Assembly: GCA_903929355.1 (NCBI GenBank)
Contig: CAIYUN010000025.1
Span: 1-64,000, forward strand
Length of the DNA: 64,000 nt
Source: an uncultured Opitutaceae bacterium
GTDB taxonomy: Bacteria > Verrucomicrobiota > Verrucomicrobiia > Opitutales > Opitutaceae
Direction: 5' to 3'
Part shown: positions 1-64,000 of the stretch, piece by piece
Layout: every line of letters begins with the position of its first letter
Numbering within the stretch: position 1 is the stretch's first letter
The notes under the pieces: model-generated
Database searches by the model: none
What the model saw: the letters and a program-made list of their open reading frames with translations, nothing else
Told to the model about the DNA's origin: nothing
Program-made: the position numbers and the translations under genes

Positions 1-1
1 C

Positions 2-124
<123 letters not shown>

Positions 125-468
125 CACCGCTGCTCTGTGTCCAACTGCTGAATTTAGGATTATTGCAAAGTGGCACAGGAGATTGAAGCAACAGGATCGG
201 ACCGGAGGTTTTACAGGAGAAAACGGAGAGAACGGAGCAGGACGGAGGAATTGAACTTTAACCACTGATGGGCACTGATGGATCAAGCTGAAGGAAACAG
301 CCCCGGAGAGTTTTTACACCATGCTCGCGGCCGCCTTCGCCCGGCTACGGCGCGCCAAGAAGACCGCAAAGGCGGACCCAGCGGAATGAGAGGCTGCCTG
401 AAAGAAACTGAGATGCGTCCCGTCGCGTTTCACCTCGTAAAGGAGAGGGACGCCCGCGCTCCCGGGGC
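125..468. repeat. Gene-free stretch with decayed dispersed repeats
   Basis: No convincing gene. The stretch holds pieces of the short repeats that recur between host genes in this window: a TGTGTCCAACTGCTGA motif (seen again near 61.43 kb), purine-rich ACGGAGA..ACGGAG tracts, and ACCACTGATGGGCACTGATGG. Open frames here have host-untypical composition and no recognisable domain. Confidence 0.45.
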
Positions 469-1722
469 TCAGACCGCGCGGAAGACGGCGGCGGCGTTCT
501 GGCCGCCGAAGCCGAGGTTGTTGCTCAACACGGTGGTCACCCTGGCCGACCGCGCGGTGTTGGGGACATAGTCGAGGTCGCAGTCGGGGTCGCGCTCATG
601 CAGATTGATGGTGGGCGCGATGGTCTGGGTCTGGATGGTCTTGGCGCAGATGACGCCCTCGACGCCGCCGGCCGCGCCGAGGAGGTGCGCGGTCATGGAC
701 TTGGTCGAGCTGATGGGCACCCGATGCGCGTGGGCCCCAAAGATGCGCTTGATGGCGAGGGTCTCAAACTTGTCGTTATAGGGCGTGCTCGTGCCGTGGG
801 CGTTGATGTAATCCACCTGCTCCGGCGTGGTCCCGGCGGCGGCCAGCGCGCGCCGCATGGCGGACGAGAGGCCCTTGCCCTCCGGATCGGGCATGGTGAT
901 GTGGTGGGCGTCGGCGGTGGCGGCGTAGCCGGCCACCTCGCAGTAAATCCGGGCGCCGCGGGCCTGCGCGTGGGCCAGGGACTCCAGCACCAGCACTCCC
1001 GCACCCTCGCCCATCACAAAGCCGTCGCGCCCGAGCGAAAACGGCCGGCAGGCGGTCGCCGGGTCGTCGTTGCGCGTGCTCATGGCCTTCATCGAGCAAA
1101 AGCTGGCGTAGGCGAAGGGGGTGATGGCGGCCTCGGCGCCGCCGGCGACCATCACATCGGCGTCGCCGCGGCGGATCATGTGCATGGCCTCGCCGATCGC
1201 ATGGGTGCCGGTGGCGCAGGCGGAGACGATGCCGAAGTTGGGTCCCCGCGCGCCCAGTTCGATGGCGAGCAGACCCGAGCACATGTTGCCGATGAGCGAG
1301 GGGATGGTGAACGGCGAGACCTTGCGCGGACCGCCGTCGAACATGCGTCGCAGCTGGATCTCGTAGGTCGCCATGCCACCGATGCCGGAGCCGACGACGA
1401 CCCCCACCCGCTCGGGATCCTCGCGCGCCATGTCGAGGCCGGAATCCTTGAACGCCTGCATGGCGGCGGCGAAGCCAAAGTGGGTGTAGCGGTCGTTGCG
1501 GCGCGCCTCCTTCGGATCCATGTGGTCCTCCGGGTTCCAGTCGCGCACCTCGGCGCCGATCTGGGTCGCAAACAACGCGGGGTCAAACTGGGTGACGCGC
1601 GTGATACCGCTCTGGCCGGCCACCAGGCTGGCCCAAAAGGTGTCCACGTCGTGACCGAGACCGTGGACGACACCAAGGCCGGTGACGACAACGCGCTGCG
1701 GGGCGGGCAGAGGTGGTTCCAT
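469..1722 (-). CDS. fabF: Beta-ketoacyl-ACP synthase II
   Basis: Condenses malonyl-ACP with acyl-ACP in the elongation step of type II fatty acid synthesis (cytoplasm). The 417-residue protein has the thiolase fold and the full Cys-His-His triad: Cys169 in VSACATG, His309 in NAHGTST and His346 in the KSMTAHLLGAAGG loop. The C-terminal FGGQNAA motif is intact. ATG at 1722 is preferred over an upstream in-frame TTG because VVVTGLG then follows a normal short N-terminus. It is the last gene of the leftward fabG-acpP-fabF block, 97 bases after the ACP gene. Length is as usual for FabF. Confidence 0.96.
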   Translation of the reverse strand: MEPPLPAPQRVVVTGLGVVHGLGHDVDTFWASLVAGQSGITRVTQFDPALFATQIGAEVRDWNPEDHMDPKEARRNDRYTHFGFAAAMQAFKDSGLDMAREDPERVGVVVGSGIGGMATYEIQLRRMFDGGPRKVSPFTIPSLIGNMCSGLLAIELGARGPNFGIVSACATGTHAIGEAMHMIRRGDADVMVAGGAEAAITPFAYASFCSMKAMSTRNDDPATACRPFSLGRDGFVMGEGAGVLVLESLAHAQARGARIYCEVAGYAATADAHHITMPDPEGKGLSSAMRRALAAAGTTPEQVDYINAHGTSTPYNDKFETLAIKRIFGAHAHRVPISSTKSMTAHLLGAAGGVEGVICAKTIQTQTIAPTINLHERDPDCDLDYVPNTARSARVTTVLSNNLGFGGQNAAAVFRAV

Positions 1723-1819
1723 GCGACAGGATGACGGCTTGGGCGCGGCCAACAAAAAGGCGTCCCGCCAGCGGTCGCGTTGCGCGGCCCGGGAGGACGC
1801 CGGAATTTGGTCGCAGTGG

Positions 1820-2083
1820 TTACTTGGCGGCCGCCTTGGCCTTGATGTAGTCCACCACCTGGCCGACGGTGCGGAGCTTCTCGGCGTCCGTCTCGGGGAT
1901 CTCGCCCTTGATCTCGTCCTTAAACTCCTCCTCGAACGCCATGATCAGCTCGACGGTATCGAGCGAGTCGGCGCCGAGGTCCTCGAGAAAGGACGCCTGC
2001 GGGGTGACTTGCTCGTCCTTCACGCCAAGCTGGTTGACGATGATTTTTTTGACGCGCTGTTCGATGGGTTCTGGTTCGGCCAT
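1820..2083 (-). CDS. acpP: Acyl carrier protein
   Basis: An 87-residue acidic protein that carries acyl chains on a 4'-phosphopantetheine arm. The attachment serine is Ser40 in the canonical [12 protein letters not shown] motif; helix II and the [20 protein letters not shown] segment match FabF/FabG-interacting ACPs. The ATG at 2083 gives the standard start [11 protein letters not shown]; an upstream GTG at 2116 would add 11 residues unlike ACPs. It lies between fabG and fabF, the classical arrangement. The C-terminus ends in an alanine/lysine-rich tail. Confidence 0.96.
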
Positions 2084-2112
2084 AAGGATATTGGTCTTGG
2101 AGGGCAAAGGCT

Positions 2113-2853
2113 TCACATCGTCATGCCGCCGTCAACGGTAAAAACTTGGCCGGTAATATAGCCGGCCTCCTCGGCGCAGAGGAAGGCCACGGCGTGGGCG
2201 ATGTCGGCGGCGGCGCCAAAACGCTGCATTGGAATAAACTGGGTGGCGGCCGCCTTGACCTCGGCGCTGAGGCCGGCGGTCATGTCGGTCTCGATGAAGC
2301 CGGGCGCGACCACATTGGCGGTCACGCCGCGTCGGGCAAACTCCTTGGCGATGGACTTGGTGAAGCCGACCATCCCGGCCTTGGCGGCGGCGTAGTTGGC
2401 CTGGCCGGCGTTGCCCACGAGGCCGGAGACCGAGGAGATGTTGACGATGCGACCCCAGCGGTTGCGGCACATCGGCCAGCCGATGGCCTTGGTCCAATGG
2501 AAACAACTGGTGAGATTGGTGGCGATGACGGCGTTCCAGTCGGCCTCGCTCATCCGGGCGAGCAAACCATCCTTGGTGATGCCGGCGTTGTTCACGAGCA
2601 GGTCAATCTTGCCGAACTCCTTGAGCAGAGCCTCGGCGGCGACGGCCACCGCCGGTCCATCGGCGACATCCACCGCACGGGAGACGGCCTTGCCGCCGGC
2701 GGCCGTGATCGCGGCGGCGACCGCGCCGCAGGATTCGGCGGACTTGGACACGCAGATGACGGTGACGCCCTTGGCGGCGAGAACCTCGGCAATGGCCTTG
2801 CCGATGCCCCGGCCGGCGCCGGTGACGAGGGCGGTGCGGTTGGTGAAAGTCAT
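2113..2853 (-). CDS. fabG: 3-oxoacyl-ACP reductase
   Basis: NADPH-dependent short-chain dehydrogenase that reduces beta-ketoacyl-ACP. The 246 residues show the cofactor motif TGAGRGIG at 11-18, the NNAG structural motif near 88-91, and the catalytic Ser141-Tyr154-Lys158 set (NISSVSG and YAAAK). The C-terminus [14 protein letters not shown] is typical of FabG. ATG at 2853 places the Rossmann strand at the usual distance. First gene of the fab block; 29 bases separate its stop from the ACP start. An adjacent upstream reductase gene lies about 100 bases away and may share transcription. Confidence 0.95.
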
Positions 2854-2951
2854 GGGAGTGCGGATTGCGGAGTGCGGATTGTGGAATGGCAATCGCGGAA
2901 TGCGTTGGCGGAGCCGGTCAATCCGCACTCCGCCTTCGCGACTCCTCGCTC

Positions 2952-4118
2952 TCAATACACGTCCCGCTGGTAGCGTTTGTCCTTTTTAAGCTGTTTGACG
3001 AAGTCGATGGCCTGGGCGGGGGTGAGGCCGCCCTGCTGGGCGATGATGTCGTGGAGGGCGGTGTCCACGTCCTTGGCCATGCGCTTGGCGTCGCCGCAGA
3101 CGTAGAAATATGCGCCGCCTTGCAGCCAGGCCCAGAGCTCGGCGGCATTTTCGCGCATCCGGTCCTGGACATAGACCTTCAGTATCTGGTCGCGGGAAAA
3201 GGCGGTGTCGAGCCGGGTCAGCTTGCCCTGAGCCAGCCAGGCCGCCCACTCGTCGCCGTAGAGAAAATCGGTCGCCCGGTGCTGGTCGCCGAAAAACAGC
3301 CAGTTGCGCCCGGTCGCGCCGGCGGCGGCCCGCTCCTGCACGAAGGCCCGGAACGGGGCGACGCCCGTGCCCGGCCCGACCATGATGCAGTCCTTCGTCC
3401 CGTCCTCCGGCACGCCGAAATGCGAGTTTGACACAAACACGGGCACGGGGGTGTGCGGCTGCACGCGGTCCGAGAGAAAGGTCGACGCCACGCCGACGCG
3501 GTCACGGTGGTTGGTCTCATAGCGAACGACGGCGACCGTGAGATGGACCTCGGTCGGAAAGACCCTGGGCGACGACGCGATGGAGTAGAGCCGCGGCATG
3601 AGTTTGCGCTGGTGGTCCACGAATTCCTGCGGGGTGAGCCGGGCGCCGGGAAACTCCGCCAACAGGTCCACGAACTCACGCTCGTCGAGCCACGCGGTGA
3701 GCACCTCCTTGGACTCGGGGGCGAGCAGGCCGGTCAGCTTCGCCTTCTCGTCGGCGCTGGTGGTTCTGGCAGCAAGGGTCTCGACAATCTTGCGGGTCGG
3801 CCCCGACAAGGCGAGCCGGGCGGAGAGCGCGTCGCGCAGTGGGATGGGGGCGGTGAGCCGGAGCATGGCGGGCGAAACCGGTTCGTCGCCGGTCGCACCA
3901 AGCAGGCGCAGCAGTTCGGCCACCTCCTCCGGCCGGTTGGTCGGGAACACCCCGAGGGAGTCGCCCACTTTGTAATGCAGGCCGCTGCCGGCAAGGCTCA
4001 CGGAAAAATGACGGGTCTCCTTGGCGGAACCGGGCTGGCTGAGCAGCCGCTGGTCTATGATCCGGGCGGGAAACGGATGGTCTTTGGAGAAGGCGGGGGC
4101 GTCGGCAGGGGCGGACAT
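2952..4118 (-). CDS. FAD/NADPH oxidoreductase of the sulfite reductase flavoprotein type
   Basis: A 388-residue diflavin-reductase-like protein lacking the N-terminal flavodoxin (FMN) domain. Visible motifs: RLYSIASSP for FAD binding, GPGTGVAPFRAF for the NADPH pyrophosphate, FFGDQHRATDFLY, CGDAKRMAKDVD for NADPH, and a terminal aromatic (DVY) of the kind that stacks on the isoalloxazine. In the CysJ and cytochrome P450 reductase families these domains pass electrons from NADPH through FAD. Without an FMN domain the physiological acceptor must be a separate protein; no sulfite reductase haemoprotein gene is in the window. ATG at 4118 gives MSAPADAPAFSKDHPF; earlier in-frame codons are unlikely starts. 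Possible sulfite reductase subunit, but the substrate is open. Confidence 0.82.
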   Translation of the reverse strand: MSAPADAPAFSKDHPFPARIIDQRLLSQPGSAKETRHFSVSLAGSGLHYKVGDSLGVFPTNRPEEVAELLRLLGATGDEPVSPAMLRLTAPIPLRDALSARLALSGPTRKIVETLAARTTSADEKAKLTGLLAPESKEVLTAWLDEREFVDLLAEFPGARLTPQEFVDHQRKLMPRLYSIASSPRVFPTEVHLTVAVVRYETNHRDRVGVASTFLSDRVQPHTPVPVFVSNSHFGVPEDGTKDCIMVGPGTGVAPFRAFVQERAAAGATGRNWLFFGDQHRATDFLYGDEWAAWLAQGKLTRLDTAFSRDQILKVYVQDRMRENAAELWAWLQGGAYFYVCGDAKRMAKDVDTALHDIIAQQGGLTPAQAIDFVKQLKKDKRYQRDVY

Positions 4119-4273
4119 GGGCGGGCATGAATCAAGAGGCAGGGGGAAAGGGGAGGCAAGCCTGCTTCGCTCCACCGTCGCCAAAGCTAGGGTGGGCAGG
4201 CGAGGCAGGTAAGGCCAGGGCCGGAATTAAGCAACGCGCGCCGAATGGGAGGGCGATGCTCACCGACGCCCTG

Positions 4274-4421
4274 CCCCAACCGGTTGAGGTCAACCGGTTC
4301 CACCCAAGTGCCCCAACCGGTTGAGGTCAACCGGTTCCACCCAAGTGCCCTAACCGGTTGAGGTCAACCGGTTCCACCCGAGTGCCCCAACCGGTTGAGG
4401 TCAACCGGTTCCACCCAAGGA
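4274..4421. repeat. Four tandem 37-bp repeats, each with a perfect hairpin
   Basis: Four head-to-tail copies with starts at 4274, 4311, 4348 and 4385 (exact 37-base period, nearly identical; copy 3 has T for C). Each contains AACCGGTTGA-GG-TCAACCGGTT, a perfect 10-bp inverted repeat with a 2-base centre. The array sits between two leftward genes, immediately after the stop of the Mo-subunit gene (4423), so it could act as a transcription attenuator or be a mobile-repeat expansion. There are no spacers, so it is not a CRISPR. Confidence 0.9.
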
Positions 4422-4422
4422 C

Positions 4423-6648
4423 TCACGACCATTTCAGATCCTGGCCGGAAAACGGGAGGGTGCGGATGCGGATGCCGGTGGCGGCGAAGATGGCGTTGCA
4501 GACGGCGGGGGCGGCGGGCGGTAGGCCGGGCTCGCCCAGGCCGGTGGGCGGGGAGACGGAGGGGAGGAAATGCACGTCCACCACCGGCGGCGAATGCTCC
4601 AGGCGCATCAACGGGTAGTCGTCAAAATTGACCTGCGCGGCGGCCCCCTTCTCGATCGTGATCTTCAGGAACCACGCGGCGCCGATGCCGTCGAGCATCG
4701 CGCCCTGGACCTGGCTCTCGGCCGAGCTGAGGTTCATGATGAGGCCGGCGTCCACGGCGGCGGTGAGTTTGGTGATCTTCAGGACGCCCTGGGGGCTGAC
4801 GGTGACATCGGCGACCACGGCGACGTAAGCGCCGTTGGCGTTGCAAACGGCCAGCCCCTGGCCCTGCCCGCGCGGCAGTTTCCGGCCCCAGCCGGCCTGG
4901 TCGGTCGCGAGTTTCAGGACCGCGACCATCTTCGCGGCGGCAAACCCGCCGCCGCGACCGCCCCCACCCCGCCGGCCGCCACCGGCTGCGGCCGCGGGAG
5001 CCGGCCCGCCCCGCGCGGCCGCGCCGGGAAGGGCCGCGAGCAAATCGAGGGTGAAATCGAGCGGGTCACGGCCGGCGGCATGGGCCAGCTCGTCCACGAA
5101 ACACTGGACGGCCCAGGTGTTGCCGTTGTCGCCGGGGGCGCGCCAATAGCCCGTGGGGATGGGGCCGGGGAGTTTGCCGGACTGCACCGAGGAGCCGGGC
5201 ACGGCATTGAAGGGGAAACCGCCGCCGTTCATGTCGCCGGGGCCGCCCAGCATTTTGACAAAATAATCCTGCAGCGCCACCACCTTGCCGGCGGCGTCCA
5301 CCCCGCCGTTGAAAAAATGCCAGCCGTTGGAGCGGTAGTTGTCATGGCCAAAATCGTGCTCGCGCATCCAGGTGAGCTTGACGGGCGTGCCCTCAAGTTT
5401 TTGGGCGATGGCGGCCACCTCGAGGGAAAACTCGTTGCTGCCCCGGCGGCCGAAACCGCCGCCCACGCGGGTGACATGCACTTTGACATTGCCGGCCGCC
5501 AATCCCAGGCCCCGGGTGACCAAGCCCTGGCCGGCCGAGGGCACCTGCGTCGGGCACCACATTTCCATGACGCCGTCCTTGAACACTGCCGTGCAATTCT
5601 GTGGCTCGAGGGTGGCGTGGGCGAGAAAGGGGTAATGATAGACGGCCTCCACGGCTTTGACCGGCGCGGCTGGGGGAGCGACGGCGGCAGCCTGGGCGAG
5701 CGCGGCGGCCTGCTTCGCCATGTCCTCGCTGTTCTGGCTGACGCCCGGCCCCTCGTCCCACTGCACCTTGAGCTTGCCGACGGCGCTGAAGGCGTTCCAC
5801 GTCGAGTCGGCCACGATGGCCACACCCGGGACGAGCCCGTTGATGTTTTCGAGCACGAACGCATCGCGGACACCGGGAAGCTTTTTCACCTCGTCGAGAT
5901 TGGCGCTGACGGGCTTGCCGCCGAACACGGGGCACTTCACATACGCGGCGTAGAGCATCCCGGGCAAGCGCTGGTCGATGCCGTAGAGAGGCTGGCCGGT
6001 GACGATTTTCTCGTTGTCCACGCCCGGGACGCGGGTGCCGATCAGCTTGAAATCCTTGGGATCCTTGAGGGGGACACCGGTCGGGACCGGCAGCGTCGCC
6101 GCCGTCGCCGTGAGCTCACCGTAGGTCAGACGGCGGCTGGACACGGCGTGCAACACCGCGCCAGCGGCGGTGGAGCACTCGGCGGCGGGCACACCCCAGG
6201 TCTGGGCGGCGGCGGCAACCAACATAGCCCGGGCCGTCGCGCCCGCCTGTCGCAGCGCAGCGTAATTGCCGGTGGTGGATCCGCTGCCGACGGCCGACTG
6301 GCGGCCATAGGCCGGATTCAAGTCACCCTGGTGGACCGTGACCTGCTTCCAATCCACGTCGAGCTCTTCGGCGATGATCATCGGCAGGGCGGTCTTGGCG
6401 CCCTGCCCCATCTCGGAATTGGGCGCGATCAGCGAGACGGCACCATCGGGGGCGATGCGAATGAAAACATTGGGGGCGAAATCAGGCGCGGCCCCCGCCG
6501 CCGGGGCGGTCTGGGCCTCGGCCAGGGAGCTGCCCAAAGGAAAATAGGCACTGATCAGAAGACCGCCGCCAGCCAAGGCGCCGACTTTCAGAAAGCCGCG
6601 GCGATCCATGATCGTAGTCAGACCGGGGGAATTGGGGGCAACGCTCAT
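4423..6648 (-). CDS. Molybdopterin-binding subunit of a xanthine-oxidase-family dehydrogenase (isoquinoline 1-oxidoreductase beta type)
   Basis: A 741-residue catalytic subunit of a molybdenum hydroxylase, probably acting on an aldehyde or N-heterocycle. A twin-arginine signal (DRRGFLKVGALAGGG, residues 14-28) directs folded export to the periplasm. Mo-cofactor motifs are present: GGGFGRRG, the LEPQNCTA segment, and the C-terminal GLGEPGLPP loop carrying the catalytic Glu. A glycine/arginine/alanine-rich low-complexity insertion lies near residues 540-575. Start at ATG 6648; ATG 6609 would still keep the Tat motif. The 2Fe-2S subunit is directly upstream, 94 bases away. No FAD subunit is present, as in isoquinoline-type enzymes that pass electrons to cytochrome c rather than NAD. 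Substrate unknown. Confidence 0.88.
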   Translation of the reverse strand: MSVAPNSPGLTTIMDRRGFLKVGALAGGGLLISAYFPLGSSLAEAQTAPAAGAAPDFAPNVFIRIAPDGAVSLIAPNSEMGQGAKTALPMIIAEELDVDWKQVTVHQGDLNPAYGRQSAVGSGSTTGNYAALRQAGATARAMLVAAAAQTWGVPAAECSTAAGAVLHAVSSRRLTYGELTATAATLPVPTGVPLKDPKDFKLIGTRVPGVDNEKIVTGQPLYGIDQRLPGMLYAAYVKCPVFGGKPVSANLDEVKKLPGVRDAFVLENINGLVPGVAIVADSTWNAFSAVGKLKVQWDEGPGVSQNSEDMAKQAAALAQAAAVAPPAAPVKAVEAVYHYPFLAHATLEPQNCTAVFKDGVMEMWCPTQVPSAGQGLVTRGLGLAAGNVKVHVTRVGGGFGRRGSNEFSLEVAAIAQKLEGTPVKLTWMREHDFGHDNYRSNGWHFFNGGVDAAGKVVALQDYFVKMLGGPGDMNGGGFPFNAVPGSSVQSGKLPGPIPTGYWRAPGDNGNTWAVQCFVDELAHAAGRDPLDFTLDLLAALPGAAARGGPAPAAAAGGGRRGGGGRGGGFAAAKMVAVLKLATDQAGWGRKLPRGQGQGLAVCNANGAYVAVVADVTVSPQGVLKITKLTAAVDAGLIMNLSSAESQVQGAMLDGIGAAWFLKITIEKGAAAQVNFDDYPLMRLEHSPPVVDVHFLPSVSPPTGLGEPGLPPAAPAVCNAIFAATGIRIRTLPFSGQDLKWS

Positions 6649-6742
6649 GACAAAAAAAGGGGGGATGAATGATGAAAAATGAGATCGAAGCAAAGTTGCG
6701 GCAGTTCGCGGTGAGGTGGGGCGCGTTGTCCCCAACGCACCT

Positions 6743-7204
6743 TCAGGCAACGGTGGCGGCGGCGTGGATGGCCGCACGGATCCGGGTATAGGTGGCGCAG
6801 CGGCAGATGTTGGCCGAGAGGGCGTAGTCAATTTCCTCGTCCGTGGGCTTGGGTTTCTTGGCCAGCAGGGCGGTGGCGCACATGATCTGGCCACTCTGGC
6901 AATAGCCGCACTGCGGCACATCGAGGTGGCACCACGCCTGTTGCAGGACGGTGAGTTTGCCGCCGGGAGCAAGGCCCTCGATGGTGGTGATCTTGGCGGC
7001 GGTGGCGTCCTTGACCGTGACGCCACAGGATTTGGCGGCCACGCCATCGAGATGGACGGTGCAGGCCCCGCACTCGCCGATGCCGCAGCCGTATTTGGTG
7101 CCCACCAAACCCAAGGTGTCGCGCAAAACCCAGAGCAGCGGCGTGTCGTCGGTTACATCCACGGTGGAGGAGGTGCCGTTGACGTTGAGGGTGAAGTTGC
7201 TCAT
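6743..7204 (-). CDS. 2Fe-2S subunit of the molybdenum hydroxylase
   Basis: A 153-residue protein with two iron-sulfur domains: a plant-ferredoxin type cluster in [15 protein letters not shown] plus a fourth Cys downstream, and a helical domain with [10 protein letters not shown] and CRCATYTRI. This is the layout of CoxS/IorA small subunits that carry electrons from the Mo cofactor. It has no signal peptide of its own, so it would be co-exported with the Tat-tagged partner encoded next. ATG at 7204 ([10 protein letters not shown]) is chosen over an upstream in-frame start that adds 24 residues without family resemblance. Confidence 0.92.
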
Positions 7205-7489
7205 GGCGGGGAAAGCGGGGGCTTGACTTACCTTGACTAGGCTTAATTGAGCTTGACTGGGATTAGTTACATGCAACTACTTTGCGCTTGAAACTAAGCC
7301 GACTGAGATTGCGAAAAAACAGTGATTGCCGGTGAAGCCGCAGATGTGGGAGTGAGGGTGGCCACACGAAAGGAAAAGGCAAGGGGAAACGGGGGGGGCC
7401 GCAGGGAAAGGGCACCCCGCCTACAATACAAATTTTTAAACGTGCAGGGCGCCGGTTGACAATGGGGCGGTTTGTCGGACCAATCGGGG
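7205..7489. promoter_or_regulatory. Divergent intergenic region between the Mo-hydroxylase genes and hemH
   Basis: This 285-base stretch separates the leftward Mo-hydroxylase operon from rightward hemH and must carry both promoters. It contains AT-richer patches (TTAATTGAGCTTGACTGGGATTAGTTACATGC near 7243-7274, and TACAATACAAATTTTTAAAC near 7421-7440, the latter a plausible -10 region for hemH). I see no clear operator or riboswitch. Confidence 0.3.
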
Positions 7490-8530
7490 ATGGCCCAACG
7501 CGCCGTCCTCCTGATCAACCTCGGCTCGCCCGATTCCCCCGCTGTCCCCGATGTCCGCGAATACCTGAGCGAATTCCTCGGGGACGAGCGCGTGATTGAC
7601 CGGCCGGGGTGGCCTTGGCGCTGGCTGCTGGTCAACTGGCTGATCATTCCCAAGCGGGTGGCCAACTCGGCCCACGCCTACACCAAGGTCTGGACCCAGG
7701 CCGGCTCGCCGCTCGTCGTGACCTCTGAGATCGTCCAGAAAAAGCTGGTCACCGCGCTGGCGACCGACGAAGTGCCGGTGTTTCTCGCCATGCGCTACGG
7801 CACGCCCGCCATCGCGACGGTGCTCGCAGCCATGGAGAAAGCCGGGGTCGAGGAGGTGCTGCTCTTCCCCCAATACCCGCAGTATGCAATGTCGAGCTAC
7901 GAAACGGTGGTGGAGAAGGTGTTCGCCGGGGCGCGCCAGCTCGCGCGGCCGCCGCGCTTCACGCTGGTGCAGCCATTTTTCGAGGATCCCGACTATATCG
8001 CCGCGCTGGTGGAAAGCGCCCGCCCGGCGCTGTTGCAGGACTACGACCACCTGCTGTTCAGCTACCATGGGCTGCCGGAGCGCCACATGCGGAAGGCCGA
8101 CTCCTCCCACGCGCACTGCCTCACCGTGCCGGACTGCTGCGACACCTGCTCGCCCATCCATGCGACCTGCTACCGGGCACAGACCGTGCGGACCACCAAG
8201 GCCTTCGCCCGGCTCGCGGGGCTGGATCCGGCGAAATACTCCATCTCCTACCAATCGCGGCTCGGCGGCGAGCCATGGCTCACCCCCTACACGGACAAAG
8301 AGCTCGAGCGGCTGCCGAAGGAGGGCCGCAGGAAGCTGCTGGTGATCACACCGGCGTTCACGGCGGACTGCCTGGAGACGCTCGAGGAAATCCGGCTGGC
8401 GGGGCGGGACACGTTTTTGGCGGCAGGGGGCGAGACGTTTACGCACATCCCGTGTTTGAACGATCATCCGGCATTCATCGCGTATCTGGCCGGGCGGACG
8501 CGGGCGTGGCTGGCGGAGGGGGCGGGCTGA
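7490..8530 (+). CDS. hemH: Ferrochelatase with internal cysteine cluster
   Basis: Inserts Fe(II) into protoporphyrin IX, the last step of the protoporphyrin branch of haem synthesis. The 346-residue protein has the catalytic His193 in FSYHGLPERH, the SYQSRLGGEPWLTPYTD signature (253-269) and the AFTADCLETLEEI segment with its conserved Glu. Between the catalytic His and the signature is an insertion with Cys210, Cys216, Cys217, Cys220 and Cys227. Ferrochelatases with four internal cysteines (described for Myxococcus xanthus) bind a 2Fe-2S cluster; that this one does so is an inference. ATG at 7490 is preferred; a TTG 18 bases earlier is in frame. Confidence 0.93.
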   Translation: MAQRAVLLINLGSPDSPAVPDVREYLSEFLGDERVIDRPGWPWRWLLVNWLIIPKRVANSAHAYTKVWTQAGSPLVVTSEIVQKKLVTALATDEVPVFLAMRYGTPAIATVLAAMEKAGVEEVLLFPQYPQYAMSSYETVVEKVFAGARQLARPPRFTLVQPFFEDPDYIAALVESARPALLQDYDHLLFSYHGLPERHMRKADSSHAHCLTVPDCCDTCSPIHATCYRAQTVRTTKAFARLAGLDPAKYSISYQSRLGGEPWLTPYTDKELERLPKEGRRKLLVITPAFTADCLETLEEIRLAGRDTFLAAGGETFTHIPCLNDHPAFIAYLAGRTRAWLAEGAG

Positions 8531-8540
8531 ACCGGAGCTT

Positions 8541-8595
8541 TTAACCACGGATGGACACGGATAAACACGGAGGGGATGGAGGGGGACAGGAGGAG
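8541..8595. repeat. Dispersed ACCACGGAT-type repeat
   Basis: TTAACCACGGATGGACACGG followed by ATAAACACGGAGGGGATGG. The same degenerate unit recurs between host genes near 52.26, 60.24 and 63.93 kb, and in reverse near 51.13, 52.44, 56.17 and 60.30 kb. It lies between hemH and the ABC permease genes. Confidence 0.7.
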
Positions 8596-8681
8596 TCAGG
8601 AGGGGTGGAGAACGGACGGCGCGCTTGCGTGGGGGCGGGGGATGGTGTTGGGTCAGGGGCTTTCCGAAGCGCGCCCACCCA

Positions 8682-9692
8682 ATGCGAGCCTATTTTCTCC
8701 GCCGACTGCTGCTGATCCCACCCACGCTGCTGGGGGTCACGATTGTCGTCTTTTTCATCACCCGGTTCGCGCCGGGCGGGCCGGTGGAGCAGGCAATCAT
8801 GGCGGTGAGGATGGCGGAGCACGCCTCGCGGAGCATCCACAACAGCGGCGCGCTGTCCGAGGACCAGCTCCAGGAGATCAAGGCCTACTACGGCTTCGAT
8901 CAGCCGGTGTACCTGGCCTACCTGAGCTGGCTGGGCAAAGTGCTGCACGGCGACCTGGGCAACTCATTCCGCTATGGCGAGCCGGTCGCCCAGGTCATCC
9001 GCGAGCGGCTGCCGGTCTCGCTCACCTATGGCATCATCACATTGATCCTGGCCTATGGCGTCTGCCTGCCGCTTGGCGTCGTGAAGGCCATCCGCCACCG
9101 CTCGCTGATCGACAACGCGACCTCAGTGCTGGTCTTTGTCGGCTACGCCATCCCCAGCTTTGCGCTGGGCTCGCTGCTGATCGTGTTTCTGGCGGCGCGC
9201 ACGGGGTGGTTTCCGATGGGCGGCTTTGTGGGGGAAAACTTCCGGGATCTCAGCTGGACTGGCAAGCTGACCGACTTCACCCACCATGCCGTGCTACCGC
9301 TCACCTGCTATCTCGTGGGCAGTTTTGCGTTTGTCACCTTCCTGGTGAAGAACCAGTTGATGGACAACCTGGCCGCCGACTATGTGCGGACAGCGGTGGC
9401 CAAGGGAGTGACGTTTCGCCGCGCGGTGATTCACCATGCCCTCCGCAACTCGCTGATCCCGATCGCGACCGACTTCGGCCAGAGCTTCACGGTGCTGGTG
9501 GGCGGCTCGTTTCTGATCGAGTCCATCTTCGACATCGATGGCATGGGGTTGCTGGGCTACCGCTCGGTGGTGGACCGTGACTACCAGGTGGTCATGGGGG
9601 TGCTGCTCATCACCTCGCTGCTGTTGTTCCTCGGCAACCTCGTGGGCGACCTGTTGGTCGCGGTCGTGGATCCGCGGATCCGCTATCATTGA
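8682..9692 (+). CDS. ABC transporter permease, YejB/OppB type
   Basis: A 336-residue inner-membrane permease of the peptide/nickel/microcin C importer class. It begins MRAYFLRRLLLIPPTLLGV (first membrane helix), has the RFAPGGPVEQ segment typical of YejB, a long periplasmic loop, then four or five helices and the binding-protein-dependent EAA region (RTAVAKGVTFRRAVIHHALRNSLI), where the ATPase docks. ATG at 8682 removes an N-terminal extension with no hydrophobic character. The stop is 4 bases before the next permease start, so the two are translated together. The ATPases that should power it lie beyond the prophage, near 50 kb. Confidence 0.9.
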   Translation: MRAYFLRRLLLIPPTLLGVTIVVFFITRFAPGGPVEQAIMAVRMAEHASRSIHNSGALSEDQLQEIKAYYGFDQPVYLAYLSWLGKVLHGDLGNSFRYGEPVAQVIRERLPVSLTYGIITLILAYGVCLPLGVVKAIRHRSLIDNATSVLVFVGYAIPSFALGSLLIVFLAARTGWFPMGGFVGENFRDLSWTGKLTDFTHHAVLPLTCYLVGSFAFVTFLVKNQLMDNLAADYVRTAVAKGVTFRRAVIHHALRNSLIPIATDFGQSFTVLVGGSFLIESIFDIDGMGLLGYRSVVDRDYQVVMGVLLITSLLLFLGNLVGDLLVAVVDPRIRYH

Positions 9693-9696
9693 AGCG

Positions 9697-10767
9697 ATGA
9701 GCCTGACCCGACCACTTTTGCGCCTGAGCCCGGAAACGGCCGCGAAATTCCGGCGCTTCCGCCGCATCCGGCGCGGATGGTGGTCGCTGCTCGCACTGGT
9801 CAGTTTCTCCGTGCTGAGCCTCATGGCTGAGTTGCTGGTGAACGGCCGGCCGCTCGTTGTGCACTACCAAGGCCAGTGGATTTATCCGACCTACGGGGCC
9901 ATATATACTGGGAGGGAGTTCGGGTTCGAATATGACTACGAGGTCAAATATGCGGACCTGAAGACCCGCTTCGCTGCAGCTGGCCAAGGCGACTGGATGA
10001 TTCTGCCCCCGGTGCCCTATGGGCCCAACGACAACTGCTACGAAGGACAGACCTTCAAGCCGCGGCCGCCTGACACCGCCCATTGGTTTGGCACCGACCA
10101 GCTCAACCGCGACATTCTGGCCCGGTTGCTCTACGGCTACCGCAGCGCGCTGTTGTTCTCGGTCGGCTATGTCGGACTTACGTATCTCATCGGCGTGTCG
10201 CTGGGCTGCGCGATGGCGTATTTTGGCGGCAAATTCGACCTGGTGGGGCAGCGCCTGCTCGAGATCTGGTCGCTGGTGCCGTTTCTGTTTGTGGTGATCA
10301 TCCTTCGCTCGGTCATCCCCCCCACACCGGGCTGGGATTTGCTGGAGCTGCTTGGGATCGTGGCCATGTTCTCATGGGTGGGAATAAGCTATTACATGCG
10401 TTCCACGACCTACCGCGAAAAGGCGCGGGAATACGTCGCCGCCGCGCAGGTGCTCGGTGCCGGCGCCGGTCGGATCGTTTTCGTCCACATCCTGCCGAAC
10501 ACGCTGGCGACGCTGGTGACCTTCATCCCGTTCACCGTGGCCGCGGCGATCTCCTCGCTCACGGCGCTCGATTTTCTTGGCTTCGGCCTGCCCCCACCCA
10601 CCCCGAGCTGGGGCGAGCTGCTGCACCAGGGCACGGGGAATCTCAACGCGCCGTGGATAGTCAGCGCGGCGTTCACCGCCTTGAGTGTCACGCTTATCCT
10701 CGTGACTTTTGTGGGCGAAGCCATCCGCGAAGCCTTTGATCCTAAACGCCACACCATTTACCAATGA
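9697..10767 (+). CDS. ABC transporter permease, YejE/OppC type
   Basis: Second permease of the importer, 356 residues. After one N-terminal helix comes the large periplasmic region typical of YejE (about residues 50-130), then the WFGTDQLNRDILARLLYGYR motif shared by OppC/YejE proteins, five further helices and the EAA loop (AAAQVLGAGAGRIVFVHILPN). ATG at 9697 follows the preceding stop by 4 bases. The last four bases overlap the start of the binding-protein gene (ATGA), so the three genes form one operon. Confidence 0.9.
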   Translation: MSLTRPLLRLSPETAAKFRRFRRIRRGWWSLLALVSFSVLSLMAELLVNGRPLVVHYQGQWIYPTYGAIYTGREFGFEYDYEVKYADLKTRFAAAGQGDWMILPPVPYGPNDNCYEGQTFKPRPPDTAHWFGTDQLNRDILARLLYGYRSALLFSVGYVGLTYLIGVSLGCAMAYFGGKFDLVGQRLLEIWSLVPFLFVVIILRSVIPPTPGWDLLELLGIVAMFSWVGISYYMRSTTYREKAREYVAAAQVLGAGAGRIVFVHILPNTLATLVTFIPFTVAAAISSLTALDFLGFGLPPPTPSWGELLHQGTGNLNAPWIVSAAFTALSVTLILVTFVGEAIREAFDPKRHTIYQ

Positions 10768-12776
10768 AATCGAACACGACAACCCTCCGCCCGATCTTCG
10801 CCGCGCTCGCCCTCGCCGCCGCGCTCGCCGGCTGCGGCAAAAAGGACGCCGGAGCCGCCGGGGCCGCCGGCACGACCGCCAACGCGGCGGCCGCAGCGTT
10901 TCCCGGCATGGAGACCGACCTCGCGCGCACCACCAAGGAGCAGGCGGCCTTCTACGTCTATAAGACCCCGGCCGATTTCGCCACCGACACTCAGGGCCTC
11001 ACCTGGGAGGACGGGGCCGGTCTGCCGGAATTCGCGGATCCCAACGCGAAAAAGGGGGGCACCATGCGCATTTGGTTGCAGGACTATCCCCCCACCTTCC
11101 GCACCGTCGGCCCGGACGCCAACAGCGCTTTCCGGGGCTATCTGCTCGACGATGTCGCGATGGGATTCATCAGCTCCCACCCCAACCTGCCCGGCAACTA
11201 TTTTCCGGGTCTCGCCACCTCCTGGGCCATCTCGCGTCCGACCAAGACGGTGTTTTACCGCATCAACCCCGCCGCGCGGTGGTCCGACGGCAAGCCCATC
11301 ACGAGCGACGATGTGGTCTTCACCTTCTACCTGATGCGCAGCCCGCTGCTGAACGACCCGTGGTCAAATGATTTTTTCACCAAAAGCTACACCAAGATCA
11401 CCATCTATGATCCGCTCACCTTCTCCGTCACGCTGCCCGAACTGAAACCCGACATCATGGATCGCACCGGGGGCTGGGTGCCCTATCCCCGGCATGCGTT
11501 CACGGATTTCGGCCCCGGCTGGGTGGAGAAATTCCAGTGGCGGTTCCTCCCCACCACGGCTGCCTACGTCCTGCGCAACGAGGACATCGAAAAAGGCCAG
11601 TCTCTCACCCTCACCCGGCTTCAGGACTGGTGGGCGAAGGACCTCAAGTTCTGGCGCGGACGTTTCAACCCGGACAAGCTGCGGCTCGTGGTCATCCGCG
11701 ACCATGACAAGGCCTTCGAGGCGTTCCTCAAAGGCGACCTGGACATCTTCGCCCTCGGCACGCCGACCCTCTGGTATGAGAAGCTGCCGGACAGCCATGA
11801 ACTCGTGGCCAAAGGCTACCTGGACAAGGCGAAATTCTTCAACCGCACCCCGCAGCCCGATTGGGGCCTGTGGCTGAATGAGTCAAAACCGCCGCTCGAC
11901 AACCGCGATCTGCGCGAGGGCATTCACTACGCGACCGATTTTCAGCTCGTCTGCGACCAGTATTTCCGCCGCGACGCGGTGATCCAGCAGACGCGGACCG
12001 ACGGCTTCGGCTGGCGCACCCACCCGACGCTCACCTCCCGCCCCTTTGACCCCGCCAAGGCACGCGAGTTTTTCGCCAAGGCTGGCTACACGAAGCAAGG
12101 ACCCGACGGGGTGCTGCGGAACGCCGCGGGCGACCGACTGTCGCTGCGCATCCTGGCCGACAAGCGCCCGGGCACGGACGACATCCTCACCATCCTCAAG
12201 CAGGAGGCGTTGAAGGCGGGGCTGGAGTTCGTGATTGATATCGAGGACCAGACCACCTCCTTCAAGATCATGGAGGAGAAGAACCATGAGATCGGCTACG
12301 TCGCCTTCAACATCGCCCCCGAACTCTACCCGCGCTACTGGGAAACCTACGCCGGGGTGAACGCCTATGACACGCCGTATCTGCCGGACGGTGTCACGCC
12401 GAACCCCGCCCGCAAGGCCAAGCCGGAGACGAACAACCTCACCAGCACGGCGGTGCCCGCGCTGGACGCGCTGATCAAGCAATACGACCAGGCCGCGTCG
12501 CTGGACGAGATCAAGACCCTGACCCCGCAGATCGAGGAGCAAATTGACCATGACGCCGCCTGGGTCCATGGTTGGGCGCAGCCCTTCCTGCGGGTCGGCT
12601 ACTGGCGCTGGGTGAAATGGCCCGAGGGCTTCAACGCCATGCAGGCCCGCGACGCCATCGAGATGCATCTGTTCTCCGTGGATACCGACGCGCAAAAGGA
12701 AACCCTGGAGGCGAAGGCGGCGGGGAAAACCTTTCCGCCGGTGATCAAGGTCTACGACCAGTATAAGCAGAAGTAG
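10764..12776 (+). CDS. Extracellular solute-binding lipoprotein, family 5 (YejA/OppA-like)
   Basis: A 670-residue periplasmic binding protein that would deliver oligopeptides or a microcin-C-like compound to the two permeases encoded upstream. The N-terminus is a lipoprotein signal with lipobox LAGC (Cys24), followed by an alanine/glycine linker. SBP_bac_5 features are visible: KKGGTMRIWLQDYPPTFR, WSDGKPITSDDVVFTF and a long C-terminal lobe. Its start overlaps the preceding stop (ATGA). Within the family, YejA-like proteins are larger than classical OppA, and 670 residues fits that group. Ligand unknown. Confidence 0.9.
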   Translation: MKSNTTTLRPIFAALALAAALAGCGKKDAGAAGAAGTTANAAAAAFPGMETDLARTTKEQAAFYVYKTPADFATDTQGLTWEDGAGLPEFADPNAKKGGTMRIWLQDYPPTFRTVGPDANSAFRGYLLDDVAMGFISSHPNLPGNYFPGLATSWAISRPTKTVFYRINPAARWSDGKPITSDDVVFTFYLMRSPLLNDPWSNDFFTKSYTKITIYDPLTFSVTLPELKPDIMDRTGGWVPYPRHAFTDFGPGWVEKFQWRFLPTTAAYVLRNEDIEKGQSLTLTRLQDWWAKDLKFWRGRFNPDKLRLVVIRDHDKAFEAFLKGDLDIFALGTPTLWYEKLPDSHELVAKGYLDKAKFFNRTPQPDWGLWLNESKPPLDNRDLREGIHYATDFQLVCDQYFRRDAVIQQTRTDGFGWRTHPTLTSRPFDPAKAREFFAKAGYTKQGPDGVLRNAAGDRLSLRILADKRPGTDDILTILKQEALKAGLEFVIDIEDQTTSFKIMEEKNHEIGYVAFNIAPELYPRYWETYAGVNAYDTPYLPDGVTPNPARKAKPETNNLTSTAVPALDALIKQYDQAASLDEIKTLTPQIEEQIDHDAAWVHGWAQPFLRVGYWRWVKWPEGFNAMQARDAIEMHLFSVDTDAQKETLEAKAAGKTFPPVIKVYDQYKQK

Positions 12777-12781
12777 GAGGT

Positions 12782-12861
12782 GGCCACAAAAAGGCACAAA
12801 GGTCACAAAACGATGCATGGTATGGTCTCAGCTTTTGTGACCTTTGTGCCTTTTTGTGGCC
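12782..12861. repeat. Perfect 29-bp inverted repeat after the binding-protein gene
   Basis: Arms at 12782-12810 and 12833-12861 are perfectly complementary (core AAAAAGGCACAAAGGTCACA) with a 22-base loop. The repeat begins 5 bases after the stop of the binding-protein gene and could terminate transcription, but a one-armed copy (TTGTGCCTTTTTGTGGC) lies on the far side of the GxxExxY gene at about 49.84 kb. The pair therefore probably marks the borders of a GxxExxY cassette inserted in the transporter operon. Confidence 0.85.
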
Positions 12862-12893
12862 CACCTTCCAATTTCCGCCAGTTTGACTTGGCC

Positions 12894-13388
12894 ATGAATG
12901 ACAACCAAATCCTGCGTCTCTGCGATCAAGTCCGCGAAACTGCGTTCGCCATCCACAACTATCACCGCCAAGGCCACCTTGAAAAAATTTACGAGAACGC
13001 CCTCCGCCACCGACTGGCAAAGCAAGGTCTCAAAGTACGCCAGCAAATCCCCCTTCAAGTATTTGACGAGGACGGCACCCTGTTGGGCGACATGACGGCC
13101 GACCTTTTGTTGACTGATGAGCTCTTGATTGAGCTAAAAGCCGTCAAGACCCTCCTGGATGAGCACACCGCCCAACTGCTTGGATACCTGCGATCCTCCA
13201 AGCTGCGCCACAGACTGCTCATCAACTTCGGGTCCGCCAAGTTTGAGATCAAGGAGGAACTGAGGATGGTTTGGGAGACCCCGAATAACCCAGAAGCACC
13301 CCGAAAAAGCCCGAATCCTAGAGGGGAAAGCACCCGGCAGAGGCAGCGCGGGCCGGTCGGGCGGGGTTTGGGAGTGATGGGGCCATGA
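12894..13388 (+). pseudogene. GxxExxY-family gene, split by the prophage (5' part)
   Basis: Codons 1-120 (12894-13253) encode a GxxExxY protein (PDDEXK_3 family, PD-(D/E)xK nuclease-like fold, function unknown). Visible are the name motif GHLEKIY, the nuclease-like DMTADLLLTDELLIELKAVK core and the closing LLINFGSAKFEIK. The family normally ends a few residues later. Here the frame runs on into unrelated phage-end sequence to 13388. The missing end, AAG TAT GTG CTG TGA (KYVL-stop), is found at 49805-49819 beyond the prophage. Joining 13253 to 49808 restores a 123-residue protein. As it stands, a fusion product with an altered C-terminus could still be made. Confidence 0.85.
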
Positions 13389-13419
13389 ATCGCGGGAGTT
13401 GCAAAGGTTTGGGAGTGGT
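13267..13419. repeat. Prophage left-end transposase-site repeats
   Basis: Three copies of a TTTGGGAG-centred motif in one orientation: TGGTTTGGGAG at 13267-13277, GGTTTGGGAGTG at 13365-13376, and a 24-base version at 13396-13419 (begins GAGTTGCAAAGG, ends TTTGGGAGTGGT). The 24-base version occurs as a perfect inverted copy near the right end (49750-49773). Arrays of such sites at both ends are where MuA-type transposases bind. Confidence 0.8.
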
Positions 13420-13430
13420 TGGACGGGGCC

Positions 13431-14075
13431 TTAAGGGGTTCTGGAGGCACGCTTAGGACTGGATAAAGCAGGCCCAAAAAGCAACTGCGGATCGGCCGGC
13501 GCAACGGCGGCGGCCTCGGAACGGCGGCGGGCGGCGAGTTCGGACCGGCGCTGGGAGACCAGCTCGGTCATGGAAGGCCCGGAATCGGGCACAGGACGGC
13601 CGGCGGCGGCCCGGAGAATCGCGCCCAGGGCTTGCTGGACGTGGGAGCCGGCCGTGAGCGCCTCGGCCCGGATTTCCTCTGCATTGGTGCCGACATAGCG
13701 GCGCAGCACGCCGGAGTAGAAGGGCCAGAAGTCCCGGACCCGGCCGGCGGCCTGGGCTGCCGCCACGTCGGCCAGGGCGGCGTCGATGTGGCGGGCGAGG
13801 CGGCGGCCGTCGAGCTGCCAGCCGCGCCGCCAGAGCTCGACCACCAGGCGCTCCAGCTCAACACGGCATTGCTCGATCCGCCGGGCTCGAGCCTCACCGG
13901 CCCAAGCCCAGTCCAGCGTAGCCTCGAGGCGGGCTCGAGCCCAGGTGTCGAAGGCCAGGAGCCGGTCGGCCGGGGCGGTGCCGTTGAGCATCCATGCCTC
14001 GGCCGCTTTGGCGCGCTGGCCGGCGTCGCGGCGGGCGGTGGCCTCGCGGGCCTCCAGGACGTGCTCCAGGCTCAT
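13431..14075 (-). CDS. Prophage early protein, unknown function
   Basis: Last gene of the leftward early operon, 214 residues, strongly helical and rich in arginine and alanine (EAREATARRDAGQRAKAAEA at the start). No family recognised. ATG at 14075 overlaps the stop of the preceding gene by 4 bases, supporting this start. It ends about 10 bases inside the left-end transposase sites. In Mu the genes near this position modify host physiology or DNA; nothing in the sequence shows that here. Confidence 0.7.
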   Translation of the reverse strand: MSLEHVLEAREATARRDAGQRAKAAEAWMLNGTAPADRLLAFDTWARARLEATLDWAWAGEARARRIEQCRVELERLVVELWRRGWQLDGRRLARHIDAALADVAAAQAAGRVRDFWPFYSGVLRRYVGTNAEEIRAEALTAGSHVQQALGAILRAAAGRPVPDSGPSMTELVSQRRSELAARRRSEAAAVAPADPQLLFGPALSSPKRASRTP

Positions 14076-14500
14076 AGCAGGGCGGCCGGTTGGGCGGGCT
14101 CGGCGGGCGGGCAGTCGCGGAGGAACTTGTGGTAGGAGACCCGATAGACGTTGGCCCGGCGGATCATGTCCTTGCCCTGGCTCTCCAGAGATTCGATGGC
14201 GTGGAGTATTTCGGGCACGGTGTTTGCCGTGGAGAGGCGGTAGCCGGGCGAGCCGGGCCAGCTGAGGACTTGCGGCACGGCGGCGCTGGCGACCTTGCGG
14301 ACCTTGCGGAGGTGTTTCTCGGTCACGACCTGCTGGCCGTCCACGATGTCGCAAAAGCCGGCGGCGTGCGCGAGGCGCTCGGCGGTGAACCACTCCTTGG
14401 GCTTCTCCCGGAGGATGGCGACGAGCTGCTCGACGGCCTCGGGCGAGACCTCGGGCGCGGGCGTCTTAATGGCCAGCTCGGATTGGAGAGCGGTGGTCAT
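14072..14500 (-). CDS. Prophage early protein, possible winged-helix DNA-binding
   Basis: A 142-residue protein; residues 18-90 (VEQLVAILREKPKEWFTAER, then LAHAAGFCD, ... EKHLRKVRKVASAA, then YRLS) have the pattern of a winged-helix domain with a recognition helix and wing. The C-terminal part is helical and basic. Gene junctions on both sides are 4-base overlaps (ATGA type). Assignment as DNA-binding is inferred from pattern only. Confidence 0.65.
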   Translation of the reverse strand: MTTALQSELAIKTPAPEVSPEAVEQLVAILREKPKEWFTAERLAHAAGFCDIVDGQQVVTEKHLRKVRKVASAAVPQVLSWPGSPGYRLSTANTVPEILHAIESLESQGKDMIRRANVYRVSYHKFLRDCPPAEPAQPAALL

Positions 14501-15294
14501 GGCTTGATCCAGAGGACCTCAAGTTTGCTGGTCTTGCCGGTGGTTCTGGCCATGCGGGTGACTCGCGTCCAGCCGGCTAAGGCCTCGTCATAGAGCGGTG
14601 AGGCATAGCCGCTGAGGACCACCTTGCCTTCGATGGATTTGAGCTGCTCTAACAGCGCACCGTGATCCACGGCGGAAAATTCATTGGCATAAGCCCGGTG
14701 CCTCCACCGCCGGTCGCGGGTGTCGGGTAGATAGGGCGGATCAACATAGAATAGCGCGCTTGGCGAGTCGTAGCGGGCGATGATGGCGAAGGCGTCGTCG
14801 TGCTCGATACTGACGGTCAGCAGGCGCTCGGCGACTGCCCTGAGGTGTTCGATCTTGCCCCATACCCGCGCCTCGTTTTTCTTCGACAGCGCCTTGCGGT
14901 TGAACTTCCACCCTGACCGCGCTCCGGTGTTGGCTGAGTTGAACCGCTGGCCGACCCGGACATAGAACCGCCTGGCACGCTCGACCAGGTCGGCAGCCGG
15001 CTCGACCGACAGCTCGCACTCCTCGCGGCTCATGGGCGTGAGCCGGATCTGGCGCATCAGCTCGCCGGGCTGGTCCCGGAGCACCCGGAAGAAATTAACC
15101 ACGTCGCCCTCGGAGTCGTTGTAGATGTCAACGGTCGAGGGCGACTTGCGGAGCAGGACCGACATCGCCCCGCCAAACGGCTCGCAATAGAGTCCGTGTT
15201 CAGGGAGGTTAGAGACGATCCATGATCCCAGAGAGAACTTGCCGCCGAAGTAGCGGAATGCGGGACGTGAGGTGATCTCAGCGGAGGCGCGCAT
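14497..15294 (-). CDS. DNA N6-adenine methyltransferase, D12 class
   Basis: A 265-residue Dam-like enzyme that transfers a methyl group from S-adenosylmethionine to adenine in DNA. Motif I (RYFGGKFSLGSWI, FGGK at 16-19) and the catalytic motif IV DPPY (in FYVDPPYLP) are intact, as is the LSGYASPLYDE segment near the end. ATG at 15294 follows the previous stop as TGA-CC-ATG. Phage-encoded adenine methyltransferases usually protect phage DNA from restriction; its recognition sequence cannot be read from the protein. Confidence 0.9.
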   Translation of the reverse strand: MRASAEITSRPAFRYFGGKFSLGSWIVSNLPEHGLYCEPFGGAMSVLLRKSPSTVDIYNDSEGDVVNFFRVLRDQPGELMRQIRLTPMSREECELSVEPAADLVERARRFYVRVGQRFNSANTGARSGWKFNRKALSKKNEARVWGKIEHLRAVAERLLTVSIEHDDAFAIIARYDSPSALFYVDPPYLPDTRDRRWRHRAYANEFSAVDHGALLEQLKSIEGKVVLSGYASPLYDEALAGWTRVTRMARTTGKTSKLEVLWIKP

Positions 15295-15296
15295 GG

Positions 15297-15863
15297 TCAA
15301 AACGGGTTCTCGCCTTCGGCGTAGGCGAGGGAGTGTTCAACTGAACGCGCGGCTGGCGCACTGGCTGGGGGTTGTCTGGCCGGATTTGGGCCTTTGCGGC
15401 CTTCGCGCAGGGCTTTCTGGTGGCGGCTGGCCATCGTGAGGTGGCGCTTGTGGACGGCGTCGGGGTCCAGGGTGTCGAGCGGGCCGGCGGCGGCCGTGGC
15501 CGCGCCGCCGAAGCGGTTTTTGTCGAGGCGGTTCTTCTTGGTGCCGTAGAGCTCGCGCTCGTGCCAGTCGGCCTGCTTGGCGAGGTTGTAGGTGCGGTAG
15601 TCCTCCTGGCATTTGACCCACTCGGCGCTGAGGTTGAGGTCGGCCGGGTTGGCGAGGTGCGCGAGGTAGCAGAACAGGGCGGTGGTCTCGGCGTCGCCGA
15701 AGGCAATATCGCTCGTGCCGGTGACTTTTGGGCCGCGAACCAGCTCCATGCAGCGCACGACGATCTCGCGGCGCTTGGCCTCGTCGCCGCGCTTCCAGCC
15801 CTGCGCAGCGCAGGCGGCCGGCCAGAGGCGGGCGTGGTAGTGGGTGCGGGCGCCGGGTTTCAT
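15297..15863 (-). CDS. Prophage early protein, unknown function
   Basis: A 188-residue protein lying between the two methyltransferase genes. The N-terminal 110 residues (KRREIVVRCMELVRGPKVTG, ... TALFCYLAHLANPADLNLSA) look globular and helical; the C-terminal third is basic and proline/alanine-rich. ATG at 15863 overlaps the stop of the upstream C5-methyltransferase gene. No family recognised; context suggests a role near DNA modification. Confidence 0.6.
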   Translation of the reverse strand: MKPGARTHYHARLWPAACAAQGWKRGDEAKRREIVVRCMELVRGPKVTGTSDIAFGDAETTALFCYLAHLANPADLNLSAEWVKCQEDYRTYNLAKQADWHERELYGTKKNRLDKNRFGGAATAAAGPLDTLDPDAVHKRHLTMASRHQKALREGRKGPNPARQPPASAPAARSVEHSLAYAEGENPF

Positions 15864-17389
15864 GCGGCGACTTGGCGGCGTGCCAGCTCGGGCACGTTCG
15901 CACGGACGATGGCACAGGCGAGCGGCGGGCAAACCGAGTTGCCGCACATGCGGACCTGCGCGCTCTTCGTGAGTTTGAGGGCGTCGCCGGCACGGTCGCC
16001 GATGATGTAAGCCTCGGGAAATCCCTGGGCCCGGAACAGCTCGCGCGGCGACAGCATCCGCAGCCCGATATCGGCGATGACGTAATTAGTGCCCCGGATC
16101 GTCACGAGGCCGAGCCGGTCCTTGGATGTCACCGTGTGCATCGGGTCGAGCAGCTCGCAGCCGTCCTTCTCGTTACCATAATACTTTATCAGGAAGGCGC
16201 GGACCTCGGCCAGATGGTTGCCTTGCGCGCTGATCGTGTGGGCGGGCTCGTCCATCGCGTGGCCGGTATTTGTGCCCCGGAGTTTGGCGATGTGGGCAGT
16301 GACAAGCGCGTGCCGGTTCTCCGCGACCACGGTCTTGACCGGGTCGCCGGGGCTCGTCGCTCGGGTCAGGCCGCCCGATCCTTCCCCGTAATACTCGGAG
16401 AGAAAAGCCGCCACCAAGGCGAAGTGCCCGCCCTTGACCTGCGCGCATTGGGTCCGCAGCGGGTCGGCAACGCTGTTGCAGCGCGGGCTGGAGGCATTGG
16501 CGTGCTCGGTGAGGATGGGCGTCACGACCGCGAAGCCCGGCGCGGCAGTGACCGTGCGGAGCGGCTCATCAGCCGACCAGGCATTGGGCCCGCGCCCGGT
16601 CGTCTTGGAGTTGGCCACGTTGATGACGAAGGGCTCGGCGGCCTCGATCACGAACTTCCGCAGGCCGCGCGCGATCCGGCGGAGCGTGGCCTCCGCCAGC
16701 GGCTTCTTGCGGTCAAAGATCGACGGGCACGGCAGGGTGAAGTCGATGCACTCTGCCGCCGTGCGCCAGGGGAGAAGCTGGCCGGCGACGACGGGCCCGG
16801 AGGTCGGGGCCCCGTGAGTCGGCTCGGGCCAGACGATGGGGTGGCCGTCACACCGGGCGATCAGGAAAAGGCGCTTGCGGATGGTCGGGGCCCCGTAGTC
16901 GCAGGCGCGCAGCTCGCGCCACTCGACGGCATAGCCGATCCGGCGCAGCCGGGAGATGAAGCTCTTGAACGTGCTGCCCTTGCGGCGCGCGCAGGGCGAA
17001 CCGTCCGCGAGCAGCGGGCCCCAAGTCTTAAACTCCTCGACGTTCTCCAGCACCATCACGCGCGGCCGGGCGATCCGGGCCCATTTAACCATCACCCAGG
17101 CCAGCGCGCGAATCTTCTTGTTCCGGGGCTTGCCGCCCTTGGCCTTGGAGAAGTGTTTGCAGTCGGGCGAGAACCACGCGAGCCCGACCGGGCGGCCGGC
17201 GCAGACGGCGGGGATGTCCACCGAAAACACGTCCTCGCAAAGGTGGCGCGTGCCGGGATGATTGGCCGCGTGCATGGCCAGCGCCTCCGTGTCGTGGTTG
17301 ACGGCGATGTCGGGGTCGCGGGAGAGCGCGAGGCGGATGCCCTCGGAGGCACCGCCGCCGCCGGCGAAGTTGTCGGTGATGATTTCCAT
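15860..17389 (-). CDS. DNA C5-cytosine methyltransferase
   Basis: A 509-residue Dcm-class enzyme. Motif I NFAGGGGASEG (residues 7-17) binds AdoMet. The catalytic Cys77 lies in SPDCKHFSKAKGG, where the usual PC motif is P-D-C, a variant common in phage enzymes. ENV (115-117) is motif VI; the QRR-like arginine motif IRKRLFLIARC follows. A long target-recognition region with repeated segments (EPLRTVTAAPGFAVV, DPVKTVVAENRHALV, EPAHTISAQGNHLA, DPMHTVTSKDRLGLV) suggests internal duplication. The C-terminal motif MCGNSVCPPLACAIV closes the fold. Probably anti-restriction. The start follows the ASCH gene stop as TGA-CC-ATG. Confidence 0.93.
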   Translation of the reverse strand: MEIITDNFAGGGGASEGIRLALSRDPDIAVNHDTEALAMHAANHPGTRHLCEDVFSVDIPAVCAGRPVGLAWFSPDCKHFSKAKGGKPRNKKIRALAWVMVKWARIARPRVMVLENVEEFKTWGPLLADGSPCARRKGSTFKSFISRLRRIGYAVEWRELRACDYGAPTIRKRLFLIARCDGHPIVWPEPTHGAPTSGPVVAGQLLPWRTAAECIDFTLPCPSIFDRKKPLAEATLRRIARGLRKFVIEAAEPFVINVANSKTTGRGPNAWSADEPLRTVTAAPGFAVVTPILTEHANASSPRCNSVADPLRTQCAQVKGGHFALVAAFLSEYYGEGSGGLTRATSPGDPVKTVVAENRHALVTAHIAKLRGTNTGHAMDEPAHTISAQGNHLAEVRAFLIKYYGNEKDGCELLDPMHTVTSKDRLGLVTIRGTNYVIADIGLRMLSPRELFRAQGFPEAYIIGDRAGDALKLTKSAQVRMCGNSVCPPLACAIVRANVPELARRQVAA

Positions 17390-17391
17390 GG

Positions 17392-17802
17392 TCAGAGGGT
17401 CAGAGAGATGGGGTTCCATTCCACGAGCTGGCCTCGGACGCATCCGCCGCCGTGCTTATCCGCGAAGAAGTCGAAAAACCCCAAGACGGTCTCGAAACCA
17501 TCGGCGCGCGCCAGTCGTGTGAGCTCGGTCAGAGAGAGCGTGCGGCCGGACTTGAGCGGGTAGTTGACCGATCCGGGATCGAGGCTGACGACGCCGCAGA
17601 GGACATCGACTTCGATGGCCACCGCCGAGAGGCAGACGGTGTCGGGGCGGATTTTTCGGCAAGCCTTGGTCCGCATCCCGGTGTAGAACATCAGCACGTC
17701 GCCGGCCTTGAACGGGCGCTTGCGCCACGCCCGGACGGTGTGGGTCTTGGTGCCGGCAGCGACCTTGTCGGCGAAGCGGTGCTTGAAGTTGAGGGCGGGC
17801 AT
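17392..17802 (-). CDS. ASCH-domain protein
   Basis: A 136-residue protein with the ASCH-type N-terminus MPALNFKHRFADKVAAGTKT followed by HTVR, and GDVLMFYTGMRTKACRKI in the middle. ASCH domains have a PUA-like fold and bind or process RNA or modified nucleotides; phage copies are often found beside DNA methyltransferase genes, as here. A conserved Thr-His-Thr-x-Arg and Lys are visible. Junctions on both sides are TGA-CC-ATG. Specific role unknown. Confidence 0.75.
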   Translation of the reverse strand: MPALNFKHRFADKVAAGTKTHTVRAWRKRPFKAGDVLMFYTGMRTKACRKIRPDTVCLSAVAIEVDVLCGVVSLDPGSVNYPLKSGRTLSLTELTRLARADGFETVLGFFDFFADKHGGGCVRGQLVEWNPISLTL

Positions 17803-17804
17803 GG

Positions 17805-18020
17805 TCAGGCGGTCCGGGTGACGGTGTAGGTGCGCTGCGCGCGCGGGGTCGTGCTTCGGGGCTGGTGGCAGAAGATGCTCAGGCGGATGCCGAACTTGCG
17901 CCCCACGCTCTGGTGGCCGTTGGCGTTGTTGAAGCCGGTGAGCATCAGCTCGTCGCCGAGGGCCATCGCGCAGACGCGGGCCTTGACGGCGCCGTGACGG
18001 TTGATGATGACGCGGGCCAT
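17805..18020 (-). CDS. Small prophage early protein
   Basis: Seventy-one residues, basic, beginning MARVIINRHGAVKARVCAMA; mostly beta-strand pattern. No family recognised. The start follows the upstream stop as TAA-CC-ATG and its own stop precedes the ASCH gene as TGA-CC-ATG, so it is embedded in the translated operon. Confidence 0.65.
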   Translation of the reverse strand: MARVIINRHGAVKARVCAMALGDELMLTGFNNANGHQSVGRKFGIRLSIFCHQPRSTTPRAQRTYTVTRTA

Positions 18021-18022
18021 GG

Positions 18023-18232
18023 TTAGAGCGTGCCTGCTTTCAGGCTTTGATAGAGGGCGGCGCCGATGGGTGTGCCATAGCCCCAGTCACCAGGAGCACC
18101 GAATGCCTTGTGGATTTCTCGCCCTTCAACGACGCGGGCGAGCACCAGAATCAGCTCGGCCGCATCCGTGTTGGTTTCGTGCAGGGCCGCCGCCTTGTCG
18201 CGGAGCGCCTTGGAGAGTTCGGGATTGTTCAT
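18023..18232 (-). CDS. Small prophage early protein
   Basis: Sixty-nine residues, starting MNNPELSKALRDKAAALHET and continuing with a helical segment AAELILVLARVVEG. It has no recognised domain. Three bases separate it from the gene upstream, consistent with an operon member of unknown function. Confidence 0.6.
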   Translation of the reverse strand: MNNPELSKALRDKAAALHETNTDAAELILVLARVVEGREIHKAFGAPGDWGYGTPIGAALYQSLKAGTL

Positions 18233-18235
18233 GGG

Positions 18236-18424
18236 TCAGCGGCCCGGCGGGTTGATGGTGACGGTGCGGACCTCCTTGAGGCCCCAGCCGAGGCCGAGGC
18301 GCTTCATCAGCGCCATGCGGAAATTGCGCTCTTCGTCGGTCGGGTGCTCGATGCGGCAGCAGGATTCGAGCGTGCGGACGATCTGTGCGCGCTCGACGAG
18401 TTCTTCTTTAGTGGGTGTGGCCAT
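18236..18424 (-). CDS. Small prophage early protein
   Basis: Sixty-two residues with two cysteines (ESCCRIEHPTDEERNFRMAL) and a helical, charged composition. No family recognised. It sits in the string of short overlapping genes downstream of the MuB-like gene, a position where Mu-like phages keep small, rapidly changing accessory genes. Confidence 0.6.
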   Translation of the reverse strand: MATPTKEELVERAQIVRTLESCCRIEHPTDEERNFRMALMKRLGLGWGLKEVRTVTINPPGR

Positions 18425-18457
18425 GGTGGTTTGTTCCTTGCGGTGGTTGTTGTGCGG

Positions 18458-18712
18458 TCAGTGAGTGGCGGGAGAAGCCGGCGCGCTGGGCGCGCGGTTC
18501 ACGACGACGAAGGTCTCGGGGTCGGCGGCGGTGAGGTCGCGGAGGCCGGCGGCCTCGGCTGCGCGCTTGGCGCAGACGTAGTCAATCACGTCGTGGGCGG
18601 CGTCGGCGCAGGCGTCGGCCTTGGTGCGGTCGCCGGTCGCCAGCGCGGCCTTGGCGGCGGTCAGGTGCGCGAGGGCGGTGTCGAGCAGGATGGCGAGGTC
18701 GGTGTCTTTCAT
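18458..18712 (-). CDS. Small prophage early protein, helical
   Basis: Eighty-four residues, alanine-rich and helical (LAILLDTALAHLTAAKAALA). ATG at 18712 overlaps the upstream stop (ATGA), which decides the start against a proline-rich extension. No recognised family. Confidence 0.6.
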   Translation of the reverse strand: MKDTDLAILLDTALAHLTAAKAALATGDRTKADACADAAHDVIDYVCAKRAAEAAGLRDLTAADPETFVVVNRAPSAPASPATH

Positions 18713-18909
18713 GGGCGGCGGAGGGTTTTGCGGCGGACCGGCGGGCGGGGTTGGCCGAGGACTTTTTCGGCGAGGGCGAGGCCTTGGCAGAGATGCAGGC
18801 CGTCCGTCACGCTGATCTCGCAATATGGCTGCACCTTGACGGCGAAGGCGCGGAGCAGCCGCAGGGCGTGCAGCGCGTCGCTCAGGGTTTCGGATTCGGA
18901 GGCGCTCAT
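18709..18909 (-). CDS. Small prophage early protein
   Basis: Sixty-six residues with one long helix (LSDALHALRLLRAFAVKVQP) and a basic proline-rich tail. Four-base ATGA overlaps with both neighbours. No recognised family. Confidence 0.6.
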   Translation of the reverse strand: MSASESETLSDALHALRLLRAFAVKVQPYCEISVTDGLHLCQGLALAEKVLGQPRPPVRRKTLRRP

Positions 18910-19319
18910 GCGGTGATGAAGATCAGGAAGAACGCCCCGGCGAAAAACAGGATGGAGCAGATGACATCGCCGCCCGTGACCGGCGCCGGCGGCGTGGGCT
19001 GCCAGATCGGCGCGGGCGCGGCGGGCGCGAGCCCAGGGTTGTGCCGGGCGACCTCGGCGGGCGTGGTCGCGTGCCAGTGGGTGACTGCCGAACTGTCGGG
19101 ACCGGCTGCCAGGTCCACGCCAATGAGGACGGGAGCCGGCGCGAGCGCGGCCCGGAACTCGTCCACGTCCTCGGCAGCGACCACGCCGATCACGTCGATG
19201 CGGAAGTTGCCCGCGCGGCCGGTGCGCTGCGCGAGCAGCAGGCCGCCGGTGTGCCGGTGCGCGACGAGCAGCTCGCCGCCGTGCGTCAGCGGGATGAGGG
19301 TGGCGTGCGGGGTTTTCAT
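18906..19319 (-). CDS. Prophage early protein with C-terminal membrane segment
   Basis: A 137-residue protein. The N-terminal part (residues 1-85) is beta-rich (ATLIPLTHGGELLVAHRHTG). A proline/alanine linker follows, then a C-terminal hydrophobic segment VICSILFFAGAFFLIFITA that would anchor the protein in the inner membrane with its bulk in the cytoplasm. Overlaps both neighbours by 4 bases. Function unknown; tail-anchored early proteins can act in superinfection exclusion, but nothing here proves it. Confidence 0.6.
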   Translation of the reverse strand: MKTPHATLIPLTHGGELLVAHRHTGGLLLAQRTGRAGNFRIDVIGVVAAEDVDEFRAALAPAPVLIGVDLAAGPDSSAVTHWHATTPAEVARHNPGLAPAAPAPIWQPTPPAPVTGGDVICSILFFAGAFFLIFITA

Positions 19320-19666
19320 GCCGCCCTCCCTTGGTTGACCACCATCAGGGCGCGGCTGTCACGGTAGCGCGGCGCCCGGACGCGCGGGAGCACCTTGTAG
19401 TTGATCTGTTGGACCTCTACCCTGTAACCGCGACGGCACACGGCCTCGGCCATGAAGCCTTTGGCGAACCAGGAGCGCCGCCGGTCGTCGGGCACCCGGC
19501 CAAACCAGCGCTGAAAATAGTCGATGGTGAAGGCGCGGATGCCCACGTTGGAGCGAATCTCGAAGCCGGGCCACGTCAGAAACTGGCAGCCGGGTCCGAT
19601 GATTTCGACATGGTAGCGGTGGCGGCATCGACCGCGCGCCGCGTGGATGTTCGGGAACGCGCTCAC
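19316..19666 (-). CDS. Prophage early protein, unknown function
   Basis: A 116-residue basic protein with scattered aromatic residues (TIDYFQRWFGRVPDDRRRSW). Directly follows and overlaps the MuB-like gene (ATGA). No family recognised. The composition suggests nucleic-acid or protein binding rather than an enzyme. Confidence 0.6.
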   Translation of the reverse strand: MSAFPNIHAARGRCRHRYHVEIIGPGCQFLTWPGFEIRSNVGIRAFTIDYFQRWFGRVPDDRRRSWFAKGFMAEAVCRRGYRVEVQQINYKVLPRVRAPRYRDSRALMVVNQGRAA

Positions 19667-20862
19667 GACGCACCTCCTTCGCTCTCGATCTCGGGCAGGG
19701 GCGTGGCGACCTCCAGGTCAACCACCTCCATGATCGAGGCGGGGATCTCGTGCAGGCGGCGGGCGTTGGCCAGCATCCGGGCCTTCTCCAGTTTGTGGAC
19801 GAACACGCCGATGCCCCATTGCGTGGAGGCCCATTTTTTCAGGATCGGATAGGCCGCCGCGTCGTCGGCCACCCGGAACTCGCGGGCAAAGGCGAGCACG
19901 TCGCGCTTGGGGAGGCTCTGCTGGAGCTGGAGGATCTCGTCGGGGCCGCCGATGCGGCGCAGGAACTGCCGCCAGAACGGATCGTTGGAACCAATCGTTT
20001 TGTAGAACGTGGGGACGAAGGTGAAAATCCAGGTGCTCCCCGTCTCCTCCTGCAACTCGTGGATGTAGTTGAACACCTGCAGCTGGTCCGAGGCGATGCC
20101 GGGCCGGAGCAGCCGCTGGACGTTGTCCACGATGACACAGCGGGGCCGTTGCGGTGCGTCGGTCTCCGGGTCGATGACCGTCGTGCCCTTGAGGAAGCGT
20201 TCAATGGCGAGCTCCTTTTCGCCGATGCTGGAGGAGGCCGCCTCCAGGTATCGCGCGCCGAGCTTGTGCACCAGGCGCGCGCGCGTCGCGCGCGACGGCG
20301 CTTCGATCCGCACCGTCTCCAGGTGGTTGTTGAGCACCTCGTAGTGGCCGGTGCATTGGGTCTTCTGGCTGCCCGTCTCGCCCATGATCGCGCCCATCCG
20401 CGTGCTGCTGGAGGCCGAGCGCCGGCTGTTGATGTAGTCGTTGACCAAGCCCCAGTTCTTCGTCTCGACAAACGGGATCGTGCCGGCCTCGTTCATCCGC
20501 CGGGCGTGGGCGCGCAGCGCGGCCACATAGCGCTTGAACGCGCTCACGTCGCCCCCGCCGGAGAAATACTTCCCCCGCGACACCTGATACCAGTATTGGT
20601 CGCTGGGCTCCTTGCCGTTGCGGTCCTTGAGCCCGATGGCACGGGCGATCCGGTAGAGCATGGCGTGTTCGCCGTTGCAGCGGGTGCGGACGAAGAACGC
20701 GAGCCAGATGGCATCCTCGCGGGCCTCCTCGGGATAGTGGGCAAACATCTGTTCGATGTCGGCCGCGCCGCCCCGGAGATGCTTGCGCTCGGCGAGATAC
20801 GTCGAGGGCGGCGGGGCGATTTCGATCTTGTCAGCAGACGGTTTATCAGTGGTGGTGCTCAT
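19663..20862 (-). CDS. MuB-like transposition ATPase
   Basis: A 399-residue AAA+ family protein encoded directly after the MuA-like transposase, the position of MuB. Walker A is GETGSQKT (161-168) and Walker B is RCVIVDN (241-247). The N-terminal 150 residues include a helical region resembling the MuB DNA-interaction domain. In Mu, MuB binds target DNA, selects the insertion site and stimulates MuA. ATG at 20862 is 59 bases after the transposase stop. This 59-base gap is the largest between core early genes, so a separate ribosome-binding site is likely. Confidence 0.85.
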   Translation of the reverse strand: MSTTTDKPSADKIEIAPPPSTYLAERKHLRGGAADIEQMFAHYPEEAREDAIWLAFFVRTRCNGEHAMLYRIARAIGLKDRNGKEPSDQYWYQVSRGKYFSGGGDVSAFKRYVAALRAHARRMNEAGTIPFVETKNWGLVNDYINSRRSASSSTRMGAIMGETGSQKTQCTGHYEVLNNHLETVRIEAPSRATRARLVHKLGARYLEAASSSIGEKELAIERFLKGTTVIDPETDAPQRPRCVIVDNVQRLLRPGIASDQLQVFNYIHELQEETGSTWIFTFVPTFYKTIGSNDPFWRQFLRRIGGPDEILQLQQSLPKRDVLAFAREFRVADDAAAYPILKKWASTQWGIGVFVHKLEKARMLANARRLHEIPASIMEVVDLEVATPLPEIESEGGAS

Positions 20863-20921
20863 TGTTGTTGTGTCAGTGGCCGGCGGTGGGTTGCAGCCCG
20901 CGCCGGCCTTTTTGTTGGGTG

Positions 20922-22994
20922 TTAACGGTCGCTTAAGGAGTCGTAGAGGCCGGCGGGAGCCGGTTCCTGGTGCGTGGTGCTGAGTGCTTCGTTCTCCGCG
21001 CGCGCGATCTCGGCGTCCACGGCGGCGCGGCGGGTCTGCCGGGCGCGCGCCTCGGGCTTGGTCGGCTCCGGCAGCCGCTTTTCCGCGTGCTGCTGGAACA
21101 TGGTGTCGTTGACCTCGTGCGCGTCGCGGTCGCGCTGCCAGAGCGGGCGGGCGGCGGCCAGCACGGGCGCGAGCAGCTCCTGGTGAGCCTTCTGCCGCCG
21201 GCCGCAGGCGCGGCCGAAGCCCTCCGCATCGGCCTTGCTCGGCACCGCGACGCGCTCACACGCGCCGAGGTAGCGGCCCCGCGCGTCGCACGCGTGCAGC
21301 CGCTGCGGATCAATCGCGCTCACGAAGATGGCGTATTTCTCGCCGGCGGGCAGGCGCTCGCGGCGGCCCTCGGCGTCGATGCACACGCCGCTGTAGTGGT
21401 GCTCGTCCGGGCCGGTGGCCTCGTCCTCGAAGTGGAAATCGCCGTCCTTGCCCACGCGCTTCTCCTGGGCGTGCTCCAGGCCGATCAGCGCCGGCAGGGC
21501 GTGCGCCGGGAGCGGCGTGAGGGTGGGTTTGTAGCCGTGCCACACCTCGGCGGGCGAGAGCCGGCGCGCGCCGACCAGGCGCGGGTTGGAGGCGAGCCGG
21601 CGCTCGATGATGGCCCGCTCGTCGGGCGCGAGCAGCCCGAGGCTCGTCTGCGGCTCCAGCTCCTGGCCCTCGTGCATCCGCCAGAGCGGGACGATGAAGC
21701 CGCACGATTCCCAGCCCTCCAGGTCGTGGTCGGTGCGGTGGTTCATCCGCTCCTGGATGGCGTCGGCCAGGCCGATGCCGTGCCAGAGCGGCGGCGCCGG
21801 CAGCCGGAGCAGCTCGCGCTGCGCAGGCGGCAGCATGAGCATCGCCTTCTGGAGCTGCGTGAGGTGGTGCTCGCGGCCGTAGGTTTCCTCGGGCCGGTCG
21901 AGCCGCGAGTTGGAGCCGGTCTGCATGGGCAGCAGCAGGCGGTCGCTGGTCTCGATGTGGACGAGGTGCCCGAGCGATTCCAGCGCGGCCTTGAAGCGGG
22001 GGTTGCCGCCGCTCTGGCCGCCATAGAGGCCGGGCGCGAGCTGGCCCTTGGAGGTCGCACCGCGCTGCACGACGAGCTTGCCGCCGGACAGGTTGAACAG
22101 CTTGTCCTCGATGTCCTGCCGCACGGTCGCGGTGCCGCGCTCCATCTGGAGGATGCAGCCCTCCGGGTTGTAGCCGTGGCCGCAGAGCAGGTGCGCCAGG
22201 AGGAAGAGCAGCTCGCGCTCGCGCAGCTTTTCCATCTGCTCCGTCTTGGCGTTGAGGGCGGCGGCCTTGTAGCCGCGCGCGACCTGGTGACCGCTCAGCA
22301 GCTCGATGCAGTGGAACTGCCACAGCTCGCGCGCCCCCATCTGGCCCGGCGCCGTGATCATGAAGTCGTGCTTCATGTCGTCGAACACATACCGGCTGCC
22401 AAACGGCAGGCCCGCGCGGGTCGTGAGCACGCCGGGCAGGTGCTTGTGCGCCGCCTTGAGGCCGATGCCGCCGACGATGTCGGCCAGCGGCTTGGGCGCG
22501 TATTTCTTGCGCGACAGGTTGGAGTAGGACAGGCCGCGCGGCAGATCGGGCGACCACGGCTCGCCCTCGAAGCCGGGGATCGGCGCCCGCCGGGCCCACA
22601 TGCGGGCCAGCTCGCGGTGCGCGGCCTTGTGCCGGTTCTTGCCGCCGAAGCGGTGGCACAGCTGGTGCCAGAAGGCCACAAACTCCTCGGGCAGCACGCG
22701 GGCGGCATCGTCGGCCGGCACGCGCGCGCGGTTCACCAGGGCGAGCCATTTGCGGCCCGAGGCGAGCCAGCGGTCATAGTAGCACTTGCGGAGCGTGCCC
22801 TCGCTGTAGGTTTTGCCGGCGAGGGTGCGCGCGGCCTCGGCGCGCAGCGCGGCGGCCTTGCTGGCGGCGCGGTCGATCCGCAGCATGGCCATCATGCGGG
22901 CGGTGAGGTGGGGTTTCTCGGCGTCGTCAATCCGCCCGTAGGACGGATCGGCGTGCATCGCCATCACGGGGTCGAGCTGGGCGAGGGTGGTCAT
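20922..22994 (-). CDS. MuA-like phage transposase
   Basis: A 690-residue protein with the size and placement of MuA, the integrase/replicative transposase. An N-terminal helical DNA-binding region (1-180) precedes an RNase-H-like catalytic core: FDDMKHDF (204-210) supplies the first acidic residue, then the strand-helix pattern ELWQFHCIELLSGHQVARG. In the second site MERGTA (E285) stands where D-N-G is usual; NPRFKAALESLG (331-342) covers the third site, with E339 a candidate. A Mu-type segment near 350-370 (LLPMQTGSNSRLDRPEE) and a basic C-terminal tail follow. ATG 22994 overlaps the upstream stop. Activity is inferred from synteny with the MuB-like gene and the end repeats. Confidence 0.85.
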   Translation of the reverse strand: MTTLAQLDPVMAMHADPSYGRIDDAEKPHLTARMMAMLRIDRAASKAAALRAEAARTLAGKTYSEGTLRKCYYDRWLASGRKWLALVNRARVPADDAARVLPEEFVAFWHQLCHRFGGKNRHKAAHRELARMWARRAPIPGFEGEPWSPDLPRGLSYSNLSRKKYAPKPLADIVGGIGLKAAHKHLPGVLTTRAGLPFGSRYVFDDMKHDFMITAPGQMGARELWQFHCIELLSGHQVARGYKAAALNAKTEQMEKLRERELLFLLAHLLCGHGYNPEGCILQMERGTATVRQDIEDKLFNLSGGKLVVQRGATSKGQLAPGLYGGQSGGNPRFKAALESLGHLVHIETSDRLLLPMQTGSNSRLDRPEETYGREHHLTQLQKAMLMLPPAQRELLRLPAPPLWHGIGLADAIQERMNHRTDHDLEGWESCGFIVPLWRMHEGQELEPQTSLGLLAPDERAIIERRLASNPRLVGARRLSPAEVWHGYKPTLTPLPAHALPALIGLEHAQEKRVGKDGDFHFEDEATGPDEHHYSGVCIDAEGRRERLPAGEKYAIFVSAIDPQRLHACDARGRYLGACERVAVPSKADAEGFGRACGRRQKAHQELLAPVLAAARPLWQRDRDAHEVNDTMFQQHAEKRLPEPTKPEARARQTRRAAVDAEIARAENEALSTTHQEPAPAGLYDSLSDR

Positions 22995-23653
22995 GGGGTG
23001 GCTTTGAAGGTGTCCTTGACGGCGTGGGCGGCATCGACCAGCAGGCCGTGGAGCTGCTGACGCTCGGCGAGATCGCAGACGTTCCACGGGCGGTCGGTGA
23101 GGTATTCGGCGAGCAGGGCGCCGAGCTGCTTGACCTGCTCGCGCTGGCCGGCGACGAGCACCTCGGCGTTGGTGGCCTCGGTCGGCTCCTTGTCACCCTT
23201 CCGGGTGTTGCCGCCCTTGGCGCCGCTGCCCTGGGGCTTCTTGGCGATGCCCATGATCTCGTAAAGTTCGGAGACAGTCTTGCCGTCGGCGGCCTTGGAG
23301 ACGGCCTTGGTGAGGGTCTGCTGCTGTTTGACCGTCAGGGCGGAAGGAGCGGAATCCAAAAGTTCAAAAACGGCTCCGGTGTCGTTTTTGAGCAGCTTGC
23401 CCTTGAGGCCATCGGCGAGCGCCATGTAGCGTTGTCCGGTGCGTAGGGAGAAACCGCGCGAGGCGAGATTGGCCTCGAACCACGGCTCCCAGTTGCCGTG
23501 GCCCAGCTCTTTTTTGATGGCCTTCATCTCCAAGCCGCACTTGGCGGCGGCGACCGCCATCTGGGCGGCGGCGGACATGACGGTCTGGTGGTAGCGGAGC
23601 AACGCGTCGATGCGTGTCTCCTGGATCAGGGCGATGGCAGAATTTTTACTCAT
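22991..23653 (-). CDS. DUF3102-like prophage protein
   Basis: A 220-residue protein whose residues 30-82 (AAAKCGLEMKAIKKELGHGN, then WEPWFEANL... RTGQRYMALAD) match the DUF3102 pattern found in phage and plasmid proteins, a helical region that probably binds DNA. A low-complexity lysine/glycine linker and a helical C-terminal domain follow. Directly precedes and overlaps the transposase gene (ATGA). A role in transposition or replication control is an inference from place only. Confidence 0.7.
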   Translation of the reverse strand: MSKNSAIALIQETRIDALLRYHQTVMSAAAQMAVAAAKCGLEMKAIKKELGHGNWEPWFEANLASRGFSLRTGQRYMALADGLKGKLLKNDTGAVFELLDSAPSALTVKQQQTLTKAVSKAADGKTVSELYEIMGIAKKPQGSGAKGGNTRKGDKEPTEATNAEVLVAGQREQVKQLGALLAEYLTDRPWNVCDLAERQQLHGLLVDAAHAVKDTFKATP

Positions 23654-23663
23654 AGGGGTGCGG

Positions 23664-23867
23664 TCAGGAATTGAGGAGGCGTTGCATGGCGTCGTCGTCT
23701 CCGGCGACGTAGGCGGCCTTTAAGGCCGCCTTAAAACCGGCTGGAGGCATCTCCAGTTTGCCAAGGCACTTGAGCGCGGGGATCTTGGCGACCATGTCGG
23801 CGAAGAACTCCTCGAAGGCGGGGTTCTCCTGCTGGATCAGCGGCGCGAGGTGGTCGTAGTTCTTCAT
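23664..23867 (-). CDS. Small prophage early protein
   Basis: Sixty-seven residues beginning MKNYDHLAPLIQQENPAFEE, fully helical in pattern. ATG at 23867 overlaps the stop of the zinc-finger-like gene upstream. No family recognised. Confidence 0.65.
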   Translation of the reverse strand: MKNYDHLAPLIQQENPAFEEFFADMVAKIPALKCLGKLEMPPAGFKAALKAAYVAGDDDAMQRLLNS

Positions 23868-24109
23868 GGCGCGAGAGTTTTCCCGCCCGCGCTTGCGCAG
23901 GGGAGTGTTGCGGCCGCAGGTGCGGCCATGGCCGGCATCGCGGCGGGCGGGAAGGTGGTGAGCCCGGCCAACACGTCGCCGATGGCGGTGGTGGCCTGGG
24001 CGGGAGTCGTGATGCGGGGACCGCGTTGGCACTCGTGGGCACGCAAGCCCTGGAGGTCGAAGCACGGCAGGCCACAGCGGCGGCAGGAAAAGGGACGCGT
24101 GCGGCTCAT
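23864..24109 (-). CDS. Small zinc-finger-like prophage protein
   Basis: Eighty-one residues. The N-terminus FSCRRCGLPCFDLQGLRAHE followed by C has the spacing C-x2-C-x12-H-x-C of a small treble or C2H2-like zinc-binding finger. The rest is alanine/proline-rich. Such short finger proteins are frequent in the early regions of transposable phages and are likely regulators. Overlaps both neighbours by 4 bases. Confidence 0.65.
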   Translation of the reverse strand: MSRTRPFSCRRCGLPCFDLQGLRAHECQRGPRITTPAQATTAIGDVLAGLTTFPPAAMPAMAAPAAATLPCASAGGKTLAP

Positions 24110-24432
24110 GCGGCGGCTCCTTCTTTCAGCACCTTGCCGATCTCGGCATGGATCTCGCGCAGGGTGCTGCGGGGCAGCGTGGCGAGGAGCGAGCCCCGGC
24201 CGCCGTCGCTCAGGCGGCGGATGATGAAGGCCCGGTAGCTCTCAATCGTGATGCGCCAGCTCGACTTGGCGGCGTGCTTGGATTTGCCGTCGAGCACCTC
24301 CAGCTCGTGCTCCTCGATCCAAACGCAGACGTGCTTGACCGAGTAGCCCAGCCGCTCGGCGACCTCGCGCACCATCACCGTGGAGCGGCTGGGGAAGTCC
24401 AGCGAGGCTAGGAAATGGAGCTGCTCGCTCAT
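24106..24432 (-). CDS. Helix-turn-helix prophage early protein
   Basis: A 108-residue protein with MVREVAERLGYSVKHVCVWI (residues 20-39), a MerR/excisionase-like helix-turn-helix, followed by a wing-like segment SSWRITIESYRAFIIRRL. Probably DNA-binding. The gene begins 504 bases after the preceding leftward gene, with a rightward-coding island between them. Confidence 0.65.
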   Translation of the reverse strand: MSEQLHFLASLDFPSRSTVMVREVAERLGYSVKHVCVWIEEHELEVLDGKSKHAAKSSWRITIESYRAFIIRRLSDGGRGSLLATLPRSTLREIHAEIGKVLKEGAAA

Positions 24433-24439
24433 GCGGAAG

Positions 24440-24512
24440 GGGAACCGTGCTCGGTTCTTGGCGAGCCCTCCGAAGCCTTGGCGAAGGAAGGTGCTTGGTT
24501 CTTGGTGTCAGC
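24440..24512. repeat. ACCAAG heptad repeats, reverse orientation
   Basis: GTGCTCGGTTCTTGGCGAG and GGTGCTTGGTTCTTGG are reverse complements of the ACCAAG(C/A) units seen between late genes. Read along the leftward early transcript they have the same sense (CCAAGAACCAAGCACC) as in the late operon. Confidence 0.7.
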
Positions 24513-24530
24513 CGTGCTCGGCTGGGCGGC

Positions 24531-24629
24531 ATGACAACCTTGCGCATCTTCGTGGTTTGGGTGTTCCTCGCCGTCTTTGTCGCGGCCTTTGTTCTGGCGG
24601 CGCTCGGCGCCACCAAGCACATCAGCTGA
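24531..24629 (+). CDS. Single-span membrane peptide on the opposite strand of the early operon
   Basis: Thirty-two residues starting MTTLRIFVVWVFLAVFVAAF and ending in TKHIS: one hydrophobic helix with no domain. It points rightward inside an otherwise leftward operon, beside ACCAAG repeats. Coding is supported only by its hydrophobic profile and proper stop. It may be a small phage membrane peptide carried as a moron. Confidence 0.35.
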   Translation: MTTLRIFVVWVFLAVFVAAFVLAALGATKHIS

Positions 24630-24661
24630 CTGACGGCGCTCTTGCCGGTTTCTTTACCGTC

Positions 24662-24922
24662 TTGGTCAGCCAATGCCTCACCGCGCTGGTCGCGGTTTTC
24701 CGCACCCCCAACTTCTTTCGGGAGGATCCCCAAAGCATAGCGCAGGTTCAACGCGCCTACCTTCACGCGATGCACCAACTCCAGGCGCAACACCTGGCAG
24801 CGATGGACGACCTTAAGGCGCAGCACCAACAAGCCTGCAACGATCTCTGCACACAGGTCGTGCGCTTGAAGCGGGAGGCATTGGGCAAGGCCCAGCAAGA
24901 TCAGCTTCCCCCGTCCCTCTGA
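24662..24922 (+). CDS. Possible helical protein on the opposite strand of the early operon
   Basis: From a TTG at 24662, 86 residues follow with one short hydrophobic stretch and then a convincing amphipathic coiled coil (AMHQLQAQHLAAMDDLKAQH). The opposite strand is open over the same bases with a start at 24940 that overlaps the neighbouring stop, but its product is rich in unlikely Arg/Leu/Val runs. I favour the rightward reading on composition; the start is unsure. Confidence 0.35.
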   Translation: MVSQCLTALVAVFRTPNFFREDPQSIAQVQRAYLHAMHQLQAQHLAAMDDLKAQHQQACNDLCTQVVRLKREALGKAQQDQLPPSL

Positions 24923-24936
24923 ATTACGTCGCGTGC

Positions 24937-25149
24937 TCATCCCTCGGCCCTCCGTTGAAAATCCAGGACGAGCTGGCGGTGCCGCGCCTCGATCTGCTCC
25001 AGCTCGTCGGCCATCGCGTCGAGTTCCTTGGCTTGTTTGGCGGTGGGCATGACCGCAGCCAGGGCGCGCTTGATCTCGATGCGCCGCTTGATCGGCTCGC
25101 CGTCAAGTTTGGCGAGCACGAACTCGGTGATGGTGGCGAGCGGCTTCAT
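24937..25149 (-). CDS. Small helical prophage early protein
   Basis: Seventy residues, beginning MKPLATITEFVLAKLDGEPI, then a coiled-coil segment (AKQAKELDAMADELEQIEAR). No recognised family. Overlaps the Ner-like gene by 4 bases, so it is the second gene of the leftward operon. Confidence 0.65.
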   Translation of the reverse strand: MKPLATITEFVLAKLDGEPIKRRIEIKRALAAVMPTAKQAKELDAMADELEQIEARHRQLVLDFQRRAEG

Positions 25150-25328
25150 AGAGCGTGAATCTTGCGGATGACCGCCTGGGAGACTTTGCCCGCCCGTTCG
25201 CCGCGAACCGCCGCCTTGACGGTGCGCTCGTTGAACCCGTGCGCGGCGCTGAACGCCCGATAGGTCAGGCCTTTCAACGTCAGTGCGGCGCGGAGACGGC
25301 GGCTTTTTGCTGTTGACGGGGATACCAT
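25146..25328 (-). CDS. Ner/Cro-like helix-turn-helix regulator
   Basis: Sixty residues, basic, with the helix-turn-helix YRAFSAAHGFNERTVKAAVR. In size, fold pattern and position (first gene of the early transposition operon, divergent from the repressor) it matches Mu Ner, which shuts down early and repressor transcription. ATG at 25328. The promoter must lie within the next 80 bases, where three ATTTTGAACT repeats are found. Confidence 0.75.
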   Translation of the reverse strand: MVSPSTAKSRRLRAALTLKGLTYRAFSAAHGFNERTVKAAVRGERAGKVSQAVIRKIHAL

Positions 25329-25360
25329 AAATTGTCCTTGTGTCTAAAAAGACACGGCAG

Positions 25361-25412
25361 ATTTTGAACTACCGCAAGCATTATTTTGAACTTTCTCGAA
25401 CTATTTTGAACT
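25361..25412. promoter_or_regulatory. Three ATTTTGAACT direct repeats, probable repressor/Ner operators
   Basis: ATTTTGAACT occurs at 25361-25370, 25383-25392 and 25403-25412, spaced 22 and 20 bases start to start, about two helical turns, so all lie on the same face. They fall exactly between the Ner-like start (25328) and the repressor's helix-turn-helix coding region. AT content is well above the surroundings. Likely operators for one or both regulators. Confidence 0.6.
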
Positions 25413-25864
25413 CCTTCGGCTTACGATTACGGGCCATCGTGGAACGCCGGGGAACCGTCGAGAGCGCCATCGCGCAGATCGGCCTGAGTCGTGGAACGCT
25501 CTTTAATTGGTTTAAGCGGGACGAACCGCCGCCGGGCCCGGAGAAGGTGAAAAAGCTGCGCGCTTGGCTCGGGGAGGAAGCAGAGTATATTTTGAACGGT
25601 CCGTCTAAAAAAGGTGCCGAGACAGCCGAGGCTCTGACCCCATACCGAATTGAGGGAAAGCCCCGGTTGGAAAGCGGACCTACTGCTGGGCATAATAAGC
25701 GCGTGTTGTCGAATTTACCCTCAGAGACCAAAGTTGACCGTGAGCAGCTGCATGCGCAGCTCGACCGGCTGCTCGACTCCGCCGAGGAGCTGCCCGGAAT
25801 GTTCGGCCACCTCCAGGTGCTGCTTACAGTCGAGGAAAGAACGGTTGAGAAGCTCCGCCGATGA
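25406..25864 (+). CDS. Phage repressor-like helix-turn-helix protein
   Basis: From TTG 25406 the product is 152 residues, starting NSFGLRLRAIVERRGTVESA after the initiator, with a clear helix-turn-helix (AIAQIGLSRGTLFNWFKRDE). The rest is a flexible linker and a helical C-terminus (AQLDRLLDSAEELPGMFGHL) that could oligomerise. No protease domain of the LexA type is visible. The frame is open back to GTG 25340, but that start would place all three operator-like repeats inside the gene. Divergent from the Ner-like gene, it is the probable lysogeny (c) repressor. Its stop overlaps the next start (ATGA). Confidence 0.72.
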   Translation: MNSFGLRLRAIVERRGTVESAIAQIGLSRGTLFNWFKRDEPPPGPEKVKKLRAWLGEEAEYILNGPSKKGAETAEALTPYRIEGKPRLESGPTAGHNKRVLSNLPSETKVDREQLHAQLDRLLDSAEELPGMFGHLQVLLTVEERTVEKLRR

Positions 25865-26904
25865 AAGGGACTGAGCTTCGCCGCGCGGCGATATGCACGG
25901 CAGGGGCGCTTGGCCTCAGCATCCTGTTTTTTGCCCCGCGTCTTTGGCTGATGCAGACCTATCTGCCCGGAACTTTTGGATGGGATCGAGCGCACAGCTT
26001 CCTTCTGCAATGCGAATCACCCTTCCGGCGGGACGTTGAGGTCTCCGTGCTTTGGCGGCAGCTGCCGCCGCTTGTCTGTAATCTTCTCGGGCTGAGAGGA
26101 TGGGCGGCGTTCACGGTTCCTTGGGCAGGCGCTATCTTCGCGACGTTTTATGTCGCACACCTTGCCTCTCGCCGGCTGAGCGATCCGCGCTTTGTCTTGG
26201 GAACAACGATTCTCTTTGCCACGACTGCGGCGGTGCTTGTGCCGGTGGGTTGGCTAGGGATGAATGACGGATGGATATGGATCGGCTTGCTTGGGGTGGC
26301 CTTCGCGGAATCGCAGTGGGCGGTAATAGCGGCATGCCTTTTTTGCCCGTGGGTGGATGAACGCTTCATCATCGGGCTGCCTCTCGCTCTGGCGGTGCGA
26401 TTCAGCGACGCACCGGAAAGGTTTCATTGGCGGACATTCGCCCCGCTCCTTGGGCTGCTTCCCTACACGGTCCTGCGGTTGACGATCTCACATTACGATT
26501 CCACCGGCGATCGCTCTTTGGACTTTCTCAAAGGGGCCTTTCGTGCGGTCGCCTTGACCGCGCCATGGGCTCCAATCGCCTGGTGGATGGGGCTGCGTGT
26601 GGCGTGGCTACCGATCTACAACGCGGTCCGGAGCCGACCATGGTTGCTCGGCGGGGGAGCATTGACGACGCTTTTGGTCTGCCTGTTTGTGGCGACGGAT
26701 ATGAGCCGGTCCACGGCCATCCTTTCGCCGCTGCTGCTTCTGGGCGTCTTTCAATTTGCCGCGTCGCGGCCAGATCTCGCCCCTCGAACTTTGCTGACGG
26801 TGGGCATTGCCAATCTGCTGATCCCCGCTGCGCATGTCACGTTCACCAAGTTCGACCGGATAGACAACCTGGCGATTGAGCTCTACCGGGTGCTCCACCG
26901 GTAG
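25861..26904 (+). CDS. Polytopic membrane protein behind the repressor (probable cargo gene)
   Basis: A 347-residue protein with about nine hydrophobic helices (for example LGLSILFFAPRLWLMQTYLP and LPLALAVRFSDAPE). An early loop carries acidic and aromatic residues (GWDRAHSFLLQCESPFRRDV), a layout reminiscent of GT-C type glycosyltransferases, but I cannot assign a family. Translationally coupled to the repressor (ATGA), so it is probably expressed in the lysogen. Base composition is visibly less GC-rich than neighbouring genes, suggesting separate acquisition. Lysogenic conversion of surface glycans is a possibility, not shown. Confidence 0.7.
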   Translation: MKGTELRRAAICTAGALGLSILFFAPRLWLMQTYLPGTFGWDRAHSFLLQCESPFRRDVEVSVLWRQLPPLVCNLLGLRGWAAFTVPWAGAIFATFYVAHLASRRLSDPRFVLGTTILFATTAAVLVPVGWLGMNDGWIWIGLLGVAFAESQWAVIAACLFCPWVDERFIIGLPLALAVRFSDAPERFHWRTFAPLLGLLPYTVLRLTISHYDSTGDRSLDFLKGAFRAVALTAPWAPIAWWMGLRVAWLPIYNAVRSRPWLLGGGALTTLLVCLFVATDMSRSTAILSPLLLLGVFQFAASRPDLAPRTLLTVGIANLLIPAAHVTFTKFDRIDNLAIELYRVLHR

Positions 26905-26950
26905 GAAATCCCGGTCGCGCCACCGGCAAAGCTAATTTACCCGGAACGGT

Positions 26951-26974
26951 GTTACCCGTGTTACCCGTTGGGTA
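26951..26974. promoter_or_regulatory. GTTACCC repeats and TACCC-GTT-GGGTA palindrome before the late region
   Basis: GTTACCC occurs at 26951 and 26960 (9-base period), and the second copy runs into the perfect palindrome TACCC-GTT-GGGTA (26962-26974). It lies in the 100-base gap between the cargo gene and the first late-region reading frame, where a late promoter or activator site would be expected. Confidence 0.35.
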
Positions 26975-27007
26975 GGTGATTACCCCATTGCCCGGTATGG
27001 TGGGGGC

Positions 27008-27307
27008 TTGCACAAACCACGCACGCCCTCCAACCGACCAGCGGTCACGCCGACCGTGGAGGGCTTGCGTGCGTTGGTCAAGGCCGGACGTGTTAATGTG
27101 GATGCCGCCTTGCAGCGGGCGGGCTGTGCGCTCGTCGATTGCGAGAGCGCGATCTGATGCGATTGCCCGAGCCATGCGTGGGAGTGTCTCCGCCGCGCGC
27201 GCCAGGACCTGTTCGCCGCCGAGTGCCAGCTCCTGGCCGATGGCTTGGACGCGGCAACCAAGCACCAAGCACAAGGAACCAAGCACCGCACCGGAGGTGC
27301 CGCATGA
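27008..27307 (+). pseudogene. Small late-region gene interrupted by an in-frame TGA
   Basis: One frame looks coding throughout: HKPRTPSNRPAVTPTVEGLR ... ALQRAGCALVDCESAI, then TGA at 27155-27157, then CDCPSHAWECLRRARQDLFA ... ECQLLADGLDAATKHQ, ending in a TGA that overlaps the next ATG (27304) in the ATGA style of this phage. No start codon exists between the internal stop and the second half. This points to a nonsense mutation or sequence error in a gene of about 99 codons. Function unknown. The 3' part contains ACCAAG repeat units. Confidence 0.4.
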
Positions 27308-27558
27308 CCCCGCCGCCGCACACCGCCCTCTATGGCTGGGACCCGATTGAGAAGCAGCGCAACGGCGACCTGGTGCTCCCGCTCCGCCTCGGCGGCGGCG
27401 AGCTGCTCGCGCTGCGCGGCAACCGGGAGGCATGCCGCGAATTTGCCGCCGCCATTCTGGCCGCAGTCCGGGCGGAAAAGACCGGACGGAGCAAACGCAA
27501 AGCCGCAAGGGCGCAAGGGCGCGAGCCAGTCACCAAACCAAACGGGAGGGTGCTGTGA
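27304..27558 (+). CDS. Small late-region protein
   Basis: Eighty-four residues: MTPPPHTALYGWDPIEKQRN, a beta segment GDLVLPLRLGGGELLALRGN and a basic helical tail. GGAGGTG lies at ideal distance before ATG 27304, and the same leader (repeat, then GGAGGTGCCGC) precedes the portal gene. No recognised family. The stop overlaps or abuts the holin-like gene start. Confidence 0.65.
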   Translation: MTPPPHTALYGWDPIEKQRNGDLVLPLRLGGGELLALRGNREACREFAAAILAAVRAEKTGRSKRKAARAQGREPVTKPNGRVL

Positions 27559-27851
27559 TGAAGACGCTCTTCGCTTATCTCGCCTCGGCCTGCTCCGACG
27601 ATTCCAACGTCTCCCTCGCGCGGCTGCTCTCGCTGCTCACCGTGCCGGCCGTGGTCCTGGTGCCGCTCGCGATCTGGGCCGGCCTCTGCATCCACGCGCG
27701 CGCCATGGTCGAGTTCCCCGGCTCGGTCGTGACCTTCATCGGCGCGGTCAACGGCTTCGTGCTCGGGCACCAGTTCCTCAACAAGCGCGAGGAGACCGCC
27801 CAGGCCGCAAACCAAGCCAGCGCGGCAGGGACGCCGCGCTCCACCCCATGA
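27558..27851 (+). CDS. Holin-like small membrane protein
   Basis: Ninety-seven residues with two membrane helices (LLTVPAVVLVPLAIWAGLCI and VTFIGAVNGFVLGHQFL) and a charged, polar C-terminus. Size, topology and place just before the packaging genes fit a class II-type holin or a small phage membrane protein; sequence family not recognised. Overlaps the following gene (ATGA). Confidence 0.55.
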   Translation: MKTLFAYLASACSDDSNVSLARLLSLLTVPAVVLVPLAIWAGLCIHARAMVEFPGSVVTFIGAVNGFVLGHQFLNKREETAQAANQASAAGTPRSTP

Positions 27852-28786
27852 TTCCAAAATCCAAAATCCAAAATCGGAAATGCCGGGGCGTTGTCCCTGT
27901 CGTGGTGGCCGGCTACCTTGTCGTGGCCGCCGCGCTCGGCTGGGCGGCGATCAAGCTCCCTTCACTCTTTGCGCCCAAAGCTCCTGACGTGGCCGGTTTG
28001 AATATCGACCAGCAGAAACTGGCCGAGGCGCAGGCGGCGGCGGCGCAGGCGCAAGCGCAGCTCCAGGCTGCCAAGGATGCGGCCGCCGCCGCGCAACTCG
28101 CGCAGACCCGCCAGGCGCAACAGATGAGCGCGGGTGTGGCCAAGGCGCTGGCGGTCGCGCCCGTGTCTCCGGCCGTCACACTCGCGGTCGGGCTCAACAG
28201 CCGCGCCCAGGTCGCGCTGGCGGCGGCCATCGGCGGCCTGCCATCCGCGCAGCAGGATGAGATTGTCGGCATCGTCAACGAGGCCCTGAGCCAGAGCGCC
28301 GCCCAAGTCGCGGACGCGCAGGCCAAGCTCGCGGCCAAAGACCAGCAGCTCACCGGCGAAAGCGCGGCCCGCACGGAGGCCGAGACCAAGGCCGCAACTT
28401 TGGCGACCACCGTGCAGGCGACTCAGGCCGCGCAATCCGCCGCAGAGCTGGCGCTCGCCGCCAAGACCAACCAGGTCGCCGCCGCCGCCACCGCCCTGGC
28501 CGACGAACAGGCCAAGGGCTCGCTGCTCGGCAACGAGGTCAAGTCGCTCCTCGGCTACCTGCTGCTGATCGGGGGCCTTTATTTCTTCGTCCACTACCTG
28601 CTGCCGATTCTCGCGCAGACGTTCCCCGCGATCCGGCCGCTGGTCGGGATCTACAACCTCATCACGTCGCTGGTCAGCGCGCACACCGTCGCGGTGCCGC
28701 CGCTCGCGCAGACCGTGACGCTACTCCCGCCCGGCAACCCTGCGGCCGTCCCGCTCGTCGGCCCGGTCCAATTTCCGAAAGCCTGA
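27848..28786 (+). CDS. Membrane-anchored coiled-coil prophage protein
   Basis: A 312-residue protein. A cytoplasmic basic start (PKSKIQNRKCRG) leads into a membrane helix (VVPVVVAGYLVVAAALGWAA), then a long Ala/Gln-rich coiled coil (residues 50-220, many AQAAAAQAQAQLQAAKDAA-like runs), then a second hydrophobic region (SLLGYLLLIGGLYFFVHYLL) and a proline-rich tail. This architecture could bridge the envelope like a spanin, but no family match is claimed. It lies in the place where lysis genes are expected. Confidence 0.55.
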   Translation: MIPKSKIQNRKCRGVVPVVVAGYLVVAAALGWAAIKLPSLFAPKAPDVAGLNIDQQKLAEAQAAAAQAQAQLQAAKDAAAAAQLAQTRQAQQMSAGVAKALAVAPVSPAVTLAVGLNSRAQVALAAAIGGLPSAQQDEIVGIVNEALSQSAAQVADAQAKLAAKDQQLTGESAARTEAETKAATLATTVQATQAAQSAAELALAAKTNQVAAAATALADEQAKGSLLGNEVKSLLGYLLLIGGLYFFVHYLLPILAQTFPAIRPLVGIYNLITSLVSAHTVAVPPLAQTVTLLPPGNPAAVPLVGPVQFPKA

Positions 28787-28855
28787 ACCCAACTTGTCCA
28801 ACCAAGACACGCCGGGGCCAACGCTTCCGGCATAACCACAACCCAACCTCCTCCC

Positions 28856-29158
28856 ATGACCTTCACCTTCCTCGAACTCATCCTCCTCATCGTCGTCCTC
28901 CTGGCTGTCGGCGCGCTGATCGGCCACCACTTCGCCTCGTTCTCGTTTGGGATCGCCCTCACGCGCTTCTCCAACACCATGCGGTCGGACCTCCATGACG
29001 CCGAGATGGCGATCAAGAGCCATGTGAGCGGAGGGATCATCGATGTTAAGCGCGATGTCGCCGCCGTGAAGACAGACGTGGCCGGAGTCGCCAGCACGGC
29101 GGCCACCAATCTTGACGCGGCCAAGCAACAGCTCGCCGCCCTCGCCGCCAAGGTCTGA
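28856..29158 (+). CDS. Small membrane protein with helical tail
   Basis: One hundred residues: an N-terminal membrane helix (FLELILLIVVLLAVGALIGH), then a helical, repeating tail (DVKRDVAAVKTDVAGVASTA). No recognised family. It belongs to a run of three anchored coiled-coil proteins before the terminase genes, perhaps lysis accessory proteins. Confidence 0.6.
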   Translation: MTFTFLELILLIVVLLAVGALIGHHFASFSFGIALTRFSNTMRSDLHDAEMAIKSHVSGGIIDVKRDVAAVKTDVAGVASTAATNLDAAKQQLAALAAKV

Positions 29159-29191
29159 GCACCAAGAACCAAGCACGCAGCACCAAGAACC

Positions 29192-29635
29192 ATGCTTCCG
29201 TTCCTCCTCGCCCAAGACACGCCGCCCGCAGCCCTCGTCGGCTCCTGGCTGGCCGTGGCGTTCTACATCGCCGGCGGCGTGACGTGCTGCGTGGTGTGCT
29301 GGCATCACCTCACGGGCCGGGGCGACCAGAAGCGCACCCCGCAGCCCCTGCGCGTGAAACAGGATGATGAGTTCGCCACCAAGGCCGAGCTGGAGGACGT
29401 CAAGCGCCAGGTCGCGGCGATCTCCGACAAGATCGAGCGCGGGTTTGCCGCGCTGGACGACAAGCGGCGCACGAGCATCGCCGGACTGCACCGCGATCTC
29501 GACACCAAGGTCGGCGGCCTGCGCACCGACGTGTTTTCCAAGACCGACGAGATCGAGACCCGAATCGATGCCATCCCCGGTCGGACAATCGCCCTGCTGA
29601 ACGAGACCAGGCAGCTCCACGCCAAACATGACTGA
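29192..29635 (+). CDS. Membrane-anchored coiled-coil prophage protein
   Basis: A 147-residue protein with an N-terminal membrane helix (SWLAVAFYIAGGVTCCVVCW) and a coiled coil (LEDVKRQVAAISDKIERGFA ... ). The start directly follows an ACCAAG repeat block (29159-29191) with no Shine-Dalgarno sequence. Its stop overlaps the next start. Architecture resembles Mu-like small proteins near the terminase genes; function unknown. Confidence 0.6.
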   Translation: MLPFLLAQDTPPAALVGSWLAVAFYIAGGVTCCVVCWHHLTGRGDQKRTPQPLRVKQDDEFATKAELEDVKRQVAAISDKIERGFAALDDKRRTSIAGLHRDLDTKVGGLRTDVFSKTDEIETRIDAIPGRTIALLNETRQLHAKHD

Positions 29636-29888
29636 CGACCAAAAAACCGCCCTCCGGCTTGTCCTGCTGCAAACCCTCCGCGCGGCCGGCGAGCTCGGGC
29701 TGCCCGACATGCAGCTCCTCACCGCCGCCCGCGTCGGCGGCCATGCCGATCTCACGCGGCCCGAGCTGCTCGCCACGCTGCGGGATCTCGCCGACGACCG
29801 CGCCGTCGCGCCGTTCTCCCAGATCTCCGGCCGGCGCTGGCGCATCACCGCCCTGGGCGAATCGCAGCTCGCCGAGGCGGGACTCTGA
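29628..29888 (+). CDS. Winged-helix prophage protein
   Basis: Eighty-six residues with a complete winged-helix pattern: TALRLVLLQTLRAAGELGLP, then RPELLATLRDLADDRAVAPF and a wing GRRWRITALGESQLAEAG. Similar short winged-helix proteins precede the small terminase gene in Mu-like phages. Probably DNA-binding; role not known. Confidence 0.65.
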   Translation: MTDDQKTALRLVLLQTLRAAGELGLPDMQLLTAARVGGHADLTRPELLATLRDLADDRAVAPFSQISGRRWRITALGESQLAEAGL

Positions 29889-29893
29889 CGACC

Positions 29894-30505
29894 ATGCCGA
29901 GCAAGATCAAAGCCTCCCTCTCACCGGAGAAGTTCAAGGACTTCTGCCGCGAGATCTCCAAGCTCGATGGCGGCGCCCTGGGCAAGAACATCCAGCGCCT
30001 GGCCGCCGAGTGGGGCGTGGAGATCGGGCTCGATTCGGCCTACACTTTCCGCGACGGCGATTTCCGGGAGTTCCTGGAGGAGATGGAGGCGAGCAGCCGG
30101 TTCGCCCAGGACGTGGCGGCCGTGGTCAAGAACGGCGTGGGCCTGAGCGATGCCGCGACGGCGGCGTTTGCCTCCAAGGTTTTTGACCGCGCCCGCAAGA
30201 TCAAGGCCGACGAGATCGGCAGCGGCCAGGCCAACAACGTGTCGCTCGCCATCGCCCGGCTGCGCACGGGCGACCAGCGCGCGCGCTTCCTCCAGTCCCG
30301 CCTGCAGGAGATGCACCAGAAGATGGAGCTGGTGCAGTTTGACGCCGCCGCCGCCGTGCTGGAGCACGCCAAGGAGATCAAGCTGGTCGTGGCCGACTCC
30401 AAGCTCGACGGCGCCGCCAAGACCGAGCGCGTGCGCAAGATCCTCTTTGGCGAGCGCCCCGCCGACTGGACGCCCATCGCCGCGCCGAGCGCGGACCCGA
30501 CATGA
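29894..30505 (+). CDS. Terminase small subunit-like protein (Mu gp27 / DUF3486 type)
   Basis: A 203-residue, mostly helical protein directly upstream of and overlapping the large terminase gene (ATGA), the position of Mu gp27. Early residues LSPEKFKDFCREISKLDGGA and the central helical region (VSLAIARLRTGDQRARFLQS) fit a DNA-binding, oligomerising small subunit that would help select packaging substrate. The family call rests on size, fold pattern and context. Confidence 0.65.
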   Translation: MPSKIKASLSPEKFKDFCREISKLDGGALGKNIQRLAAEWGVEIGLDSAYTFRDGDFREFLEEMEASSRFAQDVAAVVKNGVGLSDAATAAFASKVFDRARKIKADEIGSGQANNVSLAIARLRTGDQRARFLQSRLQEMHQKMELVQFDAAAAVLEHAKEIKLVVADSKLDGAAKTERVRKILFGERPADWTPIAAPSADPT

Positions 30506-32028
30506 AAAAGGCTTTTCAAAAGGCGGCCAAGAAAGCCCGGCGCGCGATTGCGGTCGGCGCGGCCATCGCCGTGGCCACCGGCGGCCTGGTGCCCAACGCG
30601 GTCGCGACGGCGCACGCGCTGGTGAACTACCGCAAATACCAGGAAAAGGTCTTCTGGGATCACGAGACCAAGACGATGGTCATCCACTGGTCGCGCCAGA
30701 TCGGCAAGAGCTACACGCTCGCCGGCTGGGCGGTGGACCGGCTGCTCAAGAATCCCGGCCGGCTCGTGACCGTGCTCTCCAACTCGCGGGCCAACGGCAA
30801 CGAGTTTGTGCTCAAATGCCACGAGATCTGCCGCCGGCTCGGCCAGGCGGTCGAGTTGGACAGCAACTTCGAGCAGCTCAACGGCCGCGTGGACCTGAGC
30901 GAGGACATGAAGTTCGACATGATGCGGGGCGAGGTCCGCGTCGTGGTCGAGGGCAAGCCCGGCCGCATCCTGGTGCTGGCGGCCAACCCGCGCACGGCGC
31001 GCGGTTTCTCCGGCGACCTCATCCTGGATGAATTTGCGTTTCACGAGGACTCGCAGGGCATTTGGGAGGCCGCCGAGCCGATCATTTCCAGCAACCCCGA
31101 TTTCCTCTGCCGCATCGCCAGCACGGGCAACGGCAAGCGGAACATGTTTTACCAGCTCATCAGCGAGGGCCGCATCCCCTACTACCGGGTGCGCCGGTCG
31201 GACGCATGGGCCTCGGGCGAGATCAAGATCTACTCGGCCATCAACGGCAAGGAGATCACGCCCGACGAGGCGCGCAAGCAGGCCAGCGACAAGCGCGCCT
31301 ACGACCAGAACTACGAGTGCAAGTTCAACGACGAGGCCGGCGCGCTGCTCACCCAGGAGCTGATCAACCTCGCCCAGCGCGAGGGCGTCGAGATCGAGAG
31401 CCAGCACTGGAGCGAGGCCACCATCGAGCGCCTGCGGGCCATCACGGTGGGCGAGCTCTACCTCGGGCAGGACTTTGCCCGCGTCGGCGATCTGAGCGTC
31501 CAGACCGTGCTGCTCAAGCACGGCCAGTTGCTGCGGGTGGTCGGCATGCTGGAGATGGCCGACATGCGCACGCCGGCCCAGCAGGCCGAGCTCAAGAAGA
31601 TCTGCACGCTGCCCCGGTTCCGGGGCGCGGAGCTGGACATGACCGGCAACGGCCTCGGCCTGGTGGAGTATGCCCAGGAGGAGGATTGGGGCCGCAACAA
31701 CGTGCGCGGGGTGCAGTTTGCCAGCACCGAGCCGATTTCGACCCGGCTGCGGTCGGATGGGAAGAAAGGCGAGAAAGCCCCGGTCACGGAGATCATGGCG
31801 ACGGAGATGCTCGGGGTCTTTGAGGACAAGCGCATCGAGATCCCGATGGACGCCCGGCTGCGGGACGACCTGCGGAAGCCGGAGAAGATCGTGAGCCCCA
31901 GCGGCCGGGTGAGCATCGCGGCCGTGCGCGACGTGGCTGGCCACGCCGACCGCTTCTGGTCCATCGCCCTGGCCATCCGGGCGGCGGGGCGCAACTACGG
32001 CGTCCCCTTCACCTCCACCCTTTGCTGA
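30502..32028 (+). CDS. Terminase large subunit (Mu gp28-like)
   Basis: Packaging motor: ATPase plus nuclease, 508 residues. The Walker A-like loop is SRQIGKSYT (64-72), Walker B is LILDEFAF with D176/E177, and the coupling motif follows in ASTGNGKRNMF. The RNase-H-like nuclease domain starts near YLGQDFARVGDLSVQ with its first metal-binding Asp. In Mu-like phages, packaging proceeds into flanking host DNA after transposition. The hydrophobic N-terminus (VGAAIAVATGGLVPNAVA) is unusual for a terminase; a later start near residue 42 is possible. Confidence 0.9.
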   Translation: MKKAFQKAAKKARRAIAVGAAIAVATGGLVPNAVATAHALVNYRKYQEKVFWDHETKTMVIHWSRQIGKSYTLAGWAVDRLLKNPGRLVTVLSNSRANGNEFVLKCHEICRRLGQAVELDSNFEQLNGRVDLSEDMKFDMMRGEVRVVVEGKPGRILVLAANPRTARGFSGDLILDEFAFHEDSQGIWEAAEPIISSNPDFLCRIASTGNGKRNMFYQLISEGRIPYYRVRRSDAWASGEIKIYSAINGKEITPDEARKQASDKRAYDQNYECKFNDEAGALLTQELINLAQREGVEIESQHWSEATIERLRAITVGELYLGQDFARVGDLSVQTVLLKHGQLLRVVGMLEMADMRTPAQQAELKKICTLPRFRGAELDMTGNGLGLVEYAQEEDWGRNNVRGVQFASTEPISTRLRSDGKKGEKAPVTEIMATEMLGVFEDKRIEIPMDARLRDDLRKPEKIVSPSGRVSIAAVRDVAGHADRFWSIALAIRAAGRNYGVPFTSTLC

Positions 32029-32030
32029 CC

Positions 32031-32405
32031 ATGGGCCCCTACCACGCCATTCCTTTCGATTTCCGCCGTTTGGCCGCTCCTACGGTCATGCCGGGTGCCG
32101 TTTCGTCCAAAACAAGGGGCTTAAGGCGGCTTAAGACCTGTTTTACAGCGTCTCTAAACCACCTTCCGGGCCTCAAACCCGGCGACCGCCGCACTGACGA
32201 CAGGACAGCGCCGGCCGGTGCCCCCATGGTGGCACCTGGTCATTTTCAGCCGGGAAGCGATAAGGCCGCGTTCCCGGCCCAAGCTGCCGGCCGGTGTCTG
32301 GTGGCCGCCGCGACGGCGGCGTTCCTGGTTCTTGGTTCTTGGTTCCTGGTTCCAACCAAGCACCAAGCACCAAGCACCAAGCACAGCCAGGGAGGTGCCG
32401 CGTGA
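32031..32405 (+). CDS. Small protein containing ACCAAG repeats, unknown function
   Basis: A 124-residue frame starting TGA-CC-ATG after the terminase and ending in a GTGA overlap with the portal start, the two junction styles used by real genes of this phage. It encodes MGPYHAIPFDFRRLAAPTVM, then a basic region and a C-terminal part translated from inverted ACCAAG repeats (LVLGSWFLVPTKHQAPSTKH). No family recognised. It may be a genuine small gene or merely an open repeat-filled spacer. Confidence 0.4.
   Translation: MGPYHAIPFDFRRLAAPTVMPGAVSSKTRGLRRLKTCFTASLNHLPGLKPGDRRTDDRTAPAGAPMVAPGHFQPGSDKAAFPAQAAGRCLVAAATAAFLVLGSWFLVPTKHQAPSTKHSQGGAA
32330..32394. repeat. Inverted block of ACCAAG heptads before the portal gene
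   Basis: GGTTCTTGGTTCTTGG units are followed by CCAAGCACCAAGCACCAAGC units, so the block can fold into a long hairpin. It ends about 5 bases before GGGAGGTG, the ribosome-binding site of the portal gene. Confidence 0.85.
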
Positions 32406-34744
32406 AGCCGCGCCTTTTCGACCGCCTGTCTGCCGGGTTCGCCGGCCTGGCACGCGGCAAGTCCCTGGCCGCTTTCTCCGCCGCCTTCATGCGGGGCGAC
32501 GATGTCATGGAGCGCCCGGCCCGCGATGCCCTCACCCGGCCCTACCTCCAGTCCGCCTGGGTGCGCGCCGCCGTCGAGCACGTCGCGGGCGAGATCGCCG
32601 GCCGCAACCTGTGCTTCTTTGCGGGCGACACCGAGTTTGAGGGCGATCCCGCCTTTGCCGCCTTCTGGGCCGCGCCGGCGCTGGGCCCCAAGACGCTCGC
32701 CGCGACCCAGCCGCGCCTGCCGCTCGGCGAGGTGCTGCACCAGCTCGCCGCCTGGATCGCCCTGGAGGGCGAGTTCTTCCTGCTCTTCGACGACACCTGG
32801 GCGCTGGCCGAGCTGCGCCGCAACCCGGCCGCCCTCTCGCCGTTCATCATCGCCAATCCCAAGCGGGTGCGGCTCATCGTCCAGTCCGGCCAGATCGAGG
32901 GCTATGAGTATGTGGATGCCTCCGGCTACCGCACCGTCTTCCTGCCCGAGCAGGTCATCCACTACAAGAGCTTCAACCCCTACGACTGGTGGCGCGGCGC
33001 CGGCGCGCTGGCCGCCGCCCACATCGCCGCCGAGGGCGCGTTCTCCACCGGGGTCTATATCCGCGACCTCATGTGGAACAACGGCGACCAGGGCTTCATC
33101 GTCATCGGCAAAAATGGCGTGGCCGACGACAAGCAGCGCGAGCAGATCGTGAGCGACCTCCGGGCCAAGCGCGCGGCCCTGCGCCGTGGCATCCCCAAGG
33201 ATCTGTTCCTCACCGGCGACATCACGGTGGATCACCCGCCCGAGCGCGCGGCCTCGGCCGAGCTCATGGACAGCATGAGCCTCTCCCACCAGGAGGTGTT
33301 CATCGCCTTCGGCGTGCCGCCCTCGATGTGCGAGGTCAAGGCCAGCTACTCCATCGGCAAGGATTCAGACTACTACCAGCTCATCATCCGCACCTGCCGG
33401 CCGAAGGGCATCAAGATCTGCGGGGCCCTGGCCACCGTGGCCGGCCGCATGGTGGCCCTCGCGCTCACGGCCGAGCTGGATTGGAACGAGCACCCCGTGA
33501 TGGTCGAGGTGCGCAACGGCCGCATCGACTCCGGGCTCAAGCTCTGGGGTGCCGGCATGCCGATGGAGCAGGTCAACGACTACCTCGGCCTCGGCATGGC
33601 CGAATATCCCGGCTGGGAAATCGGCTACCTGCCGTTCAATGTTGCCCCGGCGGTGGATCCCATGGGAGCTGCAGCGACCTCGCCGCAGACCGATCCCGCG
33701 CTCGCCGAAGGCGACACCGAGCAGCCCGACTCGCAGCCCGAGGAAGAAGACGACGAGGTCAAGACCCTGCGCCTCCTGGTGCTGGCGCGGGCCAAAGCCA
33801 ACCGCCCGGACTGCACCAAGATCTCCGCTGCTCCTGGAGCTGCGGCGACCCCGCCGCAGTCAGATGCCTTCGCCGCCTTTGAATGCCGCTGTCACGCCCA
33901 ATGGGATTTCACCGAGGGCCGCGCCGCCGTCGCGCAACGCGCCGATCGTCCCGCGCGGGAGCTCGCCCAATGGCGCGACCTCATGGCCAAGCGCCGCGCG
34001 ACAGTCAAGTCCTTCAAGTCCGCCTTTGGCCGCGTGCTCATGCAGGCGCGCGTCGAGACCCTCCGCCACCTGGAGACCTGGTCCGCGAAGTCCGCCACGC
34101 CCGAAACCAAGAACGAAGCACCAGGAACCACGAACAAGGCTGGCGCAGCCAGCCACCTCCTCTTCGATCTCACCAAGTTCACCCTCGGCTTCAACACCGC
34201 CATGGAGAACAACCAGAAGACCGGCCTCGACACCGCCGGCACGCAGATGCTGGCCGAGCTCGGTCTCGACGACCCGTTCAAGCTGCCCCCGGCCGAGGTC
34301 CTCGCCTTCCTCGCCGCGCGCAAGAACAAGCTCTCCGGCGTGCCGCAAGAGGTCTATGATCGCCTCAAGGCTCAGTTGGAGGAAGGCCTCAAAGCCGGCG
34401 AGACCACCGCGCAGCTCTCCGCCCGCGTGAAGACCATCTTCAACGGCATCGCCGATGGCGATGCGCAGCGCATCGCCCTCACCGAGACCAGCGCCGTCTA
34501 TGGCGCCGGCCGCGCCGCCGCGATGGAGCAGGCTGGCGTGCAGTGGAAGCAGTGGCTCACCAGCGGCAATGCCAACGTGCGCGCCGCCCACCGCGATGCC
34601 AACGGCCAGACCGTCGCGGCCGACGAGCCCTTCATCGTGGATGGCGAGGAGCTCTCCTATCCCGGCGACGATGCCGGCAGCGCCGGCAACGTCATCAACT
34701 GCCACTGCGTCAGCATCGCCGTCGCCACCGGTCCGAAGGAATAA
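32402..34744 (+). CDS. Portal protein fused to a MuF-type minor head protein
   Basis: A 780-residue fusion. Residues 1-425 are an HK97-type portal (IAFGVPPSMCEVKASYSIGK is the diagnostic late portal segment), the ring through which DNA enters the head. An acidic linker (430-460) leads to a helical region and then a Phage_Mu_F/SPP1 gp7-like domain (about 640-775) with ALTETSAVYGAGRAAAMEQA and the metal-like signature ending NVINCHCVS. In Mu these are separate gp29 and gp30. Residues 569-580 are encoded by ACCAAG repeats, marking the linker. GTG start at 32402 is set by GGGAGGTG just upstream. Confidence 0.85.
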   Translation: MKPRLFDRLSAGFAGLARGKSLAAFSAAFMRGDDVMERPARDALTRPYLQSAWVRAAVEHVAGEIAGRNLCFFAGDTEFEGDPAFAAFWAAPALGPKTLAATQPRLPLGEVLHQLAAWIALEGEFFLLFDDTWALAELRRNPAALSPFIIANPKRVRLIVQSGQIEGYEYVDASGYRTVFLPEQVIHYKSFNPYDWWRGAGALAAAHIAAEGAFSTGVYIRDLMWNNGDQGFIVIGKNGVADDKQREQIVSDLRAKRAALRRGIPKDLFLTGDITVDHPPERAASAELMDSMSLSHQEVFIAFGVPPSMCEVKASYSIGKDSDYYQLIIRTCRPKGIKICGALATVAGRMVALALTAELDWNEHPVMVEVRNGRIDSGLKLWGAGMPMEQVNDYLGLGMAEYPGWEIGYLPFNVAPAVDPMGAAATSPQTDPALAEGDTEQPDSQPEEEDDEVKTLRLLVLARAKANRPDCTKISAAPGAAATPPQSDAFAAFECRCHAQWDFTEGRAAVAQRADRPARELAQWRDLMAKRRATVKSFKSAFGRVLMQARVETLRHLETWSAKSATPETKNEAPGTTNKAGAASHLLFDLTKFTLGFNTAMENNQKTGLDTAGTQMLAELGLDDPFKLPPAEVLAFLAARKNKLSGVPQEVYDRLKAQLEEGLKAGETTAQLSARVKTIFNGIADGDAQRIALTETSAVYGAGRAAAMEQAGVQWKQWLTSGNANVRAAHRDANGQTVAADEPFIVDGEELSYPGDDAGSAGNVINCHCVSIAVATGPKE

Positions 34745-34753
34745 AACCAGCTC

Positions 34754-34787
34754 GAAGCACCAAGCACCAAGAACAGATTTCCCACCC
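34754..34787. promoter_or_regulatory. Repeat-plus-leader module before the prohead protease gene
   Basis: GCACCAAGCACCAAGAACAG is followed by ATTTCCCACCC and the ATG at 34788. The same order, ACCAAG units then (ACGGT)ATTTCC then a short pyrimidine-rich stretch, precedes four other late genes. There is no Shine-Dalgarno sequence. Confidence 0.6.
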
Positions 34788-35483
34788 ATGAAAACTCCCC
34801 AGCTCAACTCCCGCACCGTCCGCGCCTTCGACTGCGTGCCCAAGGTCCTCAGCGCCGCCGATGGCACGGTTGATTTCGTCGCGTCCGACGAGTCGCTCGA
34901 CAGCTACCGCGAGATCGTGCGCGTCAACGGCTGGCAGTTCAACCGCTTCCAGAAAAACGCCCCGTTCGTGGACAGCCACGACTACAGCTCCATCGAGAAA
35001 CTGCTCGGCCAGGTCACGTCCTGGCGCGTCGAGGGCAAGCAGCTCGTCGAGACGGTCAAGTATGACCTCACCGCCGGCGGCCTGGGCGAGAAAGCCTTCC
35101 GCCTGGTCAAGGATGGTTTTCTGCGCGCGGTCTCGGTCGGCTTCATCCCGGTGGCGATGGCCACGCGGTATGACAGCAACCCGGCGTCCTTCCAGCAGCA
35201 GATCGCCGAGCTCGGCCTCGATGCCGGCACCGCCTCGCAGCTCCGCGCGGTCTATTTGAAGCAGGAGCAGATCGAGCTCAGCCAGTGCGTCATCGGGGCC
35301 AACCCCGCCGCCCTGGCCAAAGCCTACAAGGGCGGCTGCCTGACCGATCAGGACTTGGAGCAACTTTCCGTCATGTTCGCGAAATCGCAAACCACCAGCG
35401 CAGCCGAAGTCTCCGGGGACGCCGCGCGGGTCAAACCCCGGACGAAACTCGCCCTCCTGATGGCAATCCAGGCGCACCTCTGA
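34788..35483 (+). CDS. Prohead protease, HK97 family
   Basis: A 231-residue serine protease (Peptidase_S78) that matures the procapsid. The catalytic His64 lies in FVDSHDYSSIEKLLG and Ser116 in FLRAVSVGFIP, matching HK97 gp4 (His65, Ser114) in spacing. Located between portal and capsid genes as in HK97-type phages, not as in Mu, whose protease/scaffold (gpI) is unrelated in arrangement. The C-terminal 70 residues are variable and may act as a scaffold remnant. Confidence 0.88.
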   Translation: MKTPQLNSRTVRAFDCVPKVLSAADGTVDFVASDESLDSYREIVRVNGWQFNRFQKNAPFVDSHDYSSIEKLLGQVTSWRVEGKQLVETVKYDLTAGGLGEKAFRLVKDGFLRAVSVGFIPVAMATRYDSNPASFQQQIAELGLDAGTASQLRAVYLKQEQIELSQCVIGANPAALAKAYKGGCLTDQDLEQLSVMFAKSQTTSAAEVSGDAARVKPRTKLALLMAIQAHL

Positions 35484-35517
35484 GCGCCTCACCAAAAACA
35501 AAATCAGAATTCATCCC

Positions 35518-36900
35518 ATGCAAAAGACCCTCAATCGCTTTCTCCAGAAAGCCAACGTGGTGTGCCTCTGGCTCGCCGCTATCACCGCCTGCGCGGCCTA
35601 CAACCTGTTTCAATCGCTCGGCTTTCACATGTGCCCGCTGCACCTTGGCGTGGTCGCCGAAGACGGCATCGACGCCCAGATCCTCAAGGCCGTGGGCGGC
35701 ATCAATGACCGCCTCAAGCAACTCGAAGAGATCGAGAAGGCCGTCAAGAAAAATGCCGCCGATTACGACCTCGTCACCAAGGTCGTCGGCGAGGTCAAGC
35801 TGGAGCTCGAAACGTTCCGCAAATCCCAAATCGGCATCAAGCGCGGCATCACCCGTCCTGGCGAGGTCGGTGAGGAATGCGCCCGCTTTCTTGGCGGTCT
35901 GCTCCTCAAGGCCGGGCTCAATCAGGAGAAGTGGCAGGGCCGCCAAAAGGATTTCGCGGAATCCGAGATGAAAAACATCCTCGGCATCAACACCAAGGCG
36001 GCTCTCACGTCCTCCGACATCCCGCTGCCCACCGAGTTCAACGGCGACGTGGTCGAACTGGTCTATCAATACGGCCAGGGCCGCAAGCTCGCCACCGTAT
36101 TCCCGATGGGTGCCCTCACCGTCAAGCTGCCGAAGCTGACGACCGACACCACGTTCGGCCTGATTGCGCAGTCCGGTAGCGTCACGGAGAAAAGCCCGCA
36201 GGTCGCGTTCGTGACGTTCACCGCCGAAAAGTTCGGCGGCCTCATCCGTCTGCCTCAGGAAATCGACGAGGATTCCATCGTCGCGATGGGCCAGTTCCTC
36301 GCCCGCTACGCCGCGCGCAACCTCGCCCTCGTCGAGGATGTGCAGGTCTTCACCAGCACGGGGGCCGATAGCGGGGCCAACGGCGCCGGCGCCGGCATGC
36401 TCACCGCCGCCAACACCGATTCGGCCACCTATCCCCTCGGCGGCACGACGAGCGGGGGCAAGACTAAGGCCAGCCAGGCCGTCCTGGCCGACTTCCGCGC
36501 CCTGCGCCAGCAGGTCACGGGCGCGGTCCTGGGTCGGGCGAAATACATGTTGCACCCGACGTTCGAGGCGCTGCTCGTCTCGTTCAACACGTCCGCGACT
36601 GTCACGCCCTACCAGCGCGGCAACGGTGCCTTTGGCGCCGGCGCCACGCTCGACGGCTTCCCCATCGAGTGGGTCAACGCCATGCCCGCGTTCACCACGA
36701 GCGCGGTCGTCTCCACCGGCTACGTCCTGTTCGGCGACCCGTCGTTCCAATACCTCGGGCTGCGCAGCGGCATCCGGTTCGACACCAGCCGCGAGGCCGC
36801 GTTCACGACCGACGAGATCCTCGTGCGCGCCCTGGAGCGCATGACGGTCGGCTACATGGCCACCAAGGCCTTTGCGGTCCTCCAGACCGACGCGAGCTAA
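35518..36900 (+). CDS. Major capsid protein, HK97 fold
   Basis: A 460-residue precursor. The first 130 residues contain a hydrophobic segment (VVCLWLAAITACAAYNLFQS) and a coiled coil (INDRLKQLEEIEKAVKKNAA), the delta/scaffold region that the protease encoded upstream would remove. From about residue 150 the HK97 fold follows: TSSDIPLPTEFNGDVVELVY, the E-loop-like GSVTEKSPQVAFVTFTAEKF, and the P-domain segment DFRALRQQVTGAVLGRAKYM. The hydrophobic N-terminus is odd for a scaffold domain. Main shell protein of the head. Confidence 0.88.
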   Translation: MQKTLNRFLQKANVVCLWLAAITACAAYNLFQSLGFHMCPLHLGVVAEDGIDAQILKAVGGINDRLKQLEEIEKAVKKNAADYDLVTKVVGEVKLELETFRKSQIGIKRGITRPGEVGEECARFLGGLLLKAGLNQEKWQGRQKDFAESEMKNILGINTKAALTSSDIPLPTEFNGDVVELVYQYGQGRKLATVFPMGALTVKLPKLTTDTTFGLIAQSGSVTEKSPQVAFVTFTAEKFGGLIRLPQEIDEDSIVAMGQFLARYAARNLALVEDVQVFTSTGADSGANGAGAGMLTAANTDSATYPLGGTTSGGKTKASQAVLADFRALRQQVTGAVLGRAKYMLHPTFEALLVSFNTSATVTPYQRGNGAFGAGATLDGFPIEWVNAMPAFTTSAVVSTGYVLFGDPSFQYLGLRSGIRFDTSREAAFTTDEILVRALERMTVGYMATKAFAVLQTDAS

Positions 36901-36968
36901 ACCCGGACCGGAAGTTCTAGCCCTGCCCCGCGCGACGGCGCGCGAGGCAGTTTAGAACCGCCACTCCC

Positions 36969-37727
36969 ATGAAAAACAAAATCCACCACCACCTCCTCGC
37001 GCCTCTGCGCCTTTGCGCCCTTGCGTTGCTCTCCGTCTCTGGGATCCACGCGCAGTCCTACGTCAACTCCAAGGCCGCCGAGGCCGGCCACGTCCTCAAG
37101 GCCGCGCCCGGCGTCGTCTACACCGTCTCCGGCTTCAACAACGCGGCCGCGCAGTTCGTCCAGCTCGTGGACAGCGCCACCATCCCCGCGCCGGTCGCCG
37201 CCCAGGTCACGACGATCTCGTTCTCCGCCGTCAACCCGATCGCCCTCTCCGGGCAATACCTCACGCTCAACACCACGACCGGCAGCTATTACGCCTGGTT
37301 CAACTACAACGGCGGCAGCACCAATCCCGCGCCCGCCGGCTACACGACCAGCATCAGCGTGACCTGCACGACCAGCAGCACGGCGACACAGATCGCCAGC
37401 GCCTTCGCCACCGCCGCCTCGATCTCGTCGGTCTTCCAGGCCACGGCGAGCGGCACGACCGTCACGCTCACCAACAGTCAGACCGGCAGCGTCTCCGCGC
37501 CCACGCTCGGCACGACGACGAGCATCAGCGAGGGCCTCACCACGACGGGAGTCACGGCCGCGATCCCGGTCGTCACGCTGTCGGTCTCCGCGACCGGCAG
37601 CTTCACCTTCCCGCTACCGCAGCAAGGTATGCCCTTCTACAACGGCATCACGGTGGTCAACTCCTCCACGGCCGCGACGACGAGCAGCGGCTCGGCCAAC
37701 TGCCTATTCACCGGCTTCGTGCAATGA
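36969..37727 (+). CDS. Putative exported or decoration-type virion protein
   Basis: A 252-residue protein rich in Thr, Ser and Gly with all-beta character. It begins with what looks like a Sec signal peptide (LLAPLRLCALALLSVSGIHA, cleavage after HAQ). The body (TTISFSAVNPIALSGQYLTL ...) resembles Ig-like or fibre-shaft repeats. Place directly after the capsid gene suggests a head decoration or fibre protein, but a signal peptide is unexpected for a virion protein assembled in the cytoplasm. No family recognised. Confidence 0.65.
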   Translation: MKNKIHHHLLAPLRLCALALLSVSGIHAQSYVNSKAAEAGHVLKAAPGVVYTVSGFNNAAAQFVQLVDSATIPAPVAAQVTTISFSAVNPIALSGQYLTLNTTTGSYYAWFNYNGGSTNPAPAGYTTSISVTCTTSSTATQIASAFATAASISSVFQATASGTTVTLTNSQTGSVSAPTLGTTTSISEGLTTTGVTAAIPVVTLSVSATGSFTFPLPQQGMPFYNGITVVNSSTAATTSSGSANCLFTGFVQ

Positions 37728-37846
37728 TCCCAAGCCCCGTCAAACGCCCGCTCCCCAAACCCGTCGTCACCCGCCCGATGCCTGTTCCGACAACCAAGAA
37801 CCAAGCACCAGGAACCAAGCACGGTATTTCCGCCCTTCACCCATGA
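37724..37846 (+). CDS. 40-residue proline-rich frame containing ACCAAG repeats
   Basis: Starts in an ATGA overlap with the gene before and ends in an ATGA overlap with the connector gene, so the junctions are those of a translated gene. Product MIPSPVKRPLPKPVVTRPMP followed by a repeat-encoded stretch (TTKNQAPGTKHG). Its main role may be to carry ribosomes across the repeat to the next start rather than to make a functional protein. Confidence 0.35.
   Translation: MIPSPVKRPLPKPVVTRPMPVPTTKNQAPGTKHGISALHP
37790..37842. promoter_or_regulatory. Repeat-plus-leader module before the connector gene
   Basis: CAACCAAGAACCAAGCACCA, then GGAACCAAGCACGGTATTTC and CGCCCTTCACCC directly before ATG 37843. 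Contains the full ACGGTATTTCC leader element. Confidence 0.65.
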
Positions 37847-38499
37847 ACGCCGGCCTCTCCAACCTCGCCACCCTCAAGTCCTGGCTCCTGCCCGCCTCGC
37901 TGCTGGCCGTGACCGACTACGATGCGCGCATCACCGCCCTCGGCCTCGCGGTGGGCGGGGCGATTGAGAAGGCGTGCAACCGCAAGTTCGCCTGGATGAC
38001 CGGCGATGTTTTCCAGTGCAATGCCGACCGCACCTCCATCGTGCTGCCGCGCTTCCCGTTCTCGACCGCCAACAATGGCGTGACCGCGCTGGCCATCCGC
38101 ACCGATATGATCGCCGGCTTCGTGGACCAGGGCAACCCGATGAACCTCATCCTCGACATCGGCTGGGAGAGCGGCCTGGTGGATTTCGGCGTCTGGCAGG
38201 GTCCGCTCCACGCCCGGCTGCAGTTCACCTACGACGGCGGCTATTTCTGGGAGCAGCTTGAGCCGGCCGACATGGGTTATCCCACCACGCAGCCCGCCGG
38301 GTCCACCGCGTTGCCCACCACGCTCCTGGGCGCCTTCCGCCTCCAGGTCGCCGAAGAGTGGAAGCGGGCCGACAAGACCGGCCTGGAGATCACCCGCGAC
38401 CCCGAGAAGCAGCACACCGTGCGCGGCCTCGACGAGGATCCGCTCCTCCCGCTCGTCACCCGCATGATCGCCCCCTACGTCCGCTACGCGATGACCTGA
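37843..38499 (+). CDS. Head-tail connector (gp6-like) protein
   Basis: A 218-residue protein downstream of the capsid gene. Residues 1-50 (LATLKSWLLPASLLAVTDYD ... GAIEKACNRKFAW) have the helical pattern of head-tail connector proteins of the HK97 gp6/Phage_connect family, followed by a beta insertion and a C-terminal helix ending in VTRMIAPYVRYAM. It would form the ring below the portal. Assignment from pattern and synteny. Confidence 0.7.
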   Translation: MNAGLSNLATLKSWLLPASLLAVTDYDARITALGLAVGGAIEKACNRKFAWMTGDVFQCNADRTSIVLPRFPFSTANNGVTALAIRTDMIAGFVDQGNPMNLILDIGWESGLVDFGVWQGPLHARLQFTYDGGYFWEQLEPADMGYPTTQPAGSTALPTTLLGAFRLQVAEEWKRADKTGLEITRDPEKQHTVRGLDEDPLLPLVTRMIAPYVRYAMT

Positions 38500-38501
38500 T
38501 T

Positions 38502-38678
38502 ATGCATCCCCATATCAAAATCACCCTCCGCGACGATCGCGGGAACGTTGTCAGCATCGAGGCCGACGACCGCGAGAACACCTATCTCGAAGGTGCCGTA
38601 AAGACCCTTAAGCCCCTCGTTTTGGAACTGCTCGCCGCGCTGCGCGCCAAGAACGAAGCACCAAGCACCAAGAACTAA
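38502..38678 (+). CDS. Small late protein ending in a repeat-encoded tail
   Basis: Fifty-eight residues: MHPHIKITLRDDRGNVVSIE, then a helix (VKTLKPLVLELLAALRA). The last 10 residues (AKNEAPSTKN) are encoded by ACCAAG repeat DNA, as if repeat insertion had moved the stop codon. Starts 2 bases after the preceding stop. Unknown function. Confidence 0.55.
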   Translation: MHPHIKITLRDDRGNVVSIEADDRENTYLEGAVKTLKPLVLELLAALRAKNEAPSTKN

Positions 38679-38692
38679 GAACGGTATTTCCG
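38648..38692. promoter_or_regulatory. Repeat-plus-leader module before the tail-completion gene
   Basis: AAGAACGAAGCACCAAGCAC, CAAGAACTAAGAACGGTATT and TCCG lead straight into ATG 38693. ACGGTATTTCC is present in full. Confidence 0.65.
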
Positions 38693-39259
38693 ATGCCCAC
38701 CCAGATCAAGATCGACACCAATGCCGAGGCCATCATGGCCCGGCTGCGCGCGGCCCCGCCGCGCATGGTCGCGGCGATCGCGTCGGCGCTGGATCTCCAG
38801 AACCAGCTCTCGGTCGGCATCATTGACCGGGAGCGGCTGTCGCAGCGCGGTCCCACCACGCTGGGGGTCGTCACCAACCGCCTGCGCGGCTCCATCCGCG
38901 CCAGCAAGGCCGTGGCCAATGGCACCGCGATCACCAGTGCGATCGGCAGCAACGTCGTCTATGCCGCCGTCCACGAATACGGCATTGACGCGATGGTCAC
39001 GGTGCGGGAGCACACGCGCAAGAACCCCCACGCGGGCAAGCCCGGCTCGGCCGCCGTCGTCACCCTCGACCGCAAGGGCCACATCATCCGCCGCGCCGCC
39101 CGGCCGCCCGCGCCGGCGACCGTCACGATCCGCGCGCACCAGATGCACATGAAGCTCCCGGCCCGCGCCTACATCCGCGGCGTGCTGGAGCAGCGGGCCC
39201 CACAATACTCCCTGGCCATCTCCGATGCCATCCGCGCCACATGGGAGGGCGCCAACTGA
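38693..39259 (+). CDS. Virion morphogenesis / tail-completion protein (HK97 gp10- or Mu gpG-like)
   Basis: A 188-residue basic protein. Residues 12-50 (EAIMARLRAAPPRMVAAIAS) are helical, then come SNVVYAAVHEYGIDAMVTVR and a C-terminal LPARAYIRGVLEQRAPQYSL. The conserved VYAxxHEYG motif is characteristic of phage virion morphogenesis proteins and HK97 gp10-type neck proteins. It would complete the head-tail joint. Next gene starts as TGA-CC-ATG. Confidence 0.78.
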   Translation: MPTQIKIDTNAEAIMARLRAAPPRMVAAIASALDLQNQLSVGIIDRERLSQRGPTTLGVVTNRLRGSIRASKAVANGTAITSAIGSNVVYAAVHEYGIDAMVTVREHTRKNPHAGKPGSAAVVTLDRKGHIIRRAARPPAPATVTIRAHQMHMKLPARAYIRGVLEQRAPQYSLAISDAIRATWEGAN

Positions 39260-39261
39260 CC

Positions 39262-39969
39262 ATGAGCATCCTGGAACAAACCGAGCTCGCGATCGCCGGC
39301 CGCCTGGCGGCCGATTCCTACTTCGCGCAGATCCCGATCGTGGTCATGCGGCCGCGCGCCAGCGGCACCTTTGCCGAGATCCAATCCCGCATCGATGCCG
39401 CGCTCAACGGCACGCTCGCGCAGGCCGGCGGCGTGGGCGCGGCCGTCACGGTGCTCATGCCGATCGGCGACTGCGAGAAGCCCAATCTCCCCGGCCCGCA
39501 GCTCACGTTTGTCTATACCGTCCGCGTCCAGGAGCTCGTGCAGCTCAACATGTCGCCGGCGGGCACACGCAAGAGCGCCGAGGAGATCGCCCTCTACGCC
39601 CTCGGGCTCCTCCACCAGTGCTCGCTCAACGGCCGCCAGGTCCTCACGGCCGAGGCGCACACCCTTACGCCGTCGCTCGATTTCGCCCCGCGCCTCACCT
39701 ACGACCTGCGCCTGCGCCAGCTCGGCGCCCTGCCGCAGCCCGTGCGCTGCGCGGCGCCGGTCATCGCCCTGTCCGGCGACACTGCCACCCTCACCTGTGC
39801 CACCGCCGGCGCCGCCATCTACTACACGACCGATGGCAGCTACCCGTCGCCCGCCAACGGCACGCTCTACAGCGCACCGGTCACGGCCGCCAGCGGCCTC
39901 ACGATGCTCGCCGCCGCCAGCCATTCCGGCGTCCAGCAGTCCGCCGTCGCCGCCGCCCTCTTCCCGTAA
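39262..39969 (+). CDS. Tail terminator-like protein with C-terminal chitobiase-type domain
   Basis: A 235-residue protein. Residues 1-155 (MSILEQTELAIAGRLAADSY ... LTFVYTVRVQELVQLN) have the alpha/beta pattern of tail terminator proteins (Mu gp37-like). Residues 160-235 form a beta domain with CATAGAAIYYTTDGSYPSPA and LYSAPVTAASG, the signature of the chitobiase/beta-hexosaminidase C-terminal (CHB_HEX_C) fold. Such domains on virions bind or decorate surfaces. The start follows the previous stop as TGA-CC-ATG. Confidence 0.72.
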   Translation: MSILEQTELAIAGRLAADSYFAQIPIVVMRPRASGTFAEIQSRIDAALNGTLAQAGGVGAAVTVLMPIGDCEKPNLPGPQLTFVYTVRVQELVQLNMSPAGTRKSAEEIALYALGLLHQCSLNGRQVLTAEAHTLTPSLDFAPRLTYDLRLRQLGALPQPVRCAAPVIALSGDTATLTCATAGAAIYYTTDGSYPSPANGTLYSAPVTAASGLTMLAAASHSGVQQSAVAAALFP

Positions 39970-39978
39970 TTTTCCGCA

Positions 39979-40027
39979 ACCAAGCACCAAGAACTCAGAA
40001 CCAAGAACGGTATTTCCCACCAATCCC
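39979..40027. promoter_or_regulatory. Repeat-plus-leader module before the tail tube gene
   Basis: CAACCAAGCACCAAGAACTC, AGAACCAAGAACGGTATTTC and CCACCAATCCC precede ATG 40028. It repeats the ACCAAG / ACGGTATTTCC / CCACC order. Confidence 0.65.
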
Positions 40028-40951
40028 ATGAGCGCTCCACAAATCATCGCCGGTCCCGCCGTCATCCAGTTTGGCGGCAACTCCTATTATTCCGAGGGCG
40101 ACATCACCCTCAACCTCAACCGCGAGACGTTCAACGTCGTCACCGCCATGGGCGGCAAGATCGACGAGCGGCTCGTCGCCCAGATGGTCGAGGTCAAGTT
40201 CAAGTGCGCGGGCGCGCTCGACACCGTGGCCAAGTATCTGCCCTACGTCGTGGCCTCGATCGGCAAGCTCCTCATCAACCAGGCCTCGCCCACGCCGCTC
40301 ACCATCTGGGGGCTCGACGGGGTCAAGAACATCTGGAGCAACGCCTTCATCTCCGCGCTGCCCAAGTTCACCCTCGCGGCCAACAAGAGCGCCCTGGGCG
40401 ACATGACGATCACCGCCCTCGGCGATCCCACCAAGACCCTGGTGGACGCGGCCGCGTGGAACACCATCTCCAGCGCCGCCCTCACCGATGCCACGTTCGA
40501 CGACACCAAGCTCGTCACCAGCGCCTACACCGCCGCCTGGGGCGGCTCGCCCTTTGCCTCCATGGTGGCCGAGGACGATTTCTCCTTCGAGCCCGTCATC
40601 GGCATCGCGATGAAGAAGGTCGCCAATTACGGCAACGTCAACGCCATGCTCACCGACCTCACGGTCGGCTGCCGGTTCAAGCCCGCCAACCTCACCGAGG
40701 CGCAGATGTGGACGCTCCTCAACCTCCAGGGCAGCGGCGCGATCCAGCCCGGCATGTCGGTGTCCGGTGGATCCACGAGCCTGGTCATCACCGGCGGCAC
40801 GGCCACCTTCACCATGCCCAATGCGGGCCCCAAGAGCGCCGCGACCGCCTACGGCCTGGCCCCGCTGCGCCAGGGCGAGGTGCTCTTCGTCAACCGCAAG
40901 ACCTGGACCGCCGGCGTCGTCAACGCCCCGCTCACGATCGCTTTCAGCTGA
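40028..40951 (+). CDS. Major tail tube protein
   Basis: A 307-residue protein lying between the tail terminator and the tape-measure region. Early beta strands (AVIQFGGNSYYSEGDITLNL) and the later VGCRFKPANLTEAQMWTLLN match a tail-tube beta barrel; the C-terminal third is Thr/Gly-rich and may be an extra Ig-like domain. No sheath gene accompanies it, consistent with a non-contractile tail. Abundant structural protein, inferred. Confidence 0.75.
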   Translation: MSAPQIIAGPAVIQFGGNSYYSEGDITLNLNRETFNVVTAMGGKIDERLVAQMVEVKFKCAGALDTVAKYLPYVVASIGKLLINQASPTPLTIWGLDGVKNIWSNAFISALPKFTLAANKSALGDMTITALGDPTKTLVDAAAWNTISSAALTDATFDDTKLVTSAYTAAWGGSPFASMVAEDDFSFEPVIGIAMKKVANYGNVNAMLTDLTVGCRFKPANLTEAQMWTLLNLQGSGAIQPGMSVSGGSTSLVITGGTATFTMPNAGPKSAATAYGLAPLRQGEVLFVNRKTWTAGVVNAPLTIAFS

Positions 40952-40962
40952 CGCTGAACGCC

Positions 40963-41041
40963 GTTCTTCGTTCTTCGTTCTTGGTTCTTGGTTCTGCAAC
41001 CAAGCACCAAGCACCAGGAACCAAGCACGGTCTTCCTTTCC
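40963..41041. promoter_or_regulatory. Inverted ACCAAG block with variant leader
   Basis: GTTCTTCGTTCTTCGTTCTT and GGTTCTTGGTTCTG are followed by CAACCAAGCACCAAGCACCA, GGAACCAAGCACGGTCTTCC and TTTCC, then GTG 41042. The two orientations can pair into a hairpin between the tube gene stop and the next start, so it could terminate or process the transcript as well as lead the next gene. Confidence 0.65.
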
Positions 41042-41890
41042 GTGAAGATTGAAATCTTAGCCACACCCGGCGACCTCTCGCCCTTTGTCCTCTTCCCCGG
41101 CGGGCTGGATTCGCCCGAGGAGCTGGAGGGCTCGGCGTCGGACCAGCTCCAGCTCATCGAGCTGGCGCGCTCGGCCGAGGTCACGCCCTTCAACCGCGGC
41201 AACCGCCGCCACGAGCACCGCCTGCAGCGCACGATCGACTACGGGAGCGTGGCGGCGGCCGAGAACGCCATCTGGTCGCACCCGCGCGCCGTGCCGACCG
41301 GCAGCTATGTGCGCATCACGTCCGAAAATGGGCCGCCCTATGTGCGGCTCCTCACCAACGCGACCGTCCACGCCTTCTCCTACCGGCAGATCGGCACCTC
41401 CATCGTCTGGAAATACACCATCACCCATGGGCTGGACGTTGACCAAACCAACACCTACCTGGCGCCGGTCGCCGGCGTCACGCCGCTCTACGGCATCGTG
41501 CGGATCATCACGACGGGCTTTGCCTACTGGATGCAGATTCTGGACAACGTGGCGGGCTCTTGGTGGACCATTTGGTGGGTCAATGGCGTGTTCTCCACCA
41601 GCACGGCCGCGATGCCCGCTCTGATCGGCTGCCGGATCAACGGTGGCTTTCTCCAGCTCTTGGACAGTGTGACCGGCGGCTTCCGCGACATTTGGTGGGC
41701 GGCCAGCGTGCTGCAATGCGGCCCGGTGGATAACACTGCGGCCGATGGCGCGCCTCCGACCGCCTTCCGGCTCAGGCTCAGCGCAGGGTCCTACCTGATC
41801 GAGCTGTCAGATTCGGCCAATCCCGGCCAGTTCCGCGCCCTGCTGCTCTCCTCCACCGGCGCGGCTATCGCCGGCCCGCTCGTCTCCTGA
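41042..41890 (+). CDS. Tail structural protein, unknown subtype
   Basis: A 282-residue protein from a GTG directly after the repeat leader. The first 120 residues (VKIEILATPGDLSPFVLFPG; GGLDSPEELEGSASDQLQLI) are followed by several similar Trp-rich segments (YWMQILDNVAGSWWTIWWVN, then FLQLLDSVTGGFRDIWWAAS and YLIELSDSANPGQFRALLLS), three tandem copies of a beta motif. Such repeats are typical of fibre or baseplate proteins. Located before the fibre gene. Confidence 0.65.
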   Translation: MKIEILATPGDLSPFVLFPGGLDSPEELEGSASDQLQLIELARSAEVTPFNRGNRRHEHRLQRTIDYGSVAAAENAIWSHPRAVPTGSYVRITSENGPPYVRLLTNATVHAFSYRQIGTSIVWKYTITHGLDVDQTNTYLAPVAGVTPLYGIVRIITTGFAYWMQILDNVAGSWWTIWWVNGVFSTSTAAMPALIGCRINGGFLQLLDSVTGGFRDIWWAASVLQCGPVDNTAADGAPPTAFRLRLSAGSYLIELSDSANPGQFRALLLSSTGAAIAGPLVS

Positions 41891-41899
41891 CTTTCCACC

Positions 41900-44596
41900 A
41901 TGAAAACCACCCTCGCCAAACTCATCCTTGTAGGGGCGTTGCTCGCCGACGCCCTCAGCGCGCAAATCTTGTTTCCGACGCCCTCCACCCAGGCCGTCAC
42001 CACCGACAGCGTCGGCGCACTCATCACCAACCTGCACACCACGACGGGCCTCGGCGTGATGGATCTCCGCGTCGGCACCGTGACCATCGGAGGGCAAATC
42101 ATCCTCAACAGCCTGAGCCTGAGCGGCGGCCTTTCGGCCTCAGTGAGCGGCGGCATCCTCTGGCTCAACAGCACTGGCGGAGGTGGCGGTGGCGGCGGCA
42201 CGCTGAGTCTTTCCGGCGATGTCACGGGCACCTCCACAATCTCCGGCACGCTCGCGGCCACGCTGGCGACCACGGGCGTGACGGCGGGTAGCTACACCAA
42301 CACCAACCTAACGGTGGACGCCAAGGGCCGGATCACGGCCGCCGCCAACGGCTCGGGCGGCGGCGGTGGTGGCACGCTCAGCTTGTCGGGTGATGTCACC
42401 GGCACTTCCACGATTTCCGGCACGCTGGCCGCCACCTTGGCGACCACGGGTGTTTCTGCCGGCACCTACGGCACTGCAACGCAGTCGGCGGTTGTCACGA
42501 TCGATGCGAAGGGCCGAGCAACCTCGGCCAGCAACGTGACCCAGACGCCGGACATGAACCAGGCGATCAACAAGCCTTCGCCCAATGTCACCGTTTCGCT
42601 GTCGGGTGACATGACCGGATCGGCCACCGGAACCCTGACCAACCTCGGCAACGTCGGCCTCACCATCTCGGGCACGCTGGCCAACACGGCCGTCACGGCC
42701 GGCAGCTACGGCACCGCGACGCAGTCGGCCCATGTGACATTTGATGCCAAAGGACGGGCGACGGGCGCGAGTAATACGACCATCGCGCTCGATGGAGCAC
42801 AGGTCGCCGCCGGCACCGTGACAATCTCCCGGCTGCCGGTGGGCACGTCAGGCAGCACGGTGGCCGCAGGCAACGACAGCCGCATCACGGGCGCGCTCCA
42901 GGCGGCCAACAACCTCAGCGACTTGGGCAGCCTCGGTGCCGCCCGCAATAACCTGAATATCCAATATCCGGCCGGGTCGCGCTTCCTGTTCTTGGCGACG
43001 GCGAGCGGCGGGGTGACTGTCACGAGCTCCTTTAACTCGGCGGTCTTTGCGGCCACGACCGACCCGGTGGGGTATTTCGGAAACTCCAACGTGGGGGCCT
43101 CGGGCACGTATTCTACCGGCTATGTCTCCCCGGTCAGCGGCCCCGTCTATTTCGGTTTCAACGTAGCGTCGACCGGCGGCGGCACCTCGGGCTCCCGCGT
43201 CATCGGAGCCCTCTACGAAAACGGGAACCTCGTAGCGGCTCCGTTCGACTGGGAGCTCCCGGTCAGCGGCACCGACACCCACTATTCCACCGGCATGGTC
43301 TGGAACGCGACTGCGGGCAAGCGTTACCAATACAAATTCAACACGGGCACCGGCAGCATCCAGCTTGACGCCGGCTCGACGTTTTACGCCCAGCAGCTCT
43401 CGTCGCTCACCGCCCGGTGGACCGCCAGCAAGACCTTCACCAAGCTGGCGGCAGCCTATACGACCTCCTGCGCGTTCACCTGCACGGGAACATTCAGCGG
43501 CCAGACGGGGTATTACCCCGACACCGGCGGCGTGACCTATGCGATCATGGACATCCGGGACACGGCCGCCGCCTTCCGCTACGGCCCGGCCAATTTCACC
43601 GCGACCACCATGAGCAACGTGATTGCCATGTATGGTGCCGCCCAGGTTGCCCAGCACGCGGCGAGCGGCGGCTATGGTGTGCCAGAGCTGGTGTTCCCGG
43701 ATTCGCATTTCGGAGTCTATGGTGGGACCACCGTGGGGGCGGGAACCACGCCCAACCTCGACGGGATTTATGATTGGATCGACATGATCTACTCCCACTA
43801 CCTCAAAACCGGCAGCGCGACTCTCTACACGACCTACACGACGTCGATCAGCAACGGGCTGGCGAGTAACACCATTGATTCCCACCTGGTGAAGATCGCC
43901 ACCGGGTCAATGGGGCCGCCGGCGTGGGGCTTCCAAGATTCGGAAGACATCCGGGGGCACGACCTTTTTACCTCGGTCGAGCGGTATCGGGCCTATCAGG
44001 AAATCGCCACGATGGTGGCGGCCAACAGCGGCGATCCGAGCACCTGGAACGCGGAGCTTCCGCTCATCACCGCCGCCTTGGACGCCAACCTCTTCGACGG
44101 CGCATCGGGGTTGTTTCTGACGTGCGACACCTCCACGCAGTCAAACAATATGCCGAACATTCCGGGCAGTTGCTACGCGGTCTACATCGGCGCGGCCAGC
44201 ACGACGAGCAGCGCGGCCATCGTCGCTGCCTGCCACAACGGTTACACCGGCAACGCGGGCGACCTGGCCGGCCACGGCTTCACCTTCGGCGGTCAGGTTC
44301 GCCACATGCCACGGGGGACCTATTTCACCACGTTCCGGAGCAGCCCCACGGCCGATACCTACCAGGACGGGGGCTATTGGATGTTCTTCTCCGGCTGGTA
44401 TGCCTACTGCCTGGCGAAGAACGATGTGACGGAAGCGGAGGAGTTCCTGAACGAGGCCGCCAACTTTTCCCTCGCCGTGCCGGCCGTGGGGGCGACGGAG
44501 AGTTACGGCCCTCAAGCGAACTCCTATCTGGGGGCGAACCAGTATCTCGACAGCGTGTTCGGCCCCCTCGGTTATTACGGCGGCATCCAGCGCTGA
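41900..44596 (+). CDS. Tail fibre with C1q-like and six-hairpin glycosidase-like domains
   Basis: An 898-residue receptor-binding candidate. A signal-peptide-like start (KLILVGALLADALSAQ) is followed by a fibre shaft (90-345) built from repeats: LSLSGDVTGTSTISGTLAAT twice, and AGSYGTATQSAHVTFDAKGR-type units. PVGTSGSTVAAGNDSRITGA closes the shaft. Residues 355-505 look like a trimeric C1q/TNF-type jelly roll. From about 506 an alpha-helical region with YAIMDIRDTAAAFRYGPANF, WGFQDSEDIRGHDLFTSVER and DGGYWMFFSGWYAYCLAKND resembles an (alpha/alpha)6-barrel glycosidase, perhaps degrading a host polysaccharide. The catalytic acids are not assignable by eye. Confidence 0.75.
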   Translation: MKTTLAKLILVGALLADALSAQILFPTPSTQAVTTDSVGALITNLHTTTGLGVMDLRVGTVTIGGQIILNSLSLSGGLSASVSGGILWLNSTGGGGGGGGTLSLSGDVTGTSTISGTLAATLATTGVTAGSYTNTNLTVDAKGRITAAANGSGGGGGGTLSLSGDVTGTSTISGTLAATLATTGVSAGTYGTATQSAVVTIDAKGRATSASNVTQTPDMNQAINKPSPNVTVSLSGDMTGSATGTLTNLGNVGLTISGTLANTAVTAGSYGTATQSAHVTFDAKGRATGASNTTIALDGAQVAAGTVTISRLPVGTSGSTVAAGNDSRITGALQAANNLSDLGSLGAARNNLNIQYPAGSRFLFLATASGGVTVTSSFNSAVFAATTDPVGYFGNSNVGASGTYSTGYVSPVSGPVYFGFNVASTGGGTSGSRVIGALYENGNLVAAPFDWELPVSGTDTHYSTGMVWNATAGKRYQYKFNTGTGSIQLDAGSTFYAQQLSSLTARWTASKTFTKLAAAYTTSCAFTCTGTFSGQTGYYPDTGGVTYAIMDIRDTAAAFRYGPANFTATTMSNVIAMYGAAQVAQHAASGGYGVPELVFPDSHFGVYGGTTVGAGTTPNLDGIYDWIDMIYSHYLKTGSATLYTTYTTSISNGLASNTIDSHLVKIATGSMGPPAWGFQDSEDIRGHDLFTSVERYRAYQEIATMVAANSGDPSTWNAELPLITAALDANLFDGASGLFLTCDTSTQSNNMPNIPGSCYAVYIGAASTTSSAAIVAACHNGYTGNAGDLAGHGFTFGGQVRHMPRGTYFTTFRSSPTADTYQDGGYWMFFSGWYAYCLAKNDVTEAEEFLNEAANFSLAVPAVGATESYGPQANSYLGANQYLDSVFGPLGYYGGIQR

Positions 44597-44606
44597 CGAC
44601 CTGACC

Positions 44607-44906
44607 ATGCGCCGCCTCGCCCTCATCCCCGTCCTGCTCTTCCCTGGCCTTGGCCTCGCGATCTCCGGGGCGCGTCCCGGCCGCGTCGGCATGGTCCTCC
44701 GGCTCCTTGCCCTCGGGTTCGCCCTTGCCGAGGCCTTGCATGTCGCCGACTGGCTGATCGGACTCGGCCGCATCCACCTCGCCGGTGCTGCGCTGGGCTG
44801 GCTCCTGCCTCTCATCTTCGGCGTGGCTTCCCGCCGCGCCAAAGGCCCTGCAACCGGCGCGCGCGGTTTGTCCCGACAAATCCCGCGCGCGCCGGCCAGC
44901 TCGTAA
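44607..44906 (+). CDS. Small membrane protein next to the fibre gene
   Basis: Ninety-nine residues with three hydrophobic segments (LALIPVLLFPGLGLAI, VGMVLRLLALGFALAEALHV, LAGAALGWLLPLIFGVAS) and a basic tail. No family recognised. It could be an alternative holin or a membrane modifier acting during infection; it stands between fibre and tape-measure genes. Confidence 0.55.
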   Translation: MRRLALIPVLLFPGLGLAISGARPGRVGMVLRLLALGFALAEALHVADWLIGLGRIHLAGAALGWLLPLIFGVASRRAKGPATGARGLSRQIPRAPASS

Positions 44907-44909
44907 CCC

Positions 44910-46502
44910 ATGGCCGACCCCAACAGACTGGACATCGAGATCGACGTGGGCGTGCGCGCCGAGGCGCTGCGGTCGCTGGAGGCCGGGCTGGAGCGCCAGA
45001 TCGTGGTTGCCCGCGCGCTCGGCAAGGACGGCACCGCCGATTTGAAACGCCTAGAGACGAGCCTCGTCAACGTCCGGGGCGAGCTGGCCAAGGTCGGCGG
45101 CGCTGGCAGCGAGACCGCCCAGGCCAGCGACCTCATTGACCAGTTCGGCCGGCGCGGTGGCGATGCGGCCCATGCGGTCGAGGGCCTCGATGCCGCCCTC
45201 CGGGGCGGCTTTCAGGGCGGTCTCATCGGCGGCGCGCGGGCCATCCACGCCATGCGCGACGCCTTCGAGTCCACGGTCGGCATGGTCTCCATCGCCATTG
45301 GTGTCATCGGCATAGCCGGCGCCAAGATCGCGGAGCTGTGGCAGGAGGCCCGCGCCGAGGAGGCCAAGAACGCGGCCGACGCCGCCAAGACCCACTTCGA
45401 GCAGCTCGGCAAGGCCATCGAAACCGTCAACCACGCGAGGATGGAGGAGATCACCAAGCAGATCGCCGCGCTCAAGGACGAGGCTGCGCTCGCCCTCGCC
45501 GCGCTCAAGGCCCTAGACGAAGCCAAGGACAAGCAGACCTCCGCCGAGGGCGCGGCCGACATCCAGGCGATCAAGAACAACCCCAACCTGAGCGAGGCGC
45601 AAAAGGTCGAGCAGATCGCCGCCATCGAGCAGCGGGAACGCGCCCAGAAGCGGGACCATGGGAACAACGAGCGATACCAGGAACAGGTCCAGGCATCCGC
45701 GTCGCAGCAGCAGGCGCAGGAACTCGCCAACCGCGCCGCCGCCGACAAGGCGGCCAAGGACAAGGCATCCACCGCCGCCGAGGCCGCGCTGCTGGAGGCG
45801 AAGCGCGCCCCGGAGAACCTCGGTGCCGCCCAGGAGCAGTTGAAGGAGCTCCACACCCAGAACTACGACCAAGGCACGCCTGAAATGCGGCAGGAATACA
45901 AAAGGGTCTGGGATCTGATCTTCCACCTCCAGGCCATCAACAACCCGATTGAGGTGGACCGCCGCACCGACATCGCCGGCCTCGCCGCCAAGGACAAGGC
46001 GGGCGCCGACACCGAAAACGACCGTGCCCAGAAAGAGCTGCAGGCGGCGAACCAGAAGAAGGCCCTCTTGGCGGCACAGGACACGCCCGAGGTGGTCGCG
46101 AGCCGCATCGCCGCCCAGAATGCCGAGGACCGGGAGGCGGCCGAAAAGCTCAAGCCCGAGCTGGCCAAGGCCAAGCTCGAAGACCAGAAGCGCGCCGCCG
46201 AGAAACTCGCCGAGGGCTACGCCGCCAAGGTGGACGCGGGCGTCGAAAAGTATGCCCGCAACCCGGACGAGGCCGCAGCCGTCACCCACGTCCGCGAGCA
46301 GGCCCAGAAGATCGGCCAGGATGGCGCGAGCGCCGCCGGCCTCGATGCGCTCTCCAAGGCCACCAAGGAACTGGCCGACGCGGCCGTGGCCGCCCACGAC
46401 AAGAACGTGCAGCTCTACGTCAACACCGCCCTCGCCGTCAGACAGCAGGCCGACCGCCTGCGCCAGATCGAGCAGCAGCTCCGCGACCACCTCGCCCATT
46501 GA
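44910..46502 (+). CDS. Tail tape-measure-like protein
   Basis: A 530-residue, overwhelmingly helical protein with long coiled coils (EAALLEAKRAPENLGAAQEQ) and one hydrophobic segment at about 122-142 (VGMVSIAIGVIGIAGAKIAE), the usual make-up of a tape-measure protein that sets tail length and enters the host membrane. Five hundred and thirty residues would predict a short tail of roughly 80 nm by the usual 1.5 angstrom per residue rule. Placed between fibre and tail-tip genes, which is an unusual order. Confidence 0.65.
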   Translation: MADPNRLDIEIDVGVRAEALRSLEAGLERQIVVARALGKDGTADLKRLETSLVNVRGELAKVGGAGSETAQASDLIDQFGRRGGDAAHAVEGLDAALRGGFQGGLIGGARAIHAMRDAFESTVGMVSIAIGVIGIAGAKIAELWQEARAEEAKNAADAAKTHFEQLGKAIETVNHARMEEITKQIAALKDEAALALAALKALDEAKDKQTSAEGAADIQAIKNNPNLSEAQKVEQIAAIEQRERAQKRDHGNNERYQEQVQASASQQQAQELANRAAADKAAKDKASTAAEAALLEAKRAPENLGAAQEQLKELHTQNYDQGTPEMRQEYKRVWDLIFHLQAINNPIEVDRRTDIAGLAAKDKAGADTENDRAQKELQAANQKKALLAAQDTPEVVASRIAAQNAEDREAAEKLKPELAKAKLEDQKRAAEKLAEGYAAKVDAGVEKYARNPDEAAAVTHVREQAQKIGQDGASAAGLDALSKATKELADAAVAAHDKNVQLYVNTALAVRQQADRLRQIEQQLRDHLAH

Positions 46503-46504
46503 CC

Positions 46505-48589
46505 ATGGCACTGACCTGGAAAATCAACGGCAGCACGCTCACGGCGCTTGGGCTGAAAAATCTGCGCCTCATGCTCTTCAACATGCAGGCCGACGAGTGC
46601 GCCTTTGACGATCCGGGCGCGGCCTTCGACGCTGATCTCGTCTTCGCCTACGGCACGGACATCGTCGTCACCTGGAATAACGGCGGCGCCGACGTGTGTG
46701 TGTTTCGCGGGTCCGTGGCCGAGACACCGCGCTTCCTGGGCGCCAAGGCCGAGAGCATCAAATACAAGGCGCTCGGCCGCTGGCGGGATCTGGAACGCAT
46801 CCCCTTCGTCCAGCAGTTCAAGATCGCCGACACGCCCTCCAATCCGGCCTCCACGCTCTCCAACCTCCCGCTGGGCCTGCTCATCCTTCACCAGGGCGAC
46901 AACGGCGCGAGCGCGCTGCTGTCCGTCTCGCTCACCTACGTCATCAACAGCGCCATCGACGCCGGCGCCGCCATCGCCCTGGGCACGGTGGGCGCCGGGC
47001 TCGCCTTCGCCGTGCCGTGGGACGAGGCGACCGATCTCAGCTGCGCCGACGCGATCAAGCGCCTGCTGCAGCTCACGCCCGATGTCGTCGCGTCGTGGGA
47101 CTACACCGTCAACCCACCGGCGGTCAGCTTCACGCGCCGGGCCAATCTCACCGCCGTCAACCTCCCGGTCGCGACCGCCGGCGCCGGCGGTCTCGGCACC
47201 GCCTACGCTCCGCTCGACACCGTCACACTCACACCGCTCTACCACCTGCAGGCGAGCGGGGTCTATCTGATCTATGTCCGCACCGACCGCACGGACGGCA
47301 CGCCCTGGCTGCTGGTCGCGGTCGACAAATACCCCGGCGGCACGACGGCCAACCAGAAGGACGCCATCACGCGCACGATCAAGCTCACCGGCGCCGTCAC
47401 GCAGAACACCTCGCTCAGTCAGGACGTGACGACGGCCGCGCTGCCCTCGGCCGCGCTCCAGATCGACACGCTGGTCACGGCCGCGATTGACGCCGGCAAC
47501 TTCGCCACGCTCTCGACGTTCTGGACCAAGCACTGCCCGCACCTCATGGCCGCCGGCATCACCATTAAAGGCTTCCGCCACGGCCACCAGGCGCCGACGA
47601 GCAACGACGCTGCCAGCCCCAACGCCGCCTGCGTCCGCGAGCTGCTCGCCGGCTCGATCACTGACTGGATGATCAACGACCAATCCATCCAGGTGGAGGA
47701 GCAGAACGTCCGCTGCCAGATCCGCTATGACGTCATCACCGACGTCAACACCGGCGCCATCGAGCGCAAGGAGGAGAACCTCTCCATCCAGATCACGGCC
47801 ACCAACGCGTCGACCAACACCTACACCGAGCTGCAGGACACCAGCTACACCGCGCCCGAGACCGCGCCGGCCGGGCTGGCTCAGGCCATCTACAACGGCG
47901 TTTCCCAGCTCCACTACGACGGCAGCTTCGACCTGGTCGGCTACGACCCGCCGCTCACGGTGGGCGTCGGCAACACCGTCAACCTGACCGGCAGCCGGGC
48001 CGAGTGGACGGGCATGATTGCCGTGGTGCAGCGGGTCAGCCTCGATGTGGATCTGGGCCGCACGACGGTCAACGTGGGCTGGCCGCGCCAGCTCATGCCG
48101 GCGGACCTCATGGCCGTCTGGCGGGCCAACCGCACCCGGCGGCCGGTGGAGGATGCGGGCGCGCGCAACACCGGCCTGGCCGGCAACGGCACGGGCGATG
48201 GCGTGCAGTCCCTCGGCAAGAACCATCACGCCCCGGCCGCCGGCGCCGCCGCGCACATCCTGCCCAGTGTGTTCACGGCCAAGGTCACGGTGGCGGGCAG
48301 CGTCCTGGCTGTGTCCGATCTCACCAATGCCCTGGCCAACGGCGGCCCGGCCGGCGCGGCGATCTACCCGCCGGCCAGCGCACTGGCGACCGACCGTTTT
48401 CCCAAGTCGGGCGACCAGGTGAAGTTCTACAAGGCCGGCGGTGCGCCGTTCCTCAGCGGCACCGTGACCTGTCAGGATCCGCGCGCCGGCGCCGGCGACA
48501 CGTTGCACAACTTCGCCTTCACGGCCAACGGCGTGAGCGGGACGTTCTTCATGCACTGCGTCCAGGTCGGCGCCTACACCGCGCCGTAG
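46505..48589 (+). CDS. Tail-tip / baseplate hub-like protein
   Basis: A 694-residue protein after the tape measure. N-terminal beta region WKINGSTLTALGLKNLRLML; then VFRGSVAETPRFLGAKAESI and YKALGRWRDLERIPFVQQF resemble tail hub domains that cap the tube. The later part holds WIGM-like strands (AEWTGMIAVVQRVSLDVDLG) typical of hub proteins of the gp27/gp44 class. The start follows the tape measure as TGA-CC-ATG. Exact subtype open. Confidence 0.68.
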   Translation: MALTWKINGSTLTALGLKNLRLMLFNMQADECAFDDPGAAFDADLVFAYGTDIVVTWNNGGADVCVFRGSVAETPRFLGAKAESIKYKALGRWRDLERIPFVQQFKIADTPSNPASTLSNLPLGLLILHQGDNGASALLSVSLTYVINSAIDAGAAIALGTVGAGLAFAVPWDEATDLSCADAIKRLLQLTPDVVASWDYTVNPPAVSFTRRANLTAVNLPVATAGAGGLGTAYAPLDTVTLTPLYHLQASGVYLIYVRTDRTDGTPWLLVAVDKYPGGTTANQKDAITRTIKLTGAVTQNTSLSQDVTTAALPSAALQIDTLVTAAIDAGNFATLSTFWTKHCPHLMAAGITIKGFRHGHQAPTSNDAASPNAACVRELLAGSITDWMINDQSIQVEEQNVRCQIRYDVITDVNTGAIERKEENLSIQITATNASTNTYTELQDTSYTAPETAPAGLAQAIYNGVSQLHYDGSFDLVGYDPPLTVGVGNTVNLTGSRAEWTGMIAVVQRVSLDVDLGRTTVNVGWPRQLMPADLMAVWRANRTRRPVEDAGARNTGLAGNGTGDGVQSLGKNHHAPAAGAAAHILPSVFTAKVTVAGSVLAVSDLTNALANGGPAGAAIYPPASALATDRFPKSGDQVKFYKAGGAPFLSGTVTCQDPRAGAGDTLHNFAFTANGVSGTFFMHCVQVGAYTAP

Positions 48590-48607
48590 CGGCGCCGCTT
48601 CCGGCGC

Positions 48608-48640
48608 CGAACCAAGCACCAAGCACGAGGAACCAGGAAC
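48608..48640. repeat. ACCAAG heptads before the last late gene
   Basis: GAACCAAGCACCAAGCACGA followed by GGAACCAGGAAC, abutting ATG 48641. No ACGGTATTTCC element is present here. Confidence 0.8.
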
Positions 48641-49672
48641 ATGGCTTGGACATCCTACACCGCACCGCTGGCCGAGGGCCTGCTGCCCACGACGCAGCAG
48701 ATGGCCGAGCTGGTGGCGGCCTTCCACGAGCGCGCGGCGTGCGGCCTGGTCAACGCCAACGGCGCCGGCGCCTGGGGTGTGACGGCCGACCAGGCCACAT
48801 TTGCCGCCACCGCCCTGGTCAGCCCGTCCGTCTATTGGACCGGAACGGCCAGCGCCGGGGTCTCGGCGCCGCAGCTCCTAGACCAGGCCATCGCGGCGAT
48901 CAGCGCCTATTTCGTGACCAACTGGACGGGCGACGTGCTCACGCAGGCCGCCGCCAACCTCGGGGTGAACCTCACGGCCGCGCAGACGCTGATGGGGGCC
49001 GGCTTCGCCAACACCGACTATTACAACATCTGCCGGGCGGCGATCCAGCTCCTGACGGCCGTCAACGCCACCATCACCGGCACGACCAACTACCAGCGCG
49101 ACGGCGAGGGCGACACGCCGCCCAACGGCACCTGGGCGGCCTTCAAGACCACCATCCAAGGCGCGGCCGAGGTGGCACCAGGCTCGGACGGCGAAGGCAT
49201 CGCGACCGGCGACTATGCCGGGGTGGCCATCGGCCGCAGCTCGGCCGAGCCCCTGACCGGCAACGAAGGCTGGGACGGCTTCATGGTGCGCCTGGTGGAC
49301 CAGCTCGCGGTGCCCAACCTGGCCAGTTTCACGGCCGGCTATGCCGTGGGCTTCTCGGTGGATGCCACCAACGGCGGCGGCGGGCTGATCCTGACCCTCA
49401 CGCCGGTCAATTTCAACGTCGGGACCGGCATGGCCATGGCGACGGCCACCGTGACGCCGGCCGGGGGCGCCAACCCCATCACGGTGCCGGGGGCGACGGC
49501 GGTCGGCAGCGTGCCCCTGGAGATCAGGCCGGTGGCCTACGACACCGGCACGCCCGGCTCGGCCGCCATGGACTCCTACGAGGTGGCCACGGACGGCCAG
49601 GAGTTCACCATGTTCCTGAGTTACACAGCCTTTGTCCCCATCACCCTGACGCCGACCTTTAGCTACCCTTGA
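48641..49672 (+). CDS. Last late gene, tail structural protein of unknown type
   Basis: A 343-residue protein. A helical N-terminal half (QQMAELVAAFHERAACGLVN) is followed by a beta-rich, Gly/Thr-rich half (FTAGYAVGFSVDATNGGGGL, ... AMDSYEVATDGQEFTMFLSY) like a fibre or tip domain. No family recognised. It ends 130 bases from the right end of the prophage, so no further gene fits behind it. Confidence 0.65.
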   Translation: MAWTSYTAPLAEGLLPTTQQMAELVAAFHERAACGLVNANGAGAWGVTADQATFAATALVSPSVYWTGTASAGVSAPQLLDQAIAAISAYFVTNWTGDVLTQAAANLGVNLTAAQTLMGAGFANTDYYNICRAAIQLLTAVNATITGTTNYQRDGEGDTPPNGTWAAFKTTIQGAAEVAPGSDGEGIATGDYAGVAIGRSSAEPLTGNEGWDGFMVRLVDQLAVPNLASFTAGYAVGFSVDATNGGGGLILTLTPVNFNVGTGMAMATATVTPAGGANPITVPGATAVGSVPLEIRPVAYDTGTPGSAAMDSYEVATDGQEFTMFLSYTAFVPITLTPTFSYP

Positions 49673-49749
49673 CGGCTGCCTCCAGCCGGTCTTAAGGCCC
49701 GTTTAAGCCGCCCCAGATTTTGCCCTCGCCGGGGCCGTTCTTTGACCCT

Positions 49750-49784
49750 ACCACTCCCAAACCTTTGCAACTCGCTCCCAAACC
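49750..49784. repeat. Prophage right-end transposase-site repeats
   Basis: 49750-49773 is a perfect inverted copy of the 24-base left-end site at 13396-13419 (here ACCACTCCCAAACCTTTGCA plus ACTC). CTCCCAAACCA at 49774-49784 is the inverted copy of TGGTTTGGGAG at 13267-13277. The two sites abut here, while the left end spreads three over 153 bases. Nineteen bases later the host sequence resumes. Confidence 0.82.
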
Positions 49785-49803
49785 AGCCGGGGTTTTACCT
49801 CAA

Positions 49804-49819
49804 CAAGTATGTGCTGTGA
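49804..49819 (+). pseudogene. 3' end of the prophage-split GxxExxY gene
   Basis: CAAG followed by TATGTGCTGTGA supplies the missing Lys-Tyr-Val-Leu-stop of the GxxExxY gene. CAAG also ends the left flank at 13250-13253. Confidence 0.75.
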
Positions 49820-49825
49820 CGATTC

Positions 49826-49860
49826 CGTCCTTGTGAACCTTGTGCCTTTTTGTGGCTAAA
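49826..49860. repeat. Partial copy of the GxxExxY-flanking repeat
   Basis: TCCTTGTGAACCTTGTGCCT followed by TTTTGTGGC matches one arm of the hairpin at 12782-12861 with few changes. It bounds the cassette on the right and supplies the GTG start of the following ATPase gene. Confidence 0.75.
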
Positions 49861-50841
49861 GAAAATCCACCAATATTATCCATCCGCGACCTGGCGGTCG
49901 GCTTCGACACCGACGCCGGGCTGCTGCGCGCGGTGGACGGGGTGAGCTTTGACGTGCCGCGGGGGAAGACCGTGGGCGTGGTGGGCGAGTCGGGCTGCGG
50001 GAAGAGCGTGACGGCGTTCTCCATCATGCAGCTCCTGCCGCGACCGCAGGGGAAAATTCTGGGCGGACAGATTTTGTTCGAGGGGCGCGATCTGGCCCGG
50101 GCAACACCCGAGGAGATGCGCTCAGTCCGCGCGGCGCGGATTGGCATGGTCTTTCAGGAGCCGCTCAGCGCGCTCAACCCGGTTCAGACCATCGGCCGGC
50201 AACTTTGCGAAGTGTTTTTGCTGCATGTCACCAAGGACAAGCGCGAGGCGCTTATCCGCTCGGTTGAGATGCTCCGCAAGGTCGGGCTGCCCTCGCCGGA
50301 GGTGCGGGTGGGCGAGTACCCCCACCAGCTTTCCGGGGGGATGCGGCAGCGCGTGGTGATTGCGATGGCCCTGGCCTGCAAGCCGGCGCTGTTGATCGCC
50401 GACGAGCCGACCACGGCGCTCGACGTGACGATCCAGGCGCAGATCCTCGCGCTCATCCGCGAGCTGCAGGCGGAGATGGGCATGGCGGTGATGCTGATCA
50501 CGCACGATCTCGGGGTGATCGCGGAGAACTGCGACGAGGTGGTCGTGATGTATGCCGGCCGGGTGGCCGAGCATGGGGCGGTGGAGCAGATCTTTGACCG
50601 GCCCACACATCCCTACACGCGGGGGCTGCTGGCCTCGATCCCGCGGCTGGAGCACGCGCGCAAGTCCCGCCTGAGCACGATCGAGGGCCTGGTGCCGTCG
50701 CTCAACGAGATGCCGCCGGGCTGCCGGTTTCAGAACCGCTGCCCGCTCGCCGCCGAGGTGTGCCGGGTGTCGCCCCCGCCGCTGGAGGAGGTCGAGCCCG
50801 GGCACACGGCGGCGTGTTTCCGCTGGAGGGAATCGACGTGA
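49852..50841 (+). CDS. ABC transporter ATPase, OppD/DppD type
   Basis: First of two ATPases for the peptide-type importer whose permeases and binding protein lie left of the prophage; 329 residues. Walker A GESGCGKS, signature LSGGMRQR, Walker B LLIADEPTTALD and the H-loop in LITHDLGVI are intact. The C-terminal oligopeptide-transporter extension is present (HPYTRGLLASIPRLE, and cysteines in CRFQNRCPLAAEVC). The GTG at 49852 lies inside the repeat that flanks the GxxExxY cassette, so the first codons are not original to the family. No ribosome-binding site is visible. Confidence 0.93.
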   Translation: MAKENPPILSIRDLAVGFDTDAGLLRAVDGVSFDVPRGKTVGVVGESGCGKSVTAFSIMQLLPRPQGKILGGQILFEGRDLARATPEEMRSVRAARIGMVFQEPLSALNPVQTIGRQLCEVFLLHVTKDKREALIRSVEMLRKVGLPSPEVRVGEYPHQLSGGMRQRVVIAMALACKPALLIADEPTTALDVTIQAQILALIRELQAEMGMAVMLITHDLGVIAENCDEVVVMYAGRVAEHGAVEQIFDRPTHPYTRGLLASIPRLEHARKSRLSTIEGLVPSLNEMPPGCRFQNRCPLAAEVCRVSPPPLEEVEPGHTAACFRWREST

Positions 50842-50858
50842 CGGAGGAAACTGAAGGG

Positions 50859-51128
50859 AAACCACTAATCTGCACTAATGGACACTAATTCATACCCGGA
50901 TTTGGAATGGTGGGTGCGAGCAAAGGGCGCAGCAAGACTGCGCCCCTACGGTAACGCAGTCGGACACTTATTCAAAACCGAACCGGAGCGGCGGGCCCGG
51001 CGGGCCCGCCCTACCCTCGGCGGCAGGCAGGGATCCTTGGCAACCTCCCATCCGGCCAAGCTCGGAGCGCACGACCTACCTACGGCTATTTTGCCGACAT
51101 TAGTGTTCATTAGTGTGCATTAGTGGTT
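50859..51128. repeat. About 270-bp element with inverted CACTAAT-rich arms between the ATPase genes
   Basis: The left arm (50859-50890) AACCACTAATCTGCACTAAT plus GGACACTAAT pairs with the right arm (51099-51128) ATTAGTGTTCATTAGTGTGC plus ATTAGTGGTT. The interior has a GCGCAGCAAGACTGCGC hairpin and GCGGGCCCGGCGGGCCCGCC, also seen near 56.31 kb. No gene. It separates two genes that are adjacent in most relatives' transporters, and looks like a miniature insertion. Confidence 0.7.
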
Positions 51129-51154
51129 CACCTAATCCGTGGTTAAAAAATTCG

Positions 51155-52135
51155 ATGCCTGCCCCGCTCCTTGAAGTCCGCGAGCTGAAGATGCACTTTC
51201 CCGTGCGGGAGGGGGTGCTGCTGCGTGCGAAGGCGACTTGCCGGGCAGTGGACGGGGTGTCGCTGGCGCTCGGGGCCGGTGAGACGCTCGGGCTCGTGGG
51301 CGAATCCGGGTGCGGGAAGAGCACGCTGGGGCGCTGCATCGTGCGGCTGCTCAAGCCGACGGCCGGACAGATTCTCTTCGAGGGGACCGATCTGACGCCG
51401 CTCTCGCAGCGGGCACTCAAGCCCATCCGCCGGCAGGTGCAGATGGTGTTTCAGGACCCGGTCGAGTCGCTCAACGCCCGGCACACGGTGGGCCAGACGC
51501 TGGAGGAGCCGCTGCTCATCCACGGCCTCGGCGACGCCGCCGCGCGCCGCGCCCGGGTGCGCGAGCTGCTCGGTCAGGTGGGGCTGCCGGCCAACGCGGC
51601 GGACCGCTATCCCTTTGAGTTTTCCGGCGGCCAGCGCCAGCGGGTGGGCATCGCCCGCGCCCTCGCGCTGCACCCGCGGCTGATCATCTGCGACGAGCCG
51701 GTGTCGGCGCTGGACGTGTCCATCCAGTCGCAGGTGATCAACCTGCTGCTCGACCTCCAGCGCGAGCTGGGACTGGCCTACCTGTTCATCGCGCACAACC
51801 TGGCGGTGGTGAAACATCTCTCCGACCGCATCGCAGTCATGTACCTGGGTCACATCGTCGAGCTGGCCGGGGCCGACCGGATTTACGCGCGGCCCCGCCA
51901 CCCGTACACGCAGGCGCTGCTCGCCGCGATCCCCGTGCCGAACCCGCGACGCCGCCGGCCGCCCGCACCGCTGGCCGGTGACGTGCCCTCGCCGATCCAC
52001 CCGCCGCCCGGCTGCCCGTTTCACCCGCGCTGCCCGCATGCGACCGAGCGATGCAAGGTAGAGAAGCCGGTGCTGCGGGAAACCGCCGGAACCGGACAGG
52101 CGGCGCACACGGTGGCGTGCCATTATGATTTGTGA
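51155..52135 (+). CDS. ABC transporter ATPase, OppF/DppF type
   Basis: Second ATPase of the importer, 326 residues. Walker [13 protein letters not shown], signature [15 protein letters not shown], Walker [16 protein letters not shown]-loop [12 protein letters not shown], and a C-terminal peptide-transporter domain with [17 protein letters not shown] at 51155 gives [20 protein letters not shown]. OppF-type subunits pair with OppD-type ones; in the enteric Yej system both are fused in YejF, whereas here they are separate. Confidence 0.94.
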
Positions 52136-52571
52136 GCGAGGCGAGGAGGAGGGGGATTAAACGCGAAGGCGCGGAGACGCAAAGGGAGGATTTCAACACG
52201 GAGGACGCGGAGGACACGGAGGGAACAATCCAAGGACATGGAAATTCCTGATTTTTAACCACGGATTGCACGGATGGACACGGATGGGAGAAGGATGAGT
52301 GGAAACGGCGACGGCGCGCCAAGGCGGTCGCGCTCTACCTTCAAACCGCCACCTCCGAGGTCTCCTCCGTCCATTAGTGTTCATCAGTGATTATCAGTGG
52401 TTAAAAAAACCGCGGTTCGATGGTATTCATCCGTGTGAATCCATGTAATCCGTGGTAGAACCTGTAGTGTTTAAGTCCGACTTCCGGCCTCTGACTTCTG
52501 ACGTCTTCCGCTAGCACTCGGTGTTGACCAACGGCCCGCGGCGCGGTTTGGTTCCAACCCTTCATCCCACC
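52136..52571. repeat. Gene-free stretch packed with dispersed repeats
   Basis: Holds a GCGAAGGCGCGGAGACGCAAAG unit fragment, GGACGCGGAGGACACGGAGG, TTTTTAACCACGGATTGCAC then GGATGGACACGGATGGG (52255-52288), GTCCATTAGTGTTCATCAGT and TGATTATCAGTGGTTAAAAA, and a reverse CATGTAATCCGTGGTAG. No gene seen. A promoter for the sugar kinase must lie near the end, where GACTTCTGACGTCTTCCGC precedes it. Confidence 0.65.
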
Positions 52572-53669
52572 ATGAGCCTGTCCATCAAAACCGCCAAAGA
52601 ATGCCAATTCGACCAAGTCTCGCTCGGCGAGGTCATGCTGCGTCTCGACCCTGGCGAGGGGCGCGTCCGCACGGCGCGGGAGTTCAAGGTCTGGGAGGGC
52701 GGCGGCGAATACAACACCTCGCGCGGGCTGCGCAAATGCTTCGGCCTGCGCACCGCCGTCTGCACGGCGTTCGTGGATAACGAGGTCGGCCATCTGGTCG
52801 AGGACTTCATCATGCAGGGCGGGGTGGCGACCGACTTCATCAAGTGGCGCGAGGACGACGGCATCGGCCGGACGGTCCGCAACGGGCTGAACTTCACGGA
52901 ACGCGGCTTCGGGGTGCGTGGGGCGGTCGGGGTGCCCGACCGGGGCAACACGGCGGCGTCGCAGCTCAAGCCGGGCGACTTCGACTGGGAGCACCTTTTC
53001 GGCCGGCAGGGCGTGCGCTGGTTCCACACCGGCGGCATCTTTGCCGCGCTCTCGGCCTCGACTGCGGAACTGACCGTCGAGGCGGTCAAGGCCGCCAAGA
53101 AGCACGACACGATCGTGAGCTATGACCTGAACTACCGTCCCTCCCTGTGGAAGACCATCGGCGGGCTGAAGAAAGCCCAGGAGGTCAACCGCGAGATCGC
53201 CCGGCACGTCGATGTGATGATCGGCAACGAGGAGGATTTCACCGCCAGCCTGGGCTTCGAGGTCAAGGGGGCGGATCACAACCTCGCGACGATCGAGACC
53301 GACGCCTTCCAGGCGATGATCGAGACGGCGGTGAAGGATTTTCCGAACTTCAAGGTGGCGGCGACGACGCTGCGCCGGGTCATCACCGCGACCAAAAACG
53401 ATTGGAGCGCGATCCTCTGGCACGACGGCAAGTTTTTCGGGAGCCGCAAGTATCCGGAGCTGGAGATCCTCGACCGGGTGGGCGGCGGGGACAGCTTTGC
53501 GAGCGGGGTGCAGTTTGGTTTCATGCAGTACAACGACGCGCAGAAGGCGGTGGAATACGGCGCGGCGCACGGCGCGCTCGCCTCGACGACGCCCGGCGAC
53601 ACCTCGATGGCCACGCGCAAGGAAGTCGAGAAGCTCATGCAGGGCGGCGGCGCGCGCGTGGTGCGGTGA
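52572..53669 (+). CDS. PfkB-family carbohydrate kinase (2-keto-3-deoxygluconate kinase-like)
   Basis: A 365-residue sugar kinase. The N-terminal region SLGEVMLRLDPGEGRVRTAR with the GGGEYNTSRGLRKC substrate loop, and the C-terminal VGGGDSFASGVQFGFMQ, whose Asp is the catalytic base, are diagnostic of PfkB/ribokinase enzymes. The opening resembles KdgK, which phosphorylates 2-keto-3-deoxygluconate in sugar-acid breakdown, but no other pathway gene is adjacent, so the substrate is unproven. ATG at 52572. Confidence 0.88.
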   Translation: MSLSIKTAKECQFDQVSLGEVMLRLDPGEGRVRTAREFKVWEGGGEYNTSRGLRKCFGLRTAVCTAFVDNEVGHLVEDFIMQGGVATDFIKWREDDGIGRTVRNGLNFTERGFGVRGAVGVPDRGNTAASQLKPGDFDWEHLFGRQGVRWFHTGGIFAALSASTAELTVEAVKAAKKHDTIVSYDLNYRPSLWKTIGGLKKAQEVNREIARHVDVMIGNEEDFTASLGFEVKGADHNLATIETDAFQAMIETAVKDFPNFKVAATTLRRVITATKNDWSAILWHDGKFFGSRKYPELEILDRVGGGDSFASGVQFGFMQYNDAQKAVEYGAAHGALASTTPGDTSMATRKEVEKLMQGGGARVVR

Positions 53670-53847
53670 AGCGGGAACGACGCGGGTGAAGAAACCGGTG
53701 CGGAAGAGGAAGATTTTAACCCGAAGATCGATCGCCAAGCACTCGAAGGCCGGAAGAAGGGTGTTTTGCCTTCGCGGTATTGGCGGTCTTCTGTAAAATG
53801 CCTGAGTTGAACTGTCAGTTCATAAAAGCTCGCAGAACTGGACAGCC

Positions 53848-55017
53848 GTGAGGCAGACCGCACGCTTTACACGAAGATCACCAAGGGGGCAAAGGACGGA
53901 CCATGCGCCTAGCTCACCTTGTCATGGTTCGGGCGGGCGGGGTGGAACCGGACAAGCCAACGGCTCCTATAATCTGGTGAGTGCGAGCGGGGCCCCCGCC
54001 ACGACCCTGACGACCACCCCCGAGCAGGAAAGTGAGATCACCGACGAGCATTCGTACACCCCGGCCCTCGATCTGCGCTATACCGGGGTCAGGGATGTGA
54101 CTTTTTACGGCACGGCCGACCACACCTTTCTCGATGGCATTCTCGACGACACTCCGGCTTCCGCCACGACCATCAGTTCACCCTCAGTCTTTTTAAACCA
54201 GCTCTCGCAGGAGTATAGCAACTACAAGCTCGGGGCCGACTGGCGCGAGGCGTCTTATCTCACCTTAAGAATGGAAGTCTCCTACAATGAGCACCGCGTT
54301 GGGACGCGAGGGAGCAACCCCAACGCGCCGCCGGTGCTTCCGATACTCGTTCAGAACAACGACTACTTGCTGAATTCGAAGATATTCGGGGTCACGTTCA
54401 CCGCCATCTTCAAGCCGGCCTCCGTCCTCACGCTCACCACCCGTTTCATTTTCCAACACGGACTGAATCAGGTCACCACCTTCGAGAAGTCCACGGCAGG
54501 GGTCATTTTTGGCGACCTCACGGACGACTCGATGCATTCCAAGACCTACAATATCGGCGAAACGGTGGATTGGACCCCGTTCAAGCAGTTGTATTTTCAG
54601 GTCAACGCTGACCTGGTGTTCAATGTGATCGACACCATTTACCCGAATGCCGGGGTGGTGCCGGCGAGTGGCGTCAATGTCGCCTACAATGCCAACGGAG
54701 TGCTCCAGAATTCCAACAACAATTACTTCACGGGCAGCTTTCTGGCCGGCGCGGTGGTCTCGTCGCAGGATGACGTCCGGGCCCAGATCGCCTATTACCG
54801 GGCCGACAACTCCAACCGCCAGCTCGCGAATCTGACGATGCCCTACGGGGTCGTCGCCACCGAATTCTCCGTTTCACTCGGCCTCACCCATAAGTTTTCC
54901 CCATCGATCGTGGGAAATGCCAAGATCGGCTATTTCAACAGCCAGAATGGCACGACCGGTGGAAACACCAACTTCCACGGTCCACTCGCCTTTGTCTCAA
55001 TTCAGTTCAAGCTCTGA
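53848..55017 (+). pseudogene. 5'-truncated outer-membrane beta-barrel protein gene
   Basis: From about residue 35 to the end (389 in the full frame) the protein is a run of amphipathic strands (DVTFYGTADHTFLDG, YLTLRMEVSYNEHR, TLTTRFIFQHGLNQV, ... VGNAKIGYFNSQNG) finishing in LAFVSIQFKL, a C-terminal strand of the kind used for outer-membrane insertion. The start has no signal peptide and an Arg/Gly-rich leader unlike exported proteins, so the 5' part is probably missing and the remaining frame begins by chance. The 180 bases before it hold no gene. A complete gene with an unusual start is possible but less likely. Confidence 0.6.
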
Positions 55018-55210
55018 CCTCCCAGTCGGCGTTGAACGGTGACCGGTCAAGGGTCAGGCTGACGGACGTGGAGCGCGTTGGGGTTCCCGCTTTCGCGCGG
55101 GGCTACGGCGGGCACGGCAACGCGCGCAACCCTGGGAGGTTTTTCTCTTGTCCAGCGGATGCTTGTTCCGCTATCTGCCTGTCCGTTCACGGCTCGTTCT
55201 CTCGTCCACC

Positions 55211-56020
55211 ATGCCCCGACTTGAAACTTGGAGCGTCTTTTTCGCCCTCGCCGTGTTTTACGGCCCGGTGCAGAGGCTTTGCGCCCAAGCGGTGCCGACG
55301 ACCACCATCACGCTGGAGCAGGGCGACGCCTTCGAGGACAAGATGCAGACCAGGGAGGCCCTGCGCGTGTACCTGCAACTCGAACGCGAGGGGCGCAAGG
55401 ACGCCGAACTGCTCTACCGCATCGCCCGGGAATACTCCGAGCTGATCCCCGACGCGGCCAACAACGACGAGAAACAGCGGTTCGGCGAAACGGCCCTGGG
55501 ATACGCCAAGCAGGCTGTGGCCGCAGACGGGAAGAGCGCCAGCGCCTATCTGTGCCTCTCCATCTGCTACGGTCGGCTCGCGTTTTTCCAGGACAGCAGG
55601 ACCAAGCTGGAGTTTTCCCGGCAGGTCCAGGCCAACGCCGAAACCGCCCTGAAGCTCGACCCCACGCTGGATTATGCCGACTACGTCCTCGGCGCGTGGA
55701 ATTACGAGATCGCCAACCTCAACTTTGTGCTCCGCGGCCTGGCCAACCTGATCTACGGCGGCCTGCCGGACGCCTCCAACGAGAAGGCGGTGGAGTATCT
55801 GCGGAAGGCCATCGCGCTGGCCCCGCAGCGGGCCTCCCATCACATCGAGCTGGGCCGCACCTACGCGGTCATGGGGCGGAATGACCTCGCCCGGGACGAG
55901 CTGGAGCAGGGGCTGGCGCTGCCGACCCGGGTCAAGGACGATGAGGAAATGAAGCGAATCGCGCAGGAGACCCTGAGCGGCCTGCCGAAGCGGGCCGTGG
56001 TGGCGCAGGCCCGGCAGTGA
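55211..56020 (+). CDS. Secreted TPR-repeat protein
   Basis: A 269-residue periplasmic protein. The signal peptide is MPRLETWSVFFALAVFYGPV with cleavage after RLCAQA. Several tetratricopeptide helices follow (AELLYRIAREYSELI, SASAYLCLSICYGRLAFFQD, ASHHIELGRTYAVMGRNDLA). The arrangement, with a central insertion YVLGAWNYEIANLNFVLRGL, resembles the RMD1/regulator-of-microtubule-dynamics type TPR family. Acts through protein contacts; partner unknown. ATG at 55211 fits the signal peptide. Confidence 0.8.
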   Translation: MPRLETWSVFFALAVFYGPVQRLCAQAVPTTTITLEQGDAFEDKMQTREALRVYLQLEREGRKDAELLYRIAREYSELIPDAANNDEKQRFGETALGYAKQAVAADGKSASAYLCLSICYGRLAFFQDSRTKLEFSRQVQANAETALKLDPTLDYADYVLGAWNYEIANLNFVLRGLANLIYGGLPDASNEKAVEYLRKAIALAPQRASHHIELGRTYAVMGRNDLARDELEQGLALPTRVKDDEEMKRIAQETLSGLPKRAVVAQARQ

Positions 56021-56385
56021 CGGAGGACGGAAAGGATGAAGGATGAAAAACGGAAAAGCGAAGGGGCGGATTTAAGGGGGGAAGCCAGGAACGGAGGGAT
56101 TGCCCTCAGATATTTTCTCCGTGCCCCTGGTGACCTCCGTGTTAAAATCTGCGTTTTGGCCCATTCATGTGATCCGTGGTTAATTCTGCGTTTTTCAGGA
56201 AAAATTCCACCTGTTTGCATCCACGGCAGGAAATTGTGCGAATGAGGGGGCACGTGGAAACTGAATCTCTCACAGCTTTCTGGTGGATTGAGCCGTTCGG
56301 AGCGGCGGGCCCATCCGCCTTCACCGAGCCTCCGGCGCGACGAGGCGGTCCCGCCCTACCCTCTGAGGTCGGACCACTTTGAGCC
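56021..56385. repeat. Gene-free stretch with dispersed repeats
   Basis: Contains CCTCCGTGTTAAAATCTGCG, GATCCGTGGTTAATTCTGCG (reverse ACCACGGAT type), and near 56297-56362 GAGCGGCGGGCCCATCCGCC with GCGGTCCCGCCCTACC, related to the GC-rich interior of the 50.86-51.13 kb element. No gene seen. Confidence 0.6.
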
Positions 56386-57660
56386 ATGAAGAGCCTTGCC
56401 ATCATCGGGACGGGAATAGCGGGGCTGGGGTGCGCCCATTTCCTGCACCGCCGCTTTGACCTCACCGTCTTCGAGCAGAACGATTATGCGGGCGGGCACA
56501 CCAACACGGTCGAGGCCGTGGAGGCCGGCCGGCCGGTGCCGATTGACACGGGCTTCATGGTCTTCAACCACGTCACCTACCCCCACCTCACCCGCCTTTT
56601 CCGGGAGCTGGATGTGACGACCAAGCCGACCGACATGTCGTTCAGCGTGCAGCATGTCCCGACCGGGCTGGAGTACAACGGCGGCAGCCTCGACCTGCTC
56701 TTTGTCCAGCGCCGCAACCTGCTGCGTCCGCGTTACTGGCGGATGCTGACGCAGATCAACCGCTTCAACCGCGAGGCGGTGCCGGCGATCAACGAGGTGC
56801 AATACGCGCGCCTGAGCCTCCAGGAATATGTGAAGGCGCGCGGCTACGGCGACGACATGCTGCACCTTTACCTGCTGCCGATGGGTGGCGCCGTCTGGAG
56901 CACGCCGCCCGACCGAATGCTGGAATTTCCCGCCGTGACGCTGATGCGTTTCTGGCACAACCACGGGATGCTGGGCCTGCACACGCAACACCCCTGGTTC
57001 ACAGTGGAGGGCGGCGCGCGCTCCTATGTGCGGAAGCTCACCGTGCCGTTCCAGGACCGGATCCGGCTGGGCGCCCGGGCGGTGCGGGTGCGGCGCGAGG
57101 GCGGCCAGGTCCACGTCACGGCGGCGGACGGCACGACCCAAAGCTTTGACAAGGTCATCCTCGCCTGCCATGCTGACCAAGCACTGGCGCTGCTGACCGA
57201 CCCGACCGCCCTGGAATCGCGCCTGCTGCGGGAGTTCAAATACCAACCCAACACCGTCACCTTGCACACCGACGACTCCTTCATGCCGCGCGCGCGGCGC
57301 GGCTGGGCCTCATGGAACTACCGGCTGGACGCCGACGCCGAAGGCAAGCTCCGGCCCACGACGCACTACTGGATGAACCGCCTCCAAGGCGTCTCGCCGG
57401 ATGTGAATTATTTTGTCTCGCTCAACTGCCATGAGCGGATCGCGCCGGAGAAGGTGGTGCGGCGCATCGAATACGAGCATCCGCTGTTCAACCTGGCGGC
57501 GATTGAGGCCCAGGCCAATCTGCCCAAGCTGAACCAAACCGGCGCCGACCAGACCACCTACTACGCGGGGGCCTGGTTCAAATACGGCTTTCACGAGGAC
57601 GGACTGGCCAGCGCCCTCGACTGCGCCCGGGCGCTCACCGGCGAACCCCTGTGGTCATGA
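56386..57660 (+). CDS. FAD-dependent amine oxidoreductase-like protein
   Basis: A 424-residue flavoprotein. The dinucleotide fold is at the start (IIGTGIAGLGCAHFLHRRFD ... VFEQNDYAGGHTNT) and DTGFMVFNHVTYPHLTRLF, as in the family found beside cyclopropane-fatty-acid synthase genes. A C-terminal GAWFKYGFHEDGLASALDCA returns to the FAD. It is first in a cluster with DUF1365 and Cfa-type genes, so it probably acts on membrane fatty acyl chains, for example by desaturation or oxygenation. Overlaps the next gene by 4 bases. Confidence 0.85.
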   Translation: MKSLAIIGTGIAGLGCAHFLHRRFDLTVFEQNDYAGGHTNTVEAVEAGRPVPIDTGFMVFNHVTYPHLTRLFRELDVTTKPTDMSFSVQHVPTGLEYNGGSLDLLFVQRRNLLRPRYWRMLTQINRFNREAVPAINEVQYARLSLQEYVKARGYGDDMLHLYLLPMGGAVWSTPPDRMLEFPAVTLMRFWHNHGMLGLHTQHPWFTVEGGARSYVRKLTVPFQDRIRLGARAVRVRREGGQVHVTAADGTTQSFDKVILACHADQALALLTDPTALESRLLREFKYQPNTVTLHTDDSFMPRARRGWASWNYRLDADAEGKLRPTTHYWMNRLQGVSPDVNYFVSLNCHERIAPEKVVRRIEYEHPLFNLAAIEAQANLPKLNQTGADQTTYYAGAWFKYGFHEDGLASALDCARALTGEPLWS

Positions 57661-58472
57661 ACTCCGGACTCTACGAATGCACCGTCATGCACCACCGGCT
57701 GGAGCCGAAGCAGCACCGCTTCCGTTACCGGATTTTCCTGTGCGCCCTCGACCTGGATGAAATTGACGCCGTGGCGGCCAAGCTCCCGCTCTTCAGTCGC
57801 AACGGGCGGAATCTTTTTTCGTTCCACGATGCCGACCATCTGGCGCTGGCCGGCCAGGAGGGGCGGCCGGTCCGCGAGAAACTGACCGCCTACCTGGCGG
57901 CGCAGGGCGTGACCCTGCCCGCCGACGGGCGGGTCCTGCTGCTGACGCTGCCCCGGATGTTCGGCTATGTGTTCAATCCGGTCTCGTTCTTCTATTGTTT
58001 TTCCACTGATGGCGCCCCGCAATGCGCCGTGGCCGAGATCAACAACACCTTTGGCGAGCAAAAGCTGTATCTGCTCAGGGAGCCCGCGGTCGGCGGCTGC
58101 TTCCACCGCGTCGCGGCGAAGCAGTTTTACATCTCCCCTTTTTCCCACCTCGGGCTGGCGCTGGACCTGAACCTGCACATCCCCGACGAGCGGCTCAACA
58201 TCCGCATCGACGACCGGGCCGACGACACCCCGGGCGCACGCCGGGTGCTGCTCACGACGCTGACCGGCCGACGGCGGGCCCTCACCACCGGACGGCTGGC
58301 GTGGTATCTGCTGAAATATCCGCTGCTCACACTGCGGGTCATTGGCCTCATCCACTGGCACGCGCTGCTCCTCTGGCTGAAGCGCGTCCCCTGGCACCGC
58401 AAGGCCGCCAACCCCCATCTGCAACTGGACGTGCTCAGACCCCACGCCTCCCTCGCGGGAAAAAACCCATGA
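57657..58472 (+). CDS. DUF1365 family protein
   Basis: A 271-residue protein with the DUF1365 pattern: LYECTVMHHRLEPKQHRFRY, RNLFSFHDADHLALAG, LLTLPRMFGYVFNPVSFFYC and KQFYISPFSHLGLALDLNLH. The family always neighbours flavin amine oxidoreductase and Cfa genes, as here, and is thought to share their lipid pathway; no reaction is established from sequence. Four-base overlaps on both sides (ATGA) show tight translational coupling. Confidence 0.9.
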   Translation: MNSGLYECTVMHHRLEPKQHRFRYRIFLCALDLDEIDAVAAKLPLFSRNGRNLFSFHDADHLALAGQEGRPVREKLTAYLAAQGVTLPADGRVLLLTLPRMFGYVFNPVSFFYCFSTDGAPQCAVAEINNTFGEQKLYLLREPAVGGCFHRVAAKQFYISPFSHLGLALDLNLHIPDERLNIRIDDRADDTPGARRVLLTTLTGRRRALTTGRLAWYLLKYPLLTLRVIGLIHWHALLLWLKRVPWHRKAANPHLQLDVLRPHASLAGKNP

Positions 58473-59746
58473 ACGACACGCTCATCCTCGATGATTCCGC
58501 CCGGTCGGGCGCCACAGCGGCCGGAACCGGTCTTTACCAACGCCTGGTCCTCGCCGCACTGGGCAAAATGACGGCGGGATCGCTGCGGCTGGAACTGCCC
58601 GACCGGTCGGTGCGGGTCATCGGCACCCCGGGCGGCGCGGTGGACGCGACCCTGCGGGTGGTGCGGCCGGCGTTTTTCCGCCGGTGCGTGCTGTTTGGTG
58701 ACATCGGTTTTGGCGAGAGCTATGTCGAGGGCGAATGGGAGACCGACTCGATCGCGCGCGTGATCTCCTGGGCGATCCTCAACCTGGAAAACTCCCCGAC
58801 GATGAGCGGTTCCCGGGCGCAGAACCTGGGTCTGAACCTGCTGAAGTTCTACAACCGGGCCCTCCATGGATTCCGGCCCAACAGCCCGGGGCAGGCGCGG
58901 CGGAACATCGCCGAGCACTACGACCTGGGCAACGACTTCTACCAATTGTGGCTGGACCCGGGCATGACGTATTCCGCCGCCCATTTTACCGCGCCGGGCC
59001 AGGCACTGGAGGACGCGCAGACGGCGAAATACGAGTCCCTCTGCCGCAAACTCCACCTGAAACCGGGCGACCGGGTGCTGGAGATAGGCGGCGGCTGGGG
59101 CGGGTTTGCGAGCCATGCGGCGCGGCGCCACGGCTGCCACGTGACCACCGTCACCATCTCGCAGGCGCAATATGACTTTGCCCGCGCGCGTTTCGCGCGC
59201 GAGGGCCTGGGTGACAGGGTCGAACTGCGGTTGCAGGATTTCAGGCAGATCACCGGAAAGTTCGACAAAGTCGTTTCCATCGAGATGATGGAGGCCTTGG
59301 GCGACCGCTACCTGGAGGCCTTCTGCGCAAAGCTCGACGAGGTGCTGACCCCCGACGGTCTGGCGGGCCTGCAATACATCACGGTGCCGGACACGCGGCA
59401 CGAGGATCTGCGCCGCGGGGTGGACTGGATCCAGAAGCACGTTTTCCCCGGCTCGATCCTGCTGAGCGTGGGCCGGGTCAACGAGACCCTGAACCGGACG
59501 AGCAACCTGTTCCTGCACGATCTGGAGGATCTCGGGGCAAGCTACGCGCGGACCCTGCATGTCTGGTGGGAGAGCTTCAACCGCGCGCGGGAGGGGGTGC
59601 AGAAGCTGGGCTTCGACGACCGGTTTGTGCGGAAGTGGAATTACTACCTGCAATACTGCGAGGCGGCGTTTGCGCGGCGGAACATCAGCGTGGTGCAGGC
59701 GGTTTATACGCGACCGAACAACCAGCGGCTGGCAGCGGGGTGGTAG
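58469..59746 (+). CDS. cfa: Cyclopropane-fatty-acyl-phospholipid synthase
   Basis: A 425-residue methyltransferase that adds a methylene group from S-adenosylmethionine across acyl double bonds of membrane phospholipids. The Cfa hallmark HYDLGNDFYQLWLDPGMTYS, the AdoMet motif VLEIGGGWGGFASHA, VSIEMMEALGDRYLEAFC and the C-terminal WNYYLQYCEAAF are all present. The N-terminal 150 residues form the lipid-binding domain. It overlaps the DUF1365 gene by 4 bases. Confidence 0.93.
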   Translation: MNDTLILDDSARSGATAAGTGLYQRLVLAALGKMTAGSLRLELPDRSVRVIGTPGGAVDATLRVVRPAFFRRCVLFGDIGFGESYVEGEWETDSIARVISWAILNLENSPTMSGSRAQNLGLNLLKFYNRALHGFRPNSPGQARRNIAEHYDLGNDFYQLWLDPGMTYSAAHFTAPGQALEDAQTAKYESLCRKLHLKPGDRVLEIGGGWGGFASHAARRHGCHVTTVTISQAQYDFARARFAREGLGDRVELRLQDFRQITGKFDKVVSIEMMEALGDRYLEAFCAKLDEVLTPDGLAGLQYITVPDTRHEDLRRGVDWIQKHVFPGSILLSVGRVNETLNRTSNLFLHDLEDLGASYARTLHVWWESFNRAREGVQKLGFDDRFVRKWNYYLQYCEAAFARRNISVVQAVYTRPNNQRLAAGW

Positions 59747-59834
59747 GCCACCGCCGACCGGCGGCACGTCCAACATCGAACATTCAACTTTCACCCAGCA
59801 GTTTTCAAACCTGCCATTTTCGCCCATCCCATCC

Positions 59835-60179
59835 ATGATCAACTTTCTCCGAGTGGCTTATGTCGGCGTGATCCTCACGATGCTCGGGGTCACGGGGTGG
59901 GCGAGCAGCCAGGTGGCTCTCTGGGACACGCCGCGCGCGGTCGTGCTCCATCCGTGGTTCATCGCGACGTTGTTCGACACGTATTTCGCGTTTTTGGTTT
60001 TTTACGCCTGGGTGGCCTACAAGGAGCGGGGCTGGATCGCCCGGGTGCTCTGGCTGCTGGGCATCCTGGCCCTTGGGAACATTGCGATCGGCGCCTACAT
60101 GCTGATCCAGCTTTTCCGGGTGCCCGCGAACGCGACGATGGAGGATCTGCTGCTGAGGAAACCCGTCCGCCGGCTTTGA
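59835..60179 (+). CDS. DUF1475-like membrane protein
   Basis: A 114-residue protein with three membrane helices (RVAYVGVILTMLGVTGW, TLFDTYFAFLVFYAWVAY, VLWLLGILALGNIAIGAYML). It matches the DUF1475 layout, including HPWFIATLFDTYF and a basic C-terminus. It continues the lipid cluster after 88 bases. Function unknown; probably an accessory membrane protein of the pathway. Confidence 0.75.
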   Translation: MINFLRVAYVGVILTMLGVTGWASSQVALWDTPRAVVLHPWFIATLFDTYFAFLVFYAWVAYKERGWIARVLWLLGILALGNIAIGAYMLIQLFRVPANATMEDLLLRKPVRRL

Positions 60180-60236
60180 CCAATCAACTACGGATTCGCC
60201 CAGAACAATTCAGCATTTCAAACCAAGCAACCGGAT

Positions 60237-60315
60237 TTAACCACGGATTACACGGATTAACACGGATACAGAAAGATTGGGATCCAATCCGTGCCCATCC
60301 GTGCAATCCGTGGTT
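60237..60315. repeat. Facing copies of the ACCACGGAT repeat
   Basis: TTTAACCACGGATTACACGG followed by ATTAACACGGATAC, then 20 bases later GTGCCCATCCGTGCAATCCG plus TGGTTT in reverse. The two halves can form a hairpin between DUF1475 and DUF1295 genes. Confidence 0.7.
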
Positions 60316-60367
60316 TCAAGTGCTTTTTCGAACCCTTCATCATTCATAATTCATCATTCGTTTTTCC

Positions 60368-61147
60368 ATGTTGTCGCAATTTTTCACCGGGCTTTTGCTG
60401 ATGGTCGCGGTTTTCGCGGCGGGGTGGATCGTGTGCGTGCGGGTGCGGAATTACGGCTTCCTCGATGTGTTCTGGTCCTACGGCCTCGTGGTGCTCGCGC
60501 CCCTGTATGCCTGGTGGGGGCGCGGTGACCCGGTGAGAAAATGGCTGTTTGCCGGGGTCGCGCTGGTCTGGGGCCTGCGGCTCGGCACCCATATCCTGCG
60601 GCGGGTCTGGCGCCATCATCCGCAGGAGGACGCGCGTTATCGGAGTTTCCGCGCCAAGTGGCCCCGGCCGGTGCTGTTTCTCGGCTTCTTTGAGCTCCAG
60701 GCGGTCCTCATCGCGGTGCTGTCGGTGCCGTTTCTGCTGGCCTGCGGCAATCCCGAGGCCGGCCTGAAGCCCATCGAAATCGCCGGGCTGGCCCTGAGCC
60801 TGCTGGCGGTCGGGGGCGAGGCGATGGCGGACGCACAGTTGGCCCGCTTCAAGGCCAGGGCCGGCCGCGCCGGTGGGATTTGCGAGGTGGGTTGGTGGCG
60901 CTACTCCCGGCATCCGAATTATTTTTTTGAATCGCTGGTCTGGTGGGGGTTCTTCCTCGCCGCGTGCGGCTCGCCGTGGGGTTGGACCACCGTGTTCTGT
61001 CCCCTGCTGATGCTGTATTTTCTCTTCCGGGTGACCGGCATCCCGCTGACGGAGGAGTTTGCCCTGAAGAGCAAGGGCGACGCCTATCGCGCGTACCAGC
61101 GCACCACCAGCGCCTTTGTGCCCCTGCCCCGCAAGAAAACATCCTAA
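60368..61147 (+). CDS. DUF1295 / steroid 5-alpha-reductase-like membrane protein
   Basis: A 259-residue protein with seven or so membrane helices. The C-terminal signature RYSRHPNYFFESLVWWGFFL, VTGIPLTEEFALKSKGDAYR and AYQRTTSAFVPLPRK is the DUF1295/isoprenylcysteine-methyltransferase-type motif. Family members reduce double bonds or methylate in membranes; within this cluster, action on fatty acyl lipids is likely. ATG at 60368. Confidence 0.87.
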   Translation: MLSQFFTGLLLMVAVFAAGWIVCVRVRNYGFLDVFWSYGLVVLAPLYAWWGRGDPVRKWLFAGVALVWGLRLGTHILRRVWRHHPQEDARYRSFRAKWPRPVLFLGFFELQAVLIAVLSVPFLLACGNPEAGLKPIEIAGLALSLLAVGGEAMADAQLARFKARAGRAGGICEVGWWRYSRHPNYFFESLVWWGFFLAACGSPWGWTTVFCPLLMLYFLFRVTGIPLTEEFALKSKGDAYRAYQRTTSAFVPLPRKKTS

Positions 61148-61446
61148 AATGCACAAGAGAGCTACCCCGAGAATTCAGCCAAACCTCGGCAGTTGGACAC
61201 AGAACACAGAGGAGAATACTGAGGGCACAGAGCGGAAATGACCCGACCGATCATCAAAGCATCGTGTCTCCCAGGGGGCGGACGTTGATATGATATTCCA
61301 GTTCTCGATCAGTTCAAGGCATCCAGATGACTGCAATCTTCGTACTCAGTAAATGGCATCCGAACACTCACTTCTTCCGACGCATTTCTCTGTGAACTCG
61401 GCTCGGCCCTCTGTGGTCTCTGTGTCCAACTGCTGATTTTTCCTTT
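61148..61446. repeat. Gene-free stretch bounded by inverted GGACACAGA repeats
   Basis: CAGTTGGACACAGAACACAG (from 61191) and CTCTGTGGTCTCTGTGTCCA then ACTGCTG (to 61435) are inverted copies about 200 bases apart, with no gene between. The right arm is also found at 133-152 near the transposase remnant. It splits the lipid cluster. Confidence 0.6.
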
Positions 61447-62475
61447 ATGAGACTCCTCGACTCCCTCCTCGAAACCAACCTCGTCCCCGACCCGATCGTG
61501 CGCTCCGGCATCCGGGGTCTGCTCGCCAAAAACCTGCGCACCTGGCGCCAGCCCGGCCCGGCGGAGGGCCGGGCGGCGCTGCAGGCCCATGTGGCGGAAC
61601 TGAAGCGCAGCCCCATCGCGGTCCAAACCCGAGCGGCCAATGAGCAGCATTACGAGGTCCCGACGCGATTTTACCAACTGGTGCTGGGCCCGCGGTTGAA
61701 ATACAGCTCCGGGCTGTGGAACACCCCGGCGGACACCCTCGCGGAGAGCGAGGAACAGATGCTGGCCCTCACCTGCGAGCGCGCCGGGATCGCCGATGGC
61801 CAGGACATCCTGGAGCTGGGTTGCGGCTGGGGCTCGCTGTCGCTGTGGATGGCCGAGTTTTACCCCCATGCGAGGATAACCGCCGTGTCCAACTCCCGCA
61901 CGCAAAAGGACCACATCGACGCCGTGGCGGCAAAAAAGGGGTTCAAGAACCTGACGATCCTGACCCGCGACATGAACGAGTTTGAGACGGCGGAGACCTT
62001 CGACCGGGTGGTGAGCGTGGAGATGTTTGAGCACATGAAGAACTACGAGCTGCTGCTGCGGAAGATCGCGGGCTGGCTGCGGCCCGAGGGCCGGCTGTTT
62101 GTCCACATCTTCACGCACCGCGAGCACGCCTACCATTTTGAGGACCGCGGGCCGGACGACTGGATGGCGCGGCACTTTTTTTCGGGCGGTCAGATGCCGA
62201 GCGACGACCTGCTGGCGCACTTTCAGGATGACCTGAAGCTGGAGCAGCAATGGACGGTGGACGGCGTCCACTATCAAAGGACCTCGGAGGCCTGGTTGAA
62301 AAACATGGACGTGCACGAAACCGAGTGCCGGCGGATTTTTGCGGAGACCTACGGTCCCGGGCAGACGCGCCGCTGGCTGGCGTATTGGCGGATTTTCTTT
62401 TTGTCGTGCGCGGAGTTGTTTGGGTACCAAACCGGGCAGGAGTGGCATGTGATGCATTATCGGTTTCGGAAGTGA
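61447..62475 (+). CDS. CFA-family AdoMet methyltransferase, second paralogue
   Basis: A 342-residue relative of cyclopropane synthases with a shorter N-terminus. ANEQHYEVPTRFYQLVLGPR replaces the HYDLGNDFY hallmark; AdoMet binding is ILELGCGWGSLSLWMAEFYP; VVSVEMFEHMKNYELLLRKI and GRLFVHIFTHREHAYHFED follow. The LKYSSGLW motif is Cfa-like. It may methylate or cyclopropanate a different acyl position or substrate from the first Cfa. The bicarbonate-site and lipid-domain differences leave the product uncertain. Confidence 0.87.
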   Translation: MRLLDSLLETNLVPDPIVRSGIRGLLAKNLRTWRQPGPAEGRAALQAHVAELKRSPIAVQTRAANEQHYEVPTRFYQLVLGPRLKYSSGLWNTPADTLAESEEQMLALTCERAGIADGQDILELGCGWGSLSLWMAEFYPHARITAVSNSRTQKDHIDAVAAKKGFKNLTILTRDMNEFETAETFDRVVSVEMFEHMKNYELLLRKIAGWLRPEGRLFVHIFTHREHAYHFEDRGPDDWMARHFFSGGQMPSDDLLAHFQDDLKLEQQWTVDGVHYQRTSEAWLKNMDVHETECRRIFAETYGPGQTRRWLAYWRIFFLSCAELFGYQTGQEWHVMHYRFRK

Positions 62476-62662
62476 ACGGAGGGTTTAAACACGGAGGTCT
62501 CAGAGGTCACAGAGGAGGGACGGTTGAAGGAGAGGGGCTCAGGGCCCGGAGGTTGTTAAACGCTAATCTTCGCTGAGGGTTTTGATCGGGCCTTCGACTG
62601 ATCGGCTGCGGCGCAGCCGTGCGGGGTGAGGGGGTGCTCCGCCGACAAAGCGGTGAGGCACG

Positions 62663-63835
62663 TTACGTGGACGGTGGCGGGTGGACCGCGGTCACCCTCG
62701 CCAGGAAGGTGAGCACCGTGTAGGTGCTCAGCTGGCCGGCGGGGCCGGTGGGGTTGAAGTCGAAGCCGTGGGTCGCCCAGTCCAGCTCGAGGAGAAAATG
62801 CGGCACGTTGAGCCTGGTCAGACGCGCGTCCAGGCGCTCGCTCTGCCGGGGCCACACGAGGGGGTCGTTCCGCCCGTGCAGCAGCAGGGTTGGACAACTG
62901 GCTGCCCCGGCCAGGGCGTAGCCGGAGGCGTCGGCATACTGCGCGGGCATCTCGTCCAAGGTGAAGCCAAGGTAATCCACCAAAAGTTTGCGGGTATTCA
63001 GGATGTCACCCGGCTCCGCATATTGAAAGGCGAACGCCAGATCCGCCGGGGCGTAGAAGGCGATGCAGCCGCGAATCCCCGGATCGTGCGCCCCATACGC
63101 CACGGCCTCGGCGATCTGCCCGCCGGCGGAGCGGCCCAACAACACCACCCGGCTGCCGTCGAGCCCAAGCTGCTCCGCGTGAGCGCGCAGGTACTTGACC
63201 GCAGCCAGCACGTCCTCGCGCGGCGCCGGCCAGGTCCACCTGGGCGCAAGCCGGTATTCGATGGCGGCGACAGCGTAGCCGGCCTGCGCCAGGCACTGGT
63301 TGAGGGCCTCAAACTCCCGGGGCGAACCGCTGTTCCAGCCGCCACCATGGATGACGACGACCACGGGCGAAGGGCCGGGCTTCGCGCCGGCGTAGAAATC
63401 CAGGGTGAGCGACTGGTCGCCATGGCGCGCGAACTCAAGGTGGGCTGGCGCGGGAGTGGCGGTGGCCGGGCCCCGCCAAAGGGCGCCAAGGGAAAAGGGC
63501 GACGGCAGGAGGTCGCCCGATGGTGGGGGCAGAGTCCCGAGCGCACGCTCCATGGCGGCGGGCAGGGTCGCGGCCATCCGCCACGCTTGATAGGCGGGAC
63601 GCAGAAAGAGCATCCCGGCCATCACCGCCATCGCCGCGCCCGCCGATCCGGGCCAGCCGCCGCGCAGTCCAGCGAGGGCCAGGGCGACGGCCACGAGGAA
63701 GAGCCAGTGGCCGTATTCCGTGACGAGGATGCTCAACAACCACAGCCGGTAGGTCGGCGCGGGATAGACCGCCAGCAGCGAGCCGGCAAGGCTAAGGCCA
63801 CACAGGATGAGGTGAATGATCCGCCAGCGATTCAT
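62663..63835 (-). CDS. Membrane-anchored alpha/beta hydrolase
   Basis: A 390-residue esterase/lipase-like protein. Four membrane helices occupy residues 1-100 (IIHLILCGLSLAGSLLAVYP, WLFLVAVALALAGLRG, AAMAVMAGMLFLRPAY). The catalytic domain has VVVIHGGGWNSG (oxyanion hole), VLLGRSAGGQIAEAVAYG (nucleophile Ser), an Asp in HGRNDPLVWP and His in DWATHGFDF. HGGGW plus GxSAGG is the hormone-sensitive-lipase/carboxylesterase class. It is transcribed against the lipid cluster, and the two ends meet in a 187-base gap. Substrate unknown. ATG 63835. Confidence 0.85.
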   Translation of the reverse strand: MNRWRIIHLILCGLSLAGSLLAVYPAPTYRLWLLSILVTEYGHWLFLVAVALALAGLRGGWPGSAGAAMAVMAGMLFLRPAYQAWRMAATLPAAMERALGTLPPPSGDLLPSPFSLGALWRGPATATPAPAHLEFARHGDQSLTLDFYAGAKPGPSPVVVVIHGGGWNSGSPREFEALNQCLAQAGYAVAAIEYRLAPRWTWPAPREDVLAAVKYLRAHAEQLGLDGSRVVLLGRSAGGQIAEAVAYGAHDPGIRGCIAFYAPADLAFAFQYAEPGDILNTRKLLVDYLGFTLDEMPAQYADASGYALAGAASCPTLLLHGRNDPLVWPRQSERLDARLTRLNVPHFLLELDWATHGFDFNPTGPAGQLSTYTVLTFLARVTAVHPPPST

Positions 63836-64000
63836 GGGGAGGGAAAACGAAACCACTGAGGGAGGAAATGCGGCGTTGGGAACCGCGAATGGACGCGAAG
63901 AAGCACGAATGGACGGAGGACGGAGTTTTTAACCACGGATGGACAAGGATGAACACGGATGGGGGAAGGACATCGAACCACCGAGGTTTTTAACCACTAA
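63836..64000. repeat. Upstream region with dispersed repeats at the window edge
   Basis: GCGAATGGACGCGAAGAAGC, then TTTTTAACCACGGATGGACA and AGGATGAACACGGATGGGGG (63927-63964), then TTTTTAACCACTAA. No gene. The hydrolase promoter should lie in the first 60 bases. Confidence 0.6.

Follow-up and report, generated by a model that had tools for sequence, protein, structure and literature searches.

The heptad-bearing leaders in front of the late genes in the window (the whole stretch of DNA analyzed, 64,000 nucleotides) are probably gene-edge tandem repeats of seven bases in the late operon of a prophage, without need for a dedicated signaling role. Gene-edge seven-base repeats are a little-studied, fast-changing class in some bacteria. 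We found that period 7 was dominant among the intergenic arrays in the host, the prophage, and related phages, that related phages had different unit sequences at the same gene boundary, and that the presence or absence of an array at a boundary was compatible with an unchanged gene order.

Heptad leaders and their tails in the prophage

These leaders lie in the late operon of a transposable B3/Mu-like prophage, which is inserted in an opp operon (Table 1) of a host that probably belongs to the Verrucomicrobiota. Phage B3 is transposable, and the prophage, about 36.5 kb long, contains both a Mu-type transposase and a B3-like terminase, as is typical of the Mu/B3-like class. No Rfam family was found at the gathering score between positions 13000 and 50500, and no tRNA gene was found in the 64-kb window. 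The terminase gave 71 viral loci and 14 genome loci as relatives. The capsid protein gave 39 candidate stretches in viral contigs, none of which was confirmed, and no relatives in 5 other genomes of the genus.

Table 1. Prophage features and heptad leaders in the window
Feature	Positions	Strand	Remarks
Approximate prophage extent	13201..49750	.	opp-type ABC-transporter genes flanking on both sides; borders approximate
Transposase (PHROG 310) of the transposable prophage	20922..22994	-	profile match, E 1.6e-8
Leftward leader with ACCAAGAACCAAGCACC and GAGCACGGTTCCCC tail, before minus-strand gene 24106-24432	24433..24520	-	
Heptad leader, 3 exact ACCAAG, ending in Shine-Dalgarno GGAGGTG before start 27304	27257..27303	+	
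TCCAAAA x3 heptad leader between stop and possible ATG 27880	27852..27879	+	
Heptad leader, 3 exact ACCAAG, before 29192	29159..29191	+	
Large terminase, related to phage B3 terminase	30502..32028	+	27.6% identical to B3 terminase
Inverted heptad pair and GGAGGTGCCGC before portal-like gene 32402	32321..32401	+	-43.7 kcal/mol
Heptad leader, 2 exact ACCAAG and degenerate tail AACAGATTTCCCACCC, before 34788	34745..34787	+	
Four heptads and exact ACGGTATTTCC, ending 11 nt before start 37843	37792..37842	+	
Four heptads (two exact, two imperfect) and exact ACGGTATTTCC, ending 1 nt before start 38693	38652..38692	+	
Four heptads and exact ACGGTATTTCC, ending 10 nt before start 40028	39978..40027	+	
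Inverted heptad pair and ACGGTCTTCCTTTCC abutting GTG start 41042	40962..41041	+	-36.6 kcal/mol
Two exact ACCAAG and imperfect heptads, downstream of a GC-rich stem-loop, before 48641	48610..48640	+	

The leader before the late genes does exist, but it is larger and more irregular than first described. ACCAAG was observed 83 times in the window (20.96 expected; none of 100 shuffles reached 83), and the heptads that the sequence-only reading had placed before 34788, 37843, 38693, 40028, and 41042 were confirmed, far above chance. These five genes and the two others that it had named (27304 and 32402) hold, but a count of seven is too low, since ten late-gene starts in the window are preceded by a heptad array. 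The leaders that had been overlooked are those of 29192 and 48641 (ACCAAG), 27880 (three TCCAAAA heptads), and the leftward gene 24432. The gene starts came from our own simple codon-score caller rather than a published program; it missed the small gene at 27304, whose protein has a 54% identical homologue in a sibling prophage on contig C81, and placed the start of the 27880 gene at 27902. The product of the 34788 gene has head/protease profile matches, and a small ORF upstream of 38693 (38502-38678) terminates within the heptad array. Window leader pairs were alike at 18 or more of 24 positions in 23 of 190 cases, and in none after shuffling.

Each of the five leaders had been described as ending in one tail or a variant of it. 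The exact tail ACGGTATTTCC is present at 37843, 38693, and 40028 but absent at 34788 and 41042; the tail at 41042 is a variant, and that at 34788 resembles ACGGTATTTCC only when a gap is allowed. With up to 2 mismatches, ACGGTATTTCC occurred 15 times in the window against 7.9 expected, a count reached by 1 of 100 shuffles. The nonrandom feature is the composite of heptads and tail, the 11-mer alone being only mildly above chance. As a genome-wide motif ACGGTATTTCC was rejected, as the genome has 4 exact copies, 3 of them in the window and the fourth, on C64, without an adjoining heptad. Genome-wide counts were close to those of the controls both for ACGGTATTTCC with up to 1 mismatch (36, against 29 for the reversed pattern) and for ACCAAGNACGG (22 against 20); the tail is therefore specific in the array context only. 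It was confirmed that GGAGGTGCCGC, the complement of the 16S 3' end, directly precedes 27304 and 32402. However, with 408 matches (up to 1 mismatch) against 550 in the control, it is not a special repeated leader, but simply an extended Shine-Dalgarno site at two genes. The composite was likewise rejected as a phage-wide signal. None of the 13 matches to ACCAAGNACGGTATTTCC in viral contigs had heptad arrays; they comprised eight copies of one stretch that resembles a lysozyme-type gene, two copies of another, and three single matches. Viral-contig loci matching ACCAAGNACCAAGNACC were left out of the analysis.

Four window leaders read as four heptads followed by the tail. The same composite, as ACGGCATTTC, precedes the start of the C81 homologue of 40028, although the two proteins share 25% amino-acid identity, and at the host gene C17:21983 heptads are followed by AACGGAATCCCCCC and then ATG. 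This recurrence suggests that a cassette of about 40 nt (four heptads and ACGGTATTTCC) may have been copied among the prophage leaders, the C81 sibling, and one host gene; no copying intermediate was seen between leaders. Slippage alone cannot account for one unit with the same 11-mer tail at unrelated genes, which speaks against our preferred reading. Retention by selection could explain the composite at the diverged 40028 homologue.

Host chromosome and related phages

In 40 genome stretches, 46 of 53 ACCAAG sites were intergenic. Thirty of these 46 pointed to a start, but the distance was 60 nt or less in only 11 cases; the other 16 pointed to a gene 3' end, all at most 66 nt from the stop. 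Thus, the placement that the sequence-only reading had made its touchstone is not random relative to starts across the genome, yet it is not start-specific. The heptads are no dedicated start signal, because they occur host-wide at starts and stops, the sibling prophage has none at two matching gaps, and relatives mostly use other units.

The lack of a Shine-Dalgarno site had been presented as a mark of the five leaders. Of 253 host genes sampled (gaps of at least 15 bases), only 9 had a Shine-Dalgarno-like motif. Starts without one are indeed usual, but as this is the rule across the genome, it is no specific property of heptad leaders; 27304 and 32402 have heptads and a Shine-Dalgarno site together. 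Leaders in the host are rich in C and T, and 69% of them have C at -1. Since TTTCC was found in 34 of 253 near-start host stretches but in only 17 of 253 stretches more distant from the start, this part of the tail resembles normal local start context. Of 57 relatives, 5 had the ACCAAG unit, as did 10 of 141 genomes of the class, the own genome being counted in both; reversed-pattern controls for these counts are not independent, as AACCAAG runs also match the backwards pattern.

Genome-wide, ACCAAGNACC had 157 matches, 20 of them inside the prophage against 1.5 expected. This 13-fold prophage enrichment of ACCAAG exceeds what a passive host repeat would suggest. The heptads might be sites for a late transcription activator or another DNA-binding protein, three heptads corresponding to two helical turns, and this proportion of prophage matches, with the clustering of arrays before late genes, would agree with that. 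However, arrays also occur after stops and throughout the host, and neither of the two sigma-70-like sites in 32000-50000 (1.3 expected) lies inside a leader. Such binding sites are scarcely probable.

Among the 71 terminase-related viral loci, 6 had a ACCAAGNACC match, but only L104 has a true array of the ACCAAG unit, the other matches being lone or inside genes. The AACCAAG array of L104, which lies 35 nt upstream of a start and some 9 kb beyond the terminase, led us to reject the notion that the unit is never used by relatives. Syntenic starts in L063, L124, L107, and L098 have different seven-base units; related phages carry other words at the same boundaries, mostly unrelated to ACCAAG. 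In the C81 sibling, the gaps matching 29192 (18 nt) and 41042 (12 nt) have no arrays, and the gene order is kept. That related phages lack the leader and yet keep their gene order, which was to count against a function, is thus largely what we observed (an array in 1 of 71 viral loci; the C81 gaps).

In 56 close phage relatives we found 91 intergenic period-7 arrays (81 distinct sequences, near-duplicate loci being retained) against 0.1 expected, spread over 30 of the 56 loci. The other periods gave 24 arrays (period 9), 10 (period 8), and 5 (period 6). In a 400-kb host sample the intergenic arrays numbered 21 for period 7, 16 for period 8, and 8 for period 10, with at most 1 for each other period from 5 to 13; the resampled expectation was at most 0.3 for each period. 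Of the 85 related loci, 9 with a length below 9 kb did not enter the period and polarity counts. Once discrete arrays were removed, no lag-7 excess remained, and hence no diffuse seven-base grammar was found in the leaders.

Repeated leaders might also serve as linkers that permit exchange of late modules between phages, as the earlier reading had proposed, and homologous sequence does lie at many gene boundaries of the window, in some cases also in the C81 sibling. Each leader is, however, only about 40 nt long and imperfect. In the one usable comparison, window against C81, recombination at leaders was not seen: the identity step falls inside gene 41900 rather than at a heptad leader, and the conserved boundary before 28856 has a lone ACCAAG and no array. 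We consider recombination linkers very unlikely.

Polarity, start codons, and RNA structure

The arrays are polar when pooled, with the C-rich strand before starts and the G-rich strand after stops. Over 108 arrays of 66 units, C exceeded G in 40 and G exceeded C in 10 on the start side, against 17 and 37 on the stop side (Fisher, 6.5e-7), and the 82 arrays without GGG or CCC gave 30:6 and 14:28. Only 1 of the 108, with four runs of GGG or CCC, was quadruplex-capable. Each duplicated gap sequence entered the counts a single time, and the ratios exclude arrays beyond the set gene-end distance or with equal C and G. Array-free gaps of the phage relatives lacked polarity; array-free host gaps had C>G before starts anyway (71:19) and were balanced after stops (49:42). 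The two stop-side arrays of the window are C-rich (2:0), contrary to the pooled polarity.

In the ten window leaders together, the sense strand had 4 NTG and the antisense strand 62, and among start-side arrays the sense strand was NTG-poorer in 50 and richer in 6 (147 arrays, some of them selected for ACCAAG). Avoiding decoy starts thus suffices to account for the start-side polarity, which may be slightly biased if start codons in arrays shifted the starts of our caller (7 near-5'-edge intra-ORF arrays in all). However, this avoidance accounts for only part of the polarity, because stop-side arrays without start-codon asymmetry were still G-rich (C>G 3, G>C 16), as were convergent gaps (C>G:G>C 0:16 in a set with some selection for ACCAAG, 0:5 in an unbiased sample).

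Five of nine folded leaders were little structured (-1.9 to -13.6 kcal/mol). At 32402 (arms GTTCCTG/GTTCTTG, 32321-32353, and ACCAAGC, 32355-32384) and 41042 (a CGTTCTT/GGTTCTT arm, then an ACCAAGC arm), an inverse repeat just upstream of the heptads gives the hairpins of Table 1; the stretches before 27304 and 48641 fold at -38.1 and -18.2 kcal/mol, mostly via stems outside the heptads. A reverse-complement match of at least 10 nt in the array's own gap was found for 21 of 72 arrays (gaps of at least 70 nt; arms of one inverted pair counted separately); when a different gap from that locus was taken instead, 1 of 72 had such a match. Inverted heptad pairs might end, protect, or cut polycistronic late mRNA, a reading with which the two strong hairpins, a G-rich stop side and C-rich start side as two arms, and 21 terminator-like sites in a consensus scan of 32000-50000 (10.7 expected) agree; such sites lie in the 41042 gap (40956-40973, plus strand) and the 34788 leader (minus strand). 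However, among the five leaders first described only 41042 has an inverted pair, 32402 being one of the two others, template switching would likewise produce such pairs, and the full hairpins at 32402 and 41042 lack a T run on their downstream side. Hairpins were rejected as a general principle, since array gaps were no more structured than array-free gaps (45 versus 120 gaps, p=0.27). The mRNA processing that the sequence-only reading had suggested is thus plausible mainly at these two hairpins, and intercistronic hairpins as the explanation of the arrays are distinctly unlikely.

A role in translation initiation had also been suggested. The heptads with the pyrimidine tail might form a ribosome loading site without Shine-Dalgarno sequence, or a site for an RNA-binding protein of the S1 or Csp type; an analogous proposal exists for the TAACTGA repeats (MacGregor 2015, PMC4679880). 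That the leaders adjoin starts, are nearly free of decoy starts, and are little structured in five of nine cases would fit such a role, as would the C/T-rich, TTTCC-enriched host context, but does not itself demonstrate the function. On the other hand, stop-side stretches had arrays as often as start-side ones in the phage relatives (94/678 versus 73/613), the sibling lacks arrays at two matching starts, relatives mostly carry unrelated units, and 27304 and 32402 combine heptads with a Shine-Dalgarno site. A translation element is thus doubtful.

Low NTG and little structure would fit an accommodated, open leader. For gene-edge tandem repeats without a dedicated role, we propose that the arrays arise and change length through slippage or template switching in replication, and that they may persist in leaders because they contain no start codon and little G in this orientation. 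The heptads would then do no harm, or be of slight use, as open leaders in a genome where Shine-Dalgarno sites are seldom employed. More tentatively, Verrucomicrobiota and their transposable phages might share a repeat process that does not depend on the unit, in which a replication or repair enzyme writes and rewrites gene-edge heptads, with period, place, and polarity fixed, the word changing between lineages and homogenized within each genome. The G-quadruplexes on which the published account for Xanthomonas and Nostoc centers would in that case be incidental.

Comparison with known heptad and leader systems

The cyanobacterial STRR heptamers are tandem heptanucleotides dispersed in a genome. 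In Xanthomonas and Nostoc, the G-rich strand of GGGAATC or GGGGA(C/T)T heptads lies antisense just upstream of ORFs or sense after stops, with a preference for four units, inverted pairs, and variation in length and sequence between close species; two Xac plasmids and six Nostoc plasmids were reported without heptad repeats, and Calothrix heptanucleotides are mentioned (Rehm et al. 2015, PMC4692102). The present arrays are likewise tandem seven-base units in intergenic DNA, C-rich on the sense strand before starts and G-rich after stops, with inverted pairs. Four of the window leaders have four heptads. Unlike the repeats described there, with one quadruplex-forming unit per group, they comprise dozens of units and a single quadruplex-capable array, and they are concentrated in a prophage and change from one related phage to another, whereas the plasmids named there had none.

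The TAACTGA repeats of marine Beggiatoaceae are direct heptads just before start codons, in forward orientation, where Shine-Dalgarno sites are rare, and other lineages show intergenic and stop-side copies (MacGregor 2015, PMC4679880); in the main text of that paper no word starts with "phage". The ten window leaders are forward arrays just before starts; of the 46 intergenic sites in the genome stretches, 11 lie at most 60 nt from a start and 16 are stop-directed. Unlike TAACTGA, the unit here is ACCAAG(C/A), common to prophages and host, with a recurring tail. The SAS/ESAS of cluster K mycobacteriophages are repeated before many starts, sometimes with an upstream inverted repeat; SAS, an invariant 13-mer that contains AGGAG, is confined to the nonstructural half and hardly occurs in the host (Pope et al. 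2011, PMC3203893). In contrast, the leaders here are tandem heptads, mostly free of Shine-Dalgarno sites, at structural genes, and with host copies; no 13-bp GGGATAGGAGCCC-like site with a Shine-Dalgarno core was seen in the window leaders inspected by eye. In the open-access literature covered, which is incomplete, we found no description of heptad leaders in Verrucomicrobiota or their phages.

Separate reports of gene-edge heptads exist for giant sulfur bacteria, cyanobacteria, and Xanthomonas, and the reasons proposed differ: a translation factor, quadruplexes, and polymerase slippage. Here the same period and pooled polarity hold over dozens of unrelated units, nearly all quadruplex-incapable, and at a single gene boundary related phages have one unit in place of another. 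Therefore, it is the seven, the place, and the polarity that need explaining, the word being incidental, and the related phages of one host make unit turnover testable on a short time scale.

Heptad leaders of the prophage late genes

The leaders, ACCAAG(C/A) heptad arrays in front of late genes, are most likely gene-edge heptad repeats. The window contains 83 copies of ACCAAG where 20.96 would be expected, and heptad leaders preceded ten late starts (genes 27304, 27880, 29192, 32402, 34788, 37843, 38693, 40028, 41042 and 48641, named by start coordinate), the leader of 27880 being built from the unit TCCAAAA. The sequence-only reading had placed a common 11-mer tail, or a variant of it, after the heptads before 34788, 37843, 38693, 40028 and 41042; the exact tail, ACGGTATTTCC, was present before three of these five genes, and it is altered to a variant at 41042 and degenerate at 34788. 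Alignment of the 37843, 38693, 40028 and 41042 leaders revealed four heptads in each, some of them imperfect, followed by the tail, with irregular units common to some of the leaders. By this alignment, the four seem to be duplicates of a single cassette and not repeats that arose separately. Leader pairs alike at 18 or more of 24 bases accounted for 23 of 190 pairs in the window prophage (from 8 of 20 leaders) and for none when the leaders were shuffled. At least one such pair occurred in 25 of the 66 loci tested, the next highest count after the window being 5/190. A small ORF (table) ends within a heptad array, and repeat arrays may create gene ends in this way.

The late genes (about 27.3 to 49.7 kb) are part of a prophage in a host genome of 3.8 Mb and 91 contigs. 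The large terminase at 30502 matched terminase profiles in a profile search; its best phage match was 31% identical, and the phage B3 terminase 27.6%. Since oligopeptide ABC-transporter genes lie on both flanks, the prophage was inserted within that operon. Among 14 terminase relatives in genome contigs, eight were labelled Verrucomicrobia/Verrucomicrobiia, one Opitutia and one PVC group. The same host genome contains two more prophages with related terminases, on contigs C65 and C81.

Features of the prophage and its surroundings in the window
Feature	Coordinates	Strand	Remark
37-bp tandem repeat, four copies	4272-4419		host DNA left of the prophage
Oligopeptide ABC-transporter genes	9538-12776		prophage flank
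C-5 cytosine DNA methylase gene	15860-17443	-	leftward part of the prophage
Transposase profile match	20922-22994	leftward (-)	profile search
Small ORF	38502-38678		stop formed by a variant heptad
Oligopeptide ABC-transporter genes	49840-52135		prophage flank

Nine leaders were folded. Little structure was predicted for 34788, 37843, 38693, 40028 and 29192 (-1.9 to -13.6 kcal/mol). Inverted heptads gave long hairpins at 32402 (-43.7 kcal/mol) and 41042 (-36.6 kcal/mol), and 27304 (-38.1 kcal/mol) and 48641 (-18.2 kcal/mol) folded through stems largely outside the heptads. Reverse-complement matches of at least 10 nt were found in the array's own gap for 21 of 72 arrays, compared with 1 of 72 for another gap of the locus. 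Overall, array gaps were no more structured than array-free gaps (p 0.27).

The five leaders of the sequence-only reading had also been described as devoid of Shine-Dalgarno sites. SD-less starts are ordinary in this host. GGAGGTG precedes 27304 and 32402. Shine-Dalgarno sites are rare in host genes (17/300, or 9/253 among those with gaps of at least 15 nt), and host leaders are C/T-rich with C favoured at -1 and with TTTCC in 34/253 near-start stretches versus 17/253 farther up; an SD-less start with a TTTCC-like tail is therefore ordinary for the genome. SD-like motifs were commoner in prophage genes (9/39) than in host genes (17/300), and GGAGGTG also stands before some genes of the C81 prophage. 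The leaders may have a translational or RNA-processing role, although the data do not require one.

Dispersal in the host and turnover among related phages

Copies of the heptad are scattered through the host genome. Genome-wide, ACCAAGNACC had 157 matches, and the prophage of about 36.5 kb held 20 where 1.5 were expected. Forty stretches of the host genome were fetched, half of them because they contain matches of this kind or a sibling prophage; of their 53 sites, 46 were intergenic. Thirty of the 46 pointed toward a start, and 11 of the 30 lay within 60 nt. The other 16 pointed toward the 3' end of a gene, and all were within 66 nt of the stop. At host gene C17:21983, heptads are followed by AACGGAATCCCCCC and then ATG. 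On host contig C72, a 96-nt run of the window heptad (L284:9653-9748) lies between two convergent genes. Host intergenic DNA is also dense in repeats of period 8-10, ATCCGTG/CACGGAT and ACTAATG/ATTAGTG (window 50868-52400 and locus L041).

Part of the tail module is common to the C81 sibling and the window, matching at 73% over residues 333-897 of 41900 and at 58% over 46499. Its homologue of 40028 (protein 25% identical) carries the same composite as the window, ACCAAGCACGGCATTTC, while its homologues of 29192 and 41042 have array-free gaps of 18 and 12 nt versus 33 and 90 nt in the window. The C65 sibling contains mostly other repeats.

The search of related phages for the leader unit did return a true AACCAAG array (L104:10051-10096), located 35 nt before a start and about 9 kb after the terminase, but this was 1 of 71 viral loci. 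The L104 array may have been inherited from a common ancestor, transferred, or formed independently. ACCAAGNACC matched in 6/71 of these terminase-related loci, five of the matches being lone or within genes, and the 14 genome loci added one lone match, within a gene. The ACCAAG unit is patchy, occurring in 5/57 relatives and 10/141 genomes of the class (own genome counted in both). Arrays turned over, and were present or absent, at boundaries matching those of the window: AAAACTG and TTCTTAA heptad repeats occupy them in L063, ACTCAAG-like repeats in L124, GAAACT-like repeats in L107 and AAATCCG-like repeats in L098, and heptad repeats are absent there in some relatives, such as L061. In L074, L075, L076, L094 and L097, many listed leaders are A/C-rich and G-poor, yet are not tandem arrays.

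Periods were counted in the 76 loci of at least 9 kb, 9 of 85 being too short. The 56 closer relatives contained 91 intergenic period-7 arrays (81 distinct, from 30 loci); periods 9, 8 and 6 were represented by 24, 10 and 5 intergenic arrays, when at most 0.3 of any period were expected. The 20 more distant relatives had 7 period-7 intergenic arrays. In the host sample, periods 7, 8 and 10 had 21, 16 and 8 intergenic arrays, so that periods 8 and 10 were in excess there too. No lag-7 excess was found outside discrete arrays. Arrays were about as frequent after stops as before starts.

Polarity and start-codon avoidance

In phage relatives, 27 arrays lay no farther than 40 nt from a start, and the sense strand of 23 of them was richer in C than in G. 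Of the 39 arrays no farther than 40 nt from a stop, 26 were richer in G (C>G in 9, ties in 4; Fisher 3e-6). Expressed as C>G : G>C, starts were at 4:0 both in the host sample and in the window taken by itself; stops were at 2:4 in the host sample and at 2:0 in the window, the latter contrary to the rule. When relatives, an unbiased host sample and the window were pooled (108 arrays, 66 units), the ratios were 40:10 at starts and 17:37 at stops (p 6.5e-7). They were 30:6 and 14:28 in the 82 pooled arrays without any GGG or CCC, and 30:8 and 16:26 with one array per unit and end.

Polarity was absent from array-free gaps of phage relatives (157:129 before starts, 173:102 after stops) and from arrays within ORFs away from their edges (9:7 and 5:4). 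Array-free host gaps were balanced after stops (49:42) and already C-rich before starts (71:19), so that the start-side polarity of the host is partly plain composition. For arrays of period 8-10, polarity was weak or absent, with p values of 0.30 for the phage relatives and 0.04 for the host.

Start-codon avoidance accounts for the polarity on the start side. Among 147 arrays, the host part of which was partly chosen for ACCAAG, 56 start-side arrays were informative for NTG (a potential decoy start), and in 50 of these the sense strand had fewer NTG than the antisense strand; start-side arrays with balanced NTG had no C/G bias (5:7). In stop-side arrays with balanced NTG the bias persisted (3:16). 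Convergent gaps gave 0:16 in the host set selected in part for ACCAAG, and the unbiased sample likewise had no C>G array there (0:5). Avoidance of decoy starts cannot account for this polarity in convergent gaps.

Proposed origin and known precedents

Heptad arrays most likely arise by slippage or template switching, would be copied between leaders within one genome, and would persist where initiation is undisturbed and they are presumably harmless. What the data show is where arrays lie, how they turn over, that they can be present or absent at a boundary, their pooled polarity and the avoidance of start codons; the copying, the harmlessness and the cause of the stop-side bias are inferred. 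The C-rich orientation before starts offers nearly no decoy start, the window leaders (476 nt in total) having 4 NTG on the sense strand and 62 on the antisense strand.

Published work on different units in other phyla already describes heptads before starts and their polarity. As far as searches of the open-access literature go, the polarity rule across many non-quadruplex units, its presence in prophages, and the replacement of units at one boundary between related phages are new. The same polarity was reported for GGGAATC heptads of Xanthomonas and Nostoc and treated there as a quadruplex matter (PMC4692102). Of the 108 arrays pooled here, only 1 is quadruplex-capable.
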